Below are positions 1-64,000 of a stretch of DNA of 64,000 nucleotides, piece after piece. The DNA is from Aquificaceae bacterium (GTDB taxonomy: Bacteria > Aquificota > Aquificia > Aquificales > Aquificaceae): NCBI GenBank assembly GCA_037481935.1, contig JBBFKQ010000009.1, forward strand, positions 1 to 64,000, written 5' to 3'. Numbering within the stretch: position 1 is the stretch's first letter; every line of letters starts with the position of its first letter. The position numbers were made by a program, and so were the translations under genes. The notes under the pieces are model-generated. The model saw only the letters and a program-made list of their open reading frames with translations. It did no database searches and had not been told where the DNA came from.

Positions 1-1
1 G

Positions 2-199
2 TCGGTGCATTTCAGAAAGATGAAGAGGAAGCTGGCAAGCTGTTCCTCAAGGGGAAGGCTCACCTTTGATGTGTCTCTTTTGGAAGAAGACAGGGAAAAG
101 GTTTCCTATGTGATAGTGCATGAGCTTCTCCACCTGAGGTATCCAGACCACGGCAAGCTTTTCAAGCATATGCTGAAGGCATACCTCAAAAGCCTATAA
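2..199 (+). CDS. YgjP/DUF45-like zinc metallopeptidase, C-terminal part (5' end outside window)
   Basis: The frame is open to the left edge, so only the last ~65 residues are present. They contain the zinc-site motif HELLH followed by RYPDHGKLFKHML. Upstream is KRKLASCSSRGRLTF, which corresponds to the 'WGSCSSxG' region of YgjP/WLM (DUF45) metallopeptidases; both are family hallmarks. The GTG at 5 is probably an internal valine because family similarity continues across it. The substrate is unknown. It ends 41 bp before atpD, which has its own promoter-like sequence. Confidence 0.75.
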   Translation, partial: SVHFRKMKRKLASCSSRGRLTFDVSLLEEDREKVSYVIVHELLHLRYPDHGKLFKHMLKAYLKSL

Positions 200-205
200 G
201 AATAA

Positions 206-2420
<2,215 letters not shown>

Positions 2421-2430
2421 TTCCTTTTTC

Positions 2431-2459
2431 TTGACAAAAGAATTTTGGGATTGTATATT
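2431..2459 (+). promoter_or_regulatory. sigma-70 type promoter of feoAB
   Basis: TTGACA at 2431-2436 and TATATT at 2454-2459 are separated by 17 bp, close to the ideal housekeeping promoter. It sits in the 69-bp gap after rph and 30 bp before the feoA ATG. No clear Fur-box palindrome was recognised by eye. Confidence 0.75.
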
Positions 2460-2489
2460 AATTTCCAGATTTTTTTCAGGAGGTGTGGT

Positions 2490-2702
2490 ATGAACCTGGA
2501 AGAGGTCAAGCCAGGGCAGGAAGTGGTAATACTTGGTCTCAGCGGTAAGGAAGAGGTCCTGGAAAAGGTGAAAGCCATGGGCCTCAGGAAGGGCAGAAGG
2601 ATATCCCTTCTGCAGAAAACTGGAAGAAACCTTCTTCTAAAGGTGGACAACTCAAGAATAGTCATAAGTAGAGACCTGGCAAAGGGTATAGAAGTTCAAT
2701 GA
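2490..2702 (+). CDS. feoA: ferrous iron transport protein A
   Basis: This 70-residue SH3-like cytosolic protein assists FeoB in ferrous iron uptake. VKPGQEVVILGLSG near the N-terminus and KVKAMGLRKGRRISLLQ are typical FeoA text. The ATG at 2490 is chosen because CAGGAGG lies just upstream and the family starts here; the in-frame upstream ATG at 2445 would add an unrelated leader. It overlaps feoB as ATGA, so the two are translationally coupled, and a strong promoter precedes it. Confidence 0.92.
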   Translation: MNLEEVKPGQEVVILGLSGKEEVLEKVKAMGLRKGRRISLLQKTGRNLLLKVDNSRIVISRDLAKGIEVQ

Positions 2703-4771
2703 AAAGCATAAGGGTGGCCCTTGCGGGCAATCCCAACGTAGGAAAGACGAGCATTCTTAACCATCTTGCAGGCACAAGCCTCAAGGTGGGCAACTGGCCA
2801 GGGGTAACCGTTGAAAAAAGAGAGGGAAAGGTAAGGTTCTGGGATTACGAGATAAGCCTTGTGGACCTTCCCGGCATATACACCCTTGAGCCCATCTCAG
2901 AGGACGAATGGGTGGCATACAATTACATAAGACAGGAAAAACCAGACCTGATACTCAATATCATAGAAACCCCCAACATGGAAAGAGACCTGCTCCTGAC
3001 GGTAGAGCTCCTTGAGCATGAAATTCCCCTTATCATCGTCCTCAACATGACAGACGAAGCCCAGAAACTGGGCATAGAGGTAAATGACCGGTGGCTCTCT
3101 GAACTGCTCGGGGTGAGAGTTCTCAGAACCAACGGAAGGACTGGTGAGGGCGTAAAAGCTCTGCTTCCCAACATAGTGGAGGTTTTCAGCTTAAAGGAGA
3201 GACCAAAAGTCATAAGATACAGCAAAGAGCTGGAGGAGTTCCTCCAGAAAGTCAGAGAAAGGGAAGACGAAACAAAGGCAGAGCTAATAAGGAAACTCCT
3301 CCAGAGAGAAGACTTTAAGGAGCTAAGGGAAAGTATAAAAAGGGCCCTGGGAAAAGAAGTTCATGACCTGATAAAGGATGAAAGGTATGCAATGGCCCAT
3401 GGGCTCTACAGAGAAGTGATTGAAAAAAAGCTCCTTACCGCAAGGGACATAACAGACTCTCTGGATAAGGTGCTCTTGCATCCAGTTTTTGGTATCCCCA
3501 TCTTCCTCCTGCTTATGTTTCTTCTCTTTAAGGTTTCCTTTGATTTTTCTGCGCCCTTCATGGACTGGGTGGATGGCTTTGTAAATGGTTTTGTTGCCCC
3601 TCTGGTCTCTGCGGGCATGGCAGCCCTTGGGGTAAGCGAATGGCTTCAGAAACTCTTTTCTGAAGCGGTGGTGGGTGGAGTGGGCTTCGTTCTTACCTTT
3701 GTTCCCCTCATTGCCGTCATATACTTCCTGCTGGCGCTGATGGAGTTTTCTGGATACCTTCCCAGAGTTGCCTTTCTTATGGACAGGTTCATGCACAGGC
3801 TGGGGCTTCATGGGAAAAGCCTTGTCCCCCTTCTTCTGGGCTTTGGTTGTAATGTGCCTGCCATAGTTGCCACCAAGGCACTTGAGACAAAAAGGGACAA
3901 ACTGCTGGTAATAGCCATGATACCCTTCATGAGCTGTCCAGCAAGGCTTGTGGTCTTCTCCTTTTTTGCAGTGCTCTTTTTCAAGAACCCGGCCACTGTT
4001 ATATTTTTCCTCTACCTTCTTGGTGTTCTGGTTGCTCTTATAACCGCCTTCCTGCTGAGAAAGACCTTCTTTAAAGGGAGCCTATACCATTTTGTCATGG
4101 AGCTGCCGCCTTACAGACTTCCCACTTTCAGGCTTCTATTCAGGATTGTGTGGGTCTATGTGAGGGATTTTCTCTACAGAGCCGGCACTCTCATATTTGC
4201 GGCGTCAGTTTTTATATGGCTTCTCCTCAACCTTCCCCCAGGTGTTAAAAACCCCTCCGAAAGCCTTGCTGCGCAGGCAGGCAAAACCATAGCACCCCTC
4301 TTCAAACCACTGGGCCTTGAGGACTGGAGGATTGCCACCTCCCTGATACCTGCCTTTCTCGCCAGAGAGATAGTGCTCAGTTCCATGGGCACCATATATT
4401 CTGCAGAGGCGGAGAAGGAAGAGAAGGAGTTTATCCTCTCGGAGGCTCTGAAAGAGCAGACTATCGGGCTTGGAAATGCCTTCAGGGATGCAGTTCTTAA
4501 TGTGTTCAAACCTGTGCCAAAAGCCTTTGAGGTAGAGGAGGAAGGAACGGACAGTCTGAGGGCTCTAATAGCAAAAAGCCTATCTCCCGCATCCGCCCTT
4601 GCTTTCATGGTTTTCCTGCTTCTTTATACCTCATGCCTCGGCACAGTTGCTGTCATGTGGAGGGAAGCCGGAAAGGGGTTTGCCCTTCTCTTTCTCCTTT
4701 ACAGCCTCATAGCTGGCTGGTTTTTTGGCTTCCTCGCATACAGACTGGGGGGCATGCTGTGGAGTATCTGA
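2699..4771 (+). CDS. feoB: ferrous iron transporter FeoB
   Basis: This 690-residue inner-membrane protein imports Fe2+. The N-terminal G domain shows G1 GNPNVGKTS (residues 10-18), G3 DLPG and G4 LNMTD. A helical spacer follows, then about eight to ten hydrophobic segments with the Gate/FeoB_C core, including LLGFGCNVPAI and PFMSCPARLVVF with their conserved Cys residues. It is slightly shorter than the E. coli protein but complete. It overlaps feoA by four bases and carries a tiny membrane ORF over its 3' end. Confidence 0.96.
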   Translation: MKSIRVALAGNPNVGKTSILNHLAGTSLKVGNWPGVTVEKREGKVRFWDYEISLVDLPGIYTLEPISEDEWVAYNYIRQEKPDLILNIIETPNMERDLLLTVELLEHEIPLIIVLNMTDEAQKLGIEVNDRWLSELLGVRVLRTNGRTGEGVKALLPNIVEVFSLKERPKVIRYSKELEEFLQKVREREDETKAELIRKLLQREDFKELRESIKRALGKEVHDLIKDERYAMAHGLYREVIEKKLLTARDITDSLDKVLLHPVFGIPIFLLLMFLLFKVSFDFSAPFMDWVDGFVNGFVAPLVSAGMAALGVSEWLQKLFSEAVVGGVGFVLTFVPLIAVIYFLLALMEFSGYLPRVAFLMDRFMHRLGLHGKSLVPLLLGFGCNVPAIVATKALETKRDKLLVIAMIPFMSCPARLVVFSFFAVLFFKNPATVIFFLYLLGVLVALITAFLLRKTFFKGSLYHFVMELPPYRLPTFRLLFRIVWVYVRDFLYRAGTLIFAASVFIWLLLNLPPGVKNPSESLAAQAGKTIAPLFKPLGLEDWRIATSLIPAFLAREIVLSSMGTIYSAEAEKEEKEFILSEALKEQTIGLGNAFRDAVLNVFKPVPKAFEVEEEGTDSLRALIAKSLSPASALAFMVFLLLYTSCLGTVAVMWREAGKGFALLFLLYSLIAGWFFGFLAYRLGGMLWSI

Positions 4772-4848
4772 CGGTCCTTCTGATTACTGCCCTTCTCTCA
4801 TATCTCTGGTGGAGAAGGTGGAGGAAAAACAGAGGCTGCTGCCAATGA
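4759..4848 (+). CDS. putative tiny FeoB-associated membrane peptide
   Basis: A GTG at 4759, inside the last codons of feoB, opens a 29-residue frame. It reads VEYLTVLLITALLSYLWW, then a basic stretch RRWRKNRG, then a terminal Cys-Cys-Gln. One membrane helix followed by a charged, Cys-containing tail resembles the FeoB-associated Cys-rich membrane proteins often found after feoB, although this one is shorter and has only two Cys. There is no separate ribosome site, so coupling to feoB is assumed. It could be a chance frame. Confidence 0.4.
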   Translation: MEYLTVLLITALLSYLWWRRWRKNRGCCQ

Positions 4849-4857
4849 CCTTGCGGT

Positions 4858-4863
4858 TATAAT
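4858..4863 (+). promoter_or_regulatory. -10 box of secA, nearly leaderless
   Basis: A consensus TATAAT ends 9 nt before the secA ATG. No Shine-Dalgarno sequence lies between. Transcription would start about 2-4 nt before the start codon. The -35 region is poor. Confidence 0.5.
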
Positions 4864-4872
4864 TTTAATGCT

Positions 4873-7674
4873 ATGATAGAATGGCTTGTGAAAAAACTTC
4901 TGGGCACAAAGAGCGAGCGCGAGGTAAAGAGGTTAAAGAAGGTCGTTCAGAGGATAAGACACAGAGAAGAAGAGCTGGATGAGCTTTCGAACAGGGAGCT
5001 CAGGCTTATGGCCCATGAACTTCGCCAGAGAATTCTGCAGGATGAAGACATAAAGCAAAAGATAATGGAGGGGAAAATAACAGAAGAGGTAGAGCTTGCC
5101 TTTGCCCTTGTGAGAGAAGCAGGAAAGAGGACTCTGGGTCTGAGGTTCTTTGATGTGCAGCTGATAGGTGGTCTTGTGCTTCATGAGGGTAAGATTGCAG
5201 AGATGAAAACCGGTGAGGGCAAGACCCTTGTGGCTACCTCTGCAGTTGCAGCAAATGCCATGACAGAAGAGGGTGTGCACGTGGTTACTGTCAACGACTA
5301 CCTGGCCAGAAGGGATGCCCAGTGGATGGGGCCCATCTATCTCTTTCTCGGCCTTGATGTGGGTGTTATAAACTCCGATTATAGCTCCTACAGAGTCCAG
5401 TGGGCAGACCCAGAGCTTGCAGACAGGGCAGTGGAAGAAGACTGGAGGGTGTGGCCAAAGGGCTACTTTGAGGAAACTCTGCCCTCAGAGCTTATAAGTG
5501 TTCAGGCAAAGAAGGCCTTCTACACCAAGCTGGTGCCCTGCACCAGAAGGGAGGCTTACCAGTGCAGCATAACCTACGGCACCAACAACGAGTTTGGCTT
5601 TGACTACCTGAGGGACAACATGGCCTTCTCAGCAGAAGAAATAGTTCAGGTAAGAGGTCACAACTTTGCCATAGTGGACGAGGTGGACTCCATACTCATA
5701 GATGAGGCAAGGACGCCCCTTATAATATCTGGTCCTGCGGAGATGGACACTTCCGTCTATTACAGGGCGGATGAGGTGGTGAGAAAACTGGTAAAGGATG
5801 AAGACTTCACGGTAGATGAAAAGAACAGAACCGTGCAGCTTACAGAGCAGGGCATAAGGAAGGTGGAGGAGCTTCTTGGAATAGAAAACCTCTACGACAT
5901 AAGGCATATAGACCTTCTTCATGCGGTAAATCAGGCTCTCAGGGCTCACAGCCTTTTCAAGAAGGACGTGCACTACATAGTGAGGGATGGCGAGATTCTT
6001 ATAGTGGATGAGTTCACCGGAAGGGTGCTTCCGGGCAGGCGCTGGAGTGATGGTCTACATCAGGCAATAGAGGTAAAGGAAGGCGTTCCCATACAGAAAG
6101 AAAACCAGACACTTGCCAGCATAACCTTCCAGAACTACTTCAAGCTCTACAGGAAGCTCTCAGGTATGACAGGCACCGCAGAAACAGAGGCACTGGAGTT
6201 TAAAGAAATATACGGTCTTGAGGTGGTGGTTGTCCCAACCCACAGACCCATGAGGAGAAAGGACCATCCCGATATGGTTTTCAAGACAAAGGGAGAAAAA
6301 TGGCAGGCTGTGGTGGATTTAATCAAGGAAGAGCATGCAAAGGGCAGACCAATACTGGTAGGAACCGTCTCCATAGAAGATTCTGAACATCTCTCAAGGC
6401 TTTTACAAAAAGAAAAGATTCCTCACAATGTGCTAAATGCCAAACAGCATGAGAGGGAGGCAGAGATAATCGCTCAGGCGGGAAGACTGGGCGCAGTTAC
6501 CATCTCCACCAATATGGCAGGAAGGGGAACGGACATACTTCTTGGCGGAAACCCTGAATATCTTGCAAAAGAGATGCTAAGGGCGAAGGGCAAGGCTATA
6601 GAGGAGGCAACAGAGGAAGAGTGGAAGGAAGCACTGGAAAAGGCATACAGGATAACGGAGGAGGAGAAGAAAAGGGTGGTGGAGCTGGGAGGTTTGCTTG
6701 TCATAGGCACGGAAAGGCACGAATCAAGGCGTATAGACAACCAGCTCAGGGGAAGGGCTGGAAGACAGGGGGACCCAGGAGAGTCCCGCTTTGTGCTTTC
6801 CCTTGAAGATGACCTCATGAGGATATTTGGCGGAGACCGGGTTAAAAAGCTTATGGAGCTTCTAAAAATTCCTGAGGGAGAGCCCATAGAGAGCGGTATG
6901 GTAACAAAAGCAATACAGAACGCCCAGAAGAGAGTGGAAGCCCAGAACTTCCAGATTAGAAAGAGACTTCTTGAGTATGACCTGGTTATGAACACCCAGA
7001 GGCTTACGGTATATTCCATAAGGAGAGACCTTCTTGAATCTAGGGGCCTGGAGGAATACCTTCAGGAGTTTGTTCAGGACCTTGTAGCCCAGAAGGTGGA
7101 AGAACTCATAAAAGAGGAAGAGCCAGAGCTCTGGGAACTGGAGCCCCTCAGAGACTACCTGAGAGAGCTCACCGGAAGAGAGGTGGAAGTGCCTCCAGCA
7201 AGAGACAGGGAAGACCTCGTAAACCAGCTTTCCCAGAGAGTTCTTGAGATTATATTCGGAAGAAAGCAAGAGCTGGGTGAAGATATCTTCAGAGAGCTTG
7301 CAAAAATCGTCATGCTCTCCAACCTTGACCATCTCTGGAGGGAGCACCTGCATACCATGGACAGGCTCAGAGAGAGCATATACCTGAGGGGCTACGCCTC
7401 GAAGGACCCACTGGTGGAATACAAGAAGGAAGCCTTCTACCTTTTTGAGGATATGCTCTCAAGGTTCAGAGAGAGGACCCTCTCAGACATAATGCACATG
7501 CAGGTCAGAACACAGGAAGAAGTGGAAGAAGAGCTCAAAAAAGAGGAACAGGAAAGGGAAAAGCTTCTGAGCATGGCAGTTTTTAGTGGAGCCGAAGGCA
7601 AGTCTGACCAGAGCCAGAAAGGTCCAAAGAGAAAAACTCTCAAGGAGCGTCTTCAGGCAAGGAGGAAGAGATAG
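4873..7674 (+). CDS. secA: preprotein translocase ATPase SecA
   Basis: This 933-residue motor drives proteins through the SecYEG channel. Walker A MKTGEGKT is at residues 111-118 and the DEVD box at about 269-272, followed by SILIDEARTPL; the preprotein and helical domains follow. Residues ~170-222 form a large insert in the first nucleotide-binding domain before the REAYxxxITYGTNNE motif; such an insert is a known marker in Aquificales. The C-terminus ends in basic residues ([11 protein letters not shown]) and lacks the Cys-rich zinc domain of many SecA proteins. The 3' end overlaps the convergent TsaC gene by 35 bp. Confidence 0.97.
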   Translation: MIEWLVKKLLGTKSEREVKRLKKVVQRIRHREEELDELSNRELRLMAHELRQRILQDEDIKQKIMEGKITEEVELAFALVREAGKRTLGLRFFDVQLIGGLVLHEGKIAEMKTGEGKTLVATSAVAANAMTEEGVHVVTVNDYLARRDAQWMGPIYLFLGLDVGVINSDYSSYRVQWADPELADRAVEEDWRVWPKGYFEETLPSELISVQAKKAFYTKLVPCTRREAYQCSITYGTNNEFGFDYLRDNMAFSAEEIVQVRGHNFAIVDEVDSILIDEARTPLIISGPAEMDTSVYYRADEVVRKLVKDEDFTVDEKNRTVQLTEQGIRKVEELLGIENLYDIRHIDLLHAVNQALRAHSLFKKDVHYIVRDGEILIVDEFTGRVLPGRRWSDGLHQAIEVKEGVPIQKENQTLASITFQNYFKLYRKLSGMTGTAETEALEFKEIYGLEVVVVPTHRPMRRKDHPDMVFKTKGEKWQAVVDLIKEEHAKGRPILVGTVSIEDSEHLSRLLQKEKIPHNVLNAKQHEREAEIIAQAGRLGAVTISTNMAGRGTDILLGGNPEYLAKEMLRAKGKAIEEATEEEWKEALEKAYRITEEEKKRVVELGGLLVIGTERHESRRIDNQLRGRAGRQGDPGESRFVLSLEDDLMRIFGGDRVKKLMELLKIPEGEPIESGMVTKAIQNAQKRVEAQNFQIRKRLLEYDLVMNTQRLTVYSIRRDLLESRGLEEYLQEFVQDLVAQKVEELIKEEEPELWELEPLRDYLRELTGREVEVPPARDREDLVNQLSQRVLEIIFGRKQELGEDIFRELAKIVMLSNLDHLWREHLHTMDRLRESIYLRGYASKDPLVEYKKEAFYLFEDMLSRFRERTLSDIMHMQVRTQEEVEEELKKEEQEREKLLSMAVFSGAEGKSDQSQKGPKRKTLKERLQARRKR

Positions 7675-8287
7675 TCTTCAGCCTTCTGTAGGCTTCAAGT
7701 ATTTGCATGAAGGGTATGTTTCCTTCTCTCACACATCTGAGACCCCCTGGATGCAGGAACCTGACAATGGTAGAAGGTTTCCCCTCTATCTTTCCACCGT
7801 CCACATACAGGTCCACCTTATCACCAAAGTAATCCATAGCTTCCTCAACCCTTACCGCCGGCCTCATACCCTCGGGGTTGGCGCTCGGAGCTACAAGAGC
7901 CTGGTCTATTAAGGAGAACAGACCAGAGACATAACTGTTTGGCCTGGGTAATCTTACCGCAAGACTCTTTCTCCCTCTTGTCAGATAGAGGGGTATGGAG
8001 TTTTTCTTGTAAAAGAGAAAGGTGGCGTTAAACTCCTTCATAAGACGCAGGTGTATCCTTCCATGCCTGAGCTTGAGGTAATCAAGCCAGCAAGTATCGG
8101 GTATTAGAAGGAGGAAAGGTCTTCCAGAGGGTCTTCTGAAGGAATAGAGCCTCTCCACCGCCTTCCTGTTCAGAGCAACCGCCAGCAGACCGTATATGGT
8201 ATCCGTGGGAAAGCATACTATACCACCACCTGCGAGGACTTCAGCGGTTTCTGAGAAAGCTTCCTGGTTCAGTGGCAACACCCTCAT
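7640..8287 (-). CDS. Sua5/YciO/YrdC-type L-threonylcarbamoyladenylate synthase
   Basis: This 215-residue protein probably makes threonylcarbamoyl-AMP, the donor for t6A37 in tRNAs reading ANN codons. The YrdC-fold text [14 protein letters not shown] is near residues 20-35, with later LAVRLPRP and VAPSANPEG motifs and the basic nucleotide pocket RRPSGRPF. Length fits the single-domain TsaC/YciO forms and not two-domain Sua5. Its ATG overlaps the thrC stop as ATGA, so the two genes are co-translated. The C-terminus overlaps secA tail to tail. Confidence 0.85.
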
Positions 8288-9342
8288 ACCTGTATGAACT
8301 CCGCAACCCTTTCCAAATCTGGCGGAAGGGTTACCGGCTGTTCGCAGACCTTTATGGCAGTGTCGGGGTCTTTGAGACCGTTTCCCGTAAGGGTGCAGAC
8401 CACCACCTCACCACCCCTGAAAAATCCCTCTCTTGTAAGCTTTATAAGCCCTGCAACAGAGGCGGCAGAAGCAGGCTCGCAGAATATGCCCTCCCTCGAG
8501 GCCGTCAGCTTGTAGGCATGAAGTATTTCCTCATCACTGACCGCATCTATCAATCCGCCAGATTCACGAACCGCCTGAAGGGCTGGTTGCCAGCTGTAAG
8601 GGTTTCCTATCCTTATGGCGGTTGCTATGGTCTGTGGGTTCTTTATGGGGTAGCCCTTTACTATGGGCGCAGAGCCTTCCGCCTGCCAGCCCATCATCCT
8701 TGGCAGCTCCGTAATCTTCCCTGCTTTGTGGTATTCCTTATATCCTTTCCAGTAGGCGGTTATGTTGCCCGCATTTCCCACAGGGATGAAGTGATAGTCC
8801 GGAGCCCTGCCAAGGGCATCGCACACTTCAAAGGCTCCCGTTTTCTGCCCCTCTATCCTGAAGGGATTTACAGAGTTGACGATTTCCACTGGCAATAGCT
8901 CCCCTATTTTTCTTACTATATAGAGGGCATCGTCAAAGTTTCCCTGAATGGCTATAACCCTCGCACCATATATAACGGCCTGAGAGAGTTTTCCAAGGGC
9001 AACTGCACCCTTAGGAAGTAATACAAAGGCTTTCAGACCTGCCTTTGCAGCGTAGGCAGCTGCTGAAGCTGAGGTGTTGCCCGTTGAGGCGCATATAACA
9101 GCTCTTTTCCCGGCCTCCACAGCCTTTGAGATGGCAACGGTCATCCCCCTGTCCTTGAAAGAACCCGTGGGATTTAGGCCCTCATACTTTAGGAATATCT
9201 CCCCCCTGAAGCCAATAGCTTTTGCAAGGTTTTCTGCATGAATTAACGGAGTATTTCCCTCGCACAGTGTTATCACGGGCGTGCTTTCACCTACGGGCAG
9301 GAACTCCCTGTATCTGTGTATTATGCCTCGCCAGTAGCTCAT
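8284..9342 (-). CDS. thrC: threonine synthase
   Basis: This 352-residue PLP enzyme converts O-phosphohomoserine to threonine. The PLP-lysine motif [11 protein letters not shown] is in the N-terminal third, with [14 protein letters not shown] downstream and a [12 protein letters not shown]-terminal motif, all typical. The start is placed at the ATG giving [16 protein letters not shown], as in the family. A longer in-frame extension would run through the tRNA-Leu gene and is rejected. A divergent promoter lies just upstream. It overlaps the TsaC gene, linking threonine synthesis to threonine-dependent tRNA modification. Confidence 0.95.
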
Positions 9343-9357
9343 AACTCTGAGGGAAAT

Positions 9358-9365
9358 ATTATAAT
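9358..9365. promoter_or_regulatory. overlapping divergent -10 boxes (thrC and tRNA-Leu)
   Basis: The palindromic segment ATTATAAT provides TATAAT on both strands: 9363-9358 for thrC (-) and 9360-9365 for tRNA-Leu (+). The thrC ATG is 15 nt from its -10 and the tRNA begins 12 nt from its own. -35 boxes are weak on both sides. Confidence 0.5.
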
Positions 9366-9377
9366 TTAATACCTGCA

Positions 9378-9460
<83 letters not shown>

Positions 9461-9469
9461 CACAGGACC

Positions 9470-10003
9470 ATGATACTGAGCGACAAAAGCATAAAGGAGC
9501 TCATAAGAGAAGGCAGGTTAATGGTAGAGCCCTACAGGGAGGAGAACGTGCAGGCATCCTCTGTGGACCTTACTCTGGGTGGGGAGGTACTTTTCTACAG
9601 GTCAGAATGCATAGACCTCAGGAGCCCACACATACCCGTGGAAAAGCTGAGCATTCCTGAAGAGGGCTTTCTCATACCCCCAAAGGCTTTTCTGCTCGCC
9701 ACCACAGAAGAATACATTAAACTTCCCGAGGACATAACTGCCTTCGTGGAGGGCAGGTCTTCTCTTGGCAGGCTTGGGCTCTTTATAGAGAATGCAGGCT
9801 GGGTGGACGCAGGTTTTGAAGGACAGATAACCCTTGAGCTATACAACGCCAACAACTGTCCCATACGCATATACAGGGGCGTTCGTATATGCCAGATTGT
9901 GCTTGCGAGGCTAGACCAGAGAGCAGAGAAACCTTACAGGGGCAAGTATCAGGGGCAGAAGGGTGCTACCCCTTCAAGGGTTTATATGGATTTTTATTCA
10001 TAA
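9470..10003 (+). CDS. dcd: dCTP deaminase
   Basis: This 177-residue enzyme deaminates dCTP to dUTP for thymidylate synthesis. The N-terminus [12 protein letters not shown], the [10 protein letters not shown] loop and [16 protein letters not shown] (with the catalytic Glu) are standard. The C-terminal [10 protein letters not shown] segment is also present. The family length (~180) supports the ATG at 9470, only 9 bp after tRNA-Leu, with little room for a ribosome site. It is either co-transcribed with the tRNA or uses processed RNA. The 3' end overlaps the DUF2203 gene by 10 bp, tail to tail. A bifunctional dCTP deaminase/dUTPase cannot be excluded. Confidence 0.92.
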
Positions 10004-10371
10004 AGCTGGTCAATGGGCTTCCTGCCCGCAAAGCCTTCATCTAGCTCGTGCCAGAACATGAGGGTATCCTCATCCTCCTTCCAGCAGAGCCATATGTAGC
10101 GGTTCTGATGAAAAGACAGAAAGTCCACCAGTATGGGGTCCACACCCTTTATAACGCCACCCAGAGCCTCTATCTTCTGGAAGAGCCGTCTTATGTCCAT
10201 GTCAAGGTCATTTATATGGCTCTGCAAGTAGAGCTTTTCAAGCTCATCCCCTTCTTCTTCAAGTTTTGCCACACAGGAATAGAGCTCTTCCCTCTTTAAG
10301 TTTATTTCCTCAACTATGGGCTTTATGACCGCTATAAGGTCTCTTGCAGTATCAATGTCAAAGACTTTCAT
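9994..10371 (-). CDS. DUF2203 family protein
   Basis: This 125-residue protein of unknown function starts MKVFDIDTARDLI and has a helical middle rich in Glu and Lys. Its C-terminal half contains GGVIKGVDPILVDF and YIWLCWKEDEDTLMFWHELDEGF, the conserved core of DUF2203. The ATG at 10371 is preferred; an earlier in-frame start would overlap the preceding gene and adds nothing family-like. It lies 11 bp after the radical SAM gene at the end of the sulfur-oxidation operon and may only be a passenger there. Confidence 0.75.
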   Translation of the reverse strand: MKVFDIDTARDLIAVIKPIVEEINLKREELYSCVAKLEEEGDELEKLYLQSHINDLDMDIRRLFQKIEALGGVIKGVDPILVDFLSFHQNRYIWLCWKEDEDTLMFWHELDEGFAGRKPIDQLYE

Positions 10372-10382
10372 GGCTGATAAAT

Positions 10383-11393
10383 TTAGTGCAAAAACACAGT
10401 AGAGCAACAGTTTGGTGATACCACCGGGTTCAATCCCAGACTCTTTGCGTATGTGAAAATACCTTCCGCCGGAAAGGTTATGCCATTCACTCCCGCATGA
10501 AGGGCGTATAGGTCAAGCCTTACCCTTTCCTGACCTGCAGGCCTTGCACATCCCACTACCACAGGTCTTTTTGGAAGAGCTTTTCTTGCATGAAGCAGAA
10601 CTTTTGCACTCTCCTCAGGCTTTGGTGGAGGAAGAAGCTGGAAGCGAGCCTTCCCGTAGTAGGGCATAACAACCACGATAACAAGGGCTGATGGGTCAAA
10701 CTGGGCAATCATGTCTATGGCTCTGTATTCACCCCTTATCTGTCCGTAGTGTAGCCCTATTATCACATGAGGAACTATGTTGTGGCCTGCTTCCTTAAGA
10801 AGCCTGAGGGACTCCTCATAATCTTTTGTGCTCTTGTGGGGCAGTTTGTAGACCTCTGCTATGGTCTGGTCGTCTCCTATTATATCAAGGAGGACCGCAT
10901 CCACCTGAGCCTCTCTCAGTCCCTCTGCAAGCTCTCTGTCAACTAAACCCACATGACAGCTCACAAACATACCCAGCTCTTCCCTTATCCTCTTCATAGT
11001 ATTTAAAAAAGGATAGAGCTCCACCACACCATCCCTGTTAGAACCTCCGGATATGAGAAGTCCATCGACTCCTTTATCCTTGAGCTCGTTTGCCACTTTC
11101 CAGAGCTCCTCAGGGCTTGTGGCAGGTATCATGTGCCAGAGTATCTTTGAGGCACAGTGGTCACACATGAGCTCGCAGTTTTTGCCAGTTATGGATATGT
11201 CCACAAACTTTGGACCAGTCTTTATAGAAAAGTCTTCCACCTCGTAGTGCTTAAAACCGGGGCTGTGAAAGTGTATATCTCTGCCAAAATTTTTCAACCT
11301 TAGCTCAAAGCCCTCAGAGAGCTCCTCAAGGAGGCTTGTGTCAAGCTCTACATCTTCAAGGGAGGGGTGGGTCGCTCCACCCCTGAAGTTCAT
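10383..11393 (-). CDS. radical SAM protein of the sHdr locus, candidate LipS-type lipoyl synthase subunit
   Basis: This 336-residue protein has the radical SAM cluster motif C73-x3-C77-x2-C80 (CELMCDHC) on a TIM-barrel-like frame. Extra Cys occur near the C-terminus (VVGCARPAGQ and NCCSTVF), compatible with an auxiliary cluster. It starts at an ATG overlapping the lbpA stop as TAATG, so it is translationally coupled to a lipoate-binding protein. In sHdr loci, a LipS1/LipS2 pair of radical SAM proteins is known to insert sulfur into octanoyl groups on LbpA. This is probably one of the pair; no second member or lipoate ligase is visible here. The assignment rests mainly on context. Confidence 0.65.
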   Translation of the reverse strand: MNFRGGATHPSLEDVELDTSLLEELSEGFELRLKNFGRDIHFHSPGFKHYEVEDFSIKTGPKFVDISITGKNCELMCDHCASKILWHMIPATSPEELWKVANELKDKGVDGLLISGGSNRDGVVELYPFLNTMKRIREELGMFVSCHVGLVDRELAEGLREAQVDAVLLDIIGDDQTIAEVYKLPHKSTKDYEESLRLLKEAGHNIVPHVIIGLHYGQIRGEYRAIDMIAQFDPSALVIVVVMPYYGKARFQLLPPPKPEESAKVLLHARKALPKRPVVVGCARPAGQERVRLDLYALHAGVNGITFPAEGIFTYAKSLGLNPVVSPNCCSTVFLH

Positions 11394-11839
11394 TATCCGC
11401 ACTTTATACCCTTCTCGTTGATAACCTTTGTAAGGGCATCCACAGCGGCCTGGCCTTTCAGAAGGCTGTTGACCTCTTCAGGGTTTGTGGGCTTTATTTT
11501 TGCTATCCATCCAGCACCATAAGGGTCGTCATTGGCAAGTGCGGGGTTGCCCTTGAGGGCCTCATTTACTTCCACCACCTCTCCCGTGAGGGGAGTAGGC
11601 ACTGGTCCAACCCATTTACCACTCTCAATGGTTGCGATGCTCTTGCGTCTTTCTATGACCTTTCCAGCCTTCTTGGGCGTATAGGCCACAAGCCTTCCTG
11701 CCATGGCCGCTGCCACGGAGGTCAGACCCACCGTGTAAGTGCCATCCCCGTTGTCCTTTGCCCAGGTGAAGGCGTTTGCCTCCGGGTCCACGTCATAGAG
11801 AAGGTCCTCAGGTATGTTGCAGCCGTTGACTGTTGCCAT
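11393..11839 (-). CDS. lbpA: sHdr-associated lipoate-binding protein (GcvH-like LbpA)
   Basis: This 148-residue GcvH-fold protein carries a putative lipoyl lysine at K75 in the motif ESGKWVGP. GLTSVAAAMAGRLVAY and TPLTGEVVEVNEAL are the usual lipoyl-domain strands. A true glycine-cleavage H protein would read ESVKAxSD at this position, and no gcvT or gcvP genes are near, so it belongs to the LbpA branch. LbpA is proposed to carry the sulfur substrate for sHdr as a lipoyl adduct. A strong AAGGAGGG ribosome site precedes the ATG. It is one of two paralogues in this operon. Confidence 0.88.
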   Translation of the reverse strand: MATVNGCNIPEDLLYDVDPEANAFTWAKDNGDGTYTVGLTSVAAAMAGRLVAYTPKKAGKVIERRKSIATIESGKWVGPVPTPLTGEVVEVNEALKGNPALANDDPYGAGWIAKIKPTNPEEVNSLLKGQAAVDALTKVINEKGIKCG

Positions 11840-11863
11840 GCTTTACCCTCCTTTATAGAAATT

Positions 11864-12253
11864 TTAAAAGGTTAGCACCTTATCAGCTTCCATTGCCCTG
11901 AGGGCAAACTCGCTGGCTGGAAATACCCCATCCAGCTCCGGTATAAGGTCCTCGGGCTTGTAGCCCAGTGAGTCTATCGCCTGCTTGCAGGAGTAGAACT
12001 TAACCCCCGCCTGCTTGGCATCCTTCATAAAGTCATAAACACTTTTTAGCTTTTTACCGTTTGGAGAAAGGCAGTTGGGTTCGGCCGGAAGTATCCTCTC
12101 TGCAACACCCTTCTTGAGAAGCCTTGTGCCGTCCATGTTGAAAAACACCTCCACCTCCGCCTCGTTGGCGGCCATGAGGGCTGCAATATAAAATGGTGAT
12201 GCACATCTCCAGGGAGTTCTCGGACCGCTTGTCATGAGAATTATTACCTTCAT
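11864..12253 (-). CDS. DsrE-family sulfurtransferase (sHdr operon)
   Basis: This 129-residue cytosolic protein has the DsrE fold pattern MKVIILMTSGPRTP…AALMAANEAEVEVFF. The candidate persulfide-carrying Cys is C89 in GVKFYSCKQAIDSLG, the usual place in DsrE3-type proteins. Additional Cys are at 17 and 61. Its ATG overlaps the stop of the CxxC thioredoxin-like gene. It probably passes sulfane sulfur toward or away from the lipoyl group on LbpA. It differs in sequence from the DsrE encoded upstream of shdrC1, so the two are likely not interchangeable. Confidence 0.85.
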   Translation of the reverse strand: MKVIILMTSGPRTPWRCASPFYIAALMAANEAEVEVFFNMDGTRLLKKGVAERILPAEPNCLSPNGKKLKSVYDFMKDAKQAGVKFYSCKQAIDSLGYKPEDLIPELDGVFPASEFALRAMEADKVLTF

Positions 12254-12510
12254 GCCTCCACAGCCCTCCTGGCTTCAGCCTCCTCAGGGACACCCACAAA
12301 GGCAAGCTTACCATCTATTATGGTGGAGGGGACAGCTCTTACTATGAGCTTTTTTGCCCACATTCTGCCCTCCGGCTGTGCCACATCAAGCACCTCGTAT
12401 TTAAAGCCATACTCTGCCTGAAGCTTCCTCCAGAGGGCATCTGCATCGGGGCACGTGGCACACCACTGTGAAACAAGCAGGATAACATGCTTATCTCTCG
12501 CTGCCATCAT
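12250..12510 (-). CDS. thioredoxin-like protein with WCATC active site (sHdr operon)
   Basis: This 86-residue thioredoxin-fold protein has a CxxC motif (W16-C17-A-T-C20-P) after a hydrophobic strand and the cis-proline segment AVPSTIIDGK. The start at 12510 gives an ATGA overlap with the second lbpA; another ATG follows at once. It is smaller than ordinary thioredoxin and closer to glutaredoxin-like thioredoxins. Sitting between lbpA and dsrE, it may keep the lipoyl dithiol or DsrE persulfide in the right redox state. This role is inferred from position only. Confidence 0.75.
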   Translation of the reverse strand: MMAARDKHVILLVSQWCATCPDADALWRKLQAEYGFKYEVLDVAQPEGRMWAKKLIVRAVPSTIIDGKLAFVGVPEEAEARRAVEA

Positions 12511-12986
12511 GTGCACCTCATACAGATTATATCCCATTCATCAATGTATTTTCTCATTTCTTCTATGGCATCTCTGCCATAGAGGAGGTCTTTTATGTCC
12601 CTATGAAGGTCAAGTGGTTTCATCTTCACAATCCAGCCTTCCCCATAAGGGTCGTAATTTATTATATCGGGCTGCTCCAGCACCTTTTCGTTTCTCTCCA
12701 CCACCTCGCCCTCAACAAGGGCGTTTATAGGACCCGCCCATTTGCCACTTTCAAGGGATGCCACAGGCTTCCCTTTCTGCACCACCTTACCCACATTCTT
12801 TATACGGGCGTGCAGGAGCCTTCCAGCCCTGACCTGACCAACATCCGTAAGGCCCATGGTAACAGTTCCATCTTCGTTCACCTTCAACCAGGTCTGTGTC
12901 TCTATCTCGTAATAAAGGTCAAGGGGAACAACACACCCATTGTATTCCCATTCTCTTTCGCTTTCCAACCCCTGCACCACGCCCAT
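12507..12986 (-). CDS. lbpA: sHdr-associated lipoate-binding protein, second copy (LbpA)
   Basis: This 159-residue GcvH-like protein has the candidate lipoyl lysine K82 in ASLESGKWAGP. An N-terminal extension (MGVVQGLESEREWEYNGC) precedes the domain. The C-terminus ends with two Cys (IICMRCT), which the other paralogue lacks. It directly follows shdrB2, the standard place of lbpA in sHdr loci. The ATG is preceded by AGGAG. The two LbpA proteins differ markedly outside the lipoyl hairpin, suggesting distinct partners. Confidence 0.88.
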   Translation of the reverse strand: MGVVQGLESEREWEYNGCVVPLDLYYEIETQTWLKVNEDGTVTMGLTDVGQVRAGRLLHARIKNVGKVVQKGKPVASLESGKWAGPINALVEGEVVERNEKVLEQPDIINYDPYGEGWIVKMKPLDLHRDIKDLLYGRDAIEEMRKYIDEWDIICMRCT

Positions 12987-12995
12987 GCTCTACTC

Positions 12996-13955
12996 CTATG
13001 CAAGTCCGAGCTTTTTGAGAACAGGGATAGGGTCTGAAAGGTTGTCCTTAAGCTTTACATCACCCACACTGTAGCCAAAGGCAAGCCCGAGGAGCTGCGT
13101 AAAGTATGCGGCAGGCACATCCACATCCGGCACACCCTTCATCATGAGCCTGTGGCGATACATCTCAAGTGATGCATGACATAGAGGACATTCTGTGGCT
13201 ATTATGTCCGCACCGTTGCGTTTTGCGGTCTGTAGTATCATCATCACGAACTTCTCTGAGACCAATTCATCAGAGAGGGAGTGAGGTCCTCCACAGCACT
13301 GCGTGTGCATGGGCTCAAACTCTACGCTTGTGGCACCTGCGGCTTCGAGAAGGGCATTCATGTAATATGGATGTTCGTCGTCATCTGCCGTCTCCCTTTT
13401 CCTTGGTCTTGCCTCCTCATCCTGACCGCCTGCGTGGGCATAGGTTCTTGCGTAGAAGTGAGGCCTTGTGTAGAGACATCCGTAGTAGTTGGCAACCTTA
13501 AGGCCCCTGAGGGGCTTTCTTGTCCTCTCCTTCACCTTCTGTGGCCCCGCTTCGTGGTAGAACCACTCCAGTATGTGGTAGGTCTGGGGTATCTGGTCAA
13601 GGGGGTCCACACCACCCTCTCTCAGAAGGGCATTGACCCTGTCATAGACAGCTCTATCCGTTTCAAGAAAGTATTCTGCCCTCTGAAGGGAAAAGGAGCA
13701 TCCGTTGCAGGGAGCCACTATTACATTGTGGCCCTGTCTTCTTGCAAGAGACATGTTTCTGGCATTCAGGAGCATGGTGCCCATAAAGGTCACGTTCTTG
13801 GACTCCATGGCACCACAGCAGTTGTAGTCTTCAAGGTAGTCAAGCTCAAGGCCGAGCTCCTTTGCCACTATTCTTGTAGATACATCATAAGACCTTGCTG
13901 CACCTTCAAGGGAACAGCCAGGATAGTATGCAACTCTTTTACCTATCACACCCAT
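12996..13955 (-). CDS. shdrB2: sHdrB2, heterodisulfide-reductase subunit B-like
   Basis: This 319-residue subunit has two CCG domains. NCCGAMES with APCNGC forms the first and QCCGGPHS with TECPLC the second, matching the cysteine pattern that binds noncubane [4Fe-4S] clusters in HdrB. The ATG at 13955 (MGVIGKRVAYYPGCS) is chosen: TAAGGAGG lies just upstream and the TAA is the shdrC2 stop. An upstream in-frame extension runs over shdrC2 and is rejected. It is presumed to act in the cytosolic sHdr complex that oxidises lipoate-bound sulfur. Confidence 0.92.
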   Translation of the reverse strand: MGVIGKRVAYYPGCSLEGAARSYDVSTRIVAKELGLELDYLEDYNCCGAMESKNVTFMGTMLLNARNMSLARRQGHNVIVAPCNGCSFSLQRAEYFLETDRAVYDRVNALLREGGVDPLDQIPQTYHILEWFYHEAGPQKVKERTRKPLRGLKVANYYGCLYTRPHFYARTYAHAGGQDEEARPRKRETADDDEHPYYMNALLEAAGATSVEFEPMHTQCCGGPHSLSDELVSEKFVMMILQTAKRNGADIIATECPLCHASLEMYRHRLMMKGVPDVDVPAAYFTQLLGLAFGYSVGDVKLKDNLSDPIPVLKKLGLA

Positions 13956-13966
13956 GTTAAACCTCC

Positions 13967-14725
13967 TTAGTGTAATGCACCTTCTTCCTGCATCACTTTG
14001 CGCAGGACCTGCTTGAACTTGCTCCAGTTCTTTGTTCTTGGATGGAAGAGCATGTGCTTGGCGTTCAGGACCAGGAAGCCTATGTTCATGGATTTGAGGG
14101 GCTTTACAGTTAACTGCTTTAGCCACTCTGGAGTTTCACCTATGAAGGGTATGGGCTTTTTGAGTATGGGGTCTTTGAAAACCCTGTATCCCTGCTTTTC
14201 TATCCATCCAAAGAGCAACTCTCCATCCTCTATCCTTCCATATTCAAGAACGGACTCGGTGAAGAACTTGTCAAACTTCTTGGAGGGATATTCCTCCACA
14301 AGCCCCTTCTTCGCCATCGCTCTGAGTATTGCCTTGAGCACCTCCTCAACGAGCACACCCTTTGGACATCTGTGCGTGCATTTGTGGCAGGAGACACACC
14401 TCCACATAACATCCGCACGCTTCTGAAGCTCATCTATCATACCCAGCCTTGCAAGGTATATGAAGTGTCTTGGATTGTATCTCTCATCCCAGTAGTTGTG
14501 GACGGGGCAAGAGGCAGTGCAGTAGGAGCACTGGTAGCACTGGGTTATGGTTTTGCCATCGGGAGAATTCATAACATCCTTGGCAAAGTCAAGGTCATAA
14601 TCGTTTATCACCCTGGGGAGGATTATCAGGTTCCAGTCCCCAGAGACATCAACGCCGTCAATAACAAGCCTTTCTTTCCTCAAAATTCTCTCCGGCTCTA
14701 CAAGGCTACGCTCGTGTATTGCCAT
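13967..14725 (-). CDS. shdrC2: sHdrC2, heterodisulfide-reductase subunit C-like iron-sulfur protein
   Basis: This 252-residue protein carries two classical [4Fe-4S] motifs: C63xxC66xxC69xxxC73P (CYQCSYCTASCPV) and C110xxC113xxC116xxxC120P (CVSCHKCTHRCPKG). This matches HdrC, which passes electrons between the flavin subunit and HdrB. The gene order A-Hyp-C2-B2 is the conserved sHdr order. Its stop codon lies within the ribosome site of shdrB2, so the two are tightly coupled. The C-terminal half has no recognised motif. Confidence 0.92.
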   Translation of the reverse strand: MAIHERSLVEPERILRKERLVIDGVDVSGDWNLIILPRVINDYDLDFAKDVMNSPDGKTITQCYQCSYCTASCPVHNYWDERYNPRHFIYLARLGMIDELQKRADVMWRCVSCHKCTHRCPKGVLVEEVLKAILRAMAKKGLVEEYPSKKFDKFFTESVLEYGRIEDGELLFGWIEKQGYRVFKDPILKKPIPFIGETPEWLKQLTVKPLKSMNIGFLVLNAKHMLFHPRTKNWSKFKQVLRKVMQEEGALH

Positions 14726-14727
14726 GG

Positions 14728-15462
14728 TTATACCTCCAGAAGGTCTTCATTTCTTATAACACCAAGCAGTCTTCTTGCCATAACCCCGGCAGGGGGGAAG
14801 AAGCCCTTGGCACTGTGCATGGTGGACAGGGTCATGTAGTCCACATAGGTGGCGTATATCATGGCAAGGAATATGTCCACAAAGAGATACCCCTTTACCT
14901 TTATACCAAAGTCCAGAAGCTTTTCCTGAACCTGCTTGTATATGAGCTCAAACTCCTCGTAAGTTTCCCCATACATGCTCCTCTTTGGGGGCTCTTCCTT
15001 TAGAAAGACCACCGCACCACTCTCGCTCTCTGGGTCCCATATCCAGCTTGTCCACAGCACATACTGCTCAGGAAAGGTAAAGTGAAGTATCTCACTGGCT
15101 ATATCCCTTGCAGACTTCCTGTCCACACCCCTTATCTCTTTTACAAACTTCTCCACCCTCTCTTCCCAGCTCTGAGCCTTTCCGTAGAGGAGGTCGCTTA
15201 TGGCTCTTTTGAGCCTGTCAATGCCCGTTTCTTGGATTATCTTCTGCCTTTTTCTTCTTGCGGGGAATATCTTTTCCAGAATTAGGTCAATGTCCTCCTC
15301 TGTAAGGGATGGGAGCCTCTCCTTGCTGAAAGCCTGCTGGAAGAGGAGGGATTTGGCGAGGAGGTCCTTGTAAAATTCCTGAACGAAGTCCTCGCCTTCT
15401 CCCAGTATCTTTATCAGGTAGTCCCTGACAAGAAAGTCATCAAGAATGACAGGCTTCTTCAT
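14728..15462 (-). CDS. conserved sHdr-locus protein of unknown function (Hyp)
   Basis: This 244-residue, mostly helical, Lys/Glu-rich protein has no cysteine clusters or recognisable catalytic motif. Aromatic, conserved-looking stretches include QYVLWTSWIWDPESESGAV and AMIYATYVDYMTL. It lies between shdrA and shdrC2, exactly where the unnamed 'Hyp' gene of sHdr loci is always found. It overlaps the shdrA stop as ATGA. It is probably a structural or assembly component; no biochemical role can be read from the sequence. Confidence 0.8.
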   Translation of the reverse strand: MKKPVILDDFLVRDYLIKILGEGEDFVQEFYKDLLAKSLLFQQAFSKERLPSLTEEDIDLILEKIFPARRKRQKIIQETGIDRLKRAISDLLYGKAQSWEERVEKFVKEIRGVDRKSARDIASEILHFTFPEQYVLWTSWIWDPESESGAVVFLKEEPPKRSMYGETYEEFELIYKQVQEKLLDFGIKVKGYLFVDIFLAMIYATYVDYMTLSTMHSAKGFFPPAGVMARRLLGVIRNEDLLEV

Positions 15463-16517
15463 ACCATCACCTTTGCACCCAGGAATGCTGCCGCCTCCGC
15501 AGCTGCTGCCTCACCTTCGGAGAAGGAAGACTCTATGTCTATGGGACCCTTACAGGCACCTGCTATGAAAATGCCTGGCTTGTTGGATATGATGTTGGAG
15601 CCAGACTCTTCAGAGGGTATGAGGAACTGGCTATCAGGGTCCTGGGCAAGCCCCAGAATCTTGGCGACCTTCTTGGTTCCGGGGGATGGCTCCATTCCAA
15701 GCACAAGCACCACAAGGTCCATGGGAACCTCTGCAGGTCTCTGAACTATGGTGTCCTCATGCTTTACCCTGAGCCTTCCGTCTGCAGGGCTGTATGTGAT
15801 TTCCGCAATCCTTCCCCTCACATACCTGACACCAAACTGCTCCTGAGGAGCCCAGTAGAAGGGGTATTCCCATGTGCCGTAGGTTCTCACGTCCATGTAA
15901 TAACAGAAAACGTCCACATCAGGGTAGTGCTCCCTTATTTCCATACCCTGAAGACCAGACAGTGCACAACCATACCTGCAGCAGTGAACGTTGGTCACAC
16001 CCAGCTGTCTGTCCCTTGAGCCCACACAGAAAACAAAAGCAACCCTTCTTGGAAGCTGTCCGTTGGAGGGTCTGTAGAGCTTGCCTTCCTGAGAGAACAT
16101 CCTTTCAAGCTCAAGGTTCGTTATAACATCTGGATACAGCCCGTAGCCGAGCTCACCTTTCCTTCTTGGGTCAAAGTGCTCAAAGCCGGTGGCAACCACT
16201 ATGGCACCCACCTCATGCTTTTCTCCGTTGGAGAGGGTCACCCTGTATTCTCCGGGCTCGCCTTCGCAGGCGGTCAGCTCCGTGTTGAGAAGAACCTTCA
16301 CATTGGGGTTTTGCTCCACATCCTTTATGTAAGGACCTATCACCTGGGAGGGTTTTAGCTTTCTGGGGATTAAGGTGTGGTAGTGGTTTTTGATAGGATT
16401 CCCACCCAGCTGACTGTCCTTTTCCACCAAGATAGTGGATACTCCGAGCCTTCCCAGAGTTCTGGCCGCCGCGAGTCCTGCAGGACCACCTCCAACTACC
16501 AGCACGCTCTTAGCCAT
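15459..16517 (-). CDS. shdrA: sHdrA, flavin subunit of the sulfur-oxidising Hdr-like complex
   Basis: This 352-residue protein has the FAD-binding GGGPAG motif at residues 9-14 and a second dinucleotide-binding motif around IVVATGFEHFDP. A Cys set VFCVGSRD…HCCRYGC is in the place of the HdrA iron-sulfur site. It lacks the extra ferredoxin domains of methanogen HdrA and has the short form typical of sHdr. A strong AAAGGAGG ribosome site precedes the ATG. It probably accepts electrons from lipoyl-bound sulfur oxidation; the final acceptor is not evident. Confidence 0.92.
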   Translation of the reverse strand: MAKSVLVVGGGPAGLAAARTLGRLGVSTILVEKDSQLGGNPIKNHYHTLIPRKLKPSQVIGPYIKDVEQNPNVKVLLNTELTACEGEPGEYRVTLSNGEKHEVGAIVVATGFEHFDPRRKGELGYGLYPDVITNLELERMFSQEGKLYRPSNGQLPRRVAFVFCVGSRDRQLGVTNVHCCRYGCALSGLQGMEIREHYPDVDVFCYYMDVRTYGTWEYPFYWAPQEQFGVRYVRGRIAEITYSPADGRLRVKHEDTIVQRPAEVPMDLVVLVLGMEPSPGTKKVAKILGLAQDPDSQFLIPSEESGSNIISNKPGIFIAGACKGPIDIESSFSEGEAAAAEAAAFLGAKVMV

Positions 16518-16542
16518 GTTAAACCTCCTTTAGTTGTTCTTA

Positions 16543-16559
16543 TGGGGGCAGAGCCCCCA
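16543..16559 (-). other. intercistronic hairpin between shdrB1 and shdrA
   Basis: TGGGGGC (16543-16549) pairs with GCCCCCA (16553-16559) around a three-base loop, in the 50-bp gap. No T-run follows on the transcribed strand, so it is more likely an RNA stabiliser or processing block than a terminator. Confidence 0.55.
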
Positions 16560-16567
16560 GAGAAAGC

Positions 16568-17920
16568 TTAGGACTTGAAAAGTGGCATGTTTGCAGTTGC
16601 AGAAGCCTTTGGCTTACCTGTGGAAGTCCTGCTGTAAGGCTCATAAAGGTCGTATTCCTTGAAGAATTCCATGAGCTCGTCGTATTTACCGGCCTTTTCC
16701 AGGTCTGCTATGTATTTGACGGTGTCTTCCCACTCTTTCCTGAGCTCTCTCCAGTTGGTTATTCCCATTTTCTCAAGGAGTCTCTCGTAATCGGAGCAGT
16801 TCCAGTATAGCTGGACTATCTTGAAGGGATGTGCACCGCAGGCGAGGGCTGCAAACATAACGTCAGACATGACTGCCACAGGGTGATACATGCCATGGGC
16901 CTTTCCTATCCACTGGTTCTTCTCAAAGGTGGTGGTGCAACCCGTGTCATGGGTCACTATGAGGTCTGCCTTTATCTCCTCTGCGATAACTTTGAGCTTC
17001 CTCTGTATGGCAAAGGACCTGGTAAACTCCCTCTCGGTCAGTATGTGCCTGAAGCCAAAGCCACAGCAGTCATACCATGTGGAATAGTCCACCACCTGCG
17101 CACCAAGGGCTTTGACAACCGCCGCAGATGCTGCAGGCCTCTGTCCGTTGTAAACCTCCGGGTCATAGGGGTAGTCGTCAGCAATCATCTTGTAGGTGTG
17201 GCAGGCGTTGTGGATGGCAACCCTTACGTTGGAAACATCTATGCCCTTTGGCTTACCCTCCTTCTGGTAGAGGTCTGCAATCTTGTATCTCATGGCGTGA
17301 ACCCATTCGGAGTAGTGGACCACCTCCTGGGGTATAACTATTCTCCCATCCTCTGTGAGCCTTCCGAGCTTTTTCAGGATTGGCTTTACGGCGTCTCTGA
17401 GCTCCTTGTTCATTATAAGCTGTTCTCTCGTTTCCTTGTATGAACCAAAAGAGGTTCCGCAATGAATGAGGGGATAGTATCCGGTCTTCCATGCCTGGTG
17501 CATATTTCTGAGCCATACCGCCGCAAGGGCAACAGGGTTGGAAGTGCCAGAGCCGTGATAGTTCCATGCGGTGCATGAGGTCTGGTGAGGTTCATTCAGG
17601 TAGTCAAGTCCGAACTTGTTCATGAACCAAAAAACAGAGGCAGGATATCCGGGTATGTTTCCGCACTGACCACAGGACTTGTGATGCCAGAGCTTATTGG
17701 TAGGGATGGTTTTTATCCTTCCTGTCCTTGTGAAGACCTCTATGGGCTGGTGCTCTTCGGTTATCCTGTGTATGAGTATTTCGCCCTTTGCCTCAAGCTC
17801 TTCCATCATCTCAAAGATGTGGTCGTAGTGGGCGCTGTATTCTTTGAGTGGGAAGGGGGGCTGTTCTGGATATCTCAGAAGACCTCCCGGGCTGTTATGT
17901 CCAAAGCCATGTTTTGCCAT
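16568..17920 (-). CDS. shdrB1: sHdrB1, heterodisulfide-reductase subunit B-like
   Basis: This 450-residue subunit is longer than sHdrB2. The second cysteine domain is recognisable (NACHTYK, DCCGFGFRH, HDTGCTTT). The first is degenerate: SCGQCGNIPGYP and HQTSCTAWNYH occur without a CCG core, as known for the B1 subunit of sHdr complexes. A C-terminal helical extension of ~60 residues is rich in Glu and Lys. The ribosome site TAAGGAGG is strong. It lies between shdrC1 and shdrA in the canonical order and probably forms the second catalytic arm of the complex. Confidence 0.92.
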   Translation of the reverse strand: MAKHGFGHNSPGGLLRYPEQPPFPLKEYSAHYDHIFEMMEELEAKGEILIHRITEEHQPIEVFTRTGRIKTIPTNKLWHHKSCGQCGNIPGYPASVFWFMNKFGLDYLNEPHQTSCTAWNYHGSGTSNPVALAAVWLRNMHQAWKTGYYPLIHCGTSFGSYKETREQLIMNKELRDAVKPILKKLGRLTEDGRIVIPQEVVHYSEWVHAMRYKIADLYQKEGKPKGIDVSNVRVAIHNACHTYKMIADDYPYDPEVYNGQRPAASAAVVKALGAQVVDYSTWYDCCGFGFRHILTEREFTRSFAIQRKLKVIAEEIKADLIVTHDTGCTTTFEKNQWIGKAHGMYHPVAVMSDVMFAALACGAHPFKIVQLYWNCSDYERLLEKMGITNWRELRKEWEDTVKYIADLEKAGKYDELMEFFKEYDLYEPYSRTSTGKPKASATANMPLFKS

Positions 17921-17944
17921 GATTACACCTCCTTAGGTTTTTTC

Positions 17945-17958
17945 GGGGCATCAACCCC
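17945..17958 (-). other. short intercistronic hairpin between shdrC1 and shdrB1
   Basis: CGGGG-catcaa-CCCC gives a four-base GC stem (17945-17948 with 17955-17958) inside the 48-bp gap. It is weak, but similar in place to the stronger hairpin before shdrA. Confidence 0.3.
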
Positions 17959-17968
17959 TTTGATTAGC

Positions 17969-18697
17969 TTACTCTTCTTCCTCATAAAGCTCCTCATACC
18001 TTTCCTCGTTTTCCTCCACAATGTCCATTATGACGTTGTAGAGGTTGGGGTCGAGCTTTTCCAGCATTTCAAATATACCCGTCTCTCTCCATATGGTATA
18101 CATCTCCACTGCCGTCTCAAGGGATACTTCCCATGCGGTCTTTACAGACTTACCCACATCAAAGGGTATGGCAAGCCTTTTGGCTCTGAGGTTTTCCATG
18201 TTGTCTGCCATCTTTGGACCCCAGTCGGGGAAGAAGTCGGGCTGGAGCATGTCTGCAGAGAGCTGGTTTCCTGTGGTCATGACTTTGAGAAGCACCCTTC
18301 CGTAGGGCTTGAGGAGGTCTTTGGTTGCCTCAAAAGCGTTACGCACCGCCACTTCTCTCATTATTGCTACAAGACCACCTGGGTTGTTCACAAAGGGGCA
18401 CCTTATCCAGCAGGTAAAGCACTGAGAGCATGCCCAGATGTATTCGTGCATCATATCATACAGGACTTCCACATCCTCTTCCAGAAACCTCTGCACTATT
18501 TCTCTGGGAGAGTAATCAAAGAACCTGTTGGAAGGACAGGATGCGGTGCATACGCCACAGTTAAGACAGCCAAAGATGTATTCCTTAAAACGAAAGTCAG
18601 ACTTTACCTCCTCCACTATACGGACCTTTTCCTCCCAAGGCACTGCCTTGGTTTTCTCCGATATGGGGAGGTTATATCCATAAATATGTCCATCCAT
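17969..18697 (-). CDS. shdrC1: sHdrC1, heterodisulfide-reductase subunit C-like iron-sulfur protein
   Basis: This 242-residue protein has two [4Fe-4S] motifs: C44xxC47xxC50xxxC54P (CLNCGVCTASCPS) and C90xxC93xxC96xxxC100P (CSQCFTCWIRCPF). It ends in a very acidic tail (EENEERYEELYEEEE). It starts the shdrC1-B1-A-Hyp-C2-B2 block with a strong AAGGAGG ribosome site. Its role is electron relay within the sHdr complex. The 134-bp gap upstream may hold an internal promoter. Confidence 0.92.
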   Translation of the reverse strand: MDGHIYGYNLPISEKTKAVPWEEKVRIVEEVKSDFRFKEYIFGCLNCGVCTASCPSNRFFDYSPREIVQRFLEEDVEVLYDMMHEYIWACSQCFTCWIRCPFVNNPGGLVAIMREVAVRNAFEATKDLLKPYGRVLLKVMTTGNQLSADMLQPDFFPDWGPKMADNMENLRAKRLAIPFDVGKSVKTAWEVSLETAVEMYTIWRETGIFEMLEKLDPNLYNVIMDIVEENEERYEELYEEEE

Positions 18698-18831
18698 GGT
18701 AAACCTCCTTAAGGTTTCTTCCTTCTATAAAGGTATTATGCACATGATAAAAGTCAATTAAATTTTGCTTATGTATATATAAGGATAAACTTATGAGTGC
18801 ATACTCAAAAAAGGGGGAGGTGGAAACAGAA
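18698..18831 (-). promoter_or_regulatory. intergenic region before shdrC1, possible internal promoter
   Basis: This AT-rich 134-bp spacer contains a TTGACT box (18757-18752 on the minus strand) and downstream -10-like hexamers CATAAT (18740-18735) and TATAGA (18729-18724), none at ideal spacing. No T-rich terminator hairpin for the upstream dsrE gene is visible. Read-through from tusA is therefore likely, with a possible second start here. Confidence 0.35.
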
Positions 18832-19248
18832 TTAAAGGGTGAGAACTGCATACTCGCCGCTCATGAGCTTGTCAAGAAAGGCTGCACCACCTATTATGCC
18901 ATCGCAGAGTTCCGGGTTCACATCTTCTTTTTTGTATATTTCCGTCAGGTCAAGGGATGGCACGCAAAGGTATATCTTCACACCAGCATCCTTTGCCATC
19001 TTTATGAAGTCATAGATGGTCTGTTCCACCCCTGGACGAACCTTTACCTTTTTGGCATTGTCTCTCATAAGCAGAAAGCCAGCTTCTGAGGTTATAACCA
19101 TCTCAACCTCGTAGTCCATGGTGGTGGCGGCGGTGGCAAGGAAGAAGGGAGCACCCGCCTGTGGGTTTATAAGCTCGCCGGTGGTCGGCTCTGCCCTTTC
19201 AAAGAAGGGCACCGTCAGGATGTAGAAGAGCACTTTCTCGTATGCCAT
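18832..19248 (-). CDS. DsrE-family sulfurtransferase
   Basis: This 138-residue DsrE-fold protein (MAYEKVLFYILTVPFF…FFLATAATTMDYEVEMV) has a candidate sulfur-carrying Cys95 in GVKIYLCVPSLDL. A second Cys lies near residue 114. It is encoded between a DsrE2-like gene and shdrC1 on the same strand with an 11-bp gap upstream. It probably relays sulfane sulfur from TusA or DsrE2 into the sHdr pathway. The chain from TusA to DsrE proteins is established in sulfur oxidisers; the specific partner here is inferred. Confidence 0.83.
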   Translation of the reverse strand: MAYEKVLFYILTVPFFERAEPTTGELINPQAGAPFFLATAATTMDYEVEMVITSEAGFLLMRDNAKKVKVRPGVEQTIYDFIKMAKDAGVKIYLCVPSLDLTEIYKKEDVNPELCDGIIGGAAFLDKLMSGEYAVLTL

Positions 19249-19259
19249 ATCTATCCTCC

Positions 19260-19793
19260 TTAGACGAAGATTATCATGGGCTTGTCTGCCTCAAGCACGT
19301 AGTTCATGAAGGTGGCAGCGCCTGCGGGTGGCTCAAGACCTTCTATGAGGTCTTCATATTTATATCCAAAAAGCTCCATGGTCATCTGACAGGGTATGAG
19401 CTTTACCTCCGCTTCCTTGCAGACCTCTACAAGCTCAGGTATGTCCGCCACACCGTGCTCTTTTATGGTCTTTTTCATCATAAAACTCATGAGGTCTGTC
19501 ATTCCAGGAATTACGCCCATAATCTGAGGAGGTCCTGGAAATATGGAAGATATGGCATTTGTTACGGGGTTCTGCATGGAGGGAGGGAAAGCCATTGGCA
19601 TGGCGGGGTTCCCTATGGGTGCAATCTTGAGTTCGTGCATCTTCTTCCTGTGTATGATGTTTAGACCGTAAAAGGTAAAGAATATTGCCGTCTCTATGCC
19701 AAGGGAGGCTGCGGTTGAGGCAAGGATAAGGGGTGGGTATGCCATGTCGAGGGTGCCCTTTGTGGCTATTATGGCAAGTCTTTCTGTAACCAT
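19260..19793 (-). CDS. DsrE2-like sulfur carrier (DsrE/DsrF/DrsH-like family)
   Basis: This 177-residue protein starts MVTERLAIIATKGTLDMAYPPLILASTAASLG, a DsrE2-family N-terminus. A Met/Pro-rich insert occupies residues 60-107, and Cys125 and Cys135 (KLIPCQMTMELFG) are candidate sulfur acceptors. Family members bind sulfane sulfur and interact with TusA, whose gene lies 12 bp upstream. The hydrophobic middle could associate with the membrane, but no clear transmembrane pair is visible. It is part of the tusA-dsrE2-dsrE relay. Confidence 0.83.
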   Translation of the reverse strand: MVTERLAIIATKGTLDMAYPPLILASTAASLGIETAIFFTFYGLNIIHRKKMHELKIAPIGNPAMPMAFPPSMQNPVTNAISSIFPGPPQIMGVIPGMTDLMSFMMKKTIKEHGVADIPELVEVCKEAEVKLIPCQMTMELFGYKYEDLIEGLEPPAGAATFMNYVLEADKPMIIFV

Positions 19794-19805
19794 ATGTTTC
19801 CCTCC

Positions 19806-20042
19806 TTATTTCTTCTTGAGGTAGAAGATTATCTTTCCTCCCTCTTCCACCGTTTCAAGAAGCTGATGTCCCGTTCTGTTGCAGAAGGCTGGTATGTCAG
19901 CCTTTGCCCCCGGGTCTGTGGTTATAACTTCAAGTATCTGTCCAGATTGAAGCTCCTCAATAGCCTTTTTTGTTTTGAGAACTGGAAGAGGACAGTTAAG
20001 ACCAGATGCGTCAAGGGTCTTATCTGGTGTTATGGTTGCCAT
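19806..20042 (-). CDS. tusA: TusA-family sulfur carrier
   Basis: This 78-residue protein has the hallmark GLNCPLPVLKTKKA, with the persulfide-forming Cys17 of the CPxP motif. The ATG at 20042 lies just after AGGAGGTG; an in-frame GTG nine bases upstream overlaps that ribosome site and is less likely. It is a central cytosolic sulfur donor, here heading an apparent relay into the sHdr operon and not the thiouridine pathway, judging by the dsrE2 and dsrE neighbours. Confidence 0.93.
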   Translation of the reverse strand: MATITPDKTLDASGLNCPLPVLKTKKAIEELQSGQILEVITTDPGAKADIPAFCNRTGHQLLETVEEGGKIIFYLKKK

Positions 20043-20074
20043 TTTAAACACCTCCTGTGTAAGATTATCCTCAT

Positions 20075-20140
20075 ATTATAAGTCTCGCATAGAGTGTATG
20101 CCATTAGTAATTATGATAAAGATTATAAGTTTTCCTTATA
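20075..20140 (-). promoter_or_regulatory. promoter region of the tusA-dsrE-shdr operon with inverted repeat
   Basis: Two TATAAT boxes occur on the minus strand (20080-20075 and 20127-20122). The upstream one is embedded in an inverted repeat TATAAG-N5-CTTATA (20124-20140), directly after the sbtB stop codon. No convincing -35 is seen. The repeat could be an operator or a weak stem closing the upstream operon. Confidence 0.45.
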
Positions 20141-20434
20141 TCAGTGCGTGAGCCAGAGCACATCAGATATGAGGCATGCTCCTCCAACCTTTTTCAGTAG
20201 CGGTCTCAGACTCTCCGCTATCTTCTGTGCCACCTCTTCGGAGCATACTGTAAACACATAGCTGTTTTTGAACACGTCTGTAAGCTCATCGCCTGCCATT
20301 ATACCCCTTTCTCCCTTTCCCAGGGCATCCTTTATAACCGTATAACCGGAAACTCCTGCCTTCTCCAGCACATCAAGCACCCTGCTAAGGTATATGCTGT
20401 CAATCACCACCTCAACCTTTTTCATAGGCTTCAT
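20141..20434 (-). CDS. sbtB: PII-like protein SbtB, partner of the bicarbonate transporter
   Basis: This 97-residue PII-like protein has a KKVEVVIDSIYLSRVLDVLEKAGVSGYTVI N-terminal half (ferredoxin-like fold). The GKGERGIMAGDELTD region stands where the T-loop would be and lacks the uridylylated Tyr of classical PII. The cyanobacterial SbtB C-terminal CGPxGC motif is absent. It follows the SbtA gene by 4 bp. SbtB proteins bind adenine nucleotides and gate SbtA. The start may be the first ATG or the fourth codon, also ATG. Confidence 0.8.
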   Translation of the reverse strand: MKPMKKVEVVIDSIYLSRVLDVLEKAGVSGYTVIKDALGKGERGIMAGDELTDVFKNSYVFTVCSEEVAQKIAESLRPLLKKVGGACLISDVLWLTH

Positions 20435-20438
20435 CTTC

Positions 20439-21410
20439 TTACCCCCATAGATGGTTTATTAGAAAGTAATATAGTGGTATGCCTACTGCTATGTTAAAGG
20501 GGAAAGTTATGGCAAGGGACATGGTAACATAAAGGCTGGGGTTTGCCTCGGGCACCGATAGCCTCATGGCGGCGGGAACTGCTATGTAAGAAGCACTTGC
20601 ACACAGGATGGAAAACATAAAGGCATCCCCCTTTGCCAGACCAAAGGTTTTCGCAAGAAATATTCCCACAAGGGCGTTGAACACAGGAAGAAGCACACCA
20701 AAGGCTATGAGGAAAAGCCCAACTTTTCTAATCTCACCAATCCTGCGACCGGCCACTATACCCATATCAAGCAAGAAAAAGGCAAGCATGCCCTTAAACA
20801 GGACTCCAAACAGCGGATCCATGGCTTTCCAGCCCTTTTCACCTGTGAGAAAGCCTATAAGAAGGGTTCCCATGAGTATGTAGACAGAGGGGTTGAGAAA
20901 GGCTTCTCTCAGAACCTCACCCCAGTTTACCCCCGTGTTGCTGTTTCTTCTGGCAAAGAGAGTAAGAAGCACAAGTCCTATGACTATGGCGGGGGACTCC
21001 ATAAGGGTCATGGCGGCCACCATGTAGCCACCATAGCTCTGCCCGAGGCTGTTTAGAAAAGAACCAGCGGTAATGAAGGTAACCGCACTTATGGAGCCGT
21101 AAGTGGCCGCTATGGCAACGGCGTTGTAAACATCAAGCCTTAGCCTGAGAATGAAAAAGGCGTATACGGGCACTGCAACCGCCATGAACATGGCAAGCAG
21201 GAGCACTTTGAGCACTTCAAAGGTTATGCCGCTCTTGGAAAGTTCGTAGCCACCATGAAGACCTATTGCTATAAGAAGATAAAGGGAAAAGAGCTTTGGT
21301 AGAGGCTGTGGCACTTCAAGCTCTGTCCTGAGGAGGATGGCACCAAGCCCGAGGAGGAACATGAGAACAGGCGGATTGAGTATGTTCTGCAAAAGCAGTT
21401 CAAAACCCAT
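20439..21410 (-). CDS. sbtA: SbtA-type sodium-dependent bicarbonate transporter
   Basis: This 323-residue membrane protein has about ten hydrophobic helices and the family text ATYGSISAVTFITAG and VAAMTLMESPAIVIGL. The two inverted halves each contain a broken-helix 'SxSAVTF/ASASYIAVPAA' segment. These match the SbtA (DUF897) family of high-affinity HCO3- importers. The ATG is preceded by GGAGGG. It sits between a COG0523 GTPase gene and the PII-like partner, downstream of CO2-fixing oxidoreductase genes, which supports a role in carbon supply. Confidence 0.88.
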   Translation of the reverse strand: MGFELLLQNILNPPVLMFLLGLGAILLRTELEVPQPLPKLFSLYLLIAIGLHGGYELSKSGITFEVLKVLLLAMFMAVAVPVYAFFILRLRLDVYNAVAIAATYGSISAVTFITAGSFLNSLGQSYGGYMVAAMTLMESPAIVIGLVLLTLFARRNSNTGVNWGEVLREAFLNPSVYILMGTLLIGFLTGEKGWKAMDPLFGVLFKGMLAFFLLDMGIVAGRRIGEIRKVGLFLIAFGVLLPVFNALVGIFLAKTFGLAKGDAFMFSILCASASYIAVPAAMRLSVPEANPSLYVTMSLAITFPFNIAVGIPLYYFLINHLWG

Positions 21411-21428
21411 CTTTTACCCTCCAGAAAA

Positions 21429-22307
21429 TTAGTTTTCTATAAGCACCAGAAAGGAGGGCCCGTCGTAGCCTTTGACTTCTATCGGGTTATCTATGTATCC
21501 AAAGGAATAGTTTACCGCAACGGGGAAAGGATAGTGCTTTAGCCTAACTATTCCCTTTGCCCTTATTATGTTCTCAGGCAGGCTTTTTAATCTCTTTTCA
21601 AGCTCTTCGTAATCCACGGGTTCAATCAGGTTTATAACTCTATGGTGGTGACTGTGCCCATGTTCTGTGGCTATGTTCTTGAGCTCAGGAATCGTATATG
21701 CACCTGAGAATACTTCCTCAGGAAGCCTGCCGTATACTGCTCTATAGAGTCTCACCCTTGTGTAGAAGGGTTCTCCCGTAAAAGAGTTAACCGGTCTGTA
21801 AAGCCTCCAGATATCCAGCACTTCCCTTTCTATCTCCAATACTCTTTTTTCTTCCACCAGGTCTGTTTTGTTCAGCACTATCACGTTTGAACCGCCTATC
21901 TGATACCTTGCAGTGCTATCTTCCCTGTACTTTTCAAAGCTCCAGCAGTCTACAAGGCAAATAACTCCATCCACGCTGCAACCCAGTGCCTGAAGGCTCA
22001 GGATTATGGGAAAGGGCACCGCCCCACCAGAGGTCTCCACCAAAAGCAGCTGGGGGTCATACTTTTCTCTTATTTCCTTAATTGCCTTCTCAAACTCAGA
22101 ATGAAGGGAACAGCATATGCAGCCCTCTGGAAGCTCAAGCACCTCAGAGTATGCATTTTTGAGGACCTTACCGTCCACACCCACCTCACCCAGTTCGTTA
22201 ACTATGACCGCCACCCTTTTTCCCTGAAAATGCTCCCTCGCTGAATTGACAAGAAGGGTAGTCTTACCACTTCCAAGAAATCCGGTTATTACAAAGGCAG
22301 GGAGCAT
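21429..22307 (-). CDS. COG0523 (CobW/YjiA-like) metal-handling GTPase
   Basis: This 292-residue P-loop GTPase has Walker A GFLGSGKTT near residues 8-16 and the metal-binding GCICC motif, with LNKTDL as the base-specificity motif. A His-rich EHGHSHHHR stretch lies before the C-terminal domain. The family delivers Zn, Co or Fe to client enzymes. Its place between the oxidoreductase operon and sbtAB suggests a client in carbon metabolism, perhaps a zinc carbonic anhydrase, but no such gene is in the window. Confidence 0.88.
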   Translation of the reverse strand: MLPAFVITGFLGSGKTTLLVNSAREHFQGKRVAVIVNELGEVGVDGKVLKNAYSEVLELPEGCICCSLHSEFEKAIKEIREKYDPQLLLVETSGGAVPFPIILSLQALGCSVDGVICLVDCWSFEKYREDSTARYQIGGSNVIVLNKTDLVEEKRVLEIEREVLDIWRLYRPVNSFTGEPFYTRVRLYRAVYGRLPEEVFSGAYTIPELKNIATEHGHSHHHRVINLIEPVDYEELEKRLKSLPENIIRAKGIVRLKHYPFPVAVNYSFGYIDNPIEVKGYDGPSFLVLIEN

Positions 22308-22308
22308 T

Positions 22309-22605
22309 TTACTCTCCGCCGTATTCCACAGAGTCTATCTCCTCCATGAACTGCTGTATCTGAAAGGTAACAAGACCTGCAAGGTCTTTTACATCCTTCT
22401 CCCAATACATGGGGTCAATGTCTATCTCCTTTTCATACACATCGTGCCCCTCTACCACATACTTCACCCTGAGGTAGGGATAGCTCTTGACCTCACAGCC
22501 CTGGTCCACTTCATTGGGAAAGCACAGCTCAATGTCAAGGTCGGGGTTTGCCATACTCTTCTTAACTTCTTCCGCAAGAAGGTTAAACTTGTCCTCTAAG
22601 TTCAT
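22309..22605 (-). CDS. conserved small protein between forE-like and COG0523 genes, unknown function
   Basis: This 98-residue acidic protein begins MNLEDKFNLLAEEVKKSMANPDLD. Its middle contains strands with two Cys (ELCFPNEVDQGCEVKSYPYL), and the C-terminal half is Asp/Glu rich. The ATG at 22605 follows GAGGTGG; an in-frame start 15 bases upstream overlaps forE. It belongs to no family I recognise. It is co-directional and separated by only 1-12 bp on either side, so it is co-expressed with the oxidoreductase and could be an accessory or assembly factor. Confidence 0.6.
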   Translation of the reverse strand: MNLEDKFNLLAEEVKKSMANPDLDIELCFPNEVDQGCEVKSYPYLRVKYVVEGHDVYEKEIDIDPMYWEKDVKDLAGLVTFQIQQFMEEIDSVEYGGE

Positions 22606-22616
22606 ACTCCACCTCC

Positions 22617-22841
22617 TCAATCTCCGGCGGTTACCATGACCATTTCTATGCAGTTTCTCTTAAGAAGGTCGGAACACACATAAACGCATATGGCACATCC
22701 CTTACATCTTGAGTAGTTTACCCATGCCACATGCTTGGAGTCATGATACATGAGAGTGTTGGGTTCTGGACAGAAGAGCACGCACTGTTTGCAGTTATAC
22801 TTAGCACAGTCCGCTTCCTTTACATCTGCCACATAGTACAT
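22617..22841 (-). CDS. forE: 2-oxoacid:ferredoxin oxidoreductase, ferredoxin-like (E/delta-type) subunit
   Basis: This 74-residue polyferredoxin-like subunit contains two four-cysteine sets, C-x4-C-x2-C-x3-CP (CAKYNCKQCVLFCP) and C-x2-C-x2-C-x3-C (CKGCAICVYVC). It would carry electrons from the catalytic subunits to ferredoxin, or from ferredoxin when carboxylating. It is the last of five genes in the order D-A-B-G-E described for the Hydrogenobacter 2-oxoglutarate enzyme. The symbol follows that order by inference; a pyruvate-specific enzyme is possible. Confidence 0.78.
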   Translation of the reverse strand: MYYVADVKEADCAKYNCKQCVLFCPEPNTLMYHDSKHVAWVNYSRCKGCAICVYVCSDLLKRNCIEMVMVTAGD

Positions 22842-22868
22842 ACCTGCCTTGCCTCCTTATAGATTAAT

Positions 22869-23552
22869 TTAACCCGTAAGAGCTTCTTCTTCCACCCAGC
22901 CCCTTTCCTCCGCTATCTTGAAGGCTTCCCTTATGACCTGCATGTTCTTTTCAAGAAGCTCCATCTTTTTCTTGAACTTCTTCTCTATGGCGCTGTCAAG
23001 GGCGGTGGTTCCACCAGAAGCCACAAAGGTATTTCCGAGGAACCTTTCTCTTACTGCCTGCTCAATATGTTCAAAGCCCACGATTCGGGTTATTCCGAAA
23101 AAGAGACCTATCATTGCCATATTAGTGGCAAGTTCTGTGCCGGCTATGTCCAGAGCTATCTTTGTTGCGGGGAACATGTAGACCCTTGTGTTCAGGTCGC
23201 TCAGTATCTTCCAGTCTTCTTCAGGTATTATATCCACATCTGTGTTTATTATGGCAAGGCCATTTTCCTTAAGTCCTGAATAGAAGGGCATGGTGTAGGA
23301 CTTTCCATGGGTTATGACCTGGGGATGATAAATCATTATAACATTGGGATAGACCACCTCACCCACCTCATAGATGGGCTGGTCGGAGACCCTCACGTAG
23401 GCTTCCACAGGTGCCATTCTCTTTTCAGAGCCAAAGAAGGGAACAAGGGTGGCATATTTGCCAGCCGCAGACATGGCATTACCAAGTATGTGGGCGGAGG
23501 TAACCACCCCCTGCCCACCGACGCCTGCTATGCGTATGTTATACCTTTTCAT
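22869..23552 (-). CDS. forG: 2-oxoacid:ferredoxin oxidoreductase gamma subunit
   Basis: This 227-residue subunit begins with the gamma-domain signature RIAGVGGQGVVTSAHILGNA and contains FFGSEKRMAPVEAYVRVSD. Its start overlaps the beta gene by four bases (ATGA). In the reductive TCA cycle this enzyme carboxylates succinyl-CoA or acetyl-CoA using reduced ferredoxin. The C-terminal tail is helical and charged. Substrate specificity cannot be decided from this subunit. Confidence 0.88.
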   Translation of the reverse strand: MKRYNIRIAGVGGQGVVTSAHILGNAMSAAGKYATLVPFFGSEKRMAPVEAYVRVSDQPIYEVGEVVYPNVIMIYHPQVITHGKSYTMPFYSGLKENGLAIINTDVDIIPEEDWKILSDLNTRVYMFPATKIALDIAGTELATNMAMIGLFFGITRIVGFEHIEQAVRERFLGNTFVASGGTTALDSAIEKKFKKKMELLEKNMQVIREAFKIAEERGWVEEEALTG

Positions 23553-24415
23553 GCTTTAACCTCCTCGGGCTTCCTTTCAATCTCTTCAAAGAACTCCTTA
23601 ACCTCCTCCGTCATCCATTCATAAAAGCCAAAGTCCTGCTTTTCCCTCTTCCTGGCATCCTCAAGAACCTTCTCAGTGGGTATGGAATACTCTATGTTGC
23701 AGGAAGTGTAGGCATGTATGAAGGTAGGCCCAAAGTGCCTTGCGGCGAGGATTGCCCTCCTCACGGTTTTTGCGATTCTCTTGGGATTTGTGGGAGAAAG
23801 CTTTGCCACATAGACACAGCCTGCGGTCTTGGCAAGCTCCACTGCGTTTATCTTGTCAAACTGCTTTCCTTTTGGAGCCATCTTGAGCTGAACGCCCTTT
23901 GGAGACATACCACTCTCCTGACCTCCCGTGTTTCCATAGACCTCGTTGTCCACCATAATGGTGGTAAACTTCTCCCTTCTGAACCAGGAGTGCATGGTCA
24001 TACCAAAGCCTATGTCAATCAGTCCTCCATCACCAGCTATGACCACCACATCCTTTTCCTTGTCGGGGAACCTTATACTGAGGGCCCTCTTGAGACCTGA
24101 GGCAACCGCATTGGTGTCTCCGTAGTTTCCGTATATGAAGGGGACCGCCGCCTGAGAGAGGGAAAGCCTTGCGCATCCGGCGGTGCCTATGACTATGGTG
24201 TCCTCTGGCTTTGGAAGTGCTGCATAGAAGACCCTTATGAAGTAAGCCATGAAGCACCCTGCACACATGGGGTGCTCTTCCACCAACTCCTTGAACTGTC
24301 CCAGCTGCTGGACGTCTATCTCTTTTCCAAACTGCCCGTACTGGACCAGGTCCACGTAGTCTTTGGGCATATATTTCTCAAAGCCTGGTGAAATTCTTAC
24401 ATACTCCAGACCCAT
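23549..24415 (-). CDS. forB: 2-oxoacid:ferredoxin oxidoreductase beta subunit (thiamine-diphosphate binding)
   Basis: This 288-residue subunit holds the ThDP motif: GDGGLIDIGFGM followed by VDNEVYGNTGGQ. The N-terminal HPMCAGCFMAYF and GTAGCARLS provide cysteines for a [4Fe-4S] cluster near the active site. The ribosome site AGGAGG is clear. It pairs with the alpha subunit encoded 21 bp upstream. Together they cleave or form the C-C bond at the 2-oxo carbon. Confidence 0.9.
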   Translation of the reverse strand: MGLEYVRISPGFEKYMPKDYVDLVQYGQFGKEIDVQQLGQFKELVEEHPMCAGCFMAYFIRVFYAALPKPEDTIVIGTAGCARLSLSQAAVPFIYGNYGDTNAVASGLKRALSIRFPDKEKDVVVIAGDGGLIDIGFGMTMHSWFRREKFTTIMVDNEVYGNTGGQESGMSPKGVQLKMAPKGKQFDKINAVELAKTAGCVYVAKLSPTNPKRIAKTVRRAILAARHFGPTFIHAYTSCNIEYSIPTEKVLEDARKREKQDFGFYEWMTEEVKEFFEEIERKPEEVKA

Positions 24416-24436
24416 CTTTACACCTCCTTGAAGTTT

Positions 24437-25606
24437 TTATACAACAACCTTCTTTTCCTTCTTTATACCAAGGGCCTGATAGATCTTTTCCATTATGAGC
24501 TCCACCGGCAGCGTCATACCACCGTAGACCCTTGGTCCGCCTATCACGCTGTCACTGTTGGGAATGGCAGCCTTTACCTCCTTGGCAAGCCATCCCACTA
24601 TGTTGTGCTCTGGCACTATTATAGCCTTTGCCTTTGAAAGCACCTGTCTTATCTCCTTCTCCGGGAAGGGTCTTATGGACTTGACCTTTACAAGACCCAC
24701 ATTGAGACCCTCAAGCTGGGCATAACGCACCGCTTCCCTTCCCTGAGCGGCAGCACAACCGGAGGCAACCACAAAGACCTCTGCGTCCGGGTTTATCACC
24801 TCTATGGGTCCTCCAAGGTATTTGTATATATATTTCATAGCCCTTATGTTGGAAGCCCATATCTCCTGCTGCCAGACCGCATGTATAAGATAGCTCATGA
24901 AGTTGGACTTCTGGACTGGAGCATCCCTCTGTATCCTTGCTGGTGGTATCTCACAGTCTGTGGGAGGCACTGGTGCCTTGTAGGGGTCTCTGGGGGGCAG
25001 TTTCATGTCCTCGGGGGTCATGTTCACGTAGCCTTTGGCGTGGGTGACAAAGAAGCCCTCGGTGCAGACGGCTATAGGTATGTAAACATCAACCATCTCA
25101 GATATGATAAAGCTGGCAAGGGTGAAATCAAAAACATCCTGCTGATTTTCTGCGTGCAGGACAACCATACCGCAGTTGAGAAGGTAAGAAATCTCCACAT
25201 TGTCAGGCTGTATGGAAAGAGGAGCGTTTACAACCCTTGTAAGAACACCAAGCACCGCAGGTATCCTGTGACCGGGCCAGGAAGCTATGGCTTCAAGACC
25301 CCTGAGAAGTCCGGGACCGGATGTGGCGGAAAATGCCCTTGCACCACCCCTCACTGCACCCGCTATGGCGGACATGGCACCGTATTCTTCCTCAGCCCTG
25401 TAGTAGTCCTTTATGTATCCCTGTGCCCATATATCACCCACAAGGTGCATGACCTCAGACTGGGGGGTGATTGGGTATGCTATGGCAACATCCACGTTGG
25501 CACGCTTGACTGCCTCAGCCATCGCCTGGGCACCGGTGATGAACTTTCTTTCTCTCGGTGCCTCTAAAAGAAGGTAATCTGCATCTACAACTCTCTGTTC
25601 TGGCAT
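24437..25606 (-). CDS. forA: 2-oxoacid:ferredoxin oxidoreductase alpha subunit
   Basis: This 389-residue subunit has the YPITPQSEVMH motif and EEEYGAMSAIAGAVRGGARAF, both core alpha-subunit signatures. SGPGLLRGLEAIASWPGHRIP and a C-terminal transketolase-like domain (VVASGCAAAQGREAVRYA, VKVKSIRPFP) follow. It is complete. Its gene follows the 237-residue D-type subunit by 16 bp. CoA and substrate contacts are in this subunit, but pyruvate versus 2-oxoglutarate preference is not assignable by eye. Confidence 0.9.
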   Translation of the reverse strand: MPEQRVVDADYLLLEAPRERKFITGAQAMAEAVKRANVDVAIAYPITPQSEVMHLVGDIWAQGYIKDYYRAEEEYGAMSAIAGAVRGGARAFSATSGPGLLRGLEAIASWPGHRIPAVLGVLTRVVNAPLSIQPDNVEISYLLNCGMVVLHAENQQDVFDFTLASFIISEMVDVYIPIAVCTEGFFVTHAKGYVNMTPEDMKLPPRDPYKAPVPPTDCEIPPARIQRDAPVQKSNFMSYLIHAVWQQEIWASNIRAMKYIYKYLGGPIEVINPDAEVFVVASGCAAAQGREAVRYAQLEGLNVGLVKVKSIRPFPEKEIRQVLSKAKAIIVPEHNIVGWLAKEVKAAIPNSDSVIGGPRVYGGMTLPVELIMEKIYQALGIKKEKKVVV

Positions 25607-25622
25607 GACACTACCTCCGTTT

Positions 25623-26336
25623 TTATTCGCTTTCTGTCACATGCTCTCCCCTTCTGGGGATTAAAAGGTAAGAATACTCTCCATAATCCAGAACGGAAAG
25701 GGTTTGGTATTCTTCCTTTGGAAGTGAGGGGTTTTCTGGAGGGAGCTTTGGCTCCCACTTTATACCAAGCTCTTCTCTTACCTTAACAAGCACATCTCTG
25801 AATCGCCTTATTTCATCTGCATGCTGGTCCCTGAGAGAAACCATGGCATCCTCATGCCCCATCTCTGCACACAGGGCTATGGTAAAGCAGTTTGTCCCAG
25901 CCCTTATCATCCTGAGAGAAAGGTTTGCGTAATGGCAGTGGACGCCTACAAATATACAGGCTTCTATCTTGTTGTGAAGTATGGTTAGGTTTGGATGGTT
26001 GGGGTTTATCTCGGCCTCGGGGTCTATCTTGGGATACTTTGGTCTATAGTCGGGCATGGGTATTATCCTGCAGTTGGGTATTTCCATAGATAGCTCAAGA
26101 ACAGCCTTTGCCTTTTCCATGGCTCCGGCGTTCCAGCCCCAGAGAACCAGAGGGCCAGGGAATATGGTGGGGTTTCTCCTTGTGAGCATTGCCTTTGCAG
26201 CCTCTCTCATGGCAGTCTCTTCATCCACTATCTTTCCGTAGAGCAGTGCTTTTCCTGGTGGTGGAAGTTCGACACCTTCAAAGGCTGCAGGGGTTGGTAT
26301 ATAGCCAGCGGGTCCTGGCAAAACTTCCATCGGCAT
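25623..26336 (-). CDS. forD: accessory subunit of five-subunit 2-oxoacid:ferredoxin oxidoreductase (D-type)
   Basis: This 237-residue protein has a Pro-rich N-terminus (MPMEVLPGPAGYIPTPAAF). A Rossmann-like core follows (PLVLWGWNAGAMEKAKAVL and CIFVGVHCHYANLSLRMI) that resembles the CO dehydrogenase/acetyl-CoA synthase small-subunit fold. There are no iron-sulfur motifs. It opens the operon, with a strong ribosome site AAGGAGGT. Five-subunit enzymes with such an extra protein are known in Hydrogenobacter. Its exact job, perhaps CoA or cofactor positioning, is unknown. Confidence 0.72.
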   Translation of the reverse strand: MPMEVLPGPAGYIPTPAAFEGVELPPPGKALLYGKIVDEETAMREAAKAMLTRRNPTIFPGPLVLWGWNAGAMEKAKAVLELSMEIPNCRIIPMPDYRPKYPKIDPEAEINPNHPNLTILHNKIEACIFVGVHCHYANLSLRMIRAGTNCFTIALCAEMGHEDAMVSLRDQHADEIRRFRDVLVKVREELGIKWEPKLPPENPSLPKEEYQTLSVLDYGEYSYLLIPRRGEHVTESE

Positions 26337-26365
26337 GCCTTACCTCCTTATGAATGGGTTATCAA

Positions 26366-26420
26366 AAAATTAGCATGAGCTTAAAAGCTGTCAAGGGGAA
26401 TTTATATGATAATAATCATA
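26366..26420 (-). promoter_or_regulatory. promoter region of the for operon with upstream inverted repeat
   Basis: TTGACA on the minus strand (26394-26389) is followed at 17 bp by a poor AT-rich -10 (AATTTT, 26371-26366). Ten bases upstream of the -35 lies TATGAT-AATA-ATCATA (26405-26420), a perfect 6-bp inverted repeat where an activator could bind. The repeat overlaps the stop of the upstream membrane-protein gene. Confidence 0.4.
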
Positions 26421-26631
26421 GCTTTTTCCTCCTCCCCTCATCTCCACGCTCCTTCTCTTTCTCTTCCAGCTCTCTTATCCTTTTATCTCTGAGTTCTTCA
26501 TATTTTGGACCAACTTTCCTGTAAACTCTGTCCGCTATGAAGATTATTATAAGGAGAAGGGGTAGACCTACAAGGAGCATCAGGAGCAGGAGCTTCCCCA
26601 AGAAAAGGAACAGGTTTATCAGGTTTTCCAT
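26416..26631 (-). CDS. small single-pass membrane protein, unknown function
   Basis: This 71-residue protein has one long hydrophobic helix (residues ~5-33, LFLGKLLLLMLLVGLPLLL and onward). A very charged, probably coiled cytosolic tail follows, rich in Glu, Lys and Arg. It starts 1 bp after the leuS-beta stop, so co-translation is likely. No family is recognised. Its association with the synthetase may be incidental. Confidence 0.6.
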   Translation of the reverse strand: MENLINLFLFLGKLLLLMLLVGLPLLLIIIFIADRVYRKVGPKYEELRDKRIRELEEKEKERGDEGRRKKL

Positions 26632-26632
26632 G

Positions 26633-27496
26633 TCAGACCACCAGATTGAGAAGTTTGTTCTTTATGTATATCACCTTTTTGACCTCTTTACCATCGAGCC
26701 ACTGGCTCACTCTCGGGTCTCTGAGAGCAAGCTCTTTCACTGCCGACTCTTCTGCGTTTAACGGCACCCTTACCACTGCCCTCAACTTTCCGTTTACCTG
26801 CACCGGAATCTCTATTTCTTCAAGTATAAGGGCCTTCTCGTCTGGCTGTGGAAAGGGGTAAAAGGCCATGAGCCTGTCGTAGCCTAGCCTCTGCCATAGC
26901 TCCTCGCATATGTGAGGAGTTATGGGATATAGCATGAAAAGGATAATCTCAAAGGACTCTCTGAGCACCTTGTAGTCCAGACCTTCAGAGGGTTGAAAGT
27001 CCTGAAGCACATTCAGAAGCTCCATTATGCTGGCTATGGATGTGTTGAAGGAAAGGTCTTCCATGCTTGAAAGGTATTTCTTGAGAGTCTGGTGGGTCCT
27101 GTGTCTTATATCCTTACTTTTTCCCGCAAGGCTCACAAAGTCCTCTCTGCTATACCCAGCTTCTCTCATACCTTCAAGGTGCTGGTGAAAGAGGTTCCAG
27201 AGCCTTCTCAGAAACCTGTAGGCACCCTGCACTCCCTCCTCCGTCCATTCAAAGTCCTTTTCCACGGGTCCAGCGAAGAGTATGTAGAGCCTCACCGTGT
27301 CTGCTCCGTATTTCTGCACTGCCTCCTCCGGGTCAACGGTATTTCCCTTTGACTTGGACATCTTGGCAGGCTCTCCAATCTCCTGCTCCACAGCCTTCAC
27401 ATAGTCCTCTCTACGCAATCCCAGTGCATCCAGAAGTAGCTGGAAGTTGTCCCCTATGGATATGTTCTTCTGCCTGAGAAAGTCCATAACCTTCAT
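26633..27496 (-). CDS. leuS: leucyl-tRNA synthetase beta subunit (split LeuRS)
   Basis: This 287-residue protein is only the C-terminal part of LeuRS. It contains the class I KMSKS motif in AKMSKSKGNTVDPEEAV, followed by GADTVRLYILFAGPVEKDFEW. The anticodon-binding helices (PITPHICEELWQRLGY) and C-terminal extension follow. It starts with its own ATG and lacks the HIGH half. A heterodimeric alpha/beta LeuRS is established for Aquifex aeolicus, where beta has nearly this length. The alpha gene is not in the window. Confidence 0.95.
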   Translation of the reverse strand: MKVMDFLRQKNISIGDNFQLLLDALGLRREDYVKAVEQEIGEPAKMSKSKGNTVDPEEAVQKYGADTVRLYILFAGPVEKDFEWTEEGVQGAYRFLRRLWNLFHQHLEGMREAGYSREDFVSLAGKSKDIRHRTHQTLKKYLSSMEDLSFNTSIASIMELLNVLQDFQPSEGLDYKVLRESFEIILFMLYPITPHICEELWQRLGYDRLMAFYPFPQPDEKALILEEIEIPVQVNGKLRAVVRVPLNAEESAVKELALRDPRVSQWLDGKEVKKVIYIKNKLLNLVV

Positions 27497-27538
27497 AGAA
27501 TAATATTAGCATCCCAGGACCGGGAAAGTTATATGGTC

Positions 27539-27544
27539 TATAAT
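27539..27544 (+). promoter_or_regulatory. -10 box upstream of thioredoxin-like gene
   Basis: A consensus TATAAT ends 20 bp before the ATG, and a strong ribosome site CAGGAGG lies between them. No clear -35 box is visible. It serves the thioredoxin-like, HIT and ABC ATPase genes. Confidence 0.5.
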
Positions 27545-27564
27545 AAACCTATCAGGAGGTTGAC

Positions 27565-27894
27565 ATGTTTGAAGGCTTTGAGGAGCTCACAGACAGAGAT
27601 TTCTATGAAAAGGCAATGGCGGGAGAAAAACCTGCGGTGGTGCTTCTTACAGTGCCAGATAATCCGCAGAATCAGGCCTTTTACGAAAGACTTTTAAAGT
27701 TTCAGAAGCTTTACGGGGATAAGATAAACTTTTACTGGCTTGACGTGAGCAAGCACACAAGCGCGGAAGACCTTGGCGTCTTCAGCTTTCCTGCAGTTCT
27801 CTACTTCAGGGACACCATGGAGCTGGATAGGCACGACTACACTCCAGAGGAAGAGGATGTGGAAAGGGCAATAAGGAGACTTCTGAGGCTATGA
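27565..27894 (+). CDS. thioredoxin-fold protein lacking the CxxC site
   Basis: This 109-residue protein has the thioredoxin pattern of a buried strand PAVVLLTVP and a later strand INFYWLDVS. The conserved SFPAVLYFRD around the cis-proline is also present. The active-site position reads VPDNPQNQAF with no cysteine, so it cannot be a disulfide oxidoreductase. It may act as a binding module. The ATG follows CAGGAGG. The stop overlaps the HIT gene as ATGA. Confidence 0.72.
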   Translation: MFEGFEELTDRDFYEKAMAGEKPAVVLLTVPDNPQNQAFYERLLKFQKLYGDKINFYWLDVSKHTSAEDLGVFSFPAVLYFRDTMELDRHDYTPEEEDVERAIRRLLRL

Positions 27895-28391
27895 AAATAC
27901 TCTGGGCTCCCTGGAGAAGCCACTATGTGGAAAAGGTGGATGAGCAGGAGGGATGCTTCCTATGTCAGGCAGCCTCACAGAAGGAAGAAAAGCTGAGAGA
28001 CTACCTTGTGCTATATAGGGGCACCCGGTCCTTTGTTATATTCAACAAGTATCCCTATAACGCGGGGCATCTCATGATAGCACCTATTGAGCATATAGGT
28101 GATTACCTGCTTCTCGATGAGGATACATCTCTTGAGATTCACAGGCTTACCAGAGTATGCCTTATGGCACTCAGGGAGGTGATAAAGCCTCAGGGCTTTA
28201 ACGTAGGCTACAATCTGGGAAGGGCTGGAGGCGCAGGGCTGGAAACTCACATACACCTGCACATAGTTCCCAGATGGAGCGGTGATACCAACTTTATGGC
28301 TTCTGTGGGTGGAGTAAAGGTTATATCTCAGGACCTTTACGAGCTCTACGACAGGATAAAACCCGTCTTTGAAAGGCTGATAAATGCTTGA
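27891..28391 (+). CDS. HIT-domain hydrolase, Ap4A phosphorylase-like
   Basis: This 166-residue histidine-triad protein has the catalytic HIHLHIVPRW motif. It begins with WAPWR and a zinc-type CFLCQA pair, as in the diadenosine polyphosphate (Ap4A) hydrolase/phosphorylase branch. NKYPYNAGHLMIAPIEHIGDY is the typical nucleotide-binding strand. It overlaps the genes on both sides by 4-8 bp. Likely role: degradation of dinucleoside polyphosphates. Confidence 0.88.
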   Translation: MKILWAPWRSHYVEKVDEQEGCFLCQAASQKEEKLRDYLVLYRGTRSFVIFNKYPYNAGHLMIAPIEHIGDYLLLDEDTSLEIHRLTRVCLMALREVIKPQGFNVGYNLGRAGGAGLETHIHLHIVPRWSGDTNFMASVGGVKVISQDLYELYDRIKPVFERLINA

Positions 28392-29127
28392 AGTAAAAAA
28401 TCTGAACCTGTGGTATGGGGAGAATCATGTTCTGAAGGGTATCAGCTTTGAAGTTAAGGAGGGGGAAGTGCTGTGTATTGTAGGTGAATCTGGGTCTGGG
28501 AAAACCACCATACTCTATTCTATAATGGGACTTCTACCAGAGGGGGCCAGGCTCCAGGGTTCAATAAAATTCAGAGGAAAGGAGCTCCTAGGACTGTCCG
28601 AGAGGGAATACAGAAGGATAAGAGGAAGACACATATCCATAGTCTTTCAGGAGCCCTCCGTTTACCTTGACCCACTCTTTAAGGTGGGGCTTCAGGTGGA
28701 GGAGGCCTATGTAGCCCACTTTGGAAAGTGGGGTGCAAAAGAGAAAGCCCTTGAAGCCCTCAGAAAGGCTGGTATAAAAGATGCAGAAAGAGTATACCAG
28801 AGCTATCCACATCATCTCTCTGGAGGGCTAAAGCAGAGGGTGTGCATAGCCATAGCCACCCTTTGCAACCCCGAGCTTGTGCTTGCTGATGAGCCAACCA
28901 CTGCCCTTGATGTTTCAGTGCAGAGCAGAATACTCAGGCTTTTCAGGGATATGAAGGAGGAGGGCAGGAGTGTAATACTGGTAACTCACGATTTTGGCGT
29001 TGTGGCAGAAGTGGCAGACAGGGTTATGGTGTTAAAGGACGGTGTTGTGGTGGAGGAAGGAGATGTCTGGAACATCTTTGACAATCCAAAACATCCATAT
29101 ACAATGGAGCTCCTGAGGGCTATTTAG
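28384..29127 (+). CDS. ABC transporter ATP-binding protein, DppD/OppD-like, orphan
   Basis: This 247-residue ATPase has Walker A GESGSGKTT, Q-loop VFQEPSVYLDPLF, signature LSGGLKQR, Walker B LVLADEPTTALD and switch His in THDFGVV. The closest family is the oligopeptide/nickel importer ATPases. It is shorter than typical DppD (~320) because the C-terminal oligopeptide extension is missing. No permease or binding-protein gene is nearby. The 3' end overlaps the flgM-like gene by 8 bp. Confidence 0.88.
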   Translation: MLEVKNLNLWYGENHVLKGISFEVKEGEVLCIVGESGSGKTTILYSIMGLLPEGARLQGSIKFRGKELLGLSEREYRRIRGRHISIVFQEPSVYLDPLFKVGLQVEEAYVAHFGKWGAKEKALEALRKAGIKDAERVYQSYPHHLSGGLKQRVCIAIATLCNPELVLADEPTTALDVSVQSRILRLFRDMKEEGRSVILVTHDFGVVAEVADRVMVLKDGVVVEEGDVWNIFDNPKHPYTMELLRAI

Positions 29128-29386
29128 AGGAAAGGAACTTTTCAAGACCCTGCAGTATCTTTTCTGGAGAGACTTCGTAGGCATTCTTCTGCAGCTGAGA
29201 CCTTATACTTTCCACTTTTTTGCTCAGGTCTTCGTAGTTCACCGCTTCACCACCAGTAAGCCTCTGAGATATTTCAACGCTGATGCCCTGATTGTTTTCC
29301 TCTTTCTCCTGAACCTGCCTCTTTTTCCTCTCCTCAAGCTCCGTTACATTGCCAAGTATTCTCTGAATCTCTACCCTGTCAATCAT
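29120..29386 (-). CDS. flgM: FlgM-like anti-sigma-28 factor
   Basis: This 88-residue, mostly charged and probably partly disordered protein has a C-terminal helix pair (YEDLSKKVESIRSQL and YEVSPEKILQGLEKFL). It matches the FlgM sigma-binding region, where 'YxVxxEKIAxxLL' is typical. FlgM holds FliA inactive until the flagellar hook is built and FlgM is exported. No flagellar genes are in the window. A -10 box ends 6 nt before the ATG with no ribosome site. Confidence 0.65.
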   Translation of the reverse strand: MIDRVEIQRILGNVTELEERKKRQVQEKEENNQGISVEISQRLTGGEAVNYEDLSKKVESIRSQLQKNAYEVSPEKILQGLEKFLSSK

Positions 29387-29392
29387 GAGTAT

Positions 29393-29398
29393 ATTATC
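29393..29398 (-). promoter_or_regulatory. -10 box of flgM-like gene, leaderless layout
   Basis: GATAAT (minus strand) ends 6 nt before the ATG at 29386. No Shine-Dalgarno is present. Confidence 0.4.
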
Positions 29399-29406
29399 GG
29401 AAAAAT

Positions 29407-30165
29407 TCAGAGTTTTTTCAACATTACCTCCTCACCAGTGTGAACCCCAAGCCTTTCCCTGAGATTATCCATAGGCAAGAATATCTCCATGAGGCGAAAG
29501 CTACCGCATACTAAGGCGGGTTTTCCCATCTCAGCCTCAAGGAAGTAAGAAACCACCCTTAACCTCTCGCCCCTGAAGTAGCCCTCCACATACCTGCCGC
29601 AGGGAATGTTGGTTATAGCGTTGCCAAAGCTGTCAAAATAAACTATACTTCCGAGGATTTCATCCCCTCTGTCCTCGGGTTCTTGCCACTGCAGTTTAAA
29701 CCTGTAATCTGTAGGGCTTCCCACCTCTTCTGGAGCTACGCCTCTGCTTAGCCAAGCAGCCACTGGTGCAAACACATCTCTACCGTGAAAGGTCTCGTTT
29801 ATCCTTGGAAGGGTGAACTTCTCAATCCTGAAAGCCCTTGGTGTTTCCCCTATGCTTCTGAGGGCCAGGTCAAAAAGCCCGTTGTATGGTCCAACAAAGG
29901 TATAGCTCCCAGACACAACCACAAGGGGAAGCCTCTCAGAGCCGACGCCCGGGTCTACAACACACAGAAAAATCGTCCCAGCCGGAAAGTAGGAAAAGTG
30001 AGCTTTCAGAAGCAGGGCACCGTGGAGTATGTTAAAAGGCTCTACCTGATGGCTCAGGTCAACGAGCTGAACCTCGGGGTTTATACTCAATATTACCCCC
30101 TTCATGGCTCCCACAAAGCCATCTTTAAGGCCAAAGTCCGTCAGCATTGCCACAGGACCCTTCAT
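29407..30165 (-). CDS. SAM hydrolase, adenosine-forming (DUF62 / SAM hydroxide adenosyltransferase)
   Basis: This 252-residue protein starts VAMLTDFGLKDGFVGAMKGV and contains VVDPGVGSERLPL, GPYNGLFDLAL and the C-terminal domain text VYFDSFGNAITNI. These are the core motifs of the family related to fluorinase/chlorinase that uses water to split SAM into adenosine and methionine. Such hydrolases are common in thermophiles, where SAM epimerises. A TAAAAT box lies 8 nt before the ATG with no ribosome site. Confidence 0.9.
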   Translation of the reverse strand: MKGPVAMLTDFGLKDGFVGAMKGVILSINPEVQLVDLSHQVEPFNILHGALLLKAHFSYFPAGTIFLCVVDPGVGSERLPLVVVSGSYTFVGPYNGLFDLALRSIGETPRAFRIEKFTLPRINETFHGRDVFAPVAAWLSRGVAPEEVGSPTDYRFKLQWQEPEDRGDEILGSIVYFDSFGNAITNIPCGRYVEGYFRGERLRVVSYFLEAEMGKPALVCGSFRLMEIFLPMDNLRERLGVHTGEEVMLKKL

Positions 30166-30173
30166 AGCCTATT

Positions 30174-30179
30174 ATTTTA
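30174..30179 (-). promoter_or_regulatory. -10 box of SAM hydrolase gene, leaderless layout
   Basis: TAAAAT on the minus strand ends exactly 8 nt before the ATG at 30165, and no ribosome site is present. The same TAAAAT-N8-ATG spacing occurs at three other genes here. Confidence 0.5.
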
Positions 30180-30218
30180 CTGATTGGGTTAAAATATACA
30201 GCCAAGGAGGTGCAAACC

Positions 30219-30404
30219 ATGGAAAAGAACATGGCAACATGGGATAGGGCCATTAGGATAGTGCTGGGGCTTGTGTTTCTGTATCTTGCCTTTACTAAGG
30301 GTGGCGCCTGGTGGATACTGGGTATACTGGGGATAGTGTTCATAGGAACTTCTGTCATAGGCTTCTGCCCCCTTTACAGGGTGGTGGGCATAAAGACAGG
30401 TTGA
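30219..30404 (+). CDS. DUF2892 (YgaP-like) small membrane protein
   Basis: This 61-residue protein has two hydrophobic helices separated by a short turn (RIVLGLVFLYLAF and WWILGILGIVFIGTSVIGF) followed by CPLYRVVGI, the DUF2892 signature. The family occurs alone or fused to rhodanese domains in sulfur handling, but no rhodanese is present here. The ATG at 30219 follows AAGGAGG; a GTG nine bases upstream lies in the ribosome site. It overlaps ruvX as TTGA. Confidence 0.85.
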   Translation: MEKNMATWDRAIRIVLGLVFLYLAFTKGGAWWILGILGIVFIGTSVIGFCPLYRVVGIKTG

Positions 30405-30805
30405 AGGTTCTTGCCATAGATTATGGCAGTAAAAGAATAGGTCTTGCTCTTGGTGATACAGGGCTGGGTATAGCCTTACCCTTAGAGAGCATAGAAAACA
30501 AAGGTGAAAAAACCCTTCAGTCAATTGTCAGCAAGGTAAAGGAACACGGCGTATATCTTATTCTCGTAGGCCTTCCCCTCACACCTCTGGGAAAGGAAGG
30601 ACAGAGAGCGGGGGAGGCAAGAGAATTCTCAGAGAAATTGAAAAGCCTGCTACCGGCAGGTGTGGAGGTGATACTCTGGGACGAAAGATACACCACAAAA
30701 GAGGCTTACAGGATGATGGAGGGCTTCAGGCCTGAAAAGAAAAAGAAAATAAAAGACAGTCTGTCTGCTTACGTCATACTTTTAGAGTATATGGAAAGCC
30801 TATGA
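30401..30805 (+). CDS. ruvX: RuvX/YqgF, putative Holliday-junction resolvase or pre-16S rRNA nuclease
   Basis: This 134-residue RNase H-like nuclease has VLAIDYGSKRIGLALGD (first catalytic Asp), LVGLPL and the C-terminal WDERYTT and IKDSLSAYVILLEYM motifs with further acidic residues. The TTG start at 30401 overlaps the previous stop. It gives the normal N-terminus; longer frames run through DUF2892 and are rejected. The family trims 16S rRNA 5' ends in E. coli. It overlaps mltG by 4 bp. Confidence 0.9.
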   Translation: MKVLAIDYGSKRIGLALGDTGLGIALPLESIENKGEKTLQSIVSKVKEHGVYLILVGLPLTPLGKEGQRAGEAREFSEKLKSLLPAGVEVILWDERYTTKEAYRMMEGFRPEKKKKIKDSLSAYVILLEYMESL

Positions 30806-31773
30806 GATACCTGAAATTTTTCTTCCCGGTCCTTATGGTGGCCCTTTTTGTCCTTTACTCCCTTCTGCCAGTGAAGACGGAGGAAAAGACCGTGGAGATA
30901 GCCTACGGCACTTCAACAACGGACATAGCCCTTCAGTTCTACAGAGAGGGTCTTTTGAGAAACCCCCTGTCTTTCCTTCTTTTGCACGGTATCTACAAAA
31001 AAAGGCTTGAAGCTGGGGAATACGAGTTTAGGGGGCTTGTCTTTCCATGGGATATATACGAGAAGCTCAGCAAAGGTCTTAAAAAGGTCTACAGGATAAC
31101 TGTGCCAGAAGGGTCTGACCTCTACGACATAGCAGAGCTTCTTGAAGAAAACCGCATATGCGCCTCAGAAGACTTCTTAAAATACGCCATGTCTGAGGAG
31201 GTTGCAAGAAAATATGGATTAAAGGCTGGCACCATGGAGGGTTTTTTATTTCCTGATACCTATTTTTTCTCAAAAAATACACACCCGCTCAGGGTAATAG
31301 AAGTTATGCATAAAAACTTTCTTAAGAAAACAGAAGGATTGAGGGAAAGGCTCTCAGAAAGAGGTTTAACACTTGAAGAGTGGGTGGCAATAGCCTCCAT
31401 GATAGAGAAGGAAACCGCAAAACCAGAGGAGAGACCCCTCGTATCTGCAGTAATACACAACAGACTGAAAAAAGGCATGAAGCTACAGATAGACCCTACC
31501 GTAATTTATGCACTCAAAAGGAGAAACCTCTGGAACGGGCGTCTGACGCTGAAGGACCTGAAGATTGAAGATGCTTACAACACCTATGTTTACTTTGGTC
31601 TTCCGCCCTCACCCATATGCAACCCCGGGCTTGAATCTCTGAAGGCTGCTCTTGAACCCGAAAGGGTTGATTACCTATACTTTGTGGCCGACGGCTTGGG
31701 TGGACACCATTTCAGCAGAACCCTTCAGGAACACAACAGAAGAGTGAGGGAATACAGAAGTGCAAGGAGGTAG
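30802..31773 (+). CDS. mltG: endolytic murein transglycosylase MltG
   Basis: This 323-residue protein has an N-terminal membrane anchor (residues ~4-22) and a LysM-like region. The YceG domain contains MEGFLFPDTYFF, the catalytic Glu in ASMIEKETAKPEER and the LQIDPTVIYAL / YNTYVYFGLPPSPICNPG motifs. It cuts nascent peptidoglycan and terminates glycan strands in the periplasm. Size and motif order are normal. Pairing with ruvX is common in bacteria. Its 3' end carries the ribosome site and possible start region of the archaemetzincin gene. Confidence 0.94.
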   Translation: MRYLKFFFPVLMVALFVLYSLLPVKTEEKTVEIAYGTSTTDIALQFYREGLLRNPLSFLLLHGIYKKRLEAGEYEFRGLVFPWDIYEKLSKGLKKVYRITVPEGSDLYDIAELLEENRICASEDFLKYAMSEEVARKYGLKAGTMEGFLFPDTYFFSKNTHPLRVIEVMHKNFLKKTEGLRERLSERGLTLEEWVAIASMIEKETAKPEERPLVSAVIHNRLKKGMKLQIDPTVIYALKRRNLWNGRLTLKDLKIEDAYNTYVYFGLPPSPICNPGLESLKAALEPERVDYLYFVADGLGGHHFSRTLQEHNRRVREYRSARR

Positions 31774-32275
31774 GTATATATATCTTGCCGGCTTCGGCGT
31801 TGAAAAGAGGCTCATACTGGCAGTTGCGAAGAACATAAGAGAAGTGTTCGGCTTCGAAGTCCGCTTTTCTCACCTTACAATCCCACCGAGGCTTGGCTAC
31901 AATCCTCAGAGGGGACAGTATCACGGTGGCACACTTCTGGGTTTTTTATCAAGGGTTTATTATCGTGATATGCTAAAGCTTATAGCCCTTATCCCCTTTG
32001 ACGTGTATGAAGAGGGACTGAACTTTATATTTGGCCTTGCCCAGCTGGGAGGAAGTTGTGCTCTGGTGAACACCTTTAGACTTCAGAGCAAGGAAGAAAG
32101 ACTCTTCTTTGATAGGGTCTTTAAAGAGGTAAACCACGAGCTCGGTCATACCTTTGGTCTGATGCACTGTAAGGACAGGAAATGTGTCATGAGCTTTTCC
32201 AATAGTCTGTGGGAGGTTGACGCTAAGAGCAGGTTTTTCTGTGAAAATTGTAGTAAAATACTTCCAAAACCATAA
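31760..32275 (+). CDS. amzA: archaemetzincin-type zinc metalloprotease
   Basis: This protein of up to 171 residues has the extended zinc motif [12 protein letters not shown], then [13 protein letters not shown] and [10 protein letters not shown]. It therefore has the four-Cys structural zinc site of archaemetzincins. The substrate is unknown. The start is uncertain. The GTG at 31760 precedes the excellent ribosome site AAGGAGGT (31764-31771), whereas the correctly spaced in-frame codon is ATA at 31778, which would begin M-Y-L-A-G-F. An AUA start is possible. The gene is followed after 11 bp by atpA. Confidence 0.88.
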
Positions 32276-32286
32276 GGAGGTTTGTT

Positions 32287-33798
32287 ATGGCAACCATAAC
32301 CTACGAAGAAGCTCTTGGGCTCCTGAAGGAACAGATAAAGGGTTTTGAAGCATCGGCAAAGATGGAAGAGGTTGGTGTTGTTTACTACGTGGGTGATGGT
32401 GTGGCGAGGGCTTACGGACTTGACAATGTTATGGCTAACGAGCTTGTGGAGTTTGAAGGCGGAACCATGGGCCTGGCCTTTAACCTTGAAGAGGACAACG
32501 TGGGTATCATAGTCCTTGGTAGCGAGAGCGGTATAAGGGAAGGTTCTATAGTTAGAAGAACGGGGAGGATACTTGATGCTCCGGTGGGCGAGGGGCTCAT
32601 AGGTAGAGTTATTGACCCTCTAGGAAATCCCCTTGATGGTAAGGGACCTATAAAGTATGAATACCGCTCTCCTGTGGAGAAGATAGCCCCGGGAGTTGTA
32701 AAGAGAAAGTCCGTTCATGAGCCACTCCAGACGGGCATAAAGGCAATAGACGCCATGATACCCATAGGAAGGGGTCAGAGGGAGCTCATCATTGGCGACA
32801 GGTCAACGGGAAGAACAACCATATGTATAGACACCATACTTAACCAGAAGGACACGGACGTCTACTGCATATATGTGGCAATTGGTCAGAAAAGGTCAAC
32901 TACAGCAAGAATCATAGAGCTTCTTGAGAGAAGTGGTGCCATGGAATACACATGCGTGGTAGTGGCATCCGCCACAGACCCAGCTTCACTTCAATACCTT
33001 GCTCCCTTTGTGGGATGCACCATTGGGGAGTATTTCAGGGACAACGGCAAGCATGCCCTAATCATCTACGATGACCTTTCCAAGCACGCAGAGGCATACA
33101 GACAGCTCTCTCTCCTGATGAGAAGGCCACCTGGAAGGGAGGCATATCCGGGAGACGTCTTCTACCTGCATTCAAGGCTTTTAGAGCGTGCTGCCAAGCT
33201 CAACGACGAGATGGGTGCTGGTTCTCTTACTGCCCTTCCAGTTATAGAGACAAAGGCTGGCGACGTGGCAGCATACATTCCCACCAACGTCATATCCATA
33301 ACAGACGGTCAGATTTACCTTGAGCCAGACCTCTTTAACAAGGGCATAAGACCTGCCATAAACGTGGGTCTTTCTGTTTCAAGGGTTGGAGGTGCAGCTC
33401 AGATAAAGGCGATGAAGCAGGTGGCCGGAACACTCAGACTTGACCTCGCTCAGTTTAGAGAGCTTGAGGCTTTCGTTCAATTCGCCTCAGAGCTTGACAA
33501 GGCAACCCAGCAGACCATAAACAGAGGTCTCAGGCTTGTGGAGCTTCTCAAACAGGAGCCCTACAGCCCCATACCCGTAGAAAAGCAGATAATAGCCATA
33601 TACGCAGGCACCAACGGATACCTTGATGACCTTCCGGTCGAATCTGTAAGAAAGTTTGAAAAGGAGCTATACACCTACCTTGACAGAGAGAGAGCAGAGC
33701 TTCTCAAGGAGATAAGGGAAAAGAAAGCTCTTGATGACCAGCTCAAGGCAAAAATAGAGGAAGCCCTTAAGGACTTCAAGTCCAAGTTCATTCCTTGA
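32287..33798 (+). CDS. atpA: F1F0 ATP synthase subunit alpha
   Basis: This 503-residue non-catalytic nucleotide-binding subunit of F1 has the full alpha architecture: N-terminal barrel, nucleotide domain and helical C-terminus. [19 protein letters not shown] is the P-loop region, where the usual GDRQTGKT(A/S) has Arg in place of the invariant Lys. VAIGQKRST, the alpha Arg-finger region [13 protein letters not shown] and a normal length are otherwise kept. A strong AAGGAGG ribosome site precedes the ATG. The neighbours are a metalloprotease and DUF72, not other atp genes. Confidence 0.97.
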
Positions 33799-34586
33799 GG
33801 GTATACATAGGCTGTAGTGGCTTTTTTTACAGAGACTGGGTGGGAGGGTTCTACCCTCCCCTTTTAAAAAGGGAGGATTACATAAGGTTTTACGCCCAGT
33901 ATTTTGAAGTGGTTGAGATAAACTCATCCTTCTATGCCTTCCCCAGCAGGGGAACGGTAAGAAGTATGCTTTCAAGAACATCAAGCCTCAGGTTTGCCTT
34001 CAAGGCCCACAGAAGCTTTACCCATTTTAAAAACTACACTCAGGATGACGTTAAGAAGTTTCTCCACGCCATAGAGCCTATCTTTGAAGAAGACAGGTTC
34101 ATAGCCATTCTCTTTCAGTTCCCAGAAAGCTTTGGCTATAGAGAGGAGAATCTTCATTACCTGAGAAGGCTTTCGGAAGATTTCAGAGGTGTGCAGAAGG
34201 TCCTTGAGGTCAGAAACAGGAGCTTTAGAAAAGCGGACTTTTACCAACTTGTTGAAGAGCTTGGATTTTCTCTGGTTAACTCTGACGCACCGAAGGGAGG
34301 CAGGTTTCTGGTGGGTCCATGGGTTGGTGTGGGTGCCATAAACTACGTGAGACTTCACGGGAGAGACCCTGAACATCTATACGACTACACCTATTCCCTT
34401 GATGAGCTTAAGAAGATAAAGGAAAAGGTTAAAAAACTGGGGGAAAGGGACACCTATATCTTCTTCAACAACACAGTAAGGGCTCAGGCGGTGCTCAATG
34501 CCCTTCAGCTCAAACTGCTCTTTGGTCTGAGGGTAGAGATACCCAGAAACCTCCAGAGTTCTCTGAGAGAAAGGGAATGGGAGTGA
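33795..34586 (+). CDS. DUF72 family protein
   Basis: This 263-residue TIM-barrel-like protein begins [21 protein letters not shown], the exact DUF72 N-terminal signature. [28 protein letters not shown] and YVRLHGRD follow. The TTG start at 33795 overlaps the atpA stop as TTGA. Molecular function is unproven for the family. Its first codons overlap a strong hairpin with a following T-run, so expression may depend on read-through from atpA. Confidence 0.9.
33842..33876 (+). terminator. terminator-like hairpin with alternative pairing, inside DUF72 start
   Basis: GGGAGGG (33842-33848) pairs with CCCTCCC (33854-33860) around TTCTA, followed by CTTTT. The same CCTCCCCTTTT strand can instead pair with AAAAAGGGAGG (33866-33876). 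This is the layout of a terminator/anti-terminator pair located 44 bp after the atpA stop. Confidence 0.4.
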
Positions 34587-34599
34587 TTTTAGTCCTGTC

Positions 34600-34627
34600 T
34601 TGTCAAATTTTTTAACAGGCCTATATT
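34600..34627 (+). promoter_or_regulatory. promoter of TPR gene, leaderless layout
   Basis: TTGTCA (34600-34605) and TATATT (34622-34627) are 16 bp apart. The ATG follows 10 nt after the -10 box with no ribosome site. Confidence 0.65.
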
Positions 34628-34637
34628 TAATTCTACC

Positions 34638-35117
34638 ATGAGGGAAATAAGCAGGGACGCAAAGGAGCTTTTAGAGAAGGCTCTTCAGGAGCATATGGCC
34701 GGGAATATACAGCAGGCAATCGAGTTATATCAGCAGTCCATAGATATTCAGCCTACTGCAGAAGCATACACCTACATGGGCTGGGCCTACAGCATGCTTG
34801 GAGAACTTGAGACTGCCATAGACCTGTGCCTGAAGGCTATAGAGATAGACCCGGAGTTTGGAAATCCATACAACGACATAGGTTCATACCTTATGGCTAT
34901 GGGAAGGCTGGATGAGGCAATCCCGTGGCTCAGAAGAGCCATAATCGCACCAAGGTATGAGCCAAGGCAGTATCCCCATATGAACCTTGCAAGGATTTAT
35001 CTGATGAAGGGACAGTTTAAGGATGCCCTGCTGGAGGCGGAAAACGCAGTAAGGGTAGCACCAGACTACAGACCAGCCCATGTGCTCAGACACCAGATAC
35101 TGGCTATGTTAAACTGA
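34638..35117 (+). CDS. tetratricopeptide repeat protein
   Basis: This 159-residue helical protein contains about four TPR units, for example AEAYTYMGWAYSMLGELETAIDLC and GNPYNDIGSYLMAMGRLDEAI. The middle half thus forms a peptide-binding scaffold. There is no signal peptide or enzymatic domain. It probably mediates protein-protein contact, with partner unknown. It has its own promoter and precedes smpB by 4 bp. Confidence 0.85.
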   Translation: MREISRDAKELLEKALQEHMAGNIQQAIELYQQSIDIQPTAEAYTYMGWAYSMLGELETAIDLCLKAIEIDPEFGNPYNDIGSYLMAMGRLDEAIPWLRRAIIAPRYEPRQYPHMNLARIYLMKGQFKDALLEAENAVRVAPDYRPAHVLRHQILAMLN

Positions 35118-35121
35118 TAGT

Positions 35122-35598
35122 ATGGCAAAGCAAAGGGGAGAGCTTACAGTGGCCTATAATAAGGAGGCAAAGGCAGAGTATGAAATACTGGAAACCTACG
35201 AAGCCGGCATAGTTCTTGAAGGTCCTGAGGTAAAGGCTCTGAGAAACAGGCAGACTGTATCCTTTAAAGACAGTTTTGTGAGGATTCAGGATGGAGAAGC
35301 CTGGCTCTACAACCTTTACATAGCCCCTTATCGCTACGCTACCATAAAGCCCCCTGACCCACTGAGAAACAGAAAACTCCTGCTTCACAAAAGGGAAATA
35401 CTCAGGCTTATGGGAAAGGTAAAGGAAAAGGGCTATACTCTTATACCGCTCAGGATTTACTTCAAGAATGGGAAGGCAAAGGTGGAGATAGCCCTCGCCA
35501 GAGGTAAAAAGTCTTACGACAGGAGAGAGGAACTCCGACAGAGAGACCTTGAGAGACAGCTAAGAAGGGAGTTGAAGGAAGGAAAGATAAAGCTATAA
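35122..35598 (+). CDS. smpB: SsrA (tmRNA)-binding protein
   Basis: This 158-residue protein escorts tmRNA to stalled ribosomes. Motifs NKEAKAEYEILETYEAGIVL, GPEVKALR and the C-terminal basic tail KKSYDRREELRQRDLERQL are all diagnostic. Length is normal (~155). It starts 4 bp after the TPR stop. The tRNA-Ser promoter lies in its 3' end. No tmRNA gene was noticed in the window. Confidence 0.95.
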   Translation: MAKQRGELTVAYNKEAKAEYEILETYEAGIVLEGPEVKALRNRQTVSFKDSFVRIQDGEAWLYNLYIAPYRYATIKPPDPLRNRKLLLHKREILRLMGKVKEKGYTLIPLRIYFKNGKAKVEIALARGKKSYDRREELRQRDLERQLRRELKEGKIKL

Positions 35599-35599
35599 T
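35572..35599 (+). promoter_or_regulatory. promoter of tRNA-Ser
   Basis: TTGAAG (35572-35577) and TATAAT (35594-35599) are separated by 16 bp. The -10 box overlaps the smpB stop codon and lies 13 bp before the mature tRNA 5' end. Confidence 0.6.
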
Positions 35600-35612
35600 A
35601 TTTATCCCTTCA

Positions 35613-35703
35613 GGAGGGGTGGCCGAGTGGACGAAGGCGGGTGATTTGAAATCACCAGTGGGTTCACAGCCCACCGGGGGTTCGAATCCCTCCCCCTCCG
35701 CCA
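35613..35703 (+). tRNA. tRNA-Ser (anticodon UGA)
   Basis: The acceptor stem GGAGGGG (35613-35619) pairs with CCCCTCC (35693-35699), followed by discriminator G and an encoded CCA (35701-35703). The anticodon stem-loop GGTGA-TTTGAAA-TCACC gives TGA. A long variable arm (AGTGGGTTCACAGCCCACC) marks class II, and the T loop is GTTCGAAT. The last 40 bp overlap the end of the convergent ispA-like frame. Confidence 0.97.
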
Positions 35704-36482
35704 AGAACAAGCTCTAAGAGTTTCAGAAACTCTCCAGTCTCCACGCCCACATGCTCAGCCACACGTATGCACTGCTCTCCCAGAAGCTCTATCCTTTCCC
35801 ACAGAGCTTCCCCGTGCAGGTAGTAAAAACCGTCCTTATCCTTCCAGTCATCCACCATCTGAAAGAGCAATCCCACCTTTAGCCCCAGCTCATGGAGTTT
35901 CTGGAGAAGGTCTGACCTTTTTGCCACTACACCACCAGCCTTGAAAGAGAAAGAAAAGAGTCTTGCAGTTTTTTTGAGGCTTATCTCTTCCTGAGAGGAA
36001 AGTTTTCTTATATCCATCACCTGCCCGCCCACCATACCTTCAAAGCCCGAATCCTTTGCAAGCTCTCTGACCAGGAGCAAAAGCTCACCTTCCCCAAGGC
36101 TGTAGAAATTTTCCTTTCTGGATAACACCTCAAAGGCAAGGGTAAGAAGGGCATCTCCTGCCAGAATGGCAAGGTCCTCACCGAAAACCACATGACAGGT
36201 AGGTTTACCCCTTCTTACGCTGTCGTTGTCAAGAGCGGGAAGGTCGTCGTGGATAAGGGAGTAGTTGTGAACCATCTCTACAGCACAGCCCACGGTAATG
36301 GCATCTTCTATGTTTCCTCCGAGTGCGTCGCAGACTGCACACAGGAAGAGGGGTCTTATGCGTTTCCCTTCCTGAAAGAGGTAATAGGACATGGCTTCGT
36401 AAAAAATCAGAGGTTCAAAGGGTCTGAGAAGCTCTCTGAGTCTGCTTTCTATGTTTGCTTTCCAAAGAGCAAGGCTTTTCAT
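35664..36482 (-). CDS. ispA: polyprenyl (farnesyl/geranylgeranyl) diphosphate synthase
   Basis: This 272-residue trans-prenyltransferase builds C15-C20 isoprenyl diphosphates. The first Asp-rich motif is LIHDDLPALDND; the second is FQMVDDWKD, and GKRIRPLF binds diphosphate. The bacterial FPPS/GGPPS type (DDLPxxDND) is clear. After KLLELVLG the frame continues into the antisense of tRNA-Ser, adding about ten residues (GGGGIRTPGGL) unlike the family, so the protein tail overlaps a tRNA gene. It is slightly short against the usual ~295 residues. Confidence 0.9.
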   Translation of the reverse strand: MKSLALWKANIESRLRELLRPFEPLIFYEAMSYYLFQEGKRIRPLFLCAVCDALGGNIEDAITVGCAVEMVHNYSLIHDDLPALDNDSVRRGKPTCHVVFGEDLAILAGDALLTLAFEVLSRKENFYSLGEGELLLLVRELAKDSGFEGMVGGQVMDIRKLSSQEEISLKKTARLFSFSFKAGGVVAKRSDLLQKLHELGLKVGLLFQMVDDWKDKDGFYYLHGEALWERIELLGEQCIRVAEHVGVETGEFLKLLELVLGGGGGIRTPGGL

Positions 36483-36523
36483 CTCAAGCTTTACGGAATA
36501 AAATTATAAGAGGTGAATAAGCA

Positions 36524-36868
36524 ATGGAGTGGATAAAAAGCACCGTAAAGAAGATAACTCTTGAACTTATTTACAACATAGTGGATGAAAGAACTTCTGC
36601 AATACTGGAGAAGCAGGAAAAGGACAAGCAGGAGCTTCTTGGCCACATTTTCCGCCTTGAGGAGAAGCAGGAAAAGGACAAGCAGGAGCTTTTCACTCTG
36701 ATAATAAGCGTAAGGGACGAGTTGCTTTCGCAAATCCACAGGATTGAGGAGAAGGAAGAAAGACACTACGAGGAGCTAAAGGCAGAAATAAGACACCTGA
36801 ACCAGAGGTTTGACACACTTATGAATATGCTGGTGAATTTACTGATTGACAGGAGTAGAGAAAAATAG
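36524..36868 (+). CDS. coiled-coil protein with internal 18-residue repeat, unknown function
   Basis: This 114-residue protein is almost wholly helical and charged. After an amphipathic N-terminus (MEWIKSTVKKITLELIYNIV) it contains two copies of EKQEKDKQEL spaced by 18 residues. A third coiled segment RIEEKEERHYEEL follows, then a hydrophobic C-terminal helix (RFDTLMNMLVNLLI). A GAGGTG ribosome site precedes the ATG. No family is recognised. The heptad pattern suggests an oligomeric or adaptor protein. Confidence 0.6.
   Translation: MEWIKSTVKKITLELIYNIVDERTSAILEKQEKDKQELLGHIFRLEEKQEKDKQELFTLIISVRDELLSQIHRIEEKEERHYEELKAEIRHLNQRFDTLMNMLVNLLIDRSREK
36607..36691 (+). repeat. 31-bp perfect direct repeat, 54-bp period
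   Basis: A 31-base stretch beginning GGAGAAGCAGGAAAAGG occurs at 36607-36637 and again at 36661-36691 with no mismatch. The 54-bp spacing keeps frame and duplicates 18 residues of the coiled-coil protein. Confidence 0.9.
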
Positions 36869-36952
36869 TTGCTCTCGTAATAATCCCTTCTCAGTGTGTT
36901 TCCCTTCTTAAGGTTATGTGAGTGCAAACCTGCCTCTCCCTATCTGCAGGCT

Positions 36953-37690
36953 TCAGAATATAAGGGCAGTCAGAAAATAGTCAGATACAAGTATCAGCAT
37001 AGAAGAGGTTACCACACTGTTTGTGGTTGCCCTTCCAACACCTTCTGTGCCACCCTTTGTGTAGTAGCCAAAGTAGCAACTGACTGCAGAGATGATAAAA
37101 CCAAAAAAGACCGCCTTGTAGAGACCGCCTATAAAGTCATAGAGCTCTGCCAGGTCCTTCATCTTCTCCCAGAAGAGATACTCGTTCACTCCAAAGAGCT
37201 TTACCGCCACAAACCACCCCCCGAATATACCCGAAAGGTCCGCAATTACCACCAGCATGGGAACTCCCACAATGCCGGCAAAGAGCCTCGGGGAGATAAG
37301 ATAGCTCCTTGGGTTTATACCCATCACCTCAAGGGCGTCTATCTGTTCGGTAATTCTCATGGTGCCTATGTTGGCGGTCATTGCAGAACCCACCCTTGCC
37401 ACCACCATCAGAGAGGCGAGCACAGGTCCCAGCTCTCTTCCCATGGATATGGCAACCACCGCACCTATTAGGAACTCTGCGTTAAAGCGATGAAAGGTGC
37501 TGTAGGTCTGAAGGGCTATGACGCCGCCAGAGAAGAGAGAAGTTATAACAACTACTGGCACAGTCTCAGAGGCAAGGTAAGCAAGCTGTTTTATGAAGTG
37601 TCTAAGCCTTGGAGGTTTTCTGAAGATAAAGTACAGCCCCCAGAGGGTAAGAAGCGTAGCCCTTCCCACCTCTTCAAAAACTTTTGACAT
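36953..37690 (-). CDS. mlaE: MlaE-type ABC transporter permease (lipid transport)
   Basis: This 245-residue membrane protein has 5-6 hydrophobic segments and the MlaE hallmarks: FSGGVIALQTY, ISMGRELGPVLASLMVVARVGSA, and the TEQIDALEVMGINPRSYLISPR loop. It would form the inner-membrane channel of a phospholipid-trafficking ABC system. The ATG at 37690 lies within the end of aroC. No MlaF, MlaD or other partner gene is adjacent here. Confidence 0.92.
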   Translation of the reverse strand: MSKVFEEVGRATLLTLWGLYFIFRKPPRLRHFIKQLAYLASETVPVVVITSLFSGGVIALQTYSTFHRFNAEFLIGAVVAISMGRELGPVLASLMVVARVGSAMTANIGTMRITEQIDALEVMGINPRSYLISPRLFAGIVGVPMLVVIADLSGIFGGWFVAVKLFGVNEYLFWEKMKDLAELYDFIGGLYKAVFFGFIISAVSCYFGYYTKGGTEGVGRATTNSVVTSSMLILVSDYFLTALIF

Positions 37691-38837
37691 GCTGGAGATA
37701 CCTCTCAAACCTCTCCTTCAGCTCTTCCATGAAGTCACCACCCAGTTTTTCAAGGAGAGCATCCGCCAGCACTATGGCAAGCATGGCTTCTCCCACCACG
37801 GAGGCGGCAGGAACTGCCACCACGTCGCTTCTTTCCTTTCCAGCCTTTACCCCCTCCTTTGTCCCTATGTCCACGCTCCTGAGAGGTTTTGTGAGGGTTG
37901 GTATGGGCTTCATGGCACAGCGAACCACAAGGGGCATGCCGTTCGTTATTCCCCCTTCTGTCCCGCCGAGGTTGTTGGTATACCGGAAGTATCCTCTGTC
38001 CTCTGACCAACCAATCTCATCGTGAACCTCAGAGCCAAACCTCTCCGCCAGCTCAAAACCACCACCTATTTCCACACCCTTTATAGCCTGTATGCTCATC
38101 ATAGCCTGTGCTATTCTGCCGTCAAGCCTCTTGTCCCACTGTACGTGGCTTCCAAGGCCAGGTGGCACACCCACCGCAAAGACCTCAAAGATGCCTCCGA
38201 GGCTCTCCCCCCTTTCTCTTGCCTTATCAATCAACCTTCTGAAATCCTCATCCTTTGATGGGTCTGGAAAACGCACCTCAGAGCTCTCCGCAAGCTCATG
38301 CCTCTTCAGAAGCTCTTCTTCTTTAATCTCCGGCTTTAGCCCCCCTACGCACACCACATAGCTTCCTATCTTTATGCCAAATTCCTCAAGAAACCTCTTG
38401 CATACCGCTCCCACCGCAACCCTTGCTGCAGTTTCCCTTGCGGAGGCTCTTTCCAGTATGTTTCTGAGGTCCCTCTGGTTGTATTTTATACCCCCCACAA
38501 GGTCTGCATGCCCCGGTCTGGGTCTGGTGAAAGGAACCACGCTCTCCGGAGGCTCACCCTCGTATGCCATCTTTTCAGACCAGTTTTCCCAGTCCCTGTT
38601 CCATATGACCATAGATATTGGGCTTCCCAGAGTTTTGCCAAAGCGCAGACCTGAAAGAAACTCAACTCTGTCGCTTTCTATCTTCATCCTCCCACCCCTG
38701 CCATAGCCTCTCTGCCTTCTCTGAAGCTCTCTGTTTATGTATTCAGAAGAAAGGGAAAGATTGGCAGGGATGCCCTCAAGAATGCAGACTAACCCCCTAC
38801 CGTGTGATTCACCTGCAGTCAGAAATCTAATGGGCAT
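37674..38837 (-). CDS. aroC: chorismate synthase
   Basis: This 387-residue FMN-dependent enzyme makes chorismate from EPSP. The N-terminal RFLTAGESHGRGL is signature 1. RPRPGHADLVGGIKY and ERASARETAARVAVGAV are the second core region, and the GGTEGGITNGMPLVVR and VDIGTKEGV segments follow. Length is normal. Its ATG overlaps the rpmB stop as TGATG, and its 3' end overlaps mlaE by 17 bp. Confidence 0.97.
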   Translation of the reverse strand: MPIRFLTAGESHGRGLVCILEGIPANLSLSSEYINRELQRRQRGYGRGGRMKIESDRVEFLSGLRFGKTLGSPISMVIWNRDWENWSEKMAYEGEPPESVVPFTRPRPGHADLVGGIKYNQRDLRNILERASARETAARVAVGAVCKRFLEEFGIKIGSYVVCVGGLKPEIKEEELLKRHELAESSEVRFPDPSKDEDFRRLIDKARERGESLGGIFEVFAVGVPPGLGSHVQWDKRLDGRIAQAMMSIQAIKGVEIGGGFELAERFGSEVHDEIGWSEDRGYFRYTNNLGGTEGGITNGMPLVVRCAMKPIPTLTKPLRSVDIGTKEGVKAGKERSDVVAVPAASVVGEAMLAIVLADALLEKLGGDFMEELKERFERYLQHVKSF

Positions 38838-39040
38838 CAGCCTCTGACGACAACTGCTTTGACGACCTTACCTGCCTTAAGGCACTTGGCGCATACGTAG
38901 ACTCTCTTCACAGAGCCATCCGGGAGCACCACTCTTACCCTCTGAAGGTTTGGCTTGAAGGTTCTTGAGTTCTGCTCCGCAGAGAAGGTCACACTCTTAC
39001 CAAACTTTGTGGTTTTTCCGCAAACATAACAGCTTGCCAT
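38837..39040 (-). CDS. rpmB: 50S ribosomal protein L28
   Basis: This 67-residue ribosomal protein has ASCYVCGKTTKFGKSVTFS at the N-terminus and RVYVCAKCLKAGKV at the C-terminus, so both CxxC pairs of the zinc-binding form are kept. The ATG at 39040 follows AGGAGG. TATAAT on the minus strand (39071-39066) lies about 25 bp upstream. Overlap with aroC suggests a single transcript. Confidence 0.95.
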   Translation of the reverse strand: MASCYVCGKTTKFGKSVTFSAEQNSRTFKPNLQRVRVVLPDGSVKRVYVCAKCLKAGKVVKAVVVRG

Positions 39041-39073
39041 AGTAAACCTCCTTTGAAAGGACAATATTATAAA

Positions 39074-40330
39074 CTAAGTGCCAAATTCCCAGGAGGACAG
39101 GTATCTGACCTGCTCCTCTGTCAGCCTGTCTATCTCAACGCCCATACTCCTGAGCTTGAGCTCTGCCACCTTTCTATCTATTTCTTCGGGGACTCTGTAA
39201 ACGTCTCTGTTAAGGTTCTGGTGGTTTTTAAGGATATACTCCGCAGAAAGTGCCTGATTGGCAAAGCTCATGTCCATGACCGACGCCGGATGTCCCTCTG
39301 CACTGGCAAGGTTTACAAGCCTGCCCTGGGCAAGAAGGTATACCCTTCTACCGTCCTTGAGAGTGTATTCTTCCACAAAGGGTCTTATTTCCCTCTTGCC
39401 CATGCTCAGCTCCTCCAGAGCCTGTATGTCTATTTCCACGTTAAAGTGTCCGGCGTTGGAAACTATGGCTCCGTCCTTCATCTTTTCAAAGTGTTCTTCT
39501 CTTATTACAGAGGTGTTGCCCGTCACAGTTACAAAAAAGTCTCCCAGCCTGCAGGCTTCAGACATGGGCATCACCAGAAAGCCATCCATCTTTGCCTCAA
39601 GGGCTTTTATGGGGTCCACCTCGCAGACTATGACCGTTGCACCCATGCCCCTCGCCCTCTGGGCTACCCCCTTCCCACACCAGCCGTAGCCTGCCACCAC
39701 AAAGTAAGAACCTGCGATCAGCCTGTTGGTTGCCCTCATTATGGCGTCTATGGTGGACTGTCCTGTACCATAGCGGTTGTCAAACATGTGCTTTGTGTAG
39801 GCATCGTTTACCGCTATTATGGGAAACTCAAGCACTCCCTGCTGAGCCATGGCTCTTAGCCTTATTACACCAGTTGTAGTCTCCTCCATGCCTCCGTAGA
39901 CCTTCTTTGAAAGCTCTGGAAACTCTCTGTGAAGGGTGGATATAAGGTCTGCACCGTCATCTATAACTATGTGAGGCTCTCTACTTATAACCTCCCGAAG
40001 GTGCATGTAATAGGTTTCTGTGTCTTCCCCCTTTATGGCAAAGACGGGGATGTCAAAAAATTTCACGAGAGCTGCGGCCACATCATCCTGGGTGGAAAGT
40101 GGGTTTGAGGCAGTCAGATATACTTCCGCTCCACCTTCCCTGAGGGTTATGAGGAGGTTGGCGGTCTCTGTGGTCACATGAAGGCAGGCAGATATGCGGA
40201 CACCCCTAAAGGGCTTTTCCTCTGAAAAGCTCTCCCTTATGCTCCTGAGAACGGGCATATCTTTCTCCGCCCATTCAATCCTGTTTTTCCCGAGCTCAGC
40301 AAGGCTCAGGTCCTTCACATGGTAGTCCAT
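39074..40330 (-). CDS. ahcY: adenosylhomocysteinase
   Basis: This 418-residue NAD-dependent enzyme hydrolyses S-adenosylhomocysteine to adenosine and homocysteine. The [43 protein letters not shown] and NAD-binding [15 protein letters not shown] motifs are all present, with [12 protein letters not shown] near the end. It is the shorter prokaryotic form without the ~40-residue insert. It follows the PPM phosphatase gene by 1 bp on the same strand. Confidence 0.96.
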
Positions 40331-40331
40331 T

Positions 40332-41057
40332 TTATACCTCCACTCGTATGTTTATAAAGCTCATGTTGTCATCGCCACCCTTCTGCAGAAGCGCTTCTAC
40401 CATGTTGTCTGGTGGCAACAGGAGCTCTTCTTCTTCCAGAGGCTCCCAGACACCATCTGAGCATATGAGATAGTGTCTGTAATCATACACCTCCTTCGTA
40501 AAAACCTCAAAATCTTTAAAGTCTGGGCTTCCTATTATAGCAGATGTGAGAAAGTTCCTTCTGGGGTCGTGCTTTGCTCTCCGAGGGTCAAGGAAGCCAG
40601 CTTTGACGAGCTCCTCTGCCTCTGTATGGTCCTGTGTGAGCCTGATGACTCTGTCCACCTCAATACCGTAAACTCTGCAGTCCCCCACGTTGAAGACAAG
40701 AGCCTTCTCTTCAAGAATTATTAGCCCGGCCACTGCAGCGCCGAGTCCATAGTAGATAGGGCTCCCCCTTGCAAAGTCTTCAAGCCTGTCCCTCGCAGTT
40801 CTCAGGGTGTCAAAAAGCTCGCCCCTGCTCTGCGGTTTCCTTTCCGCAAGCCTTTCAAGAAGCATTTTACTTGCCAACTCCCCACCTCTGTGTCCACCAA
40901 GTCCGTCAGCCACGGCAAAGAGTCCACCACCAAAAAAAGAAATGCATTCAACCTCTTCCATAAGCTCTTCCTGAAGGACAAGCCCATCAATGAGCAGGGC
41001 ATCTTCGTTTTTGGACCTGTATCCCCTGTGTGTAAAATAGCAGACCTTTAGCCTCAT
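40332..41057 (-). CDS. PPM/PP2C-type serine/threonine protein phosphatase
   Basis: This 241-residue cytosolic phosphatase has the metal-binding motifs: [14 protein letters not shown] (motif 1), [16 protein letters not shown] (motif 2), NVGDCRVY (motif 8) and [13 protein letters not shown] (motif 11). It contains only the catalytic domain. Its start overlaps the KaiC-like ATPase gene as ATGA, so the two are co-translated. The partner kinase or substrate is unknown; the ATPase next door is an obvious candidate. Confidence 0.92.
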
Positions 41058-41911
41058 CCACTGAGTGGGGGTCCAATTTTGACAAGCCCCAGCTCAGTTA
41101 TCTCCATAAAGTGGGTTCTGGTATCGTGTCCACACAGCCTGCATCCATCTATGCGGAAGAACCTGACTATCTCTCCTATAGGCTTTCTGTAAAGTTTTGA
41201 CTGTGCCTGCGAGAGGACTATGTCCTTGGAAAGCACCATGGAGCAATCCACTATGTGGCTTATGGCGTAGCCCCCAGCTGCCTCAGCGGTAAGCTCCTCA
41301 TGCCCGCTCCTTTTCTGAGAAATAAAGAGGGCAGTCTGATACCACTTTTTCATAAAGTTAAATAGCTGACGCACCACAACCCTTGCCTGCATCTCTCTGG
41401 CTTCATAAAGTCCTGTCACAGAATCTATAACCGTATGCTTTACCCTGTAAGTTTTTATCACATGGGCAAGTGTGGCAAGAAGGTCGGGAATGTTTTCTCT
41501 GAGCCTGCTGTGACTTGCTGCATCTATGAGGATTATGCGGTCTTCTACCCGCTCAAAATCAATACCCATGGCTTTTGCCCTTTCATTTATACCAGCGATG
41601 GTGAAATGCGCTGGTGCCTCCACAGTTATGAAGGCTACCGGCTCTCCTCTGCTTGCCTGCATTACCGTATACTGTTCTGCCATCAGGCTCTTTCCCGTAT
41701 CGGAGACTCCTGTTATGTTGGTGACCGAGTAGGCAGGTATGCCCCCAAGGGGCTTCTTCACAGGCTTTCCATCATGAAGTTCTGAGGTGAAGAAAAGCTC
41801 ATCAAGCCCCTCAACGCCCGTGGGCACTCCATAGAGCTTGGGAGCTTTCTTTACAGCCTCACCTGCAACCCAGATGCTTTCTTCCACCACCTCTGGCTTT
41901 CTTTCTTCCAT
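41054..41911 (-). CDS. RecA-superfamily KaiC-like ATPase
   Basis: This 285-residue protein has a single KaiC-like ATPase domain. YGVPTGVEGLDELFF is followed by Walker A GVSDTGKSL, the AFITVEAPAH region and the Walker B-like HTVIDSVTGLY. A small C-terminal element CRLCGHDTRTH may bind a metal. KaiC itself has two such domains. The ATG at 41911 is chosen because a TAAAAT box lies 8 nt before it; a longer in-frame extension crosses the promoter. Role unknown; probably signalling with the overlapping phosphatase gene. Confidence 0.8.
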   Translation of the reverse strand: MEERKPEVVEESIWVAGEAVKKAPKLYGVPTGVEGLDELFFTSELHDGKPVKKPLGGIPAYSVTNITGVSDTGKSLMAEQYTVMQASRGEPVAFITVEAPAHFTIAGINERAKAMGIDFERVEDRIILIDAASHSRLRENIPDLLATLAHVIKTYRVKHTVIDSVTGLYEAREMQARVVVRQLFNFMKKWYQTALFISQKRSGHEELTAEAAGGYAISHIVDCSMVLSKDIVLSQAQSKLYRKPIGEIVRFFRIDGCRLCGHDTRTHFMEITELGLVKIGPPLSG

Positions 41912-41916
41912 TGGAC

Positions 41917-41925
41917 TAAATTTTA
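41917..41925. promoter_or_regulatory. overlapping divergent -10 boxes (KaiC-like gene and miaB)
   Basis: TAAATTTTA supplies TAAAAT on the minus strand (41925-41920) and TAAATT on the plus strand (41917-41922). Each lies exactly 8 nt before its ATG. No ribosome site is present on either side. Confidence 0.55.
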
Positions 41926-41930
41926 ACACC

Positions 41931-43241
41931 ATGAAATACTTTATAAAAACCTTTGGATGCCAGATGAACTTCAACGACTCGGAAAGGCTCAGAGGTATCC
42001 TGCAGACTATGGGCTACGAGCCGGCCCTGAGCTGGGAAGATGCGGACATAATCCTTATAAACACGTGCACCATAAGGGAAAAGCCAGACCAGAAGGTCTA
42101 CTCTCACCTCGGAGAATACAGGAAGATAAAGGAGAAAAACCCAAAAGCTCTTATAGGCGTGTGCGGATGCCTTGCCCAGAGGATGGGGGAGGAGCTAGTG
42201 CAGAAGGCTCCTGTGGTGGACTTGATGTTCTCCAGCTTCAACATGCATCAGCTACCAGAGCTCATCCAGCAGGCACAGGCTGGATACAGAGCCATAGCTA
42301 TTCTGGAAAATCCCCCAGAGGACGAGGACAGGCTCTGGGAATATGATACAGTCAGAGATAACCAGTTCTGTGCATATGTGACTGTGATGAAGGGGTGCGA
42401 TAAGAACTGCACCTACTGCGTTGTGCCAAAGACAAGAGGAAGACAGAGGTCAAGGAGTCTGGATAGCATTCTTTTAGAAGTCAGCTCCTTGGTGAAAGAT
42501 GGAGTGAAAGAAATTCACCTTCTTGGTCAGAACGTGACCGCCTGGGGTCAAGACCTTGGAGTTCCCTTTGAGGAGCTCCTCTACAGGGTGGCAGAGGTGC
42601 CGGGCGTTGAAAGAATAAGGTTTACCACTGGACATCCAAAAGACCTGAAAGAAAACATAGCAAGAGCCATGGGAGAAATCCCACAGGTGTGCGAGCACAT
42701 ACACCTGCCTGTGCAGGCGGGCTCCACAAGGATTCTCAAGCTCATGGACAGAGGCTACACGAAGGAAGAATACCTTGAAAAAATTGACATGCTCAAGCAT
42801 TATGTAAAGGGTATAACCTTTTCCACCGATATCATAGTGGGATTTCCCACAGAAACTGAAGAGGACTTTGAAGAGACCCTTGATGTGCTGGAAAAGGTAA
42901 GGTTTGAACAGGTTTTCTCCTTCAAATACTCTCCAAGGCCTGACACTCCAGCATACTCCATGAAAGGACAGGTATCCGATGAGATAAAAACTCAGAGGAT
43001 GTCAAGGCTTCTGGAGCTTCAGAAAAGGATACTTTCTGATATTGCAAAATCCTATGAGGGGACAGAGCAGGAAGTGCTTATTGAAGGCTACGAGGATGGC
43101 AGACTAACAGGGAGAACAAGAACCAACAGGTGGGCTACTCTACCGGGTTCTGAGGAGATTCTCGGAAAGACCGTAAAGGTCAGAGTCATAAGTTCAAGGC
43201 CCTTCAGCATGGAATGTGAGCCTGTGGAGGTAATAGGATAG
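41931..43241 (+). CDS. miaB: tRNA-2-methylthio-N6-dimethylallyladenosine synthase
   Basis: This 436-residue radical SAM methylthiotransferase acts on tRNA A37. The UPF0004 domain holds three Cys (TFGCQM, NTCTIRE, VCGCLAQR) for the auxiliary cluster. The radical SAM motif is CDKNCTYC, and a TRAM domain (TEQEVLIEGY…GRTRTNRWATLPG) ends the protein. The start at 41931 gives MKYFIKTFGCQMN, the normal MiaB N-terminus; an earlier in-frame start would cross the divergent promoter. Confidence 0.95.
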   Translation: MKYFIKTFGCQMNFNDSERLRGILQTMGYEPALSWEDADIILINTCTIREKPDQKVYSHLGEYRKIKEKNPKALIGVCGCLAQRMGEELVQKAPVVDLMFSSFNMHQLPELIQQAQAGYRAIAILENPPEDEDRLWEYDTVRDNQFCAYVTVMKGCDKNCTYCVVPKTRGRQRSRSLDSILLEVSSLVKDGVKEIHLLGQNVTAWGQDLGVPFEELLYRVAEVPGVERIRFTTGHPKDLKENIARAMGEIPQVCEHIHLPVQAGSTRILKLMDRGYTKEEYLEKIDMLKHYVKGITFSTDIIVGFPTETEEDFEETLDVLEKVRFEQVFSFKYSPRPDTPAYSMKGQVSDEIKTQRMSRLLELQKRILSDIAKSYEGTEQEVLIEGYEDGRLTGRTRTNRWATLPGSEEILGKTVKVRVISSRPFSMECEPVEVIG

Positions 43242-43250
43242 GCACAAGGT

Positions 43251-43616
43251 ATGGCAAGGTCAGACCTCAACGCCTGCATAAGCCAGCTTGCAAGGACTCT
43301 GGAATACATGTATAAATGGGACAATCTCCGAAGATATACTCAGGCTGGTGAAGAAAAGGGTGGGCTGAGCTGGATAAGAAGCTTAGAGGAAGCCAGAGCA
43401 GAGATAAACAGTCTCTTCAGGAGATACCCGAGCCTGAAGAAGAAATTGCCCGAATACTTGTCAATTGCATGGAAAGATGCGGTGGACAGAATAGGAATAT
43501 GGCTAAGGGACATAGATAGAGATGACCTCATAGCTATTATTCCTGAAAAAGGCCCTTACACTTATGAGGAGACGATGACAAGAGACCTGAGGAAGGAAAT
43601 AAGGCACAAAGGCTAA
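43251..43616 (+). CDS. DUF29-like protein, N-terminally short
   Basis: This 121-residue protein resembles the middle and end of DUF29: an ARSDLNACISQLARTLEYMYKWDN helix, then SWIRSLEEARAEINSLFRRYPSLKKKL and IPEKGPYTYEETM, the family's 'FPxxCPYTxEQ' end. The usual 40-45-residue N-terminal helix pair is missing, and the space upstream is occupied by miaB. It may be a natural short variant or a decayed copy. Function unknown. Confidence 0.55.
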   Translation: MARSDLNACISQLARTLEYMYKWDNLRRYTQAGEEKGGLSWIRSLEEARAEINSLFRRYPSLKKKLPEYLSIAWKDAVDRIGIWLRDIDRDDLIAIIPEKGPYTYEETMTRDLRKEIRHKG

Positions 43617-43693
43617 AGTGGATGTGGAAAACTGAACTAACTGAGGTTGCTGTAGAGAGGCGTGAAGAATAAATTTATAAATGGAGGTCTGCC

Positions 43694-44176
43694 ATGATTG
43701 AGATGGTGGTGCATGGAGTTACCCTTGACCCTGTATCTCAGATGCCCATAGTGGTGCTGAAGGCAAAAGATAACGAGGAGGTTTTGCTTCCCATATGGAT
43801 TGGTATATTTGAGGCGGACAGCATAGTGCGTCAGCTTCAGAATGTGGAACCTCCAAGGCCAATGACTTACGAGCTTACCAAGAATATAATTGAGAACATG
43901 GGAGCAAGGCTGGAAAAGGTGGTAATAAACGACCTGAAAGACAGCACATACTACGCAGAGCTTCATCTCATACAGGGTAACAACCTAATAGTTATAGACT
44001 CAAGGCCAAGCGACGCCATAAACCTTGCCCTCAGGTTTGATGCTCCATTGTTTGTGGAGGAGGAAGTGCTGGAAAAATCCAAAGTGCCAAAGCCTGAGGA
44101 GGAAGAGGAAAAGGAAAAACTCAAAGAATGGCTTGAGAACATAAAACCCGAAGACTTTGAGAAGGGGCTAAGCTGA
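43694..44176 (+). CDS. bifunctional nuclease family (DUF151) protein
   Basis: This 160-residue protein has the DUF151 core: QMPIVVLKAKDNEEVLLPIWIG, EADSIVRQL, RPMTYELTKNI and IDSRPSDAINLALRFDAPLFV. The family includes a protein with RNase and DNase activity, but function in bacteria is unsettled. It has an acidic C-terminal tail (PKPEEEEEKEKLKEWLENI). It starts 77 bp after the DUF29-like gene; the gap holds no obvious promoter. The 3' end overlaps the next gene by 9 bp, tail to tail. Confidence 0.9.
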   Translation: MIEMVVHGVTLDPVSQMPIVVLKAKDNEEVLLPIWIGIFEADSIVRQLQNVEPPRPMTYELTKNIIENMGARLEKVVINDLKDSTYYAELHLIQGNNLIVIDSRPSDAINLALRFDAPLFVEEEVLEKSKVPKPEEEEEKEKLKEWLENIKPEDFEKGLS

Positions 44177-44596
44177 GATAGCTCTCTTCAGACACTCTAC
44201 CATGAGCTCTCTTGGGGGGCTTCCCACGTCTACGATGGGCTCCACACCTACAAGCCCATCCTTCTTCAGGTTTTCGTATAACAGCCTGTAGACCCTTTCA
44301 AGACCCTCCTGAAAGCTCAGACCTTCTCTAAAGATGTAAAGCTCCATATCCTCCCGGTAGCCCATGAGGTCGTAGGTCTGAAGGTTTTCTATTCTTTCAT
44401 CAAAGCCCACAGCATAAGCCATACCATGCTCTATTGCCAGCTTTGCAGGTGCATACTCAGAAGCGTAGCATTCCATATCAACCGGGTTCAGGGGTTTATC
44501 TTCTGGCAGAGCCACCACATAGACCGCAGATACACTTTCCCTGCTCCCTTCCCGGTAGTATCCAGTAAGCTCTATGTAGTAAACCCATGACCTCAT
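44168..44596 (-). CDS. unknown protein downstream of M50 protease
   Basis: This 142-residue protein has no recognised family. It begins MRSWVYYIELTGYYREGS, has alternating strands and helices, and no Cys-pair, signal peptide or membrane segment. A notable stretch is YDLMGYREDMELYIFREGLSFQEGLERVY. The start overlaps the M50 protease stop as ATGA, so it is the last gene of the frdA-protease operon. Confidence 0.6.
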   Translation of the reverse strand: MRSWVYYIELTGYYREGSRESVSAVYVVALPEDKPLNPVDMECYASEYAPAKLAIEHGMAYAVGFDERIENLQTYDLMGYREDMELYIFREGLSFQEGLERVYRLLYENLKKDGLVGVEPIVDVGSPPRELMVECLKRAISA

Positions 44597-45237
44597 ATTC
44601 TACCTAAAAGATAGTTCCAGAGGAAAAGAATGGGAGGAAATATGACCCTTCCCAGCACGCCCGTGAAGAGAAGAAGAGTTATTATAAGAAAGCCATACAT
44701 TTCAAACCTGTAAAAGAGCTCCCAGTATCTTACGGAGAAAAAGCTCATAACTGCCCTGCTCCCATCAAGAGGTGGTATGGGTATGGCGTTAAAAAAGGCA
44801 AGCACAAGGTTTATGAGGACCGCATGAGCGGAGAAAAGGGCAAGGGGAATAAGAACCGCATCACCCATAAAGTTTAGATAACCATCCCTTATCAACCTGT
44901 AGAGAAGGGCAAAGACAAGAGCCAGCCAGATGTTCATCACAATGCCCGCTATGGAGACAAAGAAGGTTCCCACTCTCAGGTCTCTGAACCTGAGGGGGTT
45001 TATGGGAACTGGCTTTGCCCAGCCGAAGAGTATGGGCGAGCCTATGAGCATGAGCATGCCGGGGAGGATTATGGTGCCAAGAAGGTCTATATGAGGTATG
45101 GGGTTAAGGGTAAGCCTGCCAAACTCCTTGGCGGTTGGGTCCCCCATCCTGTAGGCAACCCAACCATGAGCGTATTCATGGAGTATAACCGCCATCATAA
45201 GTGCTGGCAGAGCCACCACTGCAGTCTGTAAGTCCAT
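44593..45237 (-). CDS. site-2-type intramembrane zinc protease (M50 family)
   Basis: This 214-residue membrane protein has the zinc motif HEYAH in the first helix and a second ligand motif NAIPIPPLDGSR in the third core helix, with five to six hydrophobic segments. It belongs to the small prokaryotic S2P group without PDZ domains. It may cleave membrane-bound regulators. The ATG overlaps the frdA stop as TGATG. Confidence 0.9.
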   Translation of the reverse strand: MDLQTAVVALPALMMAVILHEYAHGWVAYRMGDPTAKEFGRLTLNPIPHIDLLGTIILPGMLMLIGSPILFGWAKPVPINPLRFRDLRVGTFFVSIAGIVMNIWLALVFALLYRLIRDGYLNFMGDAVLIPLALFSAHAVLINLVLAFFNAIPIPPLDGSRAVMSFFSVRYWELFYRFEMYGFLIITLLLFTGVLGRVIFPPILFLWNYLLGRI

Positions 45238-46943
45238 CAATACTTCCTCTCCGCTGGCTGGTGGTGGGTTATTTTTACTTCCATGTAGTCTATCTTCAGC
45301 TCATCGCCCTCCTGCCACACAAGGGTGTGCTTTAGAAAGTTCTCATCGTCCCTTTCAGGATAGTCCTCTCTGTAGTGCCCGCCCCGTGACTCTCTTCTTT
45401 GAAGGGCACAATAGGCAACTGCCCTCCCGAGGTGAAGCATGTTTCTGAGTTCAAGGAGTTCTATAAGATTTGTGTTGAAAACTTTGCTTTTATCAACCAC
45501 TGGAATCCTTTCCCAGCGTTCAAGAAGCTCGGAAAGCTCCTCGTAGGCAGAGGTCAGAGACTTCTCATCCCTGAATATACCCATCTTCCCCCAGGTAACC
45601 TCACCCATCCTTTTTCTCACATCCGCAAGCCTCTCATAGCCCTCCCTTTTCATAAGGTTTTCTATGAACTCCCTGCCCTTTGACTCTTCACCGGGCGATA
45701 GTTCAGGGAAATCTACCTGCCTTGCGTACTCTCTTGCGGATATTCCGCAGAACTTGCCAAAGACAAGAAGCTCTATAAGGGAATTGCCGCCCAGCCTGTT
45801 GGCACCGTGCACTGACACACAGGCGCATTCACCCACTGCATATAGCCCCTCAAGGGGTGTAGAAGAGGTCATGTAGTTCTCCACGTGAATTCCACCCATG
45901 CAGTAGTGGGCGGTAGGTCTTATGGGCACAGGGTCGTAAACTGGGTCCACACCCTCAAAGTCTATGGCAAGCTGACGCACCTGAGGAAGCCTCTCCTTAA
46001 TCTTTTCCTCTCCGAGGTGCCTCAGGTCAAGGAGCACATAGGCAGAGGTGCCTTCTCCAAAACCTCTTCCCTCCTTTATCTCATACTCAATCGCCCTCGA
46101 GACCATATCCCTTGGAGCAAGCTCCATCTTTTCCGGAGCATACCTTGCCATAAAGCGTTCACCCAGTTTGTTTATGAGATATCCACCCTCTCCTCTACAG
46201 GCCTCTGAAAGAAGTATGCCAGTTTTTGCAAGACCTGTGGGGTGGAACTGGATAAACTCTATGTCCTTTAGCGGCATACCGTTGAGCAGGGCAACCGCCA
46301 CACCATCTCCCGTGTTGCCTATGGCGTTGGTGCTCCTCTGCCAGTATATGCGTGCAAAGCCTCCTGTGGCAAGGACCACAGCCTTGGCTCTTAAGTTCAC
46401 CACCTCTCCGTTCTTTATATCATAAAGGGAAACACCCTTTACCCTCTGCCCGTTGTGGATAAGGTCAAGAAGGAAAAACTCATTAAAGAAGTCTATGTTC
46501 TCCCTTGCAAGAGCCTGTTCAAAGAGGGTATGCAGAAGCACATGCCCAGTTCTGTCTGCAGAGTATACAGTTCTGGGAAAGGAAGCTCCACCGAAGGGTC
46601 TCTGGGCAATCCTGCCATCCTCCATCCTTGAAAAGGGAACACCCCAGCGGTCAAGCTCGTAGACCACATCCGGGGCATTTCTGCACATAAAGTAGACAGC
46701 ATCCTGGTCTGCGAGGAAGTCTGAGCCCTTTATAGTGTCAAAGGCGTGGGCTTCCGGACTGTCCTGAGGGATTGCATTGCCAAGAGCTGCGTTCAGCCCT
46801 CCCTGTGCTGCGCCCGTATGGGAGCGCGTGGGGTAGACCTTGGAGACTACAGCAACCCTTATGGAGGGGTCTCTTGCACACTCTATGGCAGTGCGAAGCC
46901 CGGCTCCGCCTGCACCAACAACAACAACATGGTAGCTTCTCAT
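45237..46943 (-). CDS. frdA: fumarate reductase/succinate dehydrogenase flavoprotein subunit
   Basis: This 568-residue catalytic subunit has FAD-binding VVVGAGGAGLRTAI at the N-terminus, the covalent-FAD histidine region SHTGAAQGGLNAAL, and substrate motifs EFIQFHPTGL and RGEGGYLINKLGERF. The later HxxGGI set is RPTAHYCMGGI. In an autotroph with the reductive TCA cycle it would mainly reduce fumarate. No iron-sulfur or membrane-anchor subunit gene lies beside it. A TAAAAT box 8 nt before the ATG suggests a leaderless transcript. Confidence 0.93.
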   Translation of the reverse strand: MRSYHVVVVGAGGAGLRTAIECARDPSIRVAVVSKVYPTRSHTGAAQGGLNAALGNAIPQDSPEAHAFDTIKGSDFLADQDAVYFMCRNAPDVVYELDRWGVPFSRMEDGRIAQRPFGGASFPRTVYSADRTGHVLLHTLFEQALARENIDFFNEFFLLDLIHNGQRVKGVSLYDIKNGEVVNLRAKAVVLATGGFARIYWQRSTNAIGNTGDGVAVALLNGMPLKDIEFIQFHPTGLAKTGILLSEACRGEGGYLINKLGERFMARYAPEKMELAPRDMVSRAIEYEIKEGRGFGEGTSAYVLLDLRHLGEEKIKERLPQVRQLAIDFEGVDPVYDPVPIRPTAHYCMGGIHVENYMTSSTPLEGLYAVGECACVSVHGANRLGGNSLIELLVFGKFCGISAREYARQVDFPELSPGEESKGREFIENLMKREGYERLADVRKRMGEVTWGKMGIFRDEKSLTSAYEELSELLERWERIPVVDKSKVFNTNLIELLELRNMLHLGRAVAYCALQRRESRGGHYREDYPERDDENFLKHTLVWQEGDELKIDYMEVKITHHQPAERKY

Positions 46944-46951
46944 GGCTTTAA

Positions 46952-46957
46952 ATTTTA
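46952..46957 (-). promoter_or_regulatory. -10 box of frdA, leaderless layout
   Basis: TAAAAT on the minus strand lies exactly 8 nt before the frdA ATG, and no ribosome site exists. The box sits just after the stop of the upstream DUF202 gene. Confidence 0.5.
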
Positions 46958-46959
46958 AC

Positions 46960-47616
46960 CTATATTATCCTCAGCACATAGAAGGTGAGCACAAGACAGG
47001 CTATAAATATAACCAGTCCATAGGCTTTGTAAAGCCATGTGTGAGTTCTGTAAAAGCCCCTGTCAACCTGCCTTATGGTTCTGTAGAAGTTTAGAGTTCC
47101 CAGTATAAGGGTTAGCAGACCTACAACAATAACGAAAACACCTATGCCCACCAGACTGTGATGCTCCTGTGCAAGGTGGATATTGAATACCTTTTCAAGC
47201 TGAAGCAGAAAGAACTCAAACTTTTCTATAACGAAGCCAAAGACGATAAGAGCTATGGCTGTTCTTACCCATGCAAGAAAGGTCCTCTCAGCCGCCATGT
47301 AGATTCTCGGGTCCGTAACCTCTTTTGGATGCACAGAAATACCTCCTTCTATGTATTCTATGTCGAAGTAGAAGCTCAGCATACCTGCAACTATAAGGAG
47401 CACACCCGCAACTGCTGATACTATAGCTACCCAATCAAGTAGCACGGAAACGTGTATTTTCTGCGTGAAAAGCGCAATCGTTTCCAGTTTTCTGAGCACA
47501 ACGCCAAAGGAGAGTGTATAAAGGGCAAGCCTCATGTATCCCAGATATGTTCTTTCTATAGACATGTAAATGCGTGCATCCTTTGCAGAGGGCAGTTTAC
47601 CCTTTAGCACCAGCAT
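46960..47616 (-). CDS. tandem DUF202 membrane protein
   Basis: This 218-residue membrane protein contains two DUF202 units in a row. DARIYMSIERTYLGYMRLAL starts the first and DPRIYMAAERTFLAWVRTAI the second. Each is followed by helices ending in a charged loop, giving about six membrane segments. Most DUF202 proteins carry one unit. Function is unknown. The start overlaps the end of the Kef-type gene by 20 bp. Confidence 0.8.
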   Translation of the reverse strand: MLVLKGKLPSAKDARIYMSIERTYLGYMRLALYTLSFGVVLRKLETIALFTQKIHVSVLLDWVAIVSAVAGVLLIVAGMLSFYFDIEYIEGGISVHPKEVTDPRIYMAAERTFLAWVRTAIALIVFGFVIEKFEFFLLQLEKVFNIHLAQEHHSLVGIGVFVIVVGLLTLILGTLNFYRTIRQVDRGFYRTHTWLYKAYGLVIFIACLVLTFYVLRII

Positions 47617-49256
47617 GGCTTACAAACTCTTTTACTATTTCCTCAAAGGCAAAATAATAAGGATTTATAACACGGTATATGCCAAGCCTTTCTAGCTCCA
47701 CAGCATCCTTCTGTGAACGAGCCACTGCCATTATCTTGGCATCGTATCCTATCTCCCGGAGAATACTGACAAGAGCTTTTATGTCTTCCAAGGAAGGCAC
47801 AGTTATGACTACCAGAGCCGCTCTGTGGATAGGAAGTTCTGCCACCGCCTCTCTATCCTCTGCAGACCCAAAGTAGGCAGGAAGCCCCTTTTCTCTGAGC
47901 TCTGCTACCCTTGATGGATTATAGTCCAGACCAATAGCGCTTTATGCCCATGTTTCTGCAGTGTTCCAGAAGCTCCGCCCCCAGTCTTCCAAGACCAAAT
48001 ATGATAACATCCACAGGTCTCTCCTCAGAAAATAGCTTTTCAAACCTGAGCTCCCCATGAGGTGTTCTCTTCTCAAAAACATGAAGAAAGGGCTCAAGCC
48101 ACCTATAGAGCCTTTGAGAATAGAGTATCATGTATGTGGAGAGGGCAATGGTGATTAGTCCCACCATGGTGGTTATACTGAGGGCATCCATGCCCACGTG
48201 CCCGAGAGACATACCCATGGCTACAAAGATTATAGAAAACACGCTTAACTGTGCAACCGTGAGCCCTGCCAGAAAGCCCGTCTTTTTTCTGTATCCCATA
48301 AGCCCCATGATGACCATAACTATAAGGGGGTTTCCTAGGAGGACAAAGAGGGAAAGGATAAGAGCTATGTGCCAGTCTGCGCGTATAACAGAAAGGTCAA
48401 ACTTGGTGCCAAGGTCTATGAAGAAGAAGAGGAGTAGAAAATCCCTTATGGGGGTAAGTCTTGCACTTATTGCATCCCTGAAGTGGGTTGCAGACAGGGA
48501 AAAACCCGCAAGAAAAGCTCCCAGTTCCTTGGAAAGTTCTAAATACTCTCCAACTGCTGCAAGGCTCACAGACCATGCGATGGCAAAAAGAAGCAGTAGC
48601 TCCAGCGAGCCCGCCATGAGTCTGAGAAGTCTATCTGCTATGTATTTCATGAAAACATACACAAAAAGGGCAAGACCAGAAAGCTTTAGAATTACCATAA
48701 GCAATATGCCTGTTATACTCTCATCTCCCGAGCCAGTGCCAAAGGCACTCATAACAACAAGAGCTATTATGACTGCTATGTCCTGAACTATAAGGAAGCC
48801 TATGGCTATTCTGCCGTGAAGAGTATCTACTTCTTTTTTGTCAGAAAGTAGCTTGACGATTATGACGGTAGAAGAAAAGGTAAGGGCTATGGCAAGGTAA
48901 AGTGATGTTACCCAGTCTTTACCAAGAAGGAGTATAATAAAAAACCCTAAAACGCTTGTAAATACTATCTGCCCTAAGCCCGTAGCTACTGCCACACCTC
49001 CGAGCCTTTTTACATACTGTGGGTTCAGCTCAAGCCCCACGAGAAAAAGAAGCACAGCCACGCCCACCTGAGCCAGTATGTCCACCGTATCCTGCGCCCT
49101 GACAAGTCCAAGACCAGAAGGACCGAGAAGAATACCGAGGACAATGTAGGTAATGATAAGTGGCTGGCGAAGTATCAGACCATGAATACCCAGGACGACA
49201 GCCAGAAGAAGGATGAAGGCAAATTCAAAGTAGGTGCTGGTTAAAAGAGAGGGCAT
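47597..49256 (-). pseudogene. Kef-type cation:proton antiporter with C-terminal TrkA-N domain, frameshifted
   Basis: The first 445 codons (49256 to 47919) encode a 12-helix antiporter of the Kef/CPA2 type (LGPSGLGLV, FSSTVIIVKLL, HFRDAISARLTPIRDFLLLFFFIDLG) and enter a nucleotide-binding domain (VDVIIFGLGRLGAELL). They then hit a stop. The domain continues in another frame (IGLDYNPSRVAEL onward to 47597). One extra base near 47936-47941, in AGCGCT, explains it. The gene may be disrupted, phase variable or hit by a sequencing error. The transmembrane part alone could still be made. A TAAAAT box lies 9 nt before the ATG. Confidence 0.85.
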
Positions 49257-49265
49257 CCTATATTT

Positions 49266-49271
49266 ATTTTA
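49266..49271 (-). promoter_or_regulatory. -10 box of Kef-type gene, leaderless layout
   Basis: TAAAAT on the minus strand overlaps the stop codon of the gene upstream (49271-49269). It ends 9 nt before the ATG, with no ribosome site. Confidence 0.4.
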
Positions 49272-50435
49272 GGTCAGAAGTTCTGAGGGGACAGGCTTAA
49301 GCCTGATAAGCTTTTTCCTTACTATCTCCTGAGAATACTTCTCCAGATAGTAAACTATTGTCTCCACCCTTATCTTTACGCTACCTGCTGGTTTGGTCTC
49401 GTCCAGCTCACCAAACTTGAAAAAGAGGGTTCCAGAACTTTCCACTATTTTCTGAACGGGTGTGAAAGTGGGCTGGTCCATACCGCACTCGTAGCTTGAG
49501 AGTCTTATAACCCCGGTAATCCAGGGAAACCTGGCGGCAAACTTGGCACCCCATATTATCTCGTTGGTGTTGGAGCTGTATGAGGATGTCCATACGTCAG
49601 AGATGTCAAAGGGGCTTTTTATAATGCCTGCCCTTATCTCGTCTCCAAAAAGCCAGTCAAGAAGCCAGTCATGGAGGGGGAGGTAGTTGTACCAAAGCAC
49701 TGGATATCCGTAGGGCTGGAACTCTCCGTCTATTTCATGCCCTATTCCAGGGTCCATGTGATATGGTCTGGCAAGCACAAGAAGAGCAGGCCTTTTGTTT
49801 TTCACGCACCATTTCATTATCTCAAGGCTCTTCTCCCTCATTTTTCCCTCAAAGGTATCGAGAGCTTTAAAACCCTCTTTCACAGCCTTTGCCGTCTCTT
49901 CGAGGGACAGCCCTGGTATATATTCTTTGAGGGATTCCCAGAGATACTTGGGAAGAATTTCAGGCTCCGCAAAGGGAACAAAGGGTGAGACAAACTTTAT
50001 ACCTCTCTGGGAAAACTCATCCTTTTCCCTCAGAAAACCAGCCTTGAGGTTCTCCACGCTCATCATAACGCGCGTGCAGGATAGAGTATCAACCACATGG
50101 CCCTTTAGAAAGGAAGGCAGAGAGTAAATCATGGGGACAAAGAGAAGGTTTATGTCCCTGTGAAGAAGCTCGCCCATATGTCCAGCCAGAGCTTTCACCG
50201 GGTAGCAGGAGTCCATGGTTATCCTGCCCTTGCCGTATTCCCTGTATTGTTCCTCTGAGGTTTCAGAGCTGAAAACTATCTTACCCACACCTAAGGCGTT
50301 GAAAAAGCCCACCCAGAACTGATGGGTTCCCCAGACATTGAGAAATCTGGGAATACCCACCTTAATGGACTTTCTGTCCTCTCGGAACCCTGAAGGCCTC
50401 CTTCTTAACAAGGTCAGCGATGTTAGGAAACTCAT
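49269..50435 (-). CDS. DUF2229-type 2-hydroxyacyl-CoA dehydratase-related component
   Basis: This protein of up to 388 residues has KVGIPRFLNVWGTHQFWVGFFNALG, the DUF2229 opening. Further text includes YPVKALAGHMGEL, VLARPYHMDPGIGHEID and SSYECGMDQPTF, with Cys in TMDSCYPVK, LSCTRVM and YECGMD as possible cluster ligands. In clostridia this unit is fused behind an activase in a ~1400-residue protein; here it is separate. The ATG at 50435 has a GAGAGGG ribosome site but overlaps the upstream gene by 74 bp. A GTG at 50360 is the alternative. Confidence 0.78.
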   Translation of the reverse strand: MSFLTSLTLLRRRPSGFREDRKSIKVGIPRFLNVWGTHQFWVGFFNALGVGKIVFSSETSEEQYREYGKGRITMDSCYPVKALAGHMGELLHRDINLLFVPMIYSLPSFLKGHVVDTLSCTRVMMSVENLKAGFLREKDEFSQRGIKFVSPFVPFAEPEILPKYLWESLKEYIPGLSLEETAKAVKEGFKALDTFEGKMREKSLEIMKWCVKNKRPALLVLARPYHMDPGIGHEIDGEFQPYGYPVLWYNYLPLHDWLLDWLFGDEIRAGIIKSPFDISDVWTSSYSSNTNEIIWGAKFAARFPWITGVIRLSSYECGMDQPTFTPVQKIVESSGTLFFKFGELDETKPAGSVKIRVETIVYYLEKYSQEIVRKKLIRLKPVPSELLT

Positions 50436-52524
50436 TTTTTACCCTCTCCATTTTTTCCTTTACTACTTTGAGCTCTCTTTCGTCCTCCACTAGCCCTTTG
50501 GGGCAAGCGTTGTTGACTATGAGCCTTACCCAGCCGGGCTGAAGTGGCACTTTGCTCCATGGTCTTCCCTCACCCTCACCGATGTAGACATCTATAAAGC
50601 TCCTCTGGCAGTTAACAGGACACCAGTTGCAAACTGTCTCCTTTGATGTGCTTGCCCTGTATGTGAGTTTTTCTACCTTGTCAAAGCCTCTGAAGGAGGT
50701 ATTTCCATGTTTCTGGTAATATTCAAGGGCAACAAGGGCTGCGCCTATGGCTCCCGCCTCACCGGAGTAGGGATGCACATAGACTTCCGCTTCTGGCACC
50801 TTTGACTTTATAAAGTCTATCTGGGATTTTACCACTGCAAGGTTTCTGTGTGTGCCGCCCTGAAGGATAAACTTTCTACCAACATGCGCCAGATTGTTTA
50901 TGTTGCCCGCGTAGACCCACACGTTCAGGGGAAGCACATAACAGAGTCCTGCCAGAATTTCCTCCGCCTTCCAACCCTTCCTCTGCTGATTTACTATATC
51001 GCTCTGAAGGAATACACCGCATCCCATGGTAAAGCCAGGCATGGCCTTTGCAGAAAAGGCCCTGTCCGCTATCTCTGAAAGGGGAATGCTGAACCTCTCC
51101 GCCACGCCCTGCAGGAAGGCACCGTTTCCAGAAGAGCACTGGGAGTTGAGCCTGAAATCCACAACAGAACCATTACGCAGGAGCATGATTTTCACATCAA
51201 CCCCACCCACATCGCATATGCAGTCTGCATCTGGGAAGAAGTGAAGCCCTGCAGTGGCATGTGCAACCGTCTCCACCACTGCCACATCCGCACCCAGCAC
51301 ATCCTTTAAAAGGTCTTTACCGTATCCCGTAAGTCCAAGGGCAAGCACCCTGCCACTACCAAGATATTCCTTTATCTGTCTGAATATCTCCTTTGCATCC
51401 TCTATGGGGTTTCCTTTACTCAGGCTATAGCAGGAAAAGACTATCTCCTTCTCAGGTGTGATACAGACCGCCTTTGCAGTGGTAGAGCCAAAGTCACAGC
51501 CTATTATGACTTCCTCCACCCGCTTTGGCACAATCTTGTTCTCCACCACATAGGAATATTTTTTCTTGAACTCGAGAAGCTCCTCTGCAGAGGAGGCAAG
51601 CCCTCCTTTGCCCTCCTTGAGCTTTTGTTCATACTGGCCCTCTTCTACCCACCAGAGAAGTTTTTCCTTGCCTCTATAAACTTCTCCTTCCTCCTCAAGA
51701 GCTGTAAAAATACATCCCAGAGCAGCATAATAGAGGGAATTTTCGGGCACAAAAACAAGCTCTTCCATCTCCTCCCTGCTGAAGTCTCCCACACCTCTTT
51801 CCTTCCACAGCTTTTGAAGATGCACCCTCCATGCCTCCTGAAGACCTCTGAAAAATAGGTTTGGACCTCCCAGCAGAAGAACCTTTGGAAGAGGTGTGTT
51901 CCCCTTGGTAAGCTGGGAAAGATTCTGGTAAACAACTGCTTCAAAAAGGGAGGCTATTATCTCTTCTGTGGGAACGCCTGCCTTGACGAGAGAGTTCACA
52001 TCCGCCTCCGCAAATATGCCGCACTTGGAGCTTATCCTGTGAAGGGTATAACCCTCGTAGCCCATCTGTGATAGGACTTCAGGCTGAATGCCCAGCTTTC
52101 TGGCAGACTTTTCTACAAAAGTTCCCGTTCCACCCGCACACACATTCTGCATGTAAACCTGTCTGTTCTTCTTTCCCTCCTGTTCCTTTATGAATATGGT
52201 CTTCATATCCTCCCCACCTATCTCGCTTACAAACCTCACATCAGGATGGAGCCTTTCCACCGCGGTGGCAACCGCAACCACCTCCTGCACAAAGCGGGCA
52301 CCCATGAGCTCTCCTAAAAAGCCACCACCTGAACCGGTAATATAGACCCTGTCCCTCCCGGGTTTTAAACCAAAACTCCCCTCAAGTCTGAGCAGGAACT
52401 CAAGAACCTTTTCAGCCTGCTTTGTGTTGTGCCTCTCATAGGCTCTGTCAAGTATGTTGCCTTCTTTGTCAGTCAGCACATACTTGCAAGTGGTGCTACC
52501 CACATCTATTCCAAGCAAAAGCAT
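50362..52524 (-). CDS. tandem BcrAD/BadFG-type ASKHA ATPase (acyl-CoA dehydratase activase-like)
   Basis: This 720-residue protein contains two actin-fold ATPase domains. The first (LLGIDVGSTTCKYVL) has C129 in NVCAGGTGTF and C168 in SSKCGIFAE, the two residues that hold the bridging [4Fe-4S] cluster in HgdC-type activases. The second (IIGCDFGSTTAKAV) has QCSSGNGAF and MGCGVFLQSD. A C-terminal CNWCPVNCQRSF segment follows. It would donate ATP-driven low-potential electrons to the two neighbouring gene products. No CoA-transferase or dehydratase pathway genes are near. Confidence 0.85.
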   Translation of the reverse strand: MLLLGIDVGSTTCKYVLTDKEGNILDRAYERHNTKQAEKVLEFLLRLEGSFGLKPGRDRVYITGSGGGFLGELMGARFVQEVVAVATAVERLHPDVRFVSEIGGEDMKTIFIKEQEGKKNRQVYMQNVCAGGTGTFVEKSARKLGIQPEVLSQMGYEGYTLHRISSKCGIFAEADVNSLVKAGVPTEEIIASLFEAVVYQNLSQLTKGNTPLPKVLLLGGPNLFFRGLQEAWRVHLQKLWKERGVGDFSREEMEELVFVPENSLYYAALGCIFTALEEEGEVYRGKEKLLWWVEEGQYEQKLKEGKGGLASSAEELLEFKKKYSYVVENKIVPKRVEEVIIGCDFGSTTAKAVCITPEKEIVFSCYSLSKGNPIEDAKEIFRQIKEYLGSGRVLALGLTGYGKDLLKDVLGADVAVVETVAHATAGLHFFPDADCICDVGGVDVKIMLLRNGSVVDFRLNSQCSSGNGAFLQGVAERFSIPLSEIADRAFSAKAMPGFTMGCGVFLQSDIVNQQRKGWKAEEILAGLCYVLPLNVWVYAGNINNLAHVGRKFILQGGTHRNLAVVKSQIDFIKSKVPEAEVYVHPYSGEAGAIGAALVALEYYQKHGNTSFRGFDKVEKLTYRASTSKETVCNWCPVNCQRSFIDVYIGEGEGRPWSKVPLQPGWVRLIVNNACPKGLVEDERELKVVKEKMERVKNEFPNIADLVKKEAFRVPRGQKVH

Positions 52525-52541
52525 GCCTTACCTCCTTAGAA

Positions 52542-54053
52542 CTATATCTTTCCCATCAGCTTTGCCACATGCATCGCGTAGTTGCTGGCAGTGCCTGCAT
52601 AGCCGTAGTGGGGCACTCTGTAGGTTGCTTTCCTTAGCTCCGGATGGTCTTCCTCAAAATTCCTTATTTCCTCTACTGTCAGACCAGTCTTTTCCAGCAC
52701 CTGTTCAAATTCCTCCTTTGCCCTTCTCTTTGCCTCGGTGAGTATCATCTGACACCTTGAGTAGGCATGCACCTCTGCATCACCCTTTACTTCAATGGGT
52801 GCATAAAGAAGGTCCGGATAATCTCCGAGCACCTTTGCCATTGCGCCAACAGACATGGTGTTGGGAAGACATCCGTAAGGGGAAAGCTCACATATCATGT
52901 GCGCCTGTTTATTTTTGTAAGCATAAAGGGCTTTGCCGATAAGCATGTGACCCTCACCACCTGTGAGTCTGTAGTGGAAGTAAGGCCTTGCAAGGTCTTT
53001 GAGCTTTCTCTGGTCTGGCATGGGGTTCGGTATGTTGTTCAGGGCTTTTCTGAGCTTGTTGTAGACCATTCTGTAAAGCCTTGCTATGCTTTCTACTGCA
53101 AACTTTTTAAGATAATACTTTTTCACAAAGCCCTTTGCGTCTTCCAGTTTGAAAAGTTCCATGTTTATCAGATAGTCCATCCATACTGCCACAGGTGGAG
53201 GTATGACCTCCGCCCCTTCCTTTTCAAGCCATCTTTTCATGTTATAGTTGCCATCCCCTTCGTGGGTCTGCAGCCAGAATTCACCTGTTATCTTCACCCT
53301 TGGCTTTACTCTCAGCCTGTCCACTTCAACCTCATCCCATAGCCTTCTCACTTCTTTCAGGGCATCCACGAAATACCCTGTAAAGACATGCCACAGGAGA
53401 GAGTCGATTTTCTTCCCCTTTATTGGTCTGTTCCTGAGTTTCTCATACAGCAGTTCCACACTGTCTTTCACAACGGCATCAGTAGACCCCTCAACCACCT
53501 CATAGGGCCTCGTTGCGTGCTCCATGTCAGTTATAAGGTCTCCGTAGAACATGGAATAGACAAGCCCGAAAGTAAGTGGCATGCTTATCTCAAGACCACC
53601 ACCGGGTGCTGACTGCTCCATCTGGAGGAGGTCAAGGAGGAAAAGCCTGAAATCTTTAAGATTCATGCCTTCAAGAACTCTCTCGTAGGATTCATGATAC
53701 TGGCCAAATCTGCAGGGTCCGCAGGCTCCAATGGTCACAAAAAGGTAGTTGTTCTTTAAAGCCTCCTCGCCCTCCTTCTCCTTCAGTGTCATGAGCGTCC
53801 TTGCCAGATTACCCGCGGTAAAGGTTGTTGGGCAGCAGGCACCCACATCTATAAACTCCTTACCTATGTCCAGGTCCTGTCTCTCTATCTGGGGAAGGGG
53901 CATGCTCCTGTAGCCCATCCTTTCAAGAGAACCCTGAATGAGCCTTTCATGCTTCCATGTAAGCCCACCAAAGAGTATGGTGGTTCTTGGCCTTTCTTCC
54001 TTTGTGAAGGGTCTTGGTCTGTAGGCTCTATAGTGAAGTTCCTTTGTTCCCAT
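52542..54053 (-). CDS. COG3580-like 2-hydroxyacyl-CoA dehydratase/double-cubane-cluster-related protein
   Basis: This 503-residue protein begins TTILFGGLTWKHERLIQGSLERMGY. It has paired Cys C73-C74 (VGACCPTTFTAGN), C111-C114 (IGACGPCRFGQYH) and a late CELSPYGCLPNTM, consistent with a bound iron-sulfur cluster. It matches the last unit of the large clostridial activase-fusion proteins. The strong GGAGGG ribosome site and its first place in the operon suggest it is the main reductase component. The substrate is unknown. Confidence 0.8.
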   Translation of the reverse strand: MGTKELHYRAYRPRPFTKEERPRTTILFGGLTWKHERLIQGSLERMGYRSMPLPQIERQDLDIGKEFIDVGACCPTTFTAGNLARTLMTLKEKEGEEALKNNYLFVTIGACGPCRFGQYHESYERVLEGMNLKDFRLFLLDLLQMEQSAPGGGLEISMPLTFGLVYSMFYGDLITDMEHATRPYEVVEGSTDAVVKDSVELLYEKLRNRPIKGKKIDSLLWHVFTGYFVDALKEVRRLWDEVEVDRLRVKPRVKITGEFWLQTHEGDGNYNMKRWLEKEGAEVIPPPVAVWMDYLINMELFKLEDAKGFVKKYYLKKFAVESIARLYRMVYNKLRKALNNIPNPMPDQRKLKDLARPYFHYRLTGGEGHMLIGKALYAYKNKQAHMICELSPYGCLPNTMSVGAMAKVLGDYPDLLYAPIEVKGDAEVHAYSRCQMILTEAKRRAKEEFEQVLEKTGLTVEEIRNFEEDHPELRKATYRVPHYGYAGTASNYAMHVAKLMGKI

Positions 54054-54131
54054 GATGAGCCCTCCTTTGGTTTTTTAAAAATTTATACCTTGTGGGTAAT
54101 TTTTCTTTATGCTCTGTATCATATATGGAGC

Positions 54132-54156
54132 CCCATGCCTATATTTAAAGCATGGG
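54132..54156 (+). promoter_or_regulatory. -10 box of Uma2 gene inside an inverted repeat
   Basis: TATATT (54140-54145) ends 6 nt before the ATG. It is flanked by CCCATGC (54132-54138) and GCATGGG (54150-54156), a perfect 7-bp inverted repeat that includes the start codon. This looks like an operator or a 5' stem; no ribosome site is present. Confidence 0.4.
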
Positions 54157-54676
54157 TCTGGCTGAAAAGTATCCAGTGAGATATACAGTAGAAGACTGGA
54201 AAAGCTGGCAGGGAGACTGGGAGCTTGTTGAGGGCATCCCCTACGCCATGGCTTCGCCAAGACCGATTAATCAGGTTCTACTCTCAAGGCTTGTGCAACT
54301 GCTCGGTAATCTGCTTGATAAGGAATGCTCAGAGTGCTTTGTTGCTGTGGAGCTTGACTGGTATGTATCTTATGACACAGCAATAAGACCAGACCTTATG
54401 TTGTTGTGCGGGAAAATTCCTGAGAGAGTGGAAAGAGCTCCAGAAATGGTTGTTGAAATAGTTTCACCTTCCAGTAGGCAGATGGACGAAGGGCTAAAGT
54501 TTGAACTCTATGAAAGGGGAGGTGTGAAGTATTTTGTGCTTGTCTATCCCGATGAAAAAACTGTGAAGGTTTTTGAGCTTATGGAAGGCAGGTATGGAGA
54601 AAAGTCTGACAGAGGGTTCAGATTTGGCAAGTGTGAGATAGATATCAACTTTGATAAGGTCTTCCAGATGTTATAA
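54152..54676 (+). CDS. Uma2 family (DUF820) restriction-endonuclease-fold protein
   Basis: This 174-residue protein has a PD-(D/E)xK-like core. WELVEGIPYAMASPRPIN, then IRPDLMLLCG with the Asp, and PEMVVEIVSPSS with the Glu, are the family signatures. GGVKYFVLVYPDEKTVKVFEL ends the domain. Such proteins are abundant in cyanobacteria and some thermophiles, and their biological role is unclear. It is not next to mobile elements. Its stop codon overlaps the argG promoter. Confidence 0.88.
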   Translation: MGLAEKYPVRYTVEDWKSWQGDWELVEGIPYAMASPRPINQVLLSRLVQLLGNLLDKECSECFVAVELDWYVSYDTAIRPDLMLLCGKIPERVERAPEMVVEIVSPSSRQMDEGLKFELYERGGVKYFVLVYPDEKTVKVFELMEGRYGEKSDRGFRFGKCEIDINFDKVFQML

Positions 54677-54677
54677 T
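54651..54677 (+). promoter_or_regulatory. promoter of argG, leaderless layout
   Basis: TTGATA (54651-54656) and TATAAT (54672-54677) are 15 bp apart, and the ATG is 6 nt after the -10. The -10 overlaps the Uma2 stop. No ribosome site is present. Confidence 0.5.
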
Positions 54678-54683
54678 AAGCAT

Positions 54684-55886
54684 ATGGCTAAAAGAGTAAT
54701 TCTCGCCTACTCTGGTGGACTTGACACTTCTGTAATAGTTCGCTGGCTCACGGACAGAGGCTACGAGGTAATAACTTACACTGCAGATGTGGGTCAGGGA
54801 GAGGAACTTTCCGAAATACCTCACAAGGCAAAAGCCTCTGGGGCGGTTGAAGCTATAGTAGAAGACCTCAAGGAAGAGTTTGCAAGAGAATACTGTCTTC
54901 CAACACTCAGAGCACTTGCCCTCTACGAAGGAAAGTATCCTCTTACCGCAAGCCTTTCAAGACCACTAATAGCAAAAAAGCTGGTGGAATATGCAGAAAA
55001 GTTTGGGGCAGACTATGTGGCACATGGCTCCACTGGTAAGGGGAACGACCAGGTAAGGTTTGAAGCCTCCAGTTGGGCTCTGAACCCGGACCTTGAGGTG
55101 CTTGCACCGGTTAGAGAATGGGAGTTCCGTTCAAGGGAAGAGGAGGTAGAATATGCCCTCAAACACAACATACCGGTAAAGGCTACAAAGGAAAAACCCT
55201 ACTCCATAGACAAGAATCTCTGGGGTATTTCCATAGAATGCGGACCCCTGGAAGACCCGTGGACAGAACCTCCAGAGGATGCCTTTGAATGGACCATATC
55301 TCCAGAAAAGGCTCCCCAGGACCCGAAGTATGTGGAGATAGATTTTGAAAATGGTGTGCCCATCGGGCTAAATGGAGAGAGATTTGAAAGGCTAAGTGAG
55401 CTGATAATCAGGCTTAACGCAATCGCCGGGGGGCACGGAGTTGGTCGCATAGACATGGTGGAAAACAGGCTTGTTGGTATAAAAAGCAGAGAGGTTTACG
55501 AAGCTCCCGGTGCGTTAGTTCTCTACGAAGCTTACAGAGACCTTCTTTCCCTTGTGCTTGACCGTTTTACCTTCCATTACTTTTTAAATCACGTGCCTCA
55601 CGAATATGCAAAGGTAGTATACGAAGGGCTCTGGTTTTCACCCCTCAGGGAAGCACTGGATGCCTTTACAGAAAGAATCGCAAGGTATGCAACGGGCAGA
55701 GTAAGGCTGAAGCTTTACAAGGGTAGCCTTCGCGTTGTGGGCAGAAGCTCACCCAACAGCCTCTATGTGGAAGACCTCGCCACCTACTCAGAAAAGGACG
55801 CCTTTGACCACAGAGCCGGTGCAAACTTCACAAAGGTCTTTGGTCTGCCTCTGAAGGTGCTGGGAAGAAGAGTAAGAAAGAAATGA
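54684..55886 (+). CDS. argG: argininosuccinate synthase
   Basis: This 400-residue enzyme joins citrulline and aspartate using ATP in arginine synthesis. The N-terminal P-loop AYSGGLDTSVIVRWL, STGKGNDQVRFE, IDKNLWGISIECG and GGHGVGRIDMVENRLVGIKSREVYEAP are all diagnostic, and length is normal. The start at 54684 gives MAKRVILAYSGGLD; an earlier in-frame ATG would lie upstream of the -10 box. It overlaps aroD as ATGA. Confidence 0.97.
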   Translation: MAKRVILAYSGGLDTSVIVRWLTDRGYEVITYTADVGQGEELSEIPHKAKASGAVEAIVEDLKEEFAREYCLPTLRALALYEGKYPLTASLSRPLIAKKLVEYAEKFGADYVAHGSTGKGNDQVRFEASSWALNPDLEVLAPVREWEFRSREEEVEYALKHNIPVKATKEKPYSIDKNLWGISIECGPLEDPWTEPPEDAFEWTISPEKAPQDPKYVEIDFENGVPIGLNGERFERLSELIIRLNAIAGGHGVGRIDMVENRLVGIKSREVYEAPGALVLYEAYRDLLSLVLDRFTFHYFLNHVPHEYAKVVYEGLWFSPLREALDAFTERIARYATGRVRLKLYKGSLRVVGRSSPNSLYVEDLATYSEKDAFDHRAGANFTKVFGLPLKVLGRRVRKK

Positions 55887-56542
55887 TGCTCATAGCTGTC
55901 CCTCTCTCCGACAGGGGCTTTGAAGAAAATCTGAAACTTTGCAGAGAAAAAGGTGCGGACATAGTGGAGCTGAGGGTAGACCTTTTTGAAAAGAAAGACC
56001 CTCAGTTTGTGCTGGATTGTATAAATAAGGTTCATAGGGGTGGTCTTAAAAGCATACTTACAGTCAGAAGTGAAAGAGAAGGAGGCTCAAGAGTTGAAAA
56101 CAGGCTTGATATATTCAAAGCATGCTCACCTTACAGCGACTACACAGACATAGAGCTTTCCTCTCAGGAAGTGATATCTCAGGTCAGAGACACGGTAAAG
56201 TCCGCAGGTAAAAAACTCATAATCTCCTACCACAACTTTGAGCTCACACCTGCCAACTGGATACTGAAAGAAATTTTCAGAGAGGCAAGAAGGTGGGGTG
56301 CAGATATTGTGAAAGTCTCCGTCAGAGCCAACTCCTATGACGATACAGCAAGACTTCTCTGTCTTGGCAAGGAAGAGGAAGGAGACAAAATCCTTATAGC
56401 CATGGGTGAATACGGTAAAGTTTCAAGGGCTGCAGGTTTTGTGTTCGGCTCTGTCATAAGTTATGCCTTTGTGGGTGCTGCAGTGGCACCGGGGCAGTTA
56501 ACTCTTGAAGATGCGGTAAGGCTGAGAAGTCTGCTTTTATGA
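55883..56542 (+). CDS. aroD: 3-dehydroquinate dehydratase, type I
   Basis: This 219-residue class I aldolase-fold enzyme of the shikimate pathway has ADIVELRVDLFE and SILTVRSEREGG. The catalytic His is in ISYHNFEL, the Schiff-base Lys in ADIVKVSVRAN, and GSVISYAF lies near the end. Two ATG codons in tandem could start it; the first overlaps the argG stop. Pairing with argG puts amino-acid synthesis genes together. A promoter for the next gene lies just downstream. Confidence 0.93.
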   Translation: MMLIAVPLSDRGFEENLKLCREKGADIVELRVDLFEKKDPQFVLDCINKVHRGGLKSILTVRSEREGGSRVENRLDIFKACSPYSDYTDIELSSQEVISQVRDTVKSAGKKLIISYHNFELTPANWILKEIFREARRWGADIVKVSVRANSYDDTARLLCLGKEEEGDKILIAMGEYGKVSRAAGFVFGSVISYAFVGAAVAPGQLTLEDAVRLRSLLL

Positions 56543-56572
56543 TGTTCATATCCCACTGAACCCGAATACCCC

Positions 56573-56624
56573 TTGCAAAGTTTTCTCATTAGAGATATAA
56601 TCTATAATAATGACCTTAGTCATT
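56573..56624 (+). promoter_or_regulatory. promoter and operator-like inverted repeat before the di-haem peroxidase gene
   Basis: TTGCAA (56573-56578) and TATAAT (56596-56601) have a 17-bp spacer. A second TATAAT follows at 56603-56608. Directly at the predicted start lies AATGAC-CTTA-GTCATT (56609-56624), a 6-bp inverted repeat followed by T residues. It may be a repressor site or an early hairpin. Confidence 0.55.
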
Positions 56625-56662
56625 TTTTACATGATAAAAGAATTTTATAAGGAGGTGGTGCA

Positions 56663-57775
56663 ATGAAGAAGCTGCTTCTGAGCGCTGTAATGGCGGGTAT
56701 TGTTGCAGGCGCAGGTGTCTATGCCCAGAGCAAAGGGAAGGCTCAGGTTCCACAGCCGCAGGACGAGGATTCCAAACTTCTGGAGCAGGCAAGACAGTTC
56801 TTCCAGCCATTGCCCGCAGTTGTAGACAATCCTCAAAACCCTATAACCAAAGAAAAGGTGGAACTTGGTAAGATGCTCTACCATGACCCGAGACTTTCAA
56901 AAAGCGGTCTCATAAGCTGCAATACCTGCCATAATCTGGCAACCTATGGTGTAGATAATCTCCCCACATCCGTGGGACATGGTTGGGCAATAGGTCCGAG
57001 GAATGCGCCCACGGTGTACAACGCTGCCCTTCACATTGCACAGTTCTGGGACGGAAGGGCAAAGGATGTGGAAGAGCAGGCTCTCGGTCCCATACTCAAC
57101 CCTATAGAGATGGCAATGCCTTCGGAAAAGGAAGTAATGGAAAGACTCAGGTCCATACCTGAATATGTGGAGATGTTCAAAAAGGCCTTCCCCAACGAAA
57201 AGGAGCCCCTCAGGTATGAAAACATAGGTAAGGCAATAGGTGCCTTTGAAAGAACGCTGGTAACACCCTCAAGATTTGATGAGTTTTTGAAGGGCAACAC
57301 AAAAGCTCTCACTGCAGAGGAAAAGAAGGGATTAAAACTTTTCATGGAGGTGGGATGCGTTGCCTGTCATTCGGGACCGGCACTGGGCGGAAACGCCTTT
57401 TTTAAGTTTGGCCAGTTTGTGGATTACTGGAAAGCAACCACACCATACGTGACCCTTGATAAGCCTACCATACCCGTTGACCTCGGAAGGTTTGCTGTAA
57501 CCCATAAGGAAGAGGATATGTTCGTGTTCAAGTCGCCTTCCCTCAGGAACATAGAAAAAACTTACCCTTACTTCCACGATGGAAGTGTATGGAGGCTTGA
57601 GGATGCAGTGAAAATCATGTCCGAAACCCAGCTGGGAAGAAAACTGACCGATGAAGAGACTCGCCAGATAGTAGCCTTTTTAAAGTCCCTTACTGGTCAG
57701 ATACCCAAGCATGCCCTTGAGTTGCCAGTTCTGCCAACATCCACAGACAGAACTCCAAAACCTTCTGCAAAATAA
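56663..57775 (+). CDS. di-haem cytochrome c peroxidase (CcpA/MauG family), periplasmic
   Basis: This 370-residue exported protein has a signal peptide (MKKLLLSAVMAGIVAGAGVYAQ). It has two haem c motifs, CNTCH at 86-90 and CVACH at 232-236. Family text includes LGKMLYHDPRLSKSGLISC, GRNAPTVYNAA-like PRNAPTVYNAA, FWDGRAKDVEEQALGPI and PSLRNIEKTYPYFHDG. It would reduce hydrogen peroxide with electrons from a cytochrome. The GGAGGTGG ribosome site is strong. A hairpin with A and T flanks follows, so the gene is probably a single-gene transcript. Confidence 0.94.
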   Translation: MKKLLLSAVMAGIVAGAGVYAQSKGKAQVPQPQDEDSKLLEQARQFFQPLPAVVDNPQNPITKEKVELGKMLYHDPRLSKSGLISCNTCHNLATYGVDNLPTSVGHGWAIGPRNAPTVYNAALHIAQFWDGRAKDVEEQALGPILNPIEMAMPSEKEVMERLRSIPEYVEMFKKAFPNEKEPLRYENIGKAIGAFERTLVTPSRFDEFLKGNTKALTAEEKKGLKLFMEVGCVACHSGPALGGNAFFKFGQFVDYWKATTPYVTLDKPTIPVDLGRFAVTHKEEDMFVFKSPSLRNIEKTYPYFHDGSVWRLEDAVKIMSETQLGRKLTDEETRQIVAFLKSLTGQIPKHALELPVLPTSTDRTPKPSAK

Positions 57776-57784
57776 AAAAACACT

Positions 57785-57805
57785 GGGTCCCTAGCGGGAC
57801 CCTTT
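57785..57805 (+). terminator. rho-independent terminator-like hairpin after the peroxidase gene
   Basis: GGGTCCC (57785-57791), loop TAGC and GGGACCC (57796-57802) form a 7-bp stem followed by TTT. An A-run (from 57773) precedes it. The T-run is short but the stem is perfect. Confidence 0.65.
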
Positions 57806-57810
57806 ATAAT
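57805..57810 (+). promoter_or_regulatory. -10 box of the secreted-protein gene, leaderless layout
   Basis: TATAAT directly follows the terminator stem and ends 10 nt before the ATG at 57821. No ribosome site is visible. The -35 position would fall inside the hairpin. Confidence 0.45.
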
Positions 57811-57820
57811 TGATACAAGC

Positions 57821-58261
57821 ATGTTCTTCTGGTTTTCTATACTTCTGATATTTGCCTTTGCCCTTGGTGAAAACCTGGATAGACAGCTTCTTGAATTTGA
57901 AAATCTGCTTCAGAGGCACGGACTTCGCTTCAAGAAGAAAAAGTCAGTAGAGGAGGCGGTCTACGCCCACAGAAACGTCACCCTTAGAGTGCAGTATAAC
58001 CACAGGGTGCACTTTATGAGTGCGTGGATAGTGCCAAGAAGGGATTACAGAGATAACAGGCGGACTCTTGATTTCCTGTCCTATGCTGCAAAGACCTTCT
58101 GTATGGCGGACGAAAAACAAGTTGCAGACTTCAGAGACCGGGTGGCTTATTCCATAAGCCACACAAAAAGCACACCTCTCACAGTGGGCAAGTGCTCTGG
58201 AGAGCTCCGCCATGTGGCGGAGTTTATGAACTGGGAACTTATCCTGAATATAAGAGAATGA
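57821..58261 (+). CDS. exported protein of unknown function
   Basis: This 146-residue protein has an N-terminal hydrophobic signal (MFFWFSILLIFAFALGEN). The mature part contains RHGLRFKKKKSVEEAVYAHRNVTLRVQYN and two Cys (KTFCMADE, GKCSGEL) that could form a disulfide. No family is recognised. It is preceded by a -10 box and followed by the pabC-like gene with an ATGA overlap, so it is co-expressed with that cytosolic enzyme. Confidence 0.65.
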   Translation: MFFWFSILLIFAFALGENLDRQLLEFENLLQRHGLRFKKKKSVEEAVYAHRNVTLRVQYNHRVHFMSAWIVPRRDYRDNRRTLDFLSYAAKTFCMADEKQVADFRDRVAYSISHTKSTPLTVGKCSGELRHVAEFMNWELILNIRE

Positions 58262-58992
58262 CCAACCGCACCCTACTCTTTGGCGAAGGTCTTTTTGAAA
58301 CCATAAGATGGAGGCCTTCAGAAGAAAAACTTAGGCTGCACTATGAGAGGCTCTCCTCCTCTGCAGGCTACCTTGGCATACCCTGCCCCACCTATGAGGA
58401 ATTCATCAGAGACCTTCTGCAGGTGGCAGGGAGCAGGGATGGGCTTTATCTGAAGTATTTGCTAATTTCAAAAGGCGGAGACTTCCTGACAGACAGACCA
58501 TCCTCTCATGGCACGCTTATAATTGCAAAAAGTCTGAAGCCTGCACCCCTCAAAGTAAGACTGTGTCTTTCTTCCTACAGAAGACACTCTTCCGACCCAG
58601 TGTGCAGACACAAGACAACCTCTTACCTTTTTAACCTTCTTGTTAAAAGAGAGGCTAAAAGGAGAGGTTACTGGGATGGTGTTGTATTGAACGAGAGAGG
58701 TCATACATGTGAAACGTCAACCGCAAACCTTCTTTTTTTAAAAGGCTCAAGGTTATACACGCCTGCGAGGGAGTGTGGACTTCTCTGGGGAACTACACTT
58801 GAATTTCTGAGCAGGCGACTGGAGGTAAGAGAGGAGTATCTGGAGCTTTCAGCCCTAAAAAGTTGCGATAGCCTCTTTGTGTTGAACTCTCTTGTCCTGT
58901 GCGCAGCGGTTGAAGAGATGGATGGAGAAAGGCTGAGGGTTGATAGAGATGCCCTTGAGGAAATCAACCGTATCCTAAAAGCCTCCCAATAG
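58258..58992 (+). CDS. pabC: aminotransferase class IV, probable 4-amino-4-deoxychorismate lyase
   Basis: This 244-residue PLP fold-type IV enzyme begins MTNRTLLFGEGLFETIRW. It has the cofactor lysine in HKTTSYLFNLLVKREA, matching the lyase-type 'KTTNYL' motif. NERGHTCETSTANLLFLKG is the phosphate-binding turn. It is shorter than branched-chain aminotransferases (~300), favouring PabC for p-aminobenzoate and folate. The start overlaps the upstream stop as ATGA. The 3' end overlaps ispD by 29 bp, tail to tail. Confidence 0.8.
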   Translation: MTNRTLLFGEGLFETIRWRPSEEKLRLHYERLSSSAGYLGIPCPTYEEFIRDLLQVAGSRDGLYLKYLLISKGGDFLTDRPSSHGTLIIAKSLKPAPLKVRLCLSSYRRHSSDPVCRHKTTSYLFNLLVKREAKRRGYWDGVVLNERGHTCETSTANLLFLKGSRLYTPARECGLLWGTTLEFLSRRLEVREEYLELSALKSCDSLFVLNSLVLCAAVEEMDGERLRVDRDALEEINRILKASQ

Positions 58993-59605
58993 CCTCCGCA
59001 AGAAGCATATCCTCAGGATAGGTGACCTTTACGTTGGTTACTTCTCCCTGAACAACTCCCACCCTGTAGCCATACCTTTCCAAAAGCTGGGCATCATCAG
59101 TTACAGAAAAGCCCTCTCCCCTTGCCCTGAAATGGCAGTCAAGAAGAACCCTTCTTCTAAAAGCCTGAGGAGTCTGAGAAAGCCACAGGTTTGACCTGTC
59201 TACAGTCTCCACCACCATACCATGAACCACTCTTTTTACAGTATCTCTTATGGGCACTGCCGGCACCTTACCTTCAAATTCCCCCAGTTGGGAAACCTTC
59301 AAAAAAAGCTCAAGGCTTGCAAAGGGTCTTGCACAGTCATGTATGACCACCACCTCCCCCTGAGCCTCAAGAACCGCATTAAAGACCGAATCCTGCCTCT
59401 CCCTTCCACCGGGAACCTTCCTTACACCCTCAGGGACGCTTATGCCCATATCCTCAGAAGGCAGAACAAGAAGTGTTTCATCAAACCTGCCAAGAAGCCT
59501 CTCAAGGGAATGCATGAAAAGGGGCTTCCCGAGAAGTCTTTCAAACTGCTTTTTTCTGCCAAAACGCCTTCCTTCCCCTGCAGAGAGAAGAACAAGGCTT
59601 ATCAT
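58964..59605 (-). CDS. ispD: 2-C-methyl-D-erythritol 4-phosphate cytidylyltransferase
   Basis: This 213-residue MEP-pathway enzyme couples CTP to MEP. The nucleotide-binding LLSAGEGRRFGRKKQF, GGRERQDSVFNAV, VIHDCARPF and TDDAQLLERYGYRV motifs are standard. It fits with the prenyl synthase elsewhere in the window, which uses the pathway's products. Its start overlaps the upstream unknown gene as ATGA. Length is typical. Confidence 0.94.
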   Translation of the reverse strand: MISLVLLSAGEGRRFGRKKQFERLLGKPLFMHSLERLLGRFDETLLVLPSEDMGISVPEGVRKVPGGRERQDSVFNAVLEAQGEVVVIHDCARPFASLELFLKVSQLGEFEGKVPAVPIRDTVKRVVHGMVVETVDRSNLWLSQTPQAFRRRVLLDCHFRARGEGFSVTDDAQLLERYGYRVGVVQGEVTNVKVTYPEDMLLAEAIGRLLGYG

Positions 59606-59979
59606 TCTTCCTTGAGCCTTTCAATCCTTTCCTTTAACTCCTCTCTCAGCTCCTCCACTATGGGGTTCTCAGAGGAAAAGAAGTATTCCCCGTCTATGTC
59701 AAGCACCATGGCGAGAAGATAGAAGCCTTTGACCTCATTCTCAAGGGCTTCCCTGGTGACTCTGTCAAGGAGCTTTTTTACGCTTTCAGGGTCTTTCATG
59801 TTAACTCTTATATCCACAAACTCAAATTCTTCCACATCTATCTGATTGACCGGCAGGTCCTCTCTCTGCACATACACGGGTGAGTATATGCAGTATACGG
59901 TATGCTCACCCACAGCCCTATCTTTCAGACCTTCAAAGAGCCTTTCCACGTATGCCCTTACCTGATGCCTTACACTCAT
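59602..59979 (-). CDS. unknown protein upstream of ispD
   Basis: This 125-residue protein with alternating strands and helices and an acidic C-terminal helix (VEELREELKERIERL) has no recognisable family. It has stretches such as VGEHTVYCIYSPVYVQRE and EFEFVDIRVNMKDPESVKKLL, and a single Cys. The start overlaps nothing, lying 11 bp after the aldehyde dehydrogenase stop. It is in a likely three-gene operon, dehydrogenase-unknown-ispD. Confidence 0.6.
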   Translation of the reverse strand: MSVRHQVRAYVERLFEGLKDRAVGEHTVYCIYSPVYVQREDLPVNQIDVEEFEFVDIRVNMKDPESVKKLLDRVTREALENEVKGFYLLAMVLDIDGEYFFSSENPIVEELREELKERIERLKEE

Positions 59980-59989
59980 GGGGAATATT

Positions 59990-61420
59990 TTAGCTCAAAT
60001 CAAAGACCACCATCTTTATCTCCGTATAATCCTCCACCGCAAAGCGCGGTCCTTCTCTTCCTATGCCTGAATACTTCACTCCCCCATAGGGCATGTGGTC
60101 TGCCCTGAAGTTGGGACCTTCGTTTATGAGCACGCCTCCTGCATTGATTTTTCTTATGAACTCCCATGCTACTCCTATATCTCTCGTAAAAACACCCACC
60201 TGAAGACCGTATTCTGAGTCGTTGACCATCCGTATGGCTTCTTCCACCTCCCTGTAGGGATTTACCACCACCACTGGGGCAAAGGCTTCCTCCCTGAAAA
60301 GCTTCACATGAGCCGGCACAAGGGAGACTATTGTAGGGGAGAGAACTGTCAAAGCCCTGTCTCCACAGGATACACCACCCGTCACAAGCCTTGCACCCTC
60401 CTGAAGGGCCTCATCTATCCACTCCTGCACCCTCTGAACTTCAGAGAGGCCTATCATGGGACCCACATCCGTGTCTTCCTGCATGGGGTCTCCCACTTTA
60501 AGCTTTTCTACCGCATGCTGAAGCTCCTCAAGAAAATGGTCAAAGAGCTCCTCATGAACAAAAACCCTCTGCACAGAGATACATACCTGACCCGCTATGG
60601 CGTAGCCGCCAAGGACTGTTTTATGCACAGCCTTTTTCAAGTCTCCGTCTTTATGAAGCACTATGGCTGAGTTAGAACCCAGCTCAAGAACCACCTTCTT
60701 TATACCTGCCTGTCTTGTTATTATCTCCCCTACCTTTCTGCTTCCAGTAAAGGAAACAACCCTCACATCAGGATGGGTAGTCATAGCCCTTCCCACATCG
60801 CCATAACCGGGCAGTATGGAAAGAGCCTGTGGTGGCAGTCCTGCCTCAAGAAGAACTTCTCCCAGCATGAGGGGCGTGAGGGGTGTTCTTTCTGAGGGCT
60901 TGAGAATTACCGCATTGCCACAGGCAAGGGCTGGTGCCACCTTGTGCATGGAAAGGTTCAGGGGAAAGTTGAAGGGCGTTATGGCACAGATTACGCCCAC
61001 AGGCTGGCGTATGTAGAAACCCACTTTGCCCCTCCCGTTGGGATGTGCGTCCATGGGAATTACTTCACCACCTACCCTTTTTGCCTCCTCTGCAGAGAAG
61101 ATAAGGGTCTGGATGGCACGCTGGACCTCCGTCCTTGCCTCCCTTATGGTTTTTCCCACCTCAAGCACCAGAGTTCTTGCAAACTCCTCAGACCTTTCCC
61201 TCAGAAGCTGGCTTGCCCTCATAAGTATTTCATACCTCTCGTAAGGTGTCAGGGAGGAGAGTCTTCTGTGTCCCTCCTTTGCCAGTTCTACAGCCCTGTG
61301 CACATCTTCCTCCATAGCCCTTGAGACCTCTGCCACAGTCTCACCTGTGTAGGGATAGACTACCGGCATCTTCTCCTCTTTTGAAACCCATTCTCCACCA
61401 AGTAAAAGCTCTGTTCTCAT
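59990..61420 (-). CDS. NAD(P)-dependent aldehyde dehydrogenase
   Basis: This 476-residue ALDH-superfamily enzyme has the NAD-site [11 protein letters not shown], the general-base Glu in [11 protein letters not shown] and catalytic Cys in [12 protein letters not shown]. The C-terminal EAFAPVVVV and [24 protein letters not shown] follow. The subgroup resembles lactaldehyde or non-phosphorylating glyceraldehyde-3-phosphate enzymes, which cannot be separated by eye. A TAAAAT box lies 8 nt before the ATG with no ribosome site. Confidence 0.9.
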
Positions 61421-61424
61421 AGGT

Positions 61425-61434
61425 TATAATTTTA
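61425..61434. promoter_or_regulatory. overlapping divergent -10 boxes (aldehyde dehydrogenase and tyrS)
   Basis: TATAATTTTA contains TATAAT on the plus strand (61425-61430, 12 nt before tyrS) and TAAAAT on the minus strand (61434-61429, 8 nt before the dehydrogenase). Neither gene has a ribosome site. Confidence 0.55.
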
Positions 61435-61442
61435 ATCCCATC

Positions 61443-62636
61443 ATGCTCAGCCCAGAAGAACAGCTCAGGCTCATAAAGCAGGGAACCGTTGAGATAATTG
61501 AGGAAGAAGAACTCCTTAAGAAACTCAGAGAGGGCAGACCACTCCGCGTGAAGGCAGGCTTTGACCCCACAGCACCTGACCTGCATCTTGGGCACACGGT
61601 TCTTCTTCAGAAGATGCGTCAGTTTCAGCAGCTCGGGCACGAGGTCTATTTTGTCATTGGGGATTTCACCGCCATGATAGGAGACCCCACGGGCAGAAGC
61701 GAGACAAGGCCACCCCTGAGCAGGGAAGAGGTGCTTGAAAACGCAAAAACCTACGAGCATCAGGTCTTTAAGGTGCTCATACCAGAAAAAACCAGCATAG
61801 TCTTCAACAGCTCGTGGCTCTCAAACCTCGGAACAGAGGGCATAATAAGGCTTGCAGGTCAGTATACTGTGGCAAGGATGTTAGAAAGGGATGACTTTTC
61901 AAAAAGGTTCAGGGAGGGAAATCCCATATACATTCATGAATTCCTCTATCCCCTGCTGCAGGGCTACGATTCTGTCTTTTTAAAAGCGGATGTGGAGCTG
62001 GGTGGGACAGACCAGAAGTTCAACCTGCTTGTGGGCAGAGACCTTCAGAGAGCCTACGGTCAGGAGCCTCAGGTGTGTATCACGCTTCCCCTCCTTGTGG
62101 GACTGGATGGTGTGAGAAAGATGTCCAAGTCTTACCGCAACTATGTGGGCATAACAGAAGAGCCTGAGCAGATATTTGGAAAGCTCATGTCCATCTCCGA
62201 CCAGCTCATGTGGGATTACTACCTTCTCCTTACAGATTACACACAGGAACAGGTAGAGGAGCTTAAAAAGAGCCTGCATCCCATGGAAGCCAAGAAAAAG
62301 CTTGCCTACTACATAGTTTCCCGCTATCACTCAGAGGAGTCCGCAGACAGGGCTCTTGAGTTCTTTGAGAAGACCTTCTCCCATAGGGAGTTTCCAGAAG
62401 ATGCACCCCTTATAAAGGTTCCTGCGGGCTACCGCCAGAAGGCTTATGAACTTCTCTTTGAGCTGGGTATTGAGCCTTCAAAGAACTCTGCAAGAAGGCT
62501 TATAGAAGGTGGTGGGTTAAAGCTTGACGGACAGAAGATAGAAGACCCAAACCAGGAGATTGAGGTATCCAGAGAGCTAAAGCTTCAGGCTGGCAAGAAA
62601 AGGTTTTACAGAATTATTCCTGAACAGAAGACCTGA
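61443..62636 (+). CDS. tyrS: tyrosyl-tRNA synthetase
   Basis: This 397-residue class I synthetase charges tRNA-Tyr. The HIGH-type motif is HLGH (residues 48-51, in [11 protein letters not shown]), KMSKS appears in [14 protein letters not shown], and [13 protein letters not shown] binds tyrosine. A C-terminal S4 domain ([21 protein letters not shown]) is present. It has the type with short insertions seen in many thermophiles. The 3' end overlaps the ftsL-like gene by 23 bp, tail to tail. Confidence 0.96.
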
Positions 62637-62868
62637 CAACCTTTACCCTGTTCCAGTCAACGGGGCTGAAGCCTGCAGATTCTGCATAGCTCTTTACAGT
62701 TCTGTAATTCACATACTTTTCTATCTCTGCCTTAATCGTAAGGCTCTTTTCCTTTTCTCTTTTCAACTCAGAAACCTTTCTGGCATAATCCCTTGCCACA
62801 TCTATGCTGTAAGCGGAATAGAGAAAGTTTAGCAAAAGGAGAAGTGAGGCTGCGAGAAAATATTTCAT
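62614..62868 (-). CDS. ftsL: FtsL-like division protein
   Basis: This 84-residue bitopic membrane protein has an N-terminal helix ([18 protein letters not shown]), then a charged coiled-coil ([22 protein letters not shown]) and a short periplasmic end. It follows rsmH with an ATGA overlap, exactly the place of ftsL in division and cell-wall clusters. Sequence conservation of FtsL is low, so position and topology carry the call. Confidence 0.65.
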
Positions 62869-63719
62869 GGCTTTTCCCCCGCTCTCAGTTTTGCACTTCT
62901 GCTCGCCGGGTTTATCCTTACCTCTTCCATAGTAGGCCTTATCGGTTTTTTTGTCAAGGGTTTAAGGTGGTCTTTTATAAAGTTCTTTACAAGCCTGTCT
63001 TCAAGGGAATGGAAGGATATGACCACGAGCCTTCCACCAGACCTCAGAAATTCAAGAGTTTTATAAAGGGCAGTCTCAAGACTTTTAAGCTCCTGATTTA
63101 CCTCCATCCTTATAGCCTGAAAGACCCTTGTGGCTGGATGTATCCTCCCGCCTCTATAGGGCAGGACCGAGGTCACCACCTTTACAAGCTCGCCAGTGGT
63201 TTCTATAGGCTTTTTTGACCTTGCGAGAACTATTGCCCTTGCAACTCTTCTTGCGTATGGCTCTTCTCCGTATTCTCTAAAAATTCTCTCCAGCTCTTTC
63301 TCTGGATAAAGGTTCACCACATAGTGAGCAGTAAGCCTGTCCTCTGGGTTCATCCTCATATCCAGAGGCTCATCTCTCTGAAAGGAAAATCCCCTGGGGC
63401 TTTTAAGCTGGAACATGGAAACACCAAGGTCAAAGAGGAAACCGTCCACCTGTGAGAGCCCCTCCATCCTCAAGACCTCATCAAGGTCTGAAAAGTTGGC
63501 GTGATAAAGGCTGAACCTGCCTTCAAAACCCCTCAGGTTCTCCTCTGCAAGCTCAAGGGCATGAGGGTCTCTGTCTATACCTATGAGAAAAGCCTGTGGA
63601 TTTTTCTCCAGTATCCTCCTCGCATGCCCCCCGAGACCCAGGGTGCAGTCCACATATAGCCTTCCACCGTTGCCAAGAAGAAAGTCTGTAGACTCCTCAA
63701 GAAGAACGGGAACATGCAT
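62865..63719 (-). CDS. rsmH: 16S rRNA (cytosine(1402)-N4)-methyltransferase
   Basis: This 284-residue SAM-dependent enzyme has [14 protein letters not shown] at the start, the SAM motif [29 protein letters not shown] and [14 protein letters not shown]. The end reads [17 protein letters not shown], and all are RsmH hallmarks. The ATG at 63719 overlaps the rnhB stop as TGATG, so it is preferred over an in-frame TTG three bases upstream. It is grouped with ftsL. Confidence 0.95.
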
Positions 63720-64000
63720 CAATCTTCAAAGAGACTCATCTGCCTTATGGGAGAGAAGCTCCTTCTGTGTATAGGACTTTCCCTGTATACACTTATAGCC
63801 TTTATATGCTCCTTTGTGGCATACCCCTTGTGTTTTGCAAAGTTATACTGGGGGAAAAGCTTATGATAGTGCTCCATTATCCTGTCTCTGAGAACCTTTG
63901 CCACAACGCTGGCACAGGCACAGCTCAGGCTTTTCTCATCACCCTTTACCAGGGCTATACACTCATAGCCCTCCACTGGCAGGTAGTCGCTTATGACTAC
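63719..64000 (-). CDS. rnhB: ribonuclease HII, C-terminal part (5' end outside window)
   Basis: The last 93 residues remain, open at the window edge. They include [36 protein letters not shown] and [15 protein letters not shown], the RNase HII C-terminal core with its conserved Ser/Ala-rich helix and KGYAT motif. The enzyme removes ribonucleotides from DNA-RNA hybrids. A PIP-box-like end (MSLFED) follows. The catalytic N-terminal residues lie beyond position 64000. Confidence 0.93.

Follow-up and report, generated by a model that had tools for sequence, protein, structure and literature searches.

Reductive TCA cycle oxidoreductase genes of Aquificota in one array with exchangeable systems for putative inorganic-carbon uptake

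To our knowledge, almost all described carbon-concentrating mechanisms centre on RuBisCO. Several described systems come close to the locus reported here. In cyanobacteria, the transporter SbtA is paired with the PII-like protein SbtB (Slr1512–Slr1513); bicarbonate residues S114, Y140, S324 and S327 have been proposed for Synechocystis SbtA (PMC8352866), and the available text of PMC10117731 gives an R43xxR46 T-loop as a feature of Synechocystis SbtB. A second SbtA family, SbtA2–SbtB2, occurs in marine cyanobacteria (PMC13249358, accessible part). The 2-oxoglutarate:ferredoxin oxidoreductase (OGOR) of Aquifex aeolicus (aq_1166 to aq_1171) has demonstrated activity and subunits, and locus tags place the OGOR genes in the order D-A-B-G-E and those of PFOR in the order E-D-A-B-G (PMC10052474). 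That DIC transporters or carbonic anhydrases can lie next to reductive TCA (rTCA) genes has been published in general terms, with the mechanisms described as yet to be studied (PMC10880623, section 7), and section 14 of the same source poses as an open question whether rTCA autotrophs benefit from inorganic-carbon uptake genes.

Layout and probable transcription of the nine-gene block

The window analysed is a 64,000-nucleotide stretch from the genome of a heat-loving Aquificaceae bacterium (contig JBBFKQ010000009.1, positions 1 to 64,000). At 20141–26336 on the minus strand it carries forDABGE, a small gene (unk103), a COG0523 gene, sbtA and sbtB, all co-directional. The preliminary description had counted eight genes where there are nine; its gene order is borne out, with Pfam matches for every gene except the small unknown (below cut-off for forE), as is its spacing of under about 30 bp on one strand (gaps from forD to sbtB of 16, 21, −4, 27, 11, 1, 18 and 4 bp, none above 27 bp). 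Judged from sequence, the block looks like a single transcription unit. PF05982 is present in 21 Aquificota genomes, 15 of which show the same order, and this recurrence of the array in relatives rules out a chance neighbourhood. Outside Aquificota, none of 68 loci of the same transporter has for or por genes nearby within the flanking DNA examined. Among the ORFs listed, no carboxysome or RuBisCO context was noticed.

The for genes (all minus strand) encode a 237-aa delta subunit resembling CODH/ACS epsilon (forD, 25623..26336; CO_dh PF02552, 2.7e-48), a 389-aa alpha subunit (forA, 24437..25606; POR_N PF01855, 1e-62, and PF17147, 1e-18), a 288-aa TPP-binding beta subunit (forB, 23549..24415; TPP_enzyme_C PF02775, 7e-22), a 227-aa gamma subunit (forG, 22869..23552; POR PF01558, 3e-38) and a 74-aa ferredoxin-like epsilon subunit (forE, 22617..22841; Fer4_21 at 2e-7 and TIGR02179 at 4e-9, both below cut-off). 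The subunit set and the order D-A-B-G-E, with a CO_dh-type delta, are those of a five-subunit OGOR, and by subunit order forDABGE is an OGOR. Orthology suggests that it is specific for 2-oxoglutarate. ForA orthologues stand at 84–97% throughout the phylum, and the paralogue at ~49%.

The small acidic protein unk103 (22309..22605, minus strand, 98 aa) most likely starts at the conserved ATG at 22605, because a stop lies upstream of this ATG in two of seven relatives checked; the longest ORF would give 103 aa from a TTG at 22620. The gene is present in all 53 resolvable for loci, and its C terminus, EEIDSVEYGGE, is almost invariant. No Pfam or NCBIfam family matched it, and a fold search with its model (pLDDT 83) returned no PDB match at E≤0.001. 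Next to it lies the gene for a COG0523 (G3E/CobW-type) GTPase (21429..22307, minus strand, 292 aa; cobW PF02492, 6e-44, and PF07683, 7e-6) that contains the motif EHGHSHHH. COG0523 genes are found in 31 of 39 loci with a transporter versus 1 of 14 without (Fisher p 3e-6, related loci not being independent). As a strict transporter partner COG0523 was rejected, since the Dab loci of genera g10 and g11 are without it.

A scan of the block yielded no more promoter sites than did shuffled sequence, and promoter evidence was therefore taken from cross-species conservation. Before forD, a promoter-like element (26367..26394, minus strand; TTGACA at 26394–26389 and TAATTT ~16 nt on) is kept through genera g1, g4, g6, g8 and g9. 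The palindrome TATGATnnnnATCATA (26405..26420), 24 nt upstream of the −35-like box, is conserved between species and, by its resemblance to such sites, is a candidate CRP/FNR-type operator. The same comparison found no conserved element before sbtA. The sbtB–tusA gap (20060..20127, minus strand) contains a conserved TATAAT-like box of its own, together with the palindrome in two imperfect copies, and is probably the start of the next transcription unit. Further palindrome sites in the genome precede genes recognised by eye alone, and we claim no regulon.

Sbt and Dab in the slot after the for genes

The preliminary description had called for a survey of operon conservation, and such a survey shows the linkage recurring across Aquificota. 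We examined 61 for loci (60 from relatives, plus the window), of which 53 were resolvable and 8 were ended by contig ends. The slot after forE–unk103(–COG0523) holds SbtA–SbtB in 13/53 loci and DabB–DabA, directly downstream on the same strand, in 18/53, with a PII gene after Dab where the contig reaches; one further locus has a decayed dabA. Dab lies within the for–por interval in seven resolvable loci. It is on the opposite strand after COG0523 in five (por being reached beyond Dab in four of these), between for and por on the same strand in one, and has sbtAB nested inside in one. No slot transporter was found in 14/53 loci, so that the linkage is not required, which counts against an OGOR-linked supply; in 12 of these 14 genomes DabA is encoded at another site. 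In 28 loci, sbtA or dabB follows its upstream neighbour at a distance of −57 to +52 bp; the list leaves out L123 and L125 because of its distance condition.

DabA (PF10070) and DabB (Proton_antipo) were confirmed by Pfam as a tandem in L112 and L158 (DabA at 4e-252 and 9e-250, respectively) and as two separated parts in L134; Dab at the other loci was called by tblastn. P-II was confirmed by Pfam in L117 and L158, and the Dab PII of L117 matches CPII (5d4n) at 4e-37. One genome, G026, carries an sbtAB (L010) identical to that of L037, while nothing but a stop-containing dabA fragment occupies its slot; the sbtAB of G026 may be contamination or transfer.

Two non-homologous systems are thus exchanged in one slot. 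Both states are found in genus g8. Thermocrinis albus (G050) has Sbt where G052, which shares its genus code, has Dab, and the two make a natural comparison. On a ForA tree of 48 of the 53 resolvable loci (L140, L144, L147, L151 and L164 left out), the Sbt and Dab states require seven changes over 37 rows; the tree behind this count comes from one gene and resolves poorly within genera, and close relatives are not independent. The SbtAs found in the slot do not form one clade, a single origin being rejected for them (p-AU 3e-7; 50 of 116 sequences, hand-picked for spread). That the neighbourhood is an accident merely inherited would fit the uniform arrangement in the window's genus, and is rendered highly improbable by recurrence with two unrelated systems, by this rejected single origin and by the mixed states of g8. 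The pattern suggests that, in evolution, a single CO2-fixation operon has been fitted with one carbon pump or another.

Predicted transport, gating and carbon supply

SbtA (20439..21410, minus strand, 323 aa) belongs to the Sbt_1 family (PF05982, 5e-118; 394 bits against a cut-off of 27, model positions 1–307 of 308). Its AlphaFold model (pLDDT 87) has the SbtA fold: the top PDB matches are five SbtA entries (TM 0.83–0.90, 24–26% identity), with bile-acid transporters next at E 5e-5. Of the four residues proposed for bicarbonate, only two are kept: the equivalents of S114 and S324 are S108 and S274, and those of Y140 and S327 are changed to M134 and A277. Across all 116 aligned sequences the Y140 equivalent is M (92) or L (24), and the S327 equivalent is A. 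Because of these two changes, and because a Labrenzia SbtA-like protein showed no transport in E. coli (PMC4275256, available text), we regard bicarbonate, the substrate named in the preliminary description, as predicted. Both points would also suit a protein that carries another small anion, as would the spread of the subfamily through many lineages, Bacteroidota for one, that are not known as autotrophs; its presence in Bacteroidota, Planctomycetota, Campylobacterota and others also undoes the use of SbtA as a RuBisCO marker. We consider another anion unlikely: SbtA and DabAB have repeatedly taken each other's place in the slot, the SbtA fold and two of the serines are retained, and SbtB is matched in 54 of the 68 non-Aquificota loci.

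SbtB (20141..20434, minus strand, 97 aa) has the PII fold (PF00543, 3e-16; 60 bits against a cut-off of 25) and is encoded 4 bp after sbtA; its PDB relatives are CPII (5d4n, 9e-9) and SbtB (6wue, 1.5e-5). It keeps R43 of the T-loop and has M at position 46. It ends at residue 97 without the C-terminal CGPxGC redox R-loop, which is conserved in only some SbtBs; this result concerns the window SbtB, as the other 16 aligned rows end at match ends. The nucleotide gating implied in the preliminary description is accordingly too firm as worded, and adenylate gating of SbtA by SbtB is a prediction by homology.

The rTCA cycle is counted among pathways incorporating mainly CO2 (PMC10880623, section 10). 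Since OGOR takes CO2 and not bicarbonate, SbtA cannot supply it directly. The tie between the rTCA enzyme and SbtA/SbtB proposed in the preliminary description stands on the array and on the pump swap in relatives, and the direct bicarbonate feed falls. Imported bicarbonate would need dehydration, or use by biotin carboxylases. A candidate gamma-carbonic anhydrase is encoded in the genome, as are two PYC_OADA proteins, which would be expected to consume bicarbonate; an alpha- or beta-carbonic anhydrase as partner was sought and found in none of the 15 Sbt-slot genomes.

These PYC_OADA proteins, the CO2 requirement of OGOR, the loci without a slot transporter and the occurrence of Dab beside por too in Hydrogenothermaceae are all consistent with a transporter that sits in the operon just for co-timed expression under autotrophy, feeding pyruvate carboxylase, 2-oxoglutarate carboxylase and biosynthesis with no special tie to OGOR. 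We hold this to be possible but doubtful: the closed Aquificaceae genomes, 11 in all, have sbtA or dabA 4.0–6.6 kb from forA in 8 cases and within 80 kb of porA in no case, although a general autotrophy signal could make use of either location (in one closed genome, G001, the transporter is >220 kb from both).

We think it reasonably probable that the block serves autotrophy as an operon that co-expresses the rTCA OGOR with an evolutionarily interchangeable inorganic-carbon uptake system. SbtA would bring in bicarbonate with sodium, and SbtB, by homology, most likely binds SbtA and would throttle uptake by adenylates. The CO2 fixed by OGOR would come from part of this bicarbonate, dehydrated by a gamma-type carbonic anhydrase or, at high temperature, without a catalyst; another part may pass directly to the biotin carboxylases of the cycle. 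In sister genera DabB–DabA, a CO2-hydrating pump with a CPII-type PII, would do the same job where CO2 is the better substrate. More tentatively, the OGOR operon could be a docking site for exchangeable PII-gated pumps and the core of a carbon-concentrating mechanism around an rTCA enzyme, with unk103 a sixth OGOR component and the COG0523 protein a metal chaperone serving the carbon-handling part.

Comparison with known systems

The two pumps are unrelated, and each comes with a PII-like protein of its own; that they have repeatedly replaced one another in a single slot argues strongly, on comparative grounds, for a supply that serves the rTCA pathway. The available text of PMC10880623 does not mention the slot exchange, unk103, COG0523 or the conserved promoter.

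Like the OGOR of A. aeolicus, that of the window has five subunits in the order D-A-B-G-E and a delta of the CODH/ACS epsilon type. Unlike the window, genus g2, which we take to include A. aeolicus, has no transporter after the OGOR genes and carries Dab elsewhere in the genome. The window shares with cyanobacterial SbtA–SbtB the PF05982 fold, the adjacent PII-like gene and the S114 and S324 equivalents; it differs in an SbtA that is ~26% identical and shorter (323 versus 374 aa), with the Y140 and S327 equivalents changed, in an SbtB without R46 or the R-loop, and in the placement of the pair with an rTCA enzyme. SbtA2–SbtB2 is likewise an SbtA family with its own PII-like protein, as far as the accessible part of its description goes. 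In sister genera the slot is taken by DAB with its CPII-type PII, a PII-like gene coming next as it does after SbtA; DAB is not homologous to SbtA, takes CO2 rather than bicarbonate and is absent from the window's genus (DabA in none of 14 genomes).

The for-unk103-COG0523-sbtAB array

Nine genes run on the minus strand from 26336 to 20141, in the order forD, forA, forB, forG, forE, a small gene without a Pfam family (unk103), a COG0523 GTPase gene, sbtA and sbtB. With the unk103 start set at a conserved ATG (22605), successive intergenic gaps are 16, 21, -4, 27, 11, 1, 18 and 4 bp; the single strand and the spacing below about 30 bp given in the preliminary description hold (maximum 27 bp), and its count of eight genes becomes nine. 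Pfam backs every assignment except unk103 and forE, for which ferredoxin models all scored under their own cut-offs. The available text of PMC10052474 gives the order D-A-B-G-E for the Aquifex aeolicus 2-oxoglutarate:ferredoxin oxidoreductase (OGOR; aq_1166 to aq_1171), identified by in-gel activity and mass spectrometry, and E-D-A-B-G for PFOR, the por enzyme. The window's enzyme has the same five-subunit order as the Aquifex OGOR, unlike PFOR, and forA has a paralogue elsewhere in the genome (50% identity); on this basis we call it an OGOR, with a predicted substrate.

Just upstream of forD, an open reading frame at 26633-27496 resembles, on visual inspection, the C-terminal portion of a leucyl-tRNA synthetase (KMSKS-like motif), an enzyme that is split in Aquifex, and is followed by a 71-amino-acid protein with one apparent membrane helix (26416-26631).

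The preliminary description had proposed a survey of operon conservation, and the arrangement proved to be recurrent. The transporter family PF05982 is present in 21 of 136 Aquificota genomes, and in 15 of these 21 sbtAB directly follows forE-unk103-COG0523 (11 genomes from the window's genus, and G035, G050, G051 and G057). Elsewhere sbtAB is divergent and ahead of forD (G098), between dabB and dabA and adjoining por (G097, G100) or at other places (G026, G077, G078). Outside Aquificota, none of 68 loci of the same transporter (median locus 14.7 kb) had for, por or dabA nearby, and 54 had an SbtB match. One assembly, G044, carries two forE-unk103-COG0523-sbtA-sbtB copies on two contigs (L026 and L027; L008 and L022), which may reflect duplication or mixed strains.

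Two alternative uptake systems, Sbt and Dab, in the same slot

For regions from 60 genomes and the window gave 61 loci, of which 8 were cut by contig ends and 53 were counted. unk103 is present in all 53, with an almost invariant C terminus (EEIDSVEYGGE); many of these genomes have distant paralogues of it, and a fold search matched no known fold. The slot that follows holds sbtA-sbtB directly downstream in 13 loci and, on the same strand, dabB-dabA, encoding an unrelated inorganic-carbon pump, in 18. A PII-like gene follows this dabB-dabA in every locus long enough to include it; L111, L136 and L148 stop short of that point. Dab lies after COG0523 on the opposite strand in five loci, with por reached beyond it in four; single loci have same-strand Dab in the for-por interval (L133), sbtAB nested within Dab (L134) or a dabA fragment containing a stop (L116). 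Neither system is downstream in 14 loci, among them three with only 1.4-2.9 kb of DNA past unk103 (L140, L144, L147) and one whose sbtAB flanks forD instead (L128). Pfam confirmed DabA and DabB in L112 and L158 and P-II in L117 and L158; the other calls are by tblastn. COG0523 occurs in 31 of 39 loci with a transporter versus 1 of 14 without, which, in loci that are related to each other, hints at a role on the carbon-handling side.

Both states occur within genus g8 (Sbt in L113 and L123, Dab in L117 and L124). A single clade of slot SbtAs was rejected (p-AU 3e-7; 16 of 50 rows constrained together), and the ForA tree needs seven Sbt/Dab changes over 37 rows, with weakly supported within-genus branches. 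These counts would suit equally well slot copies that were lost, gained or transferred elsewhere. Of the 136 Aquificota genomes, 52 carry DabA, with none among the 14 from the window's genus; Sbt and Dab are both present in six genomes, in one of which Dab is represented only by the dabA fragment.

The dabA remnant of L116 (6085-6372) lies directly after COG0523 in a genome with sbtAB on another contig, and is a decayed slot. At L134:8786-15096 and L186:4556-10862, sbtA-sbtB sits inside dabB/dabA, placing two kinds of carbon uptake in one gene run that adjoins por. The PII encoded beside Dab in L117 has as its nearest match 5d4n (4e-37), which we take to be the carboxysome-associated CPII protein, and a SulP transporter lies behind this set (13465-15246; BicA model match far under cut-off). 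The window's SbtB matches both 5d4n and SbtB weakly.

Among 11 closed Aquificaceae genomes, 8 have sbtA or dabA at a distance of 4.0-6.6 kb from forA, and in none of the 11 does either lie within 80 kb of porA. In the Hydrogenothermaceae loci seen, for adjoins por and Dab is between both or beside por; the tie there is therefore to rTCA carboxylases in general.

Promoter elements and transcription units

A TTGACA box upstream of forD is shared by genera g1, g4, g6, g8 and g9, whether the genome carries Sbt or Dab; no TTGAC box was found in the forD-upstream stretch in g11, g12, g14 and g16. The palindrome TATGATnnnnATCATA, which we take to resemble a CRP/FNR-type operator, lies 24 nt before the box (counted from its TGA). 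The window has the full palindrome; in other genomes it is degenerate in part, and its core approximates GATnnnnATC. Genera g3 and g10 retain a version that departs further from it, spaced at 23-24 nt. At two or fewer mismatches it occurs 7 times in the window versus 1.5 expected, and at one or fewer it has 15 genomic places versus 0 for a reversed control. Copies that are exact or have 1-2 mismatches lie before forD, tusA and hdrC (26405-26420, 20112-20127, 20060-20075, 18734-18749). By eye, several of the 15 places precede apparent redox or sulfur genes.

In the loci measured, 1-40 bp separate sbtA from the preceding gene, with no conserved promoter there, and a separate conserved TATAAT-like box lies between sbtB and tusA. 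Together with the conserved forD box, this fits two predicted transcription units, the first spanning forD to sbtB and the second starting at tusA. The downstream genes start about 90 bp 3' of sbtB on the same strand with tusA, two dsrE-like genes and hdrC-like and hdrB-like genes. Their cluster (10383-20051) also contains, by eye, an hdrA-like flavoprotein gene, a second hdrC and hdrB, and genes for GcvH-like proteins; presumably it is a sulfur oxidation cluster of the sHdr type that includes lipoate-binding proteins.

Carbon supply and relation to known transporters

Bicarbonate had been proposed to supply ferredoxin-dependent carboxylation. Direct supply is not upheld, because rTCA organisms mainly incorporate CO2 (available text of PMC10880623); a route through dehydration is proposed instead. 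Neither alpha- nor beta-carbonic anhydrase was found in the window's genome or in any of the 15 Sbt-slot genomes, and the only strong candidate found in the former is of gamma type (L167, G000:C1:55543-55878; best PDB match a carbonic anhydrase, 2e-59). Two PYC_OADA proteins in the same genome are biotin carboxylase components of the bicarbonate-using kind (pyruvate or 2-oxoglutarate carboxylase). Imported bicarbonate could thus be dehydrated to CO2 for OGOR and also be used directly by the biotin carboxylases. The genome encodes two SulP proteins, so SbtA may not be its sole carbon route.

No report of Sbt/Dab exchange in one for slot was found in searches of open-licence PMC papers; the general neighbourhood of transporter and rTCA genes is already published. 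The available text of PMC10880623 describes genes for DIC transporters or carbonic anhydrase adjoining rTCA genes, with a mechanism that it describes as unstudied, and that of PMC10052474 reports abundant DabAB in A. aeolicus.

The predicted SbtA structure (pLDDT 87) has all five SbtA entries as its best matches. Of the four bicarbonate residues proposed in canonical Synechocystis SbtA (S114, Y140, S324 and S327; PMC8352866), the window's protein keeps two: all 116 aligned sequences retain the equivalents of S114 and S324 (S108, S274), whereas in these position 134 (Y140) is M or L and 277 (S327) is A. The SbtB T-loop keeps R43 and has M at 46, and the CGPxGC R-loop is absent from this protein. 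In the available text of the respective sources, a Labrenzia SbtA-like protein gave no uptake in Escherichia coli (PMC4275256), and SbtA2, a second cyanobacterial family paired with a dedicated PII-like protein, transports bicarbonate (PMC13249358). The canonical SbtA1-SbtB label was rejected on residues 134 and 277 and on the M46 and R-loop state of SbtB. Given these features and the Labrenzia result, we file the pair, from its sequence, as a PF05982 protein with a PII-like partner, in which SbtA would transport bicarbonate and SbtB would provide adenylate gating.
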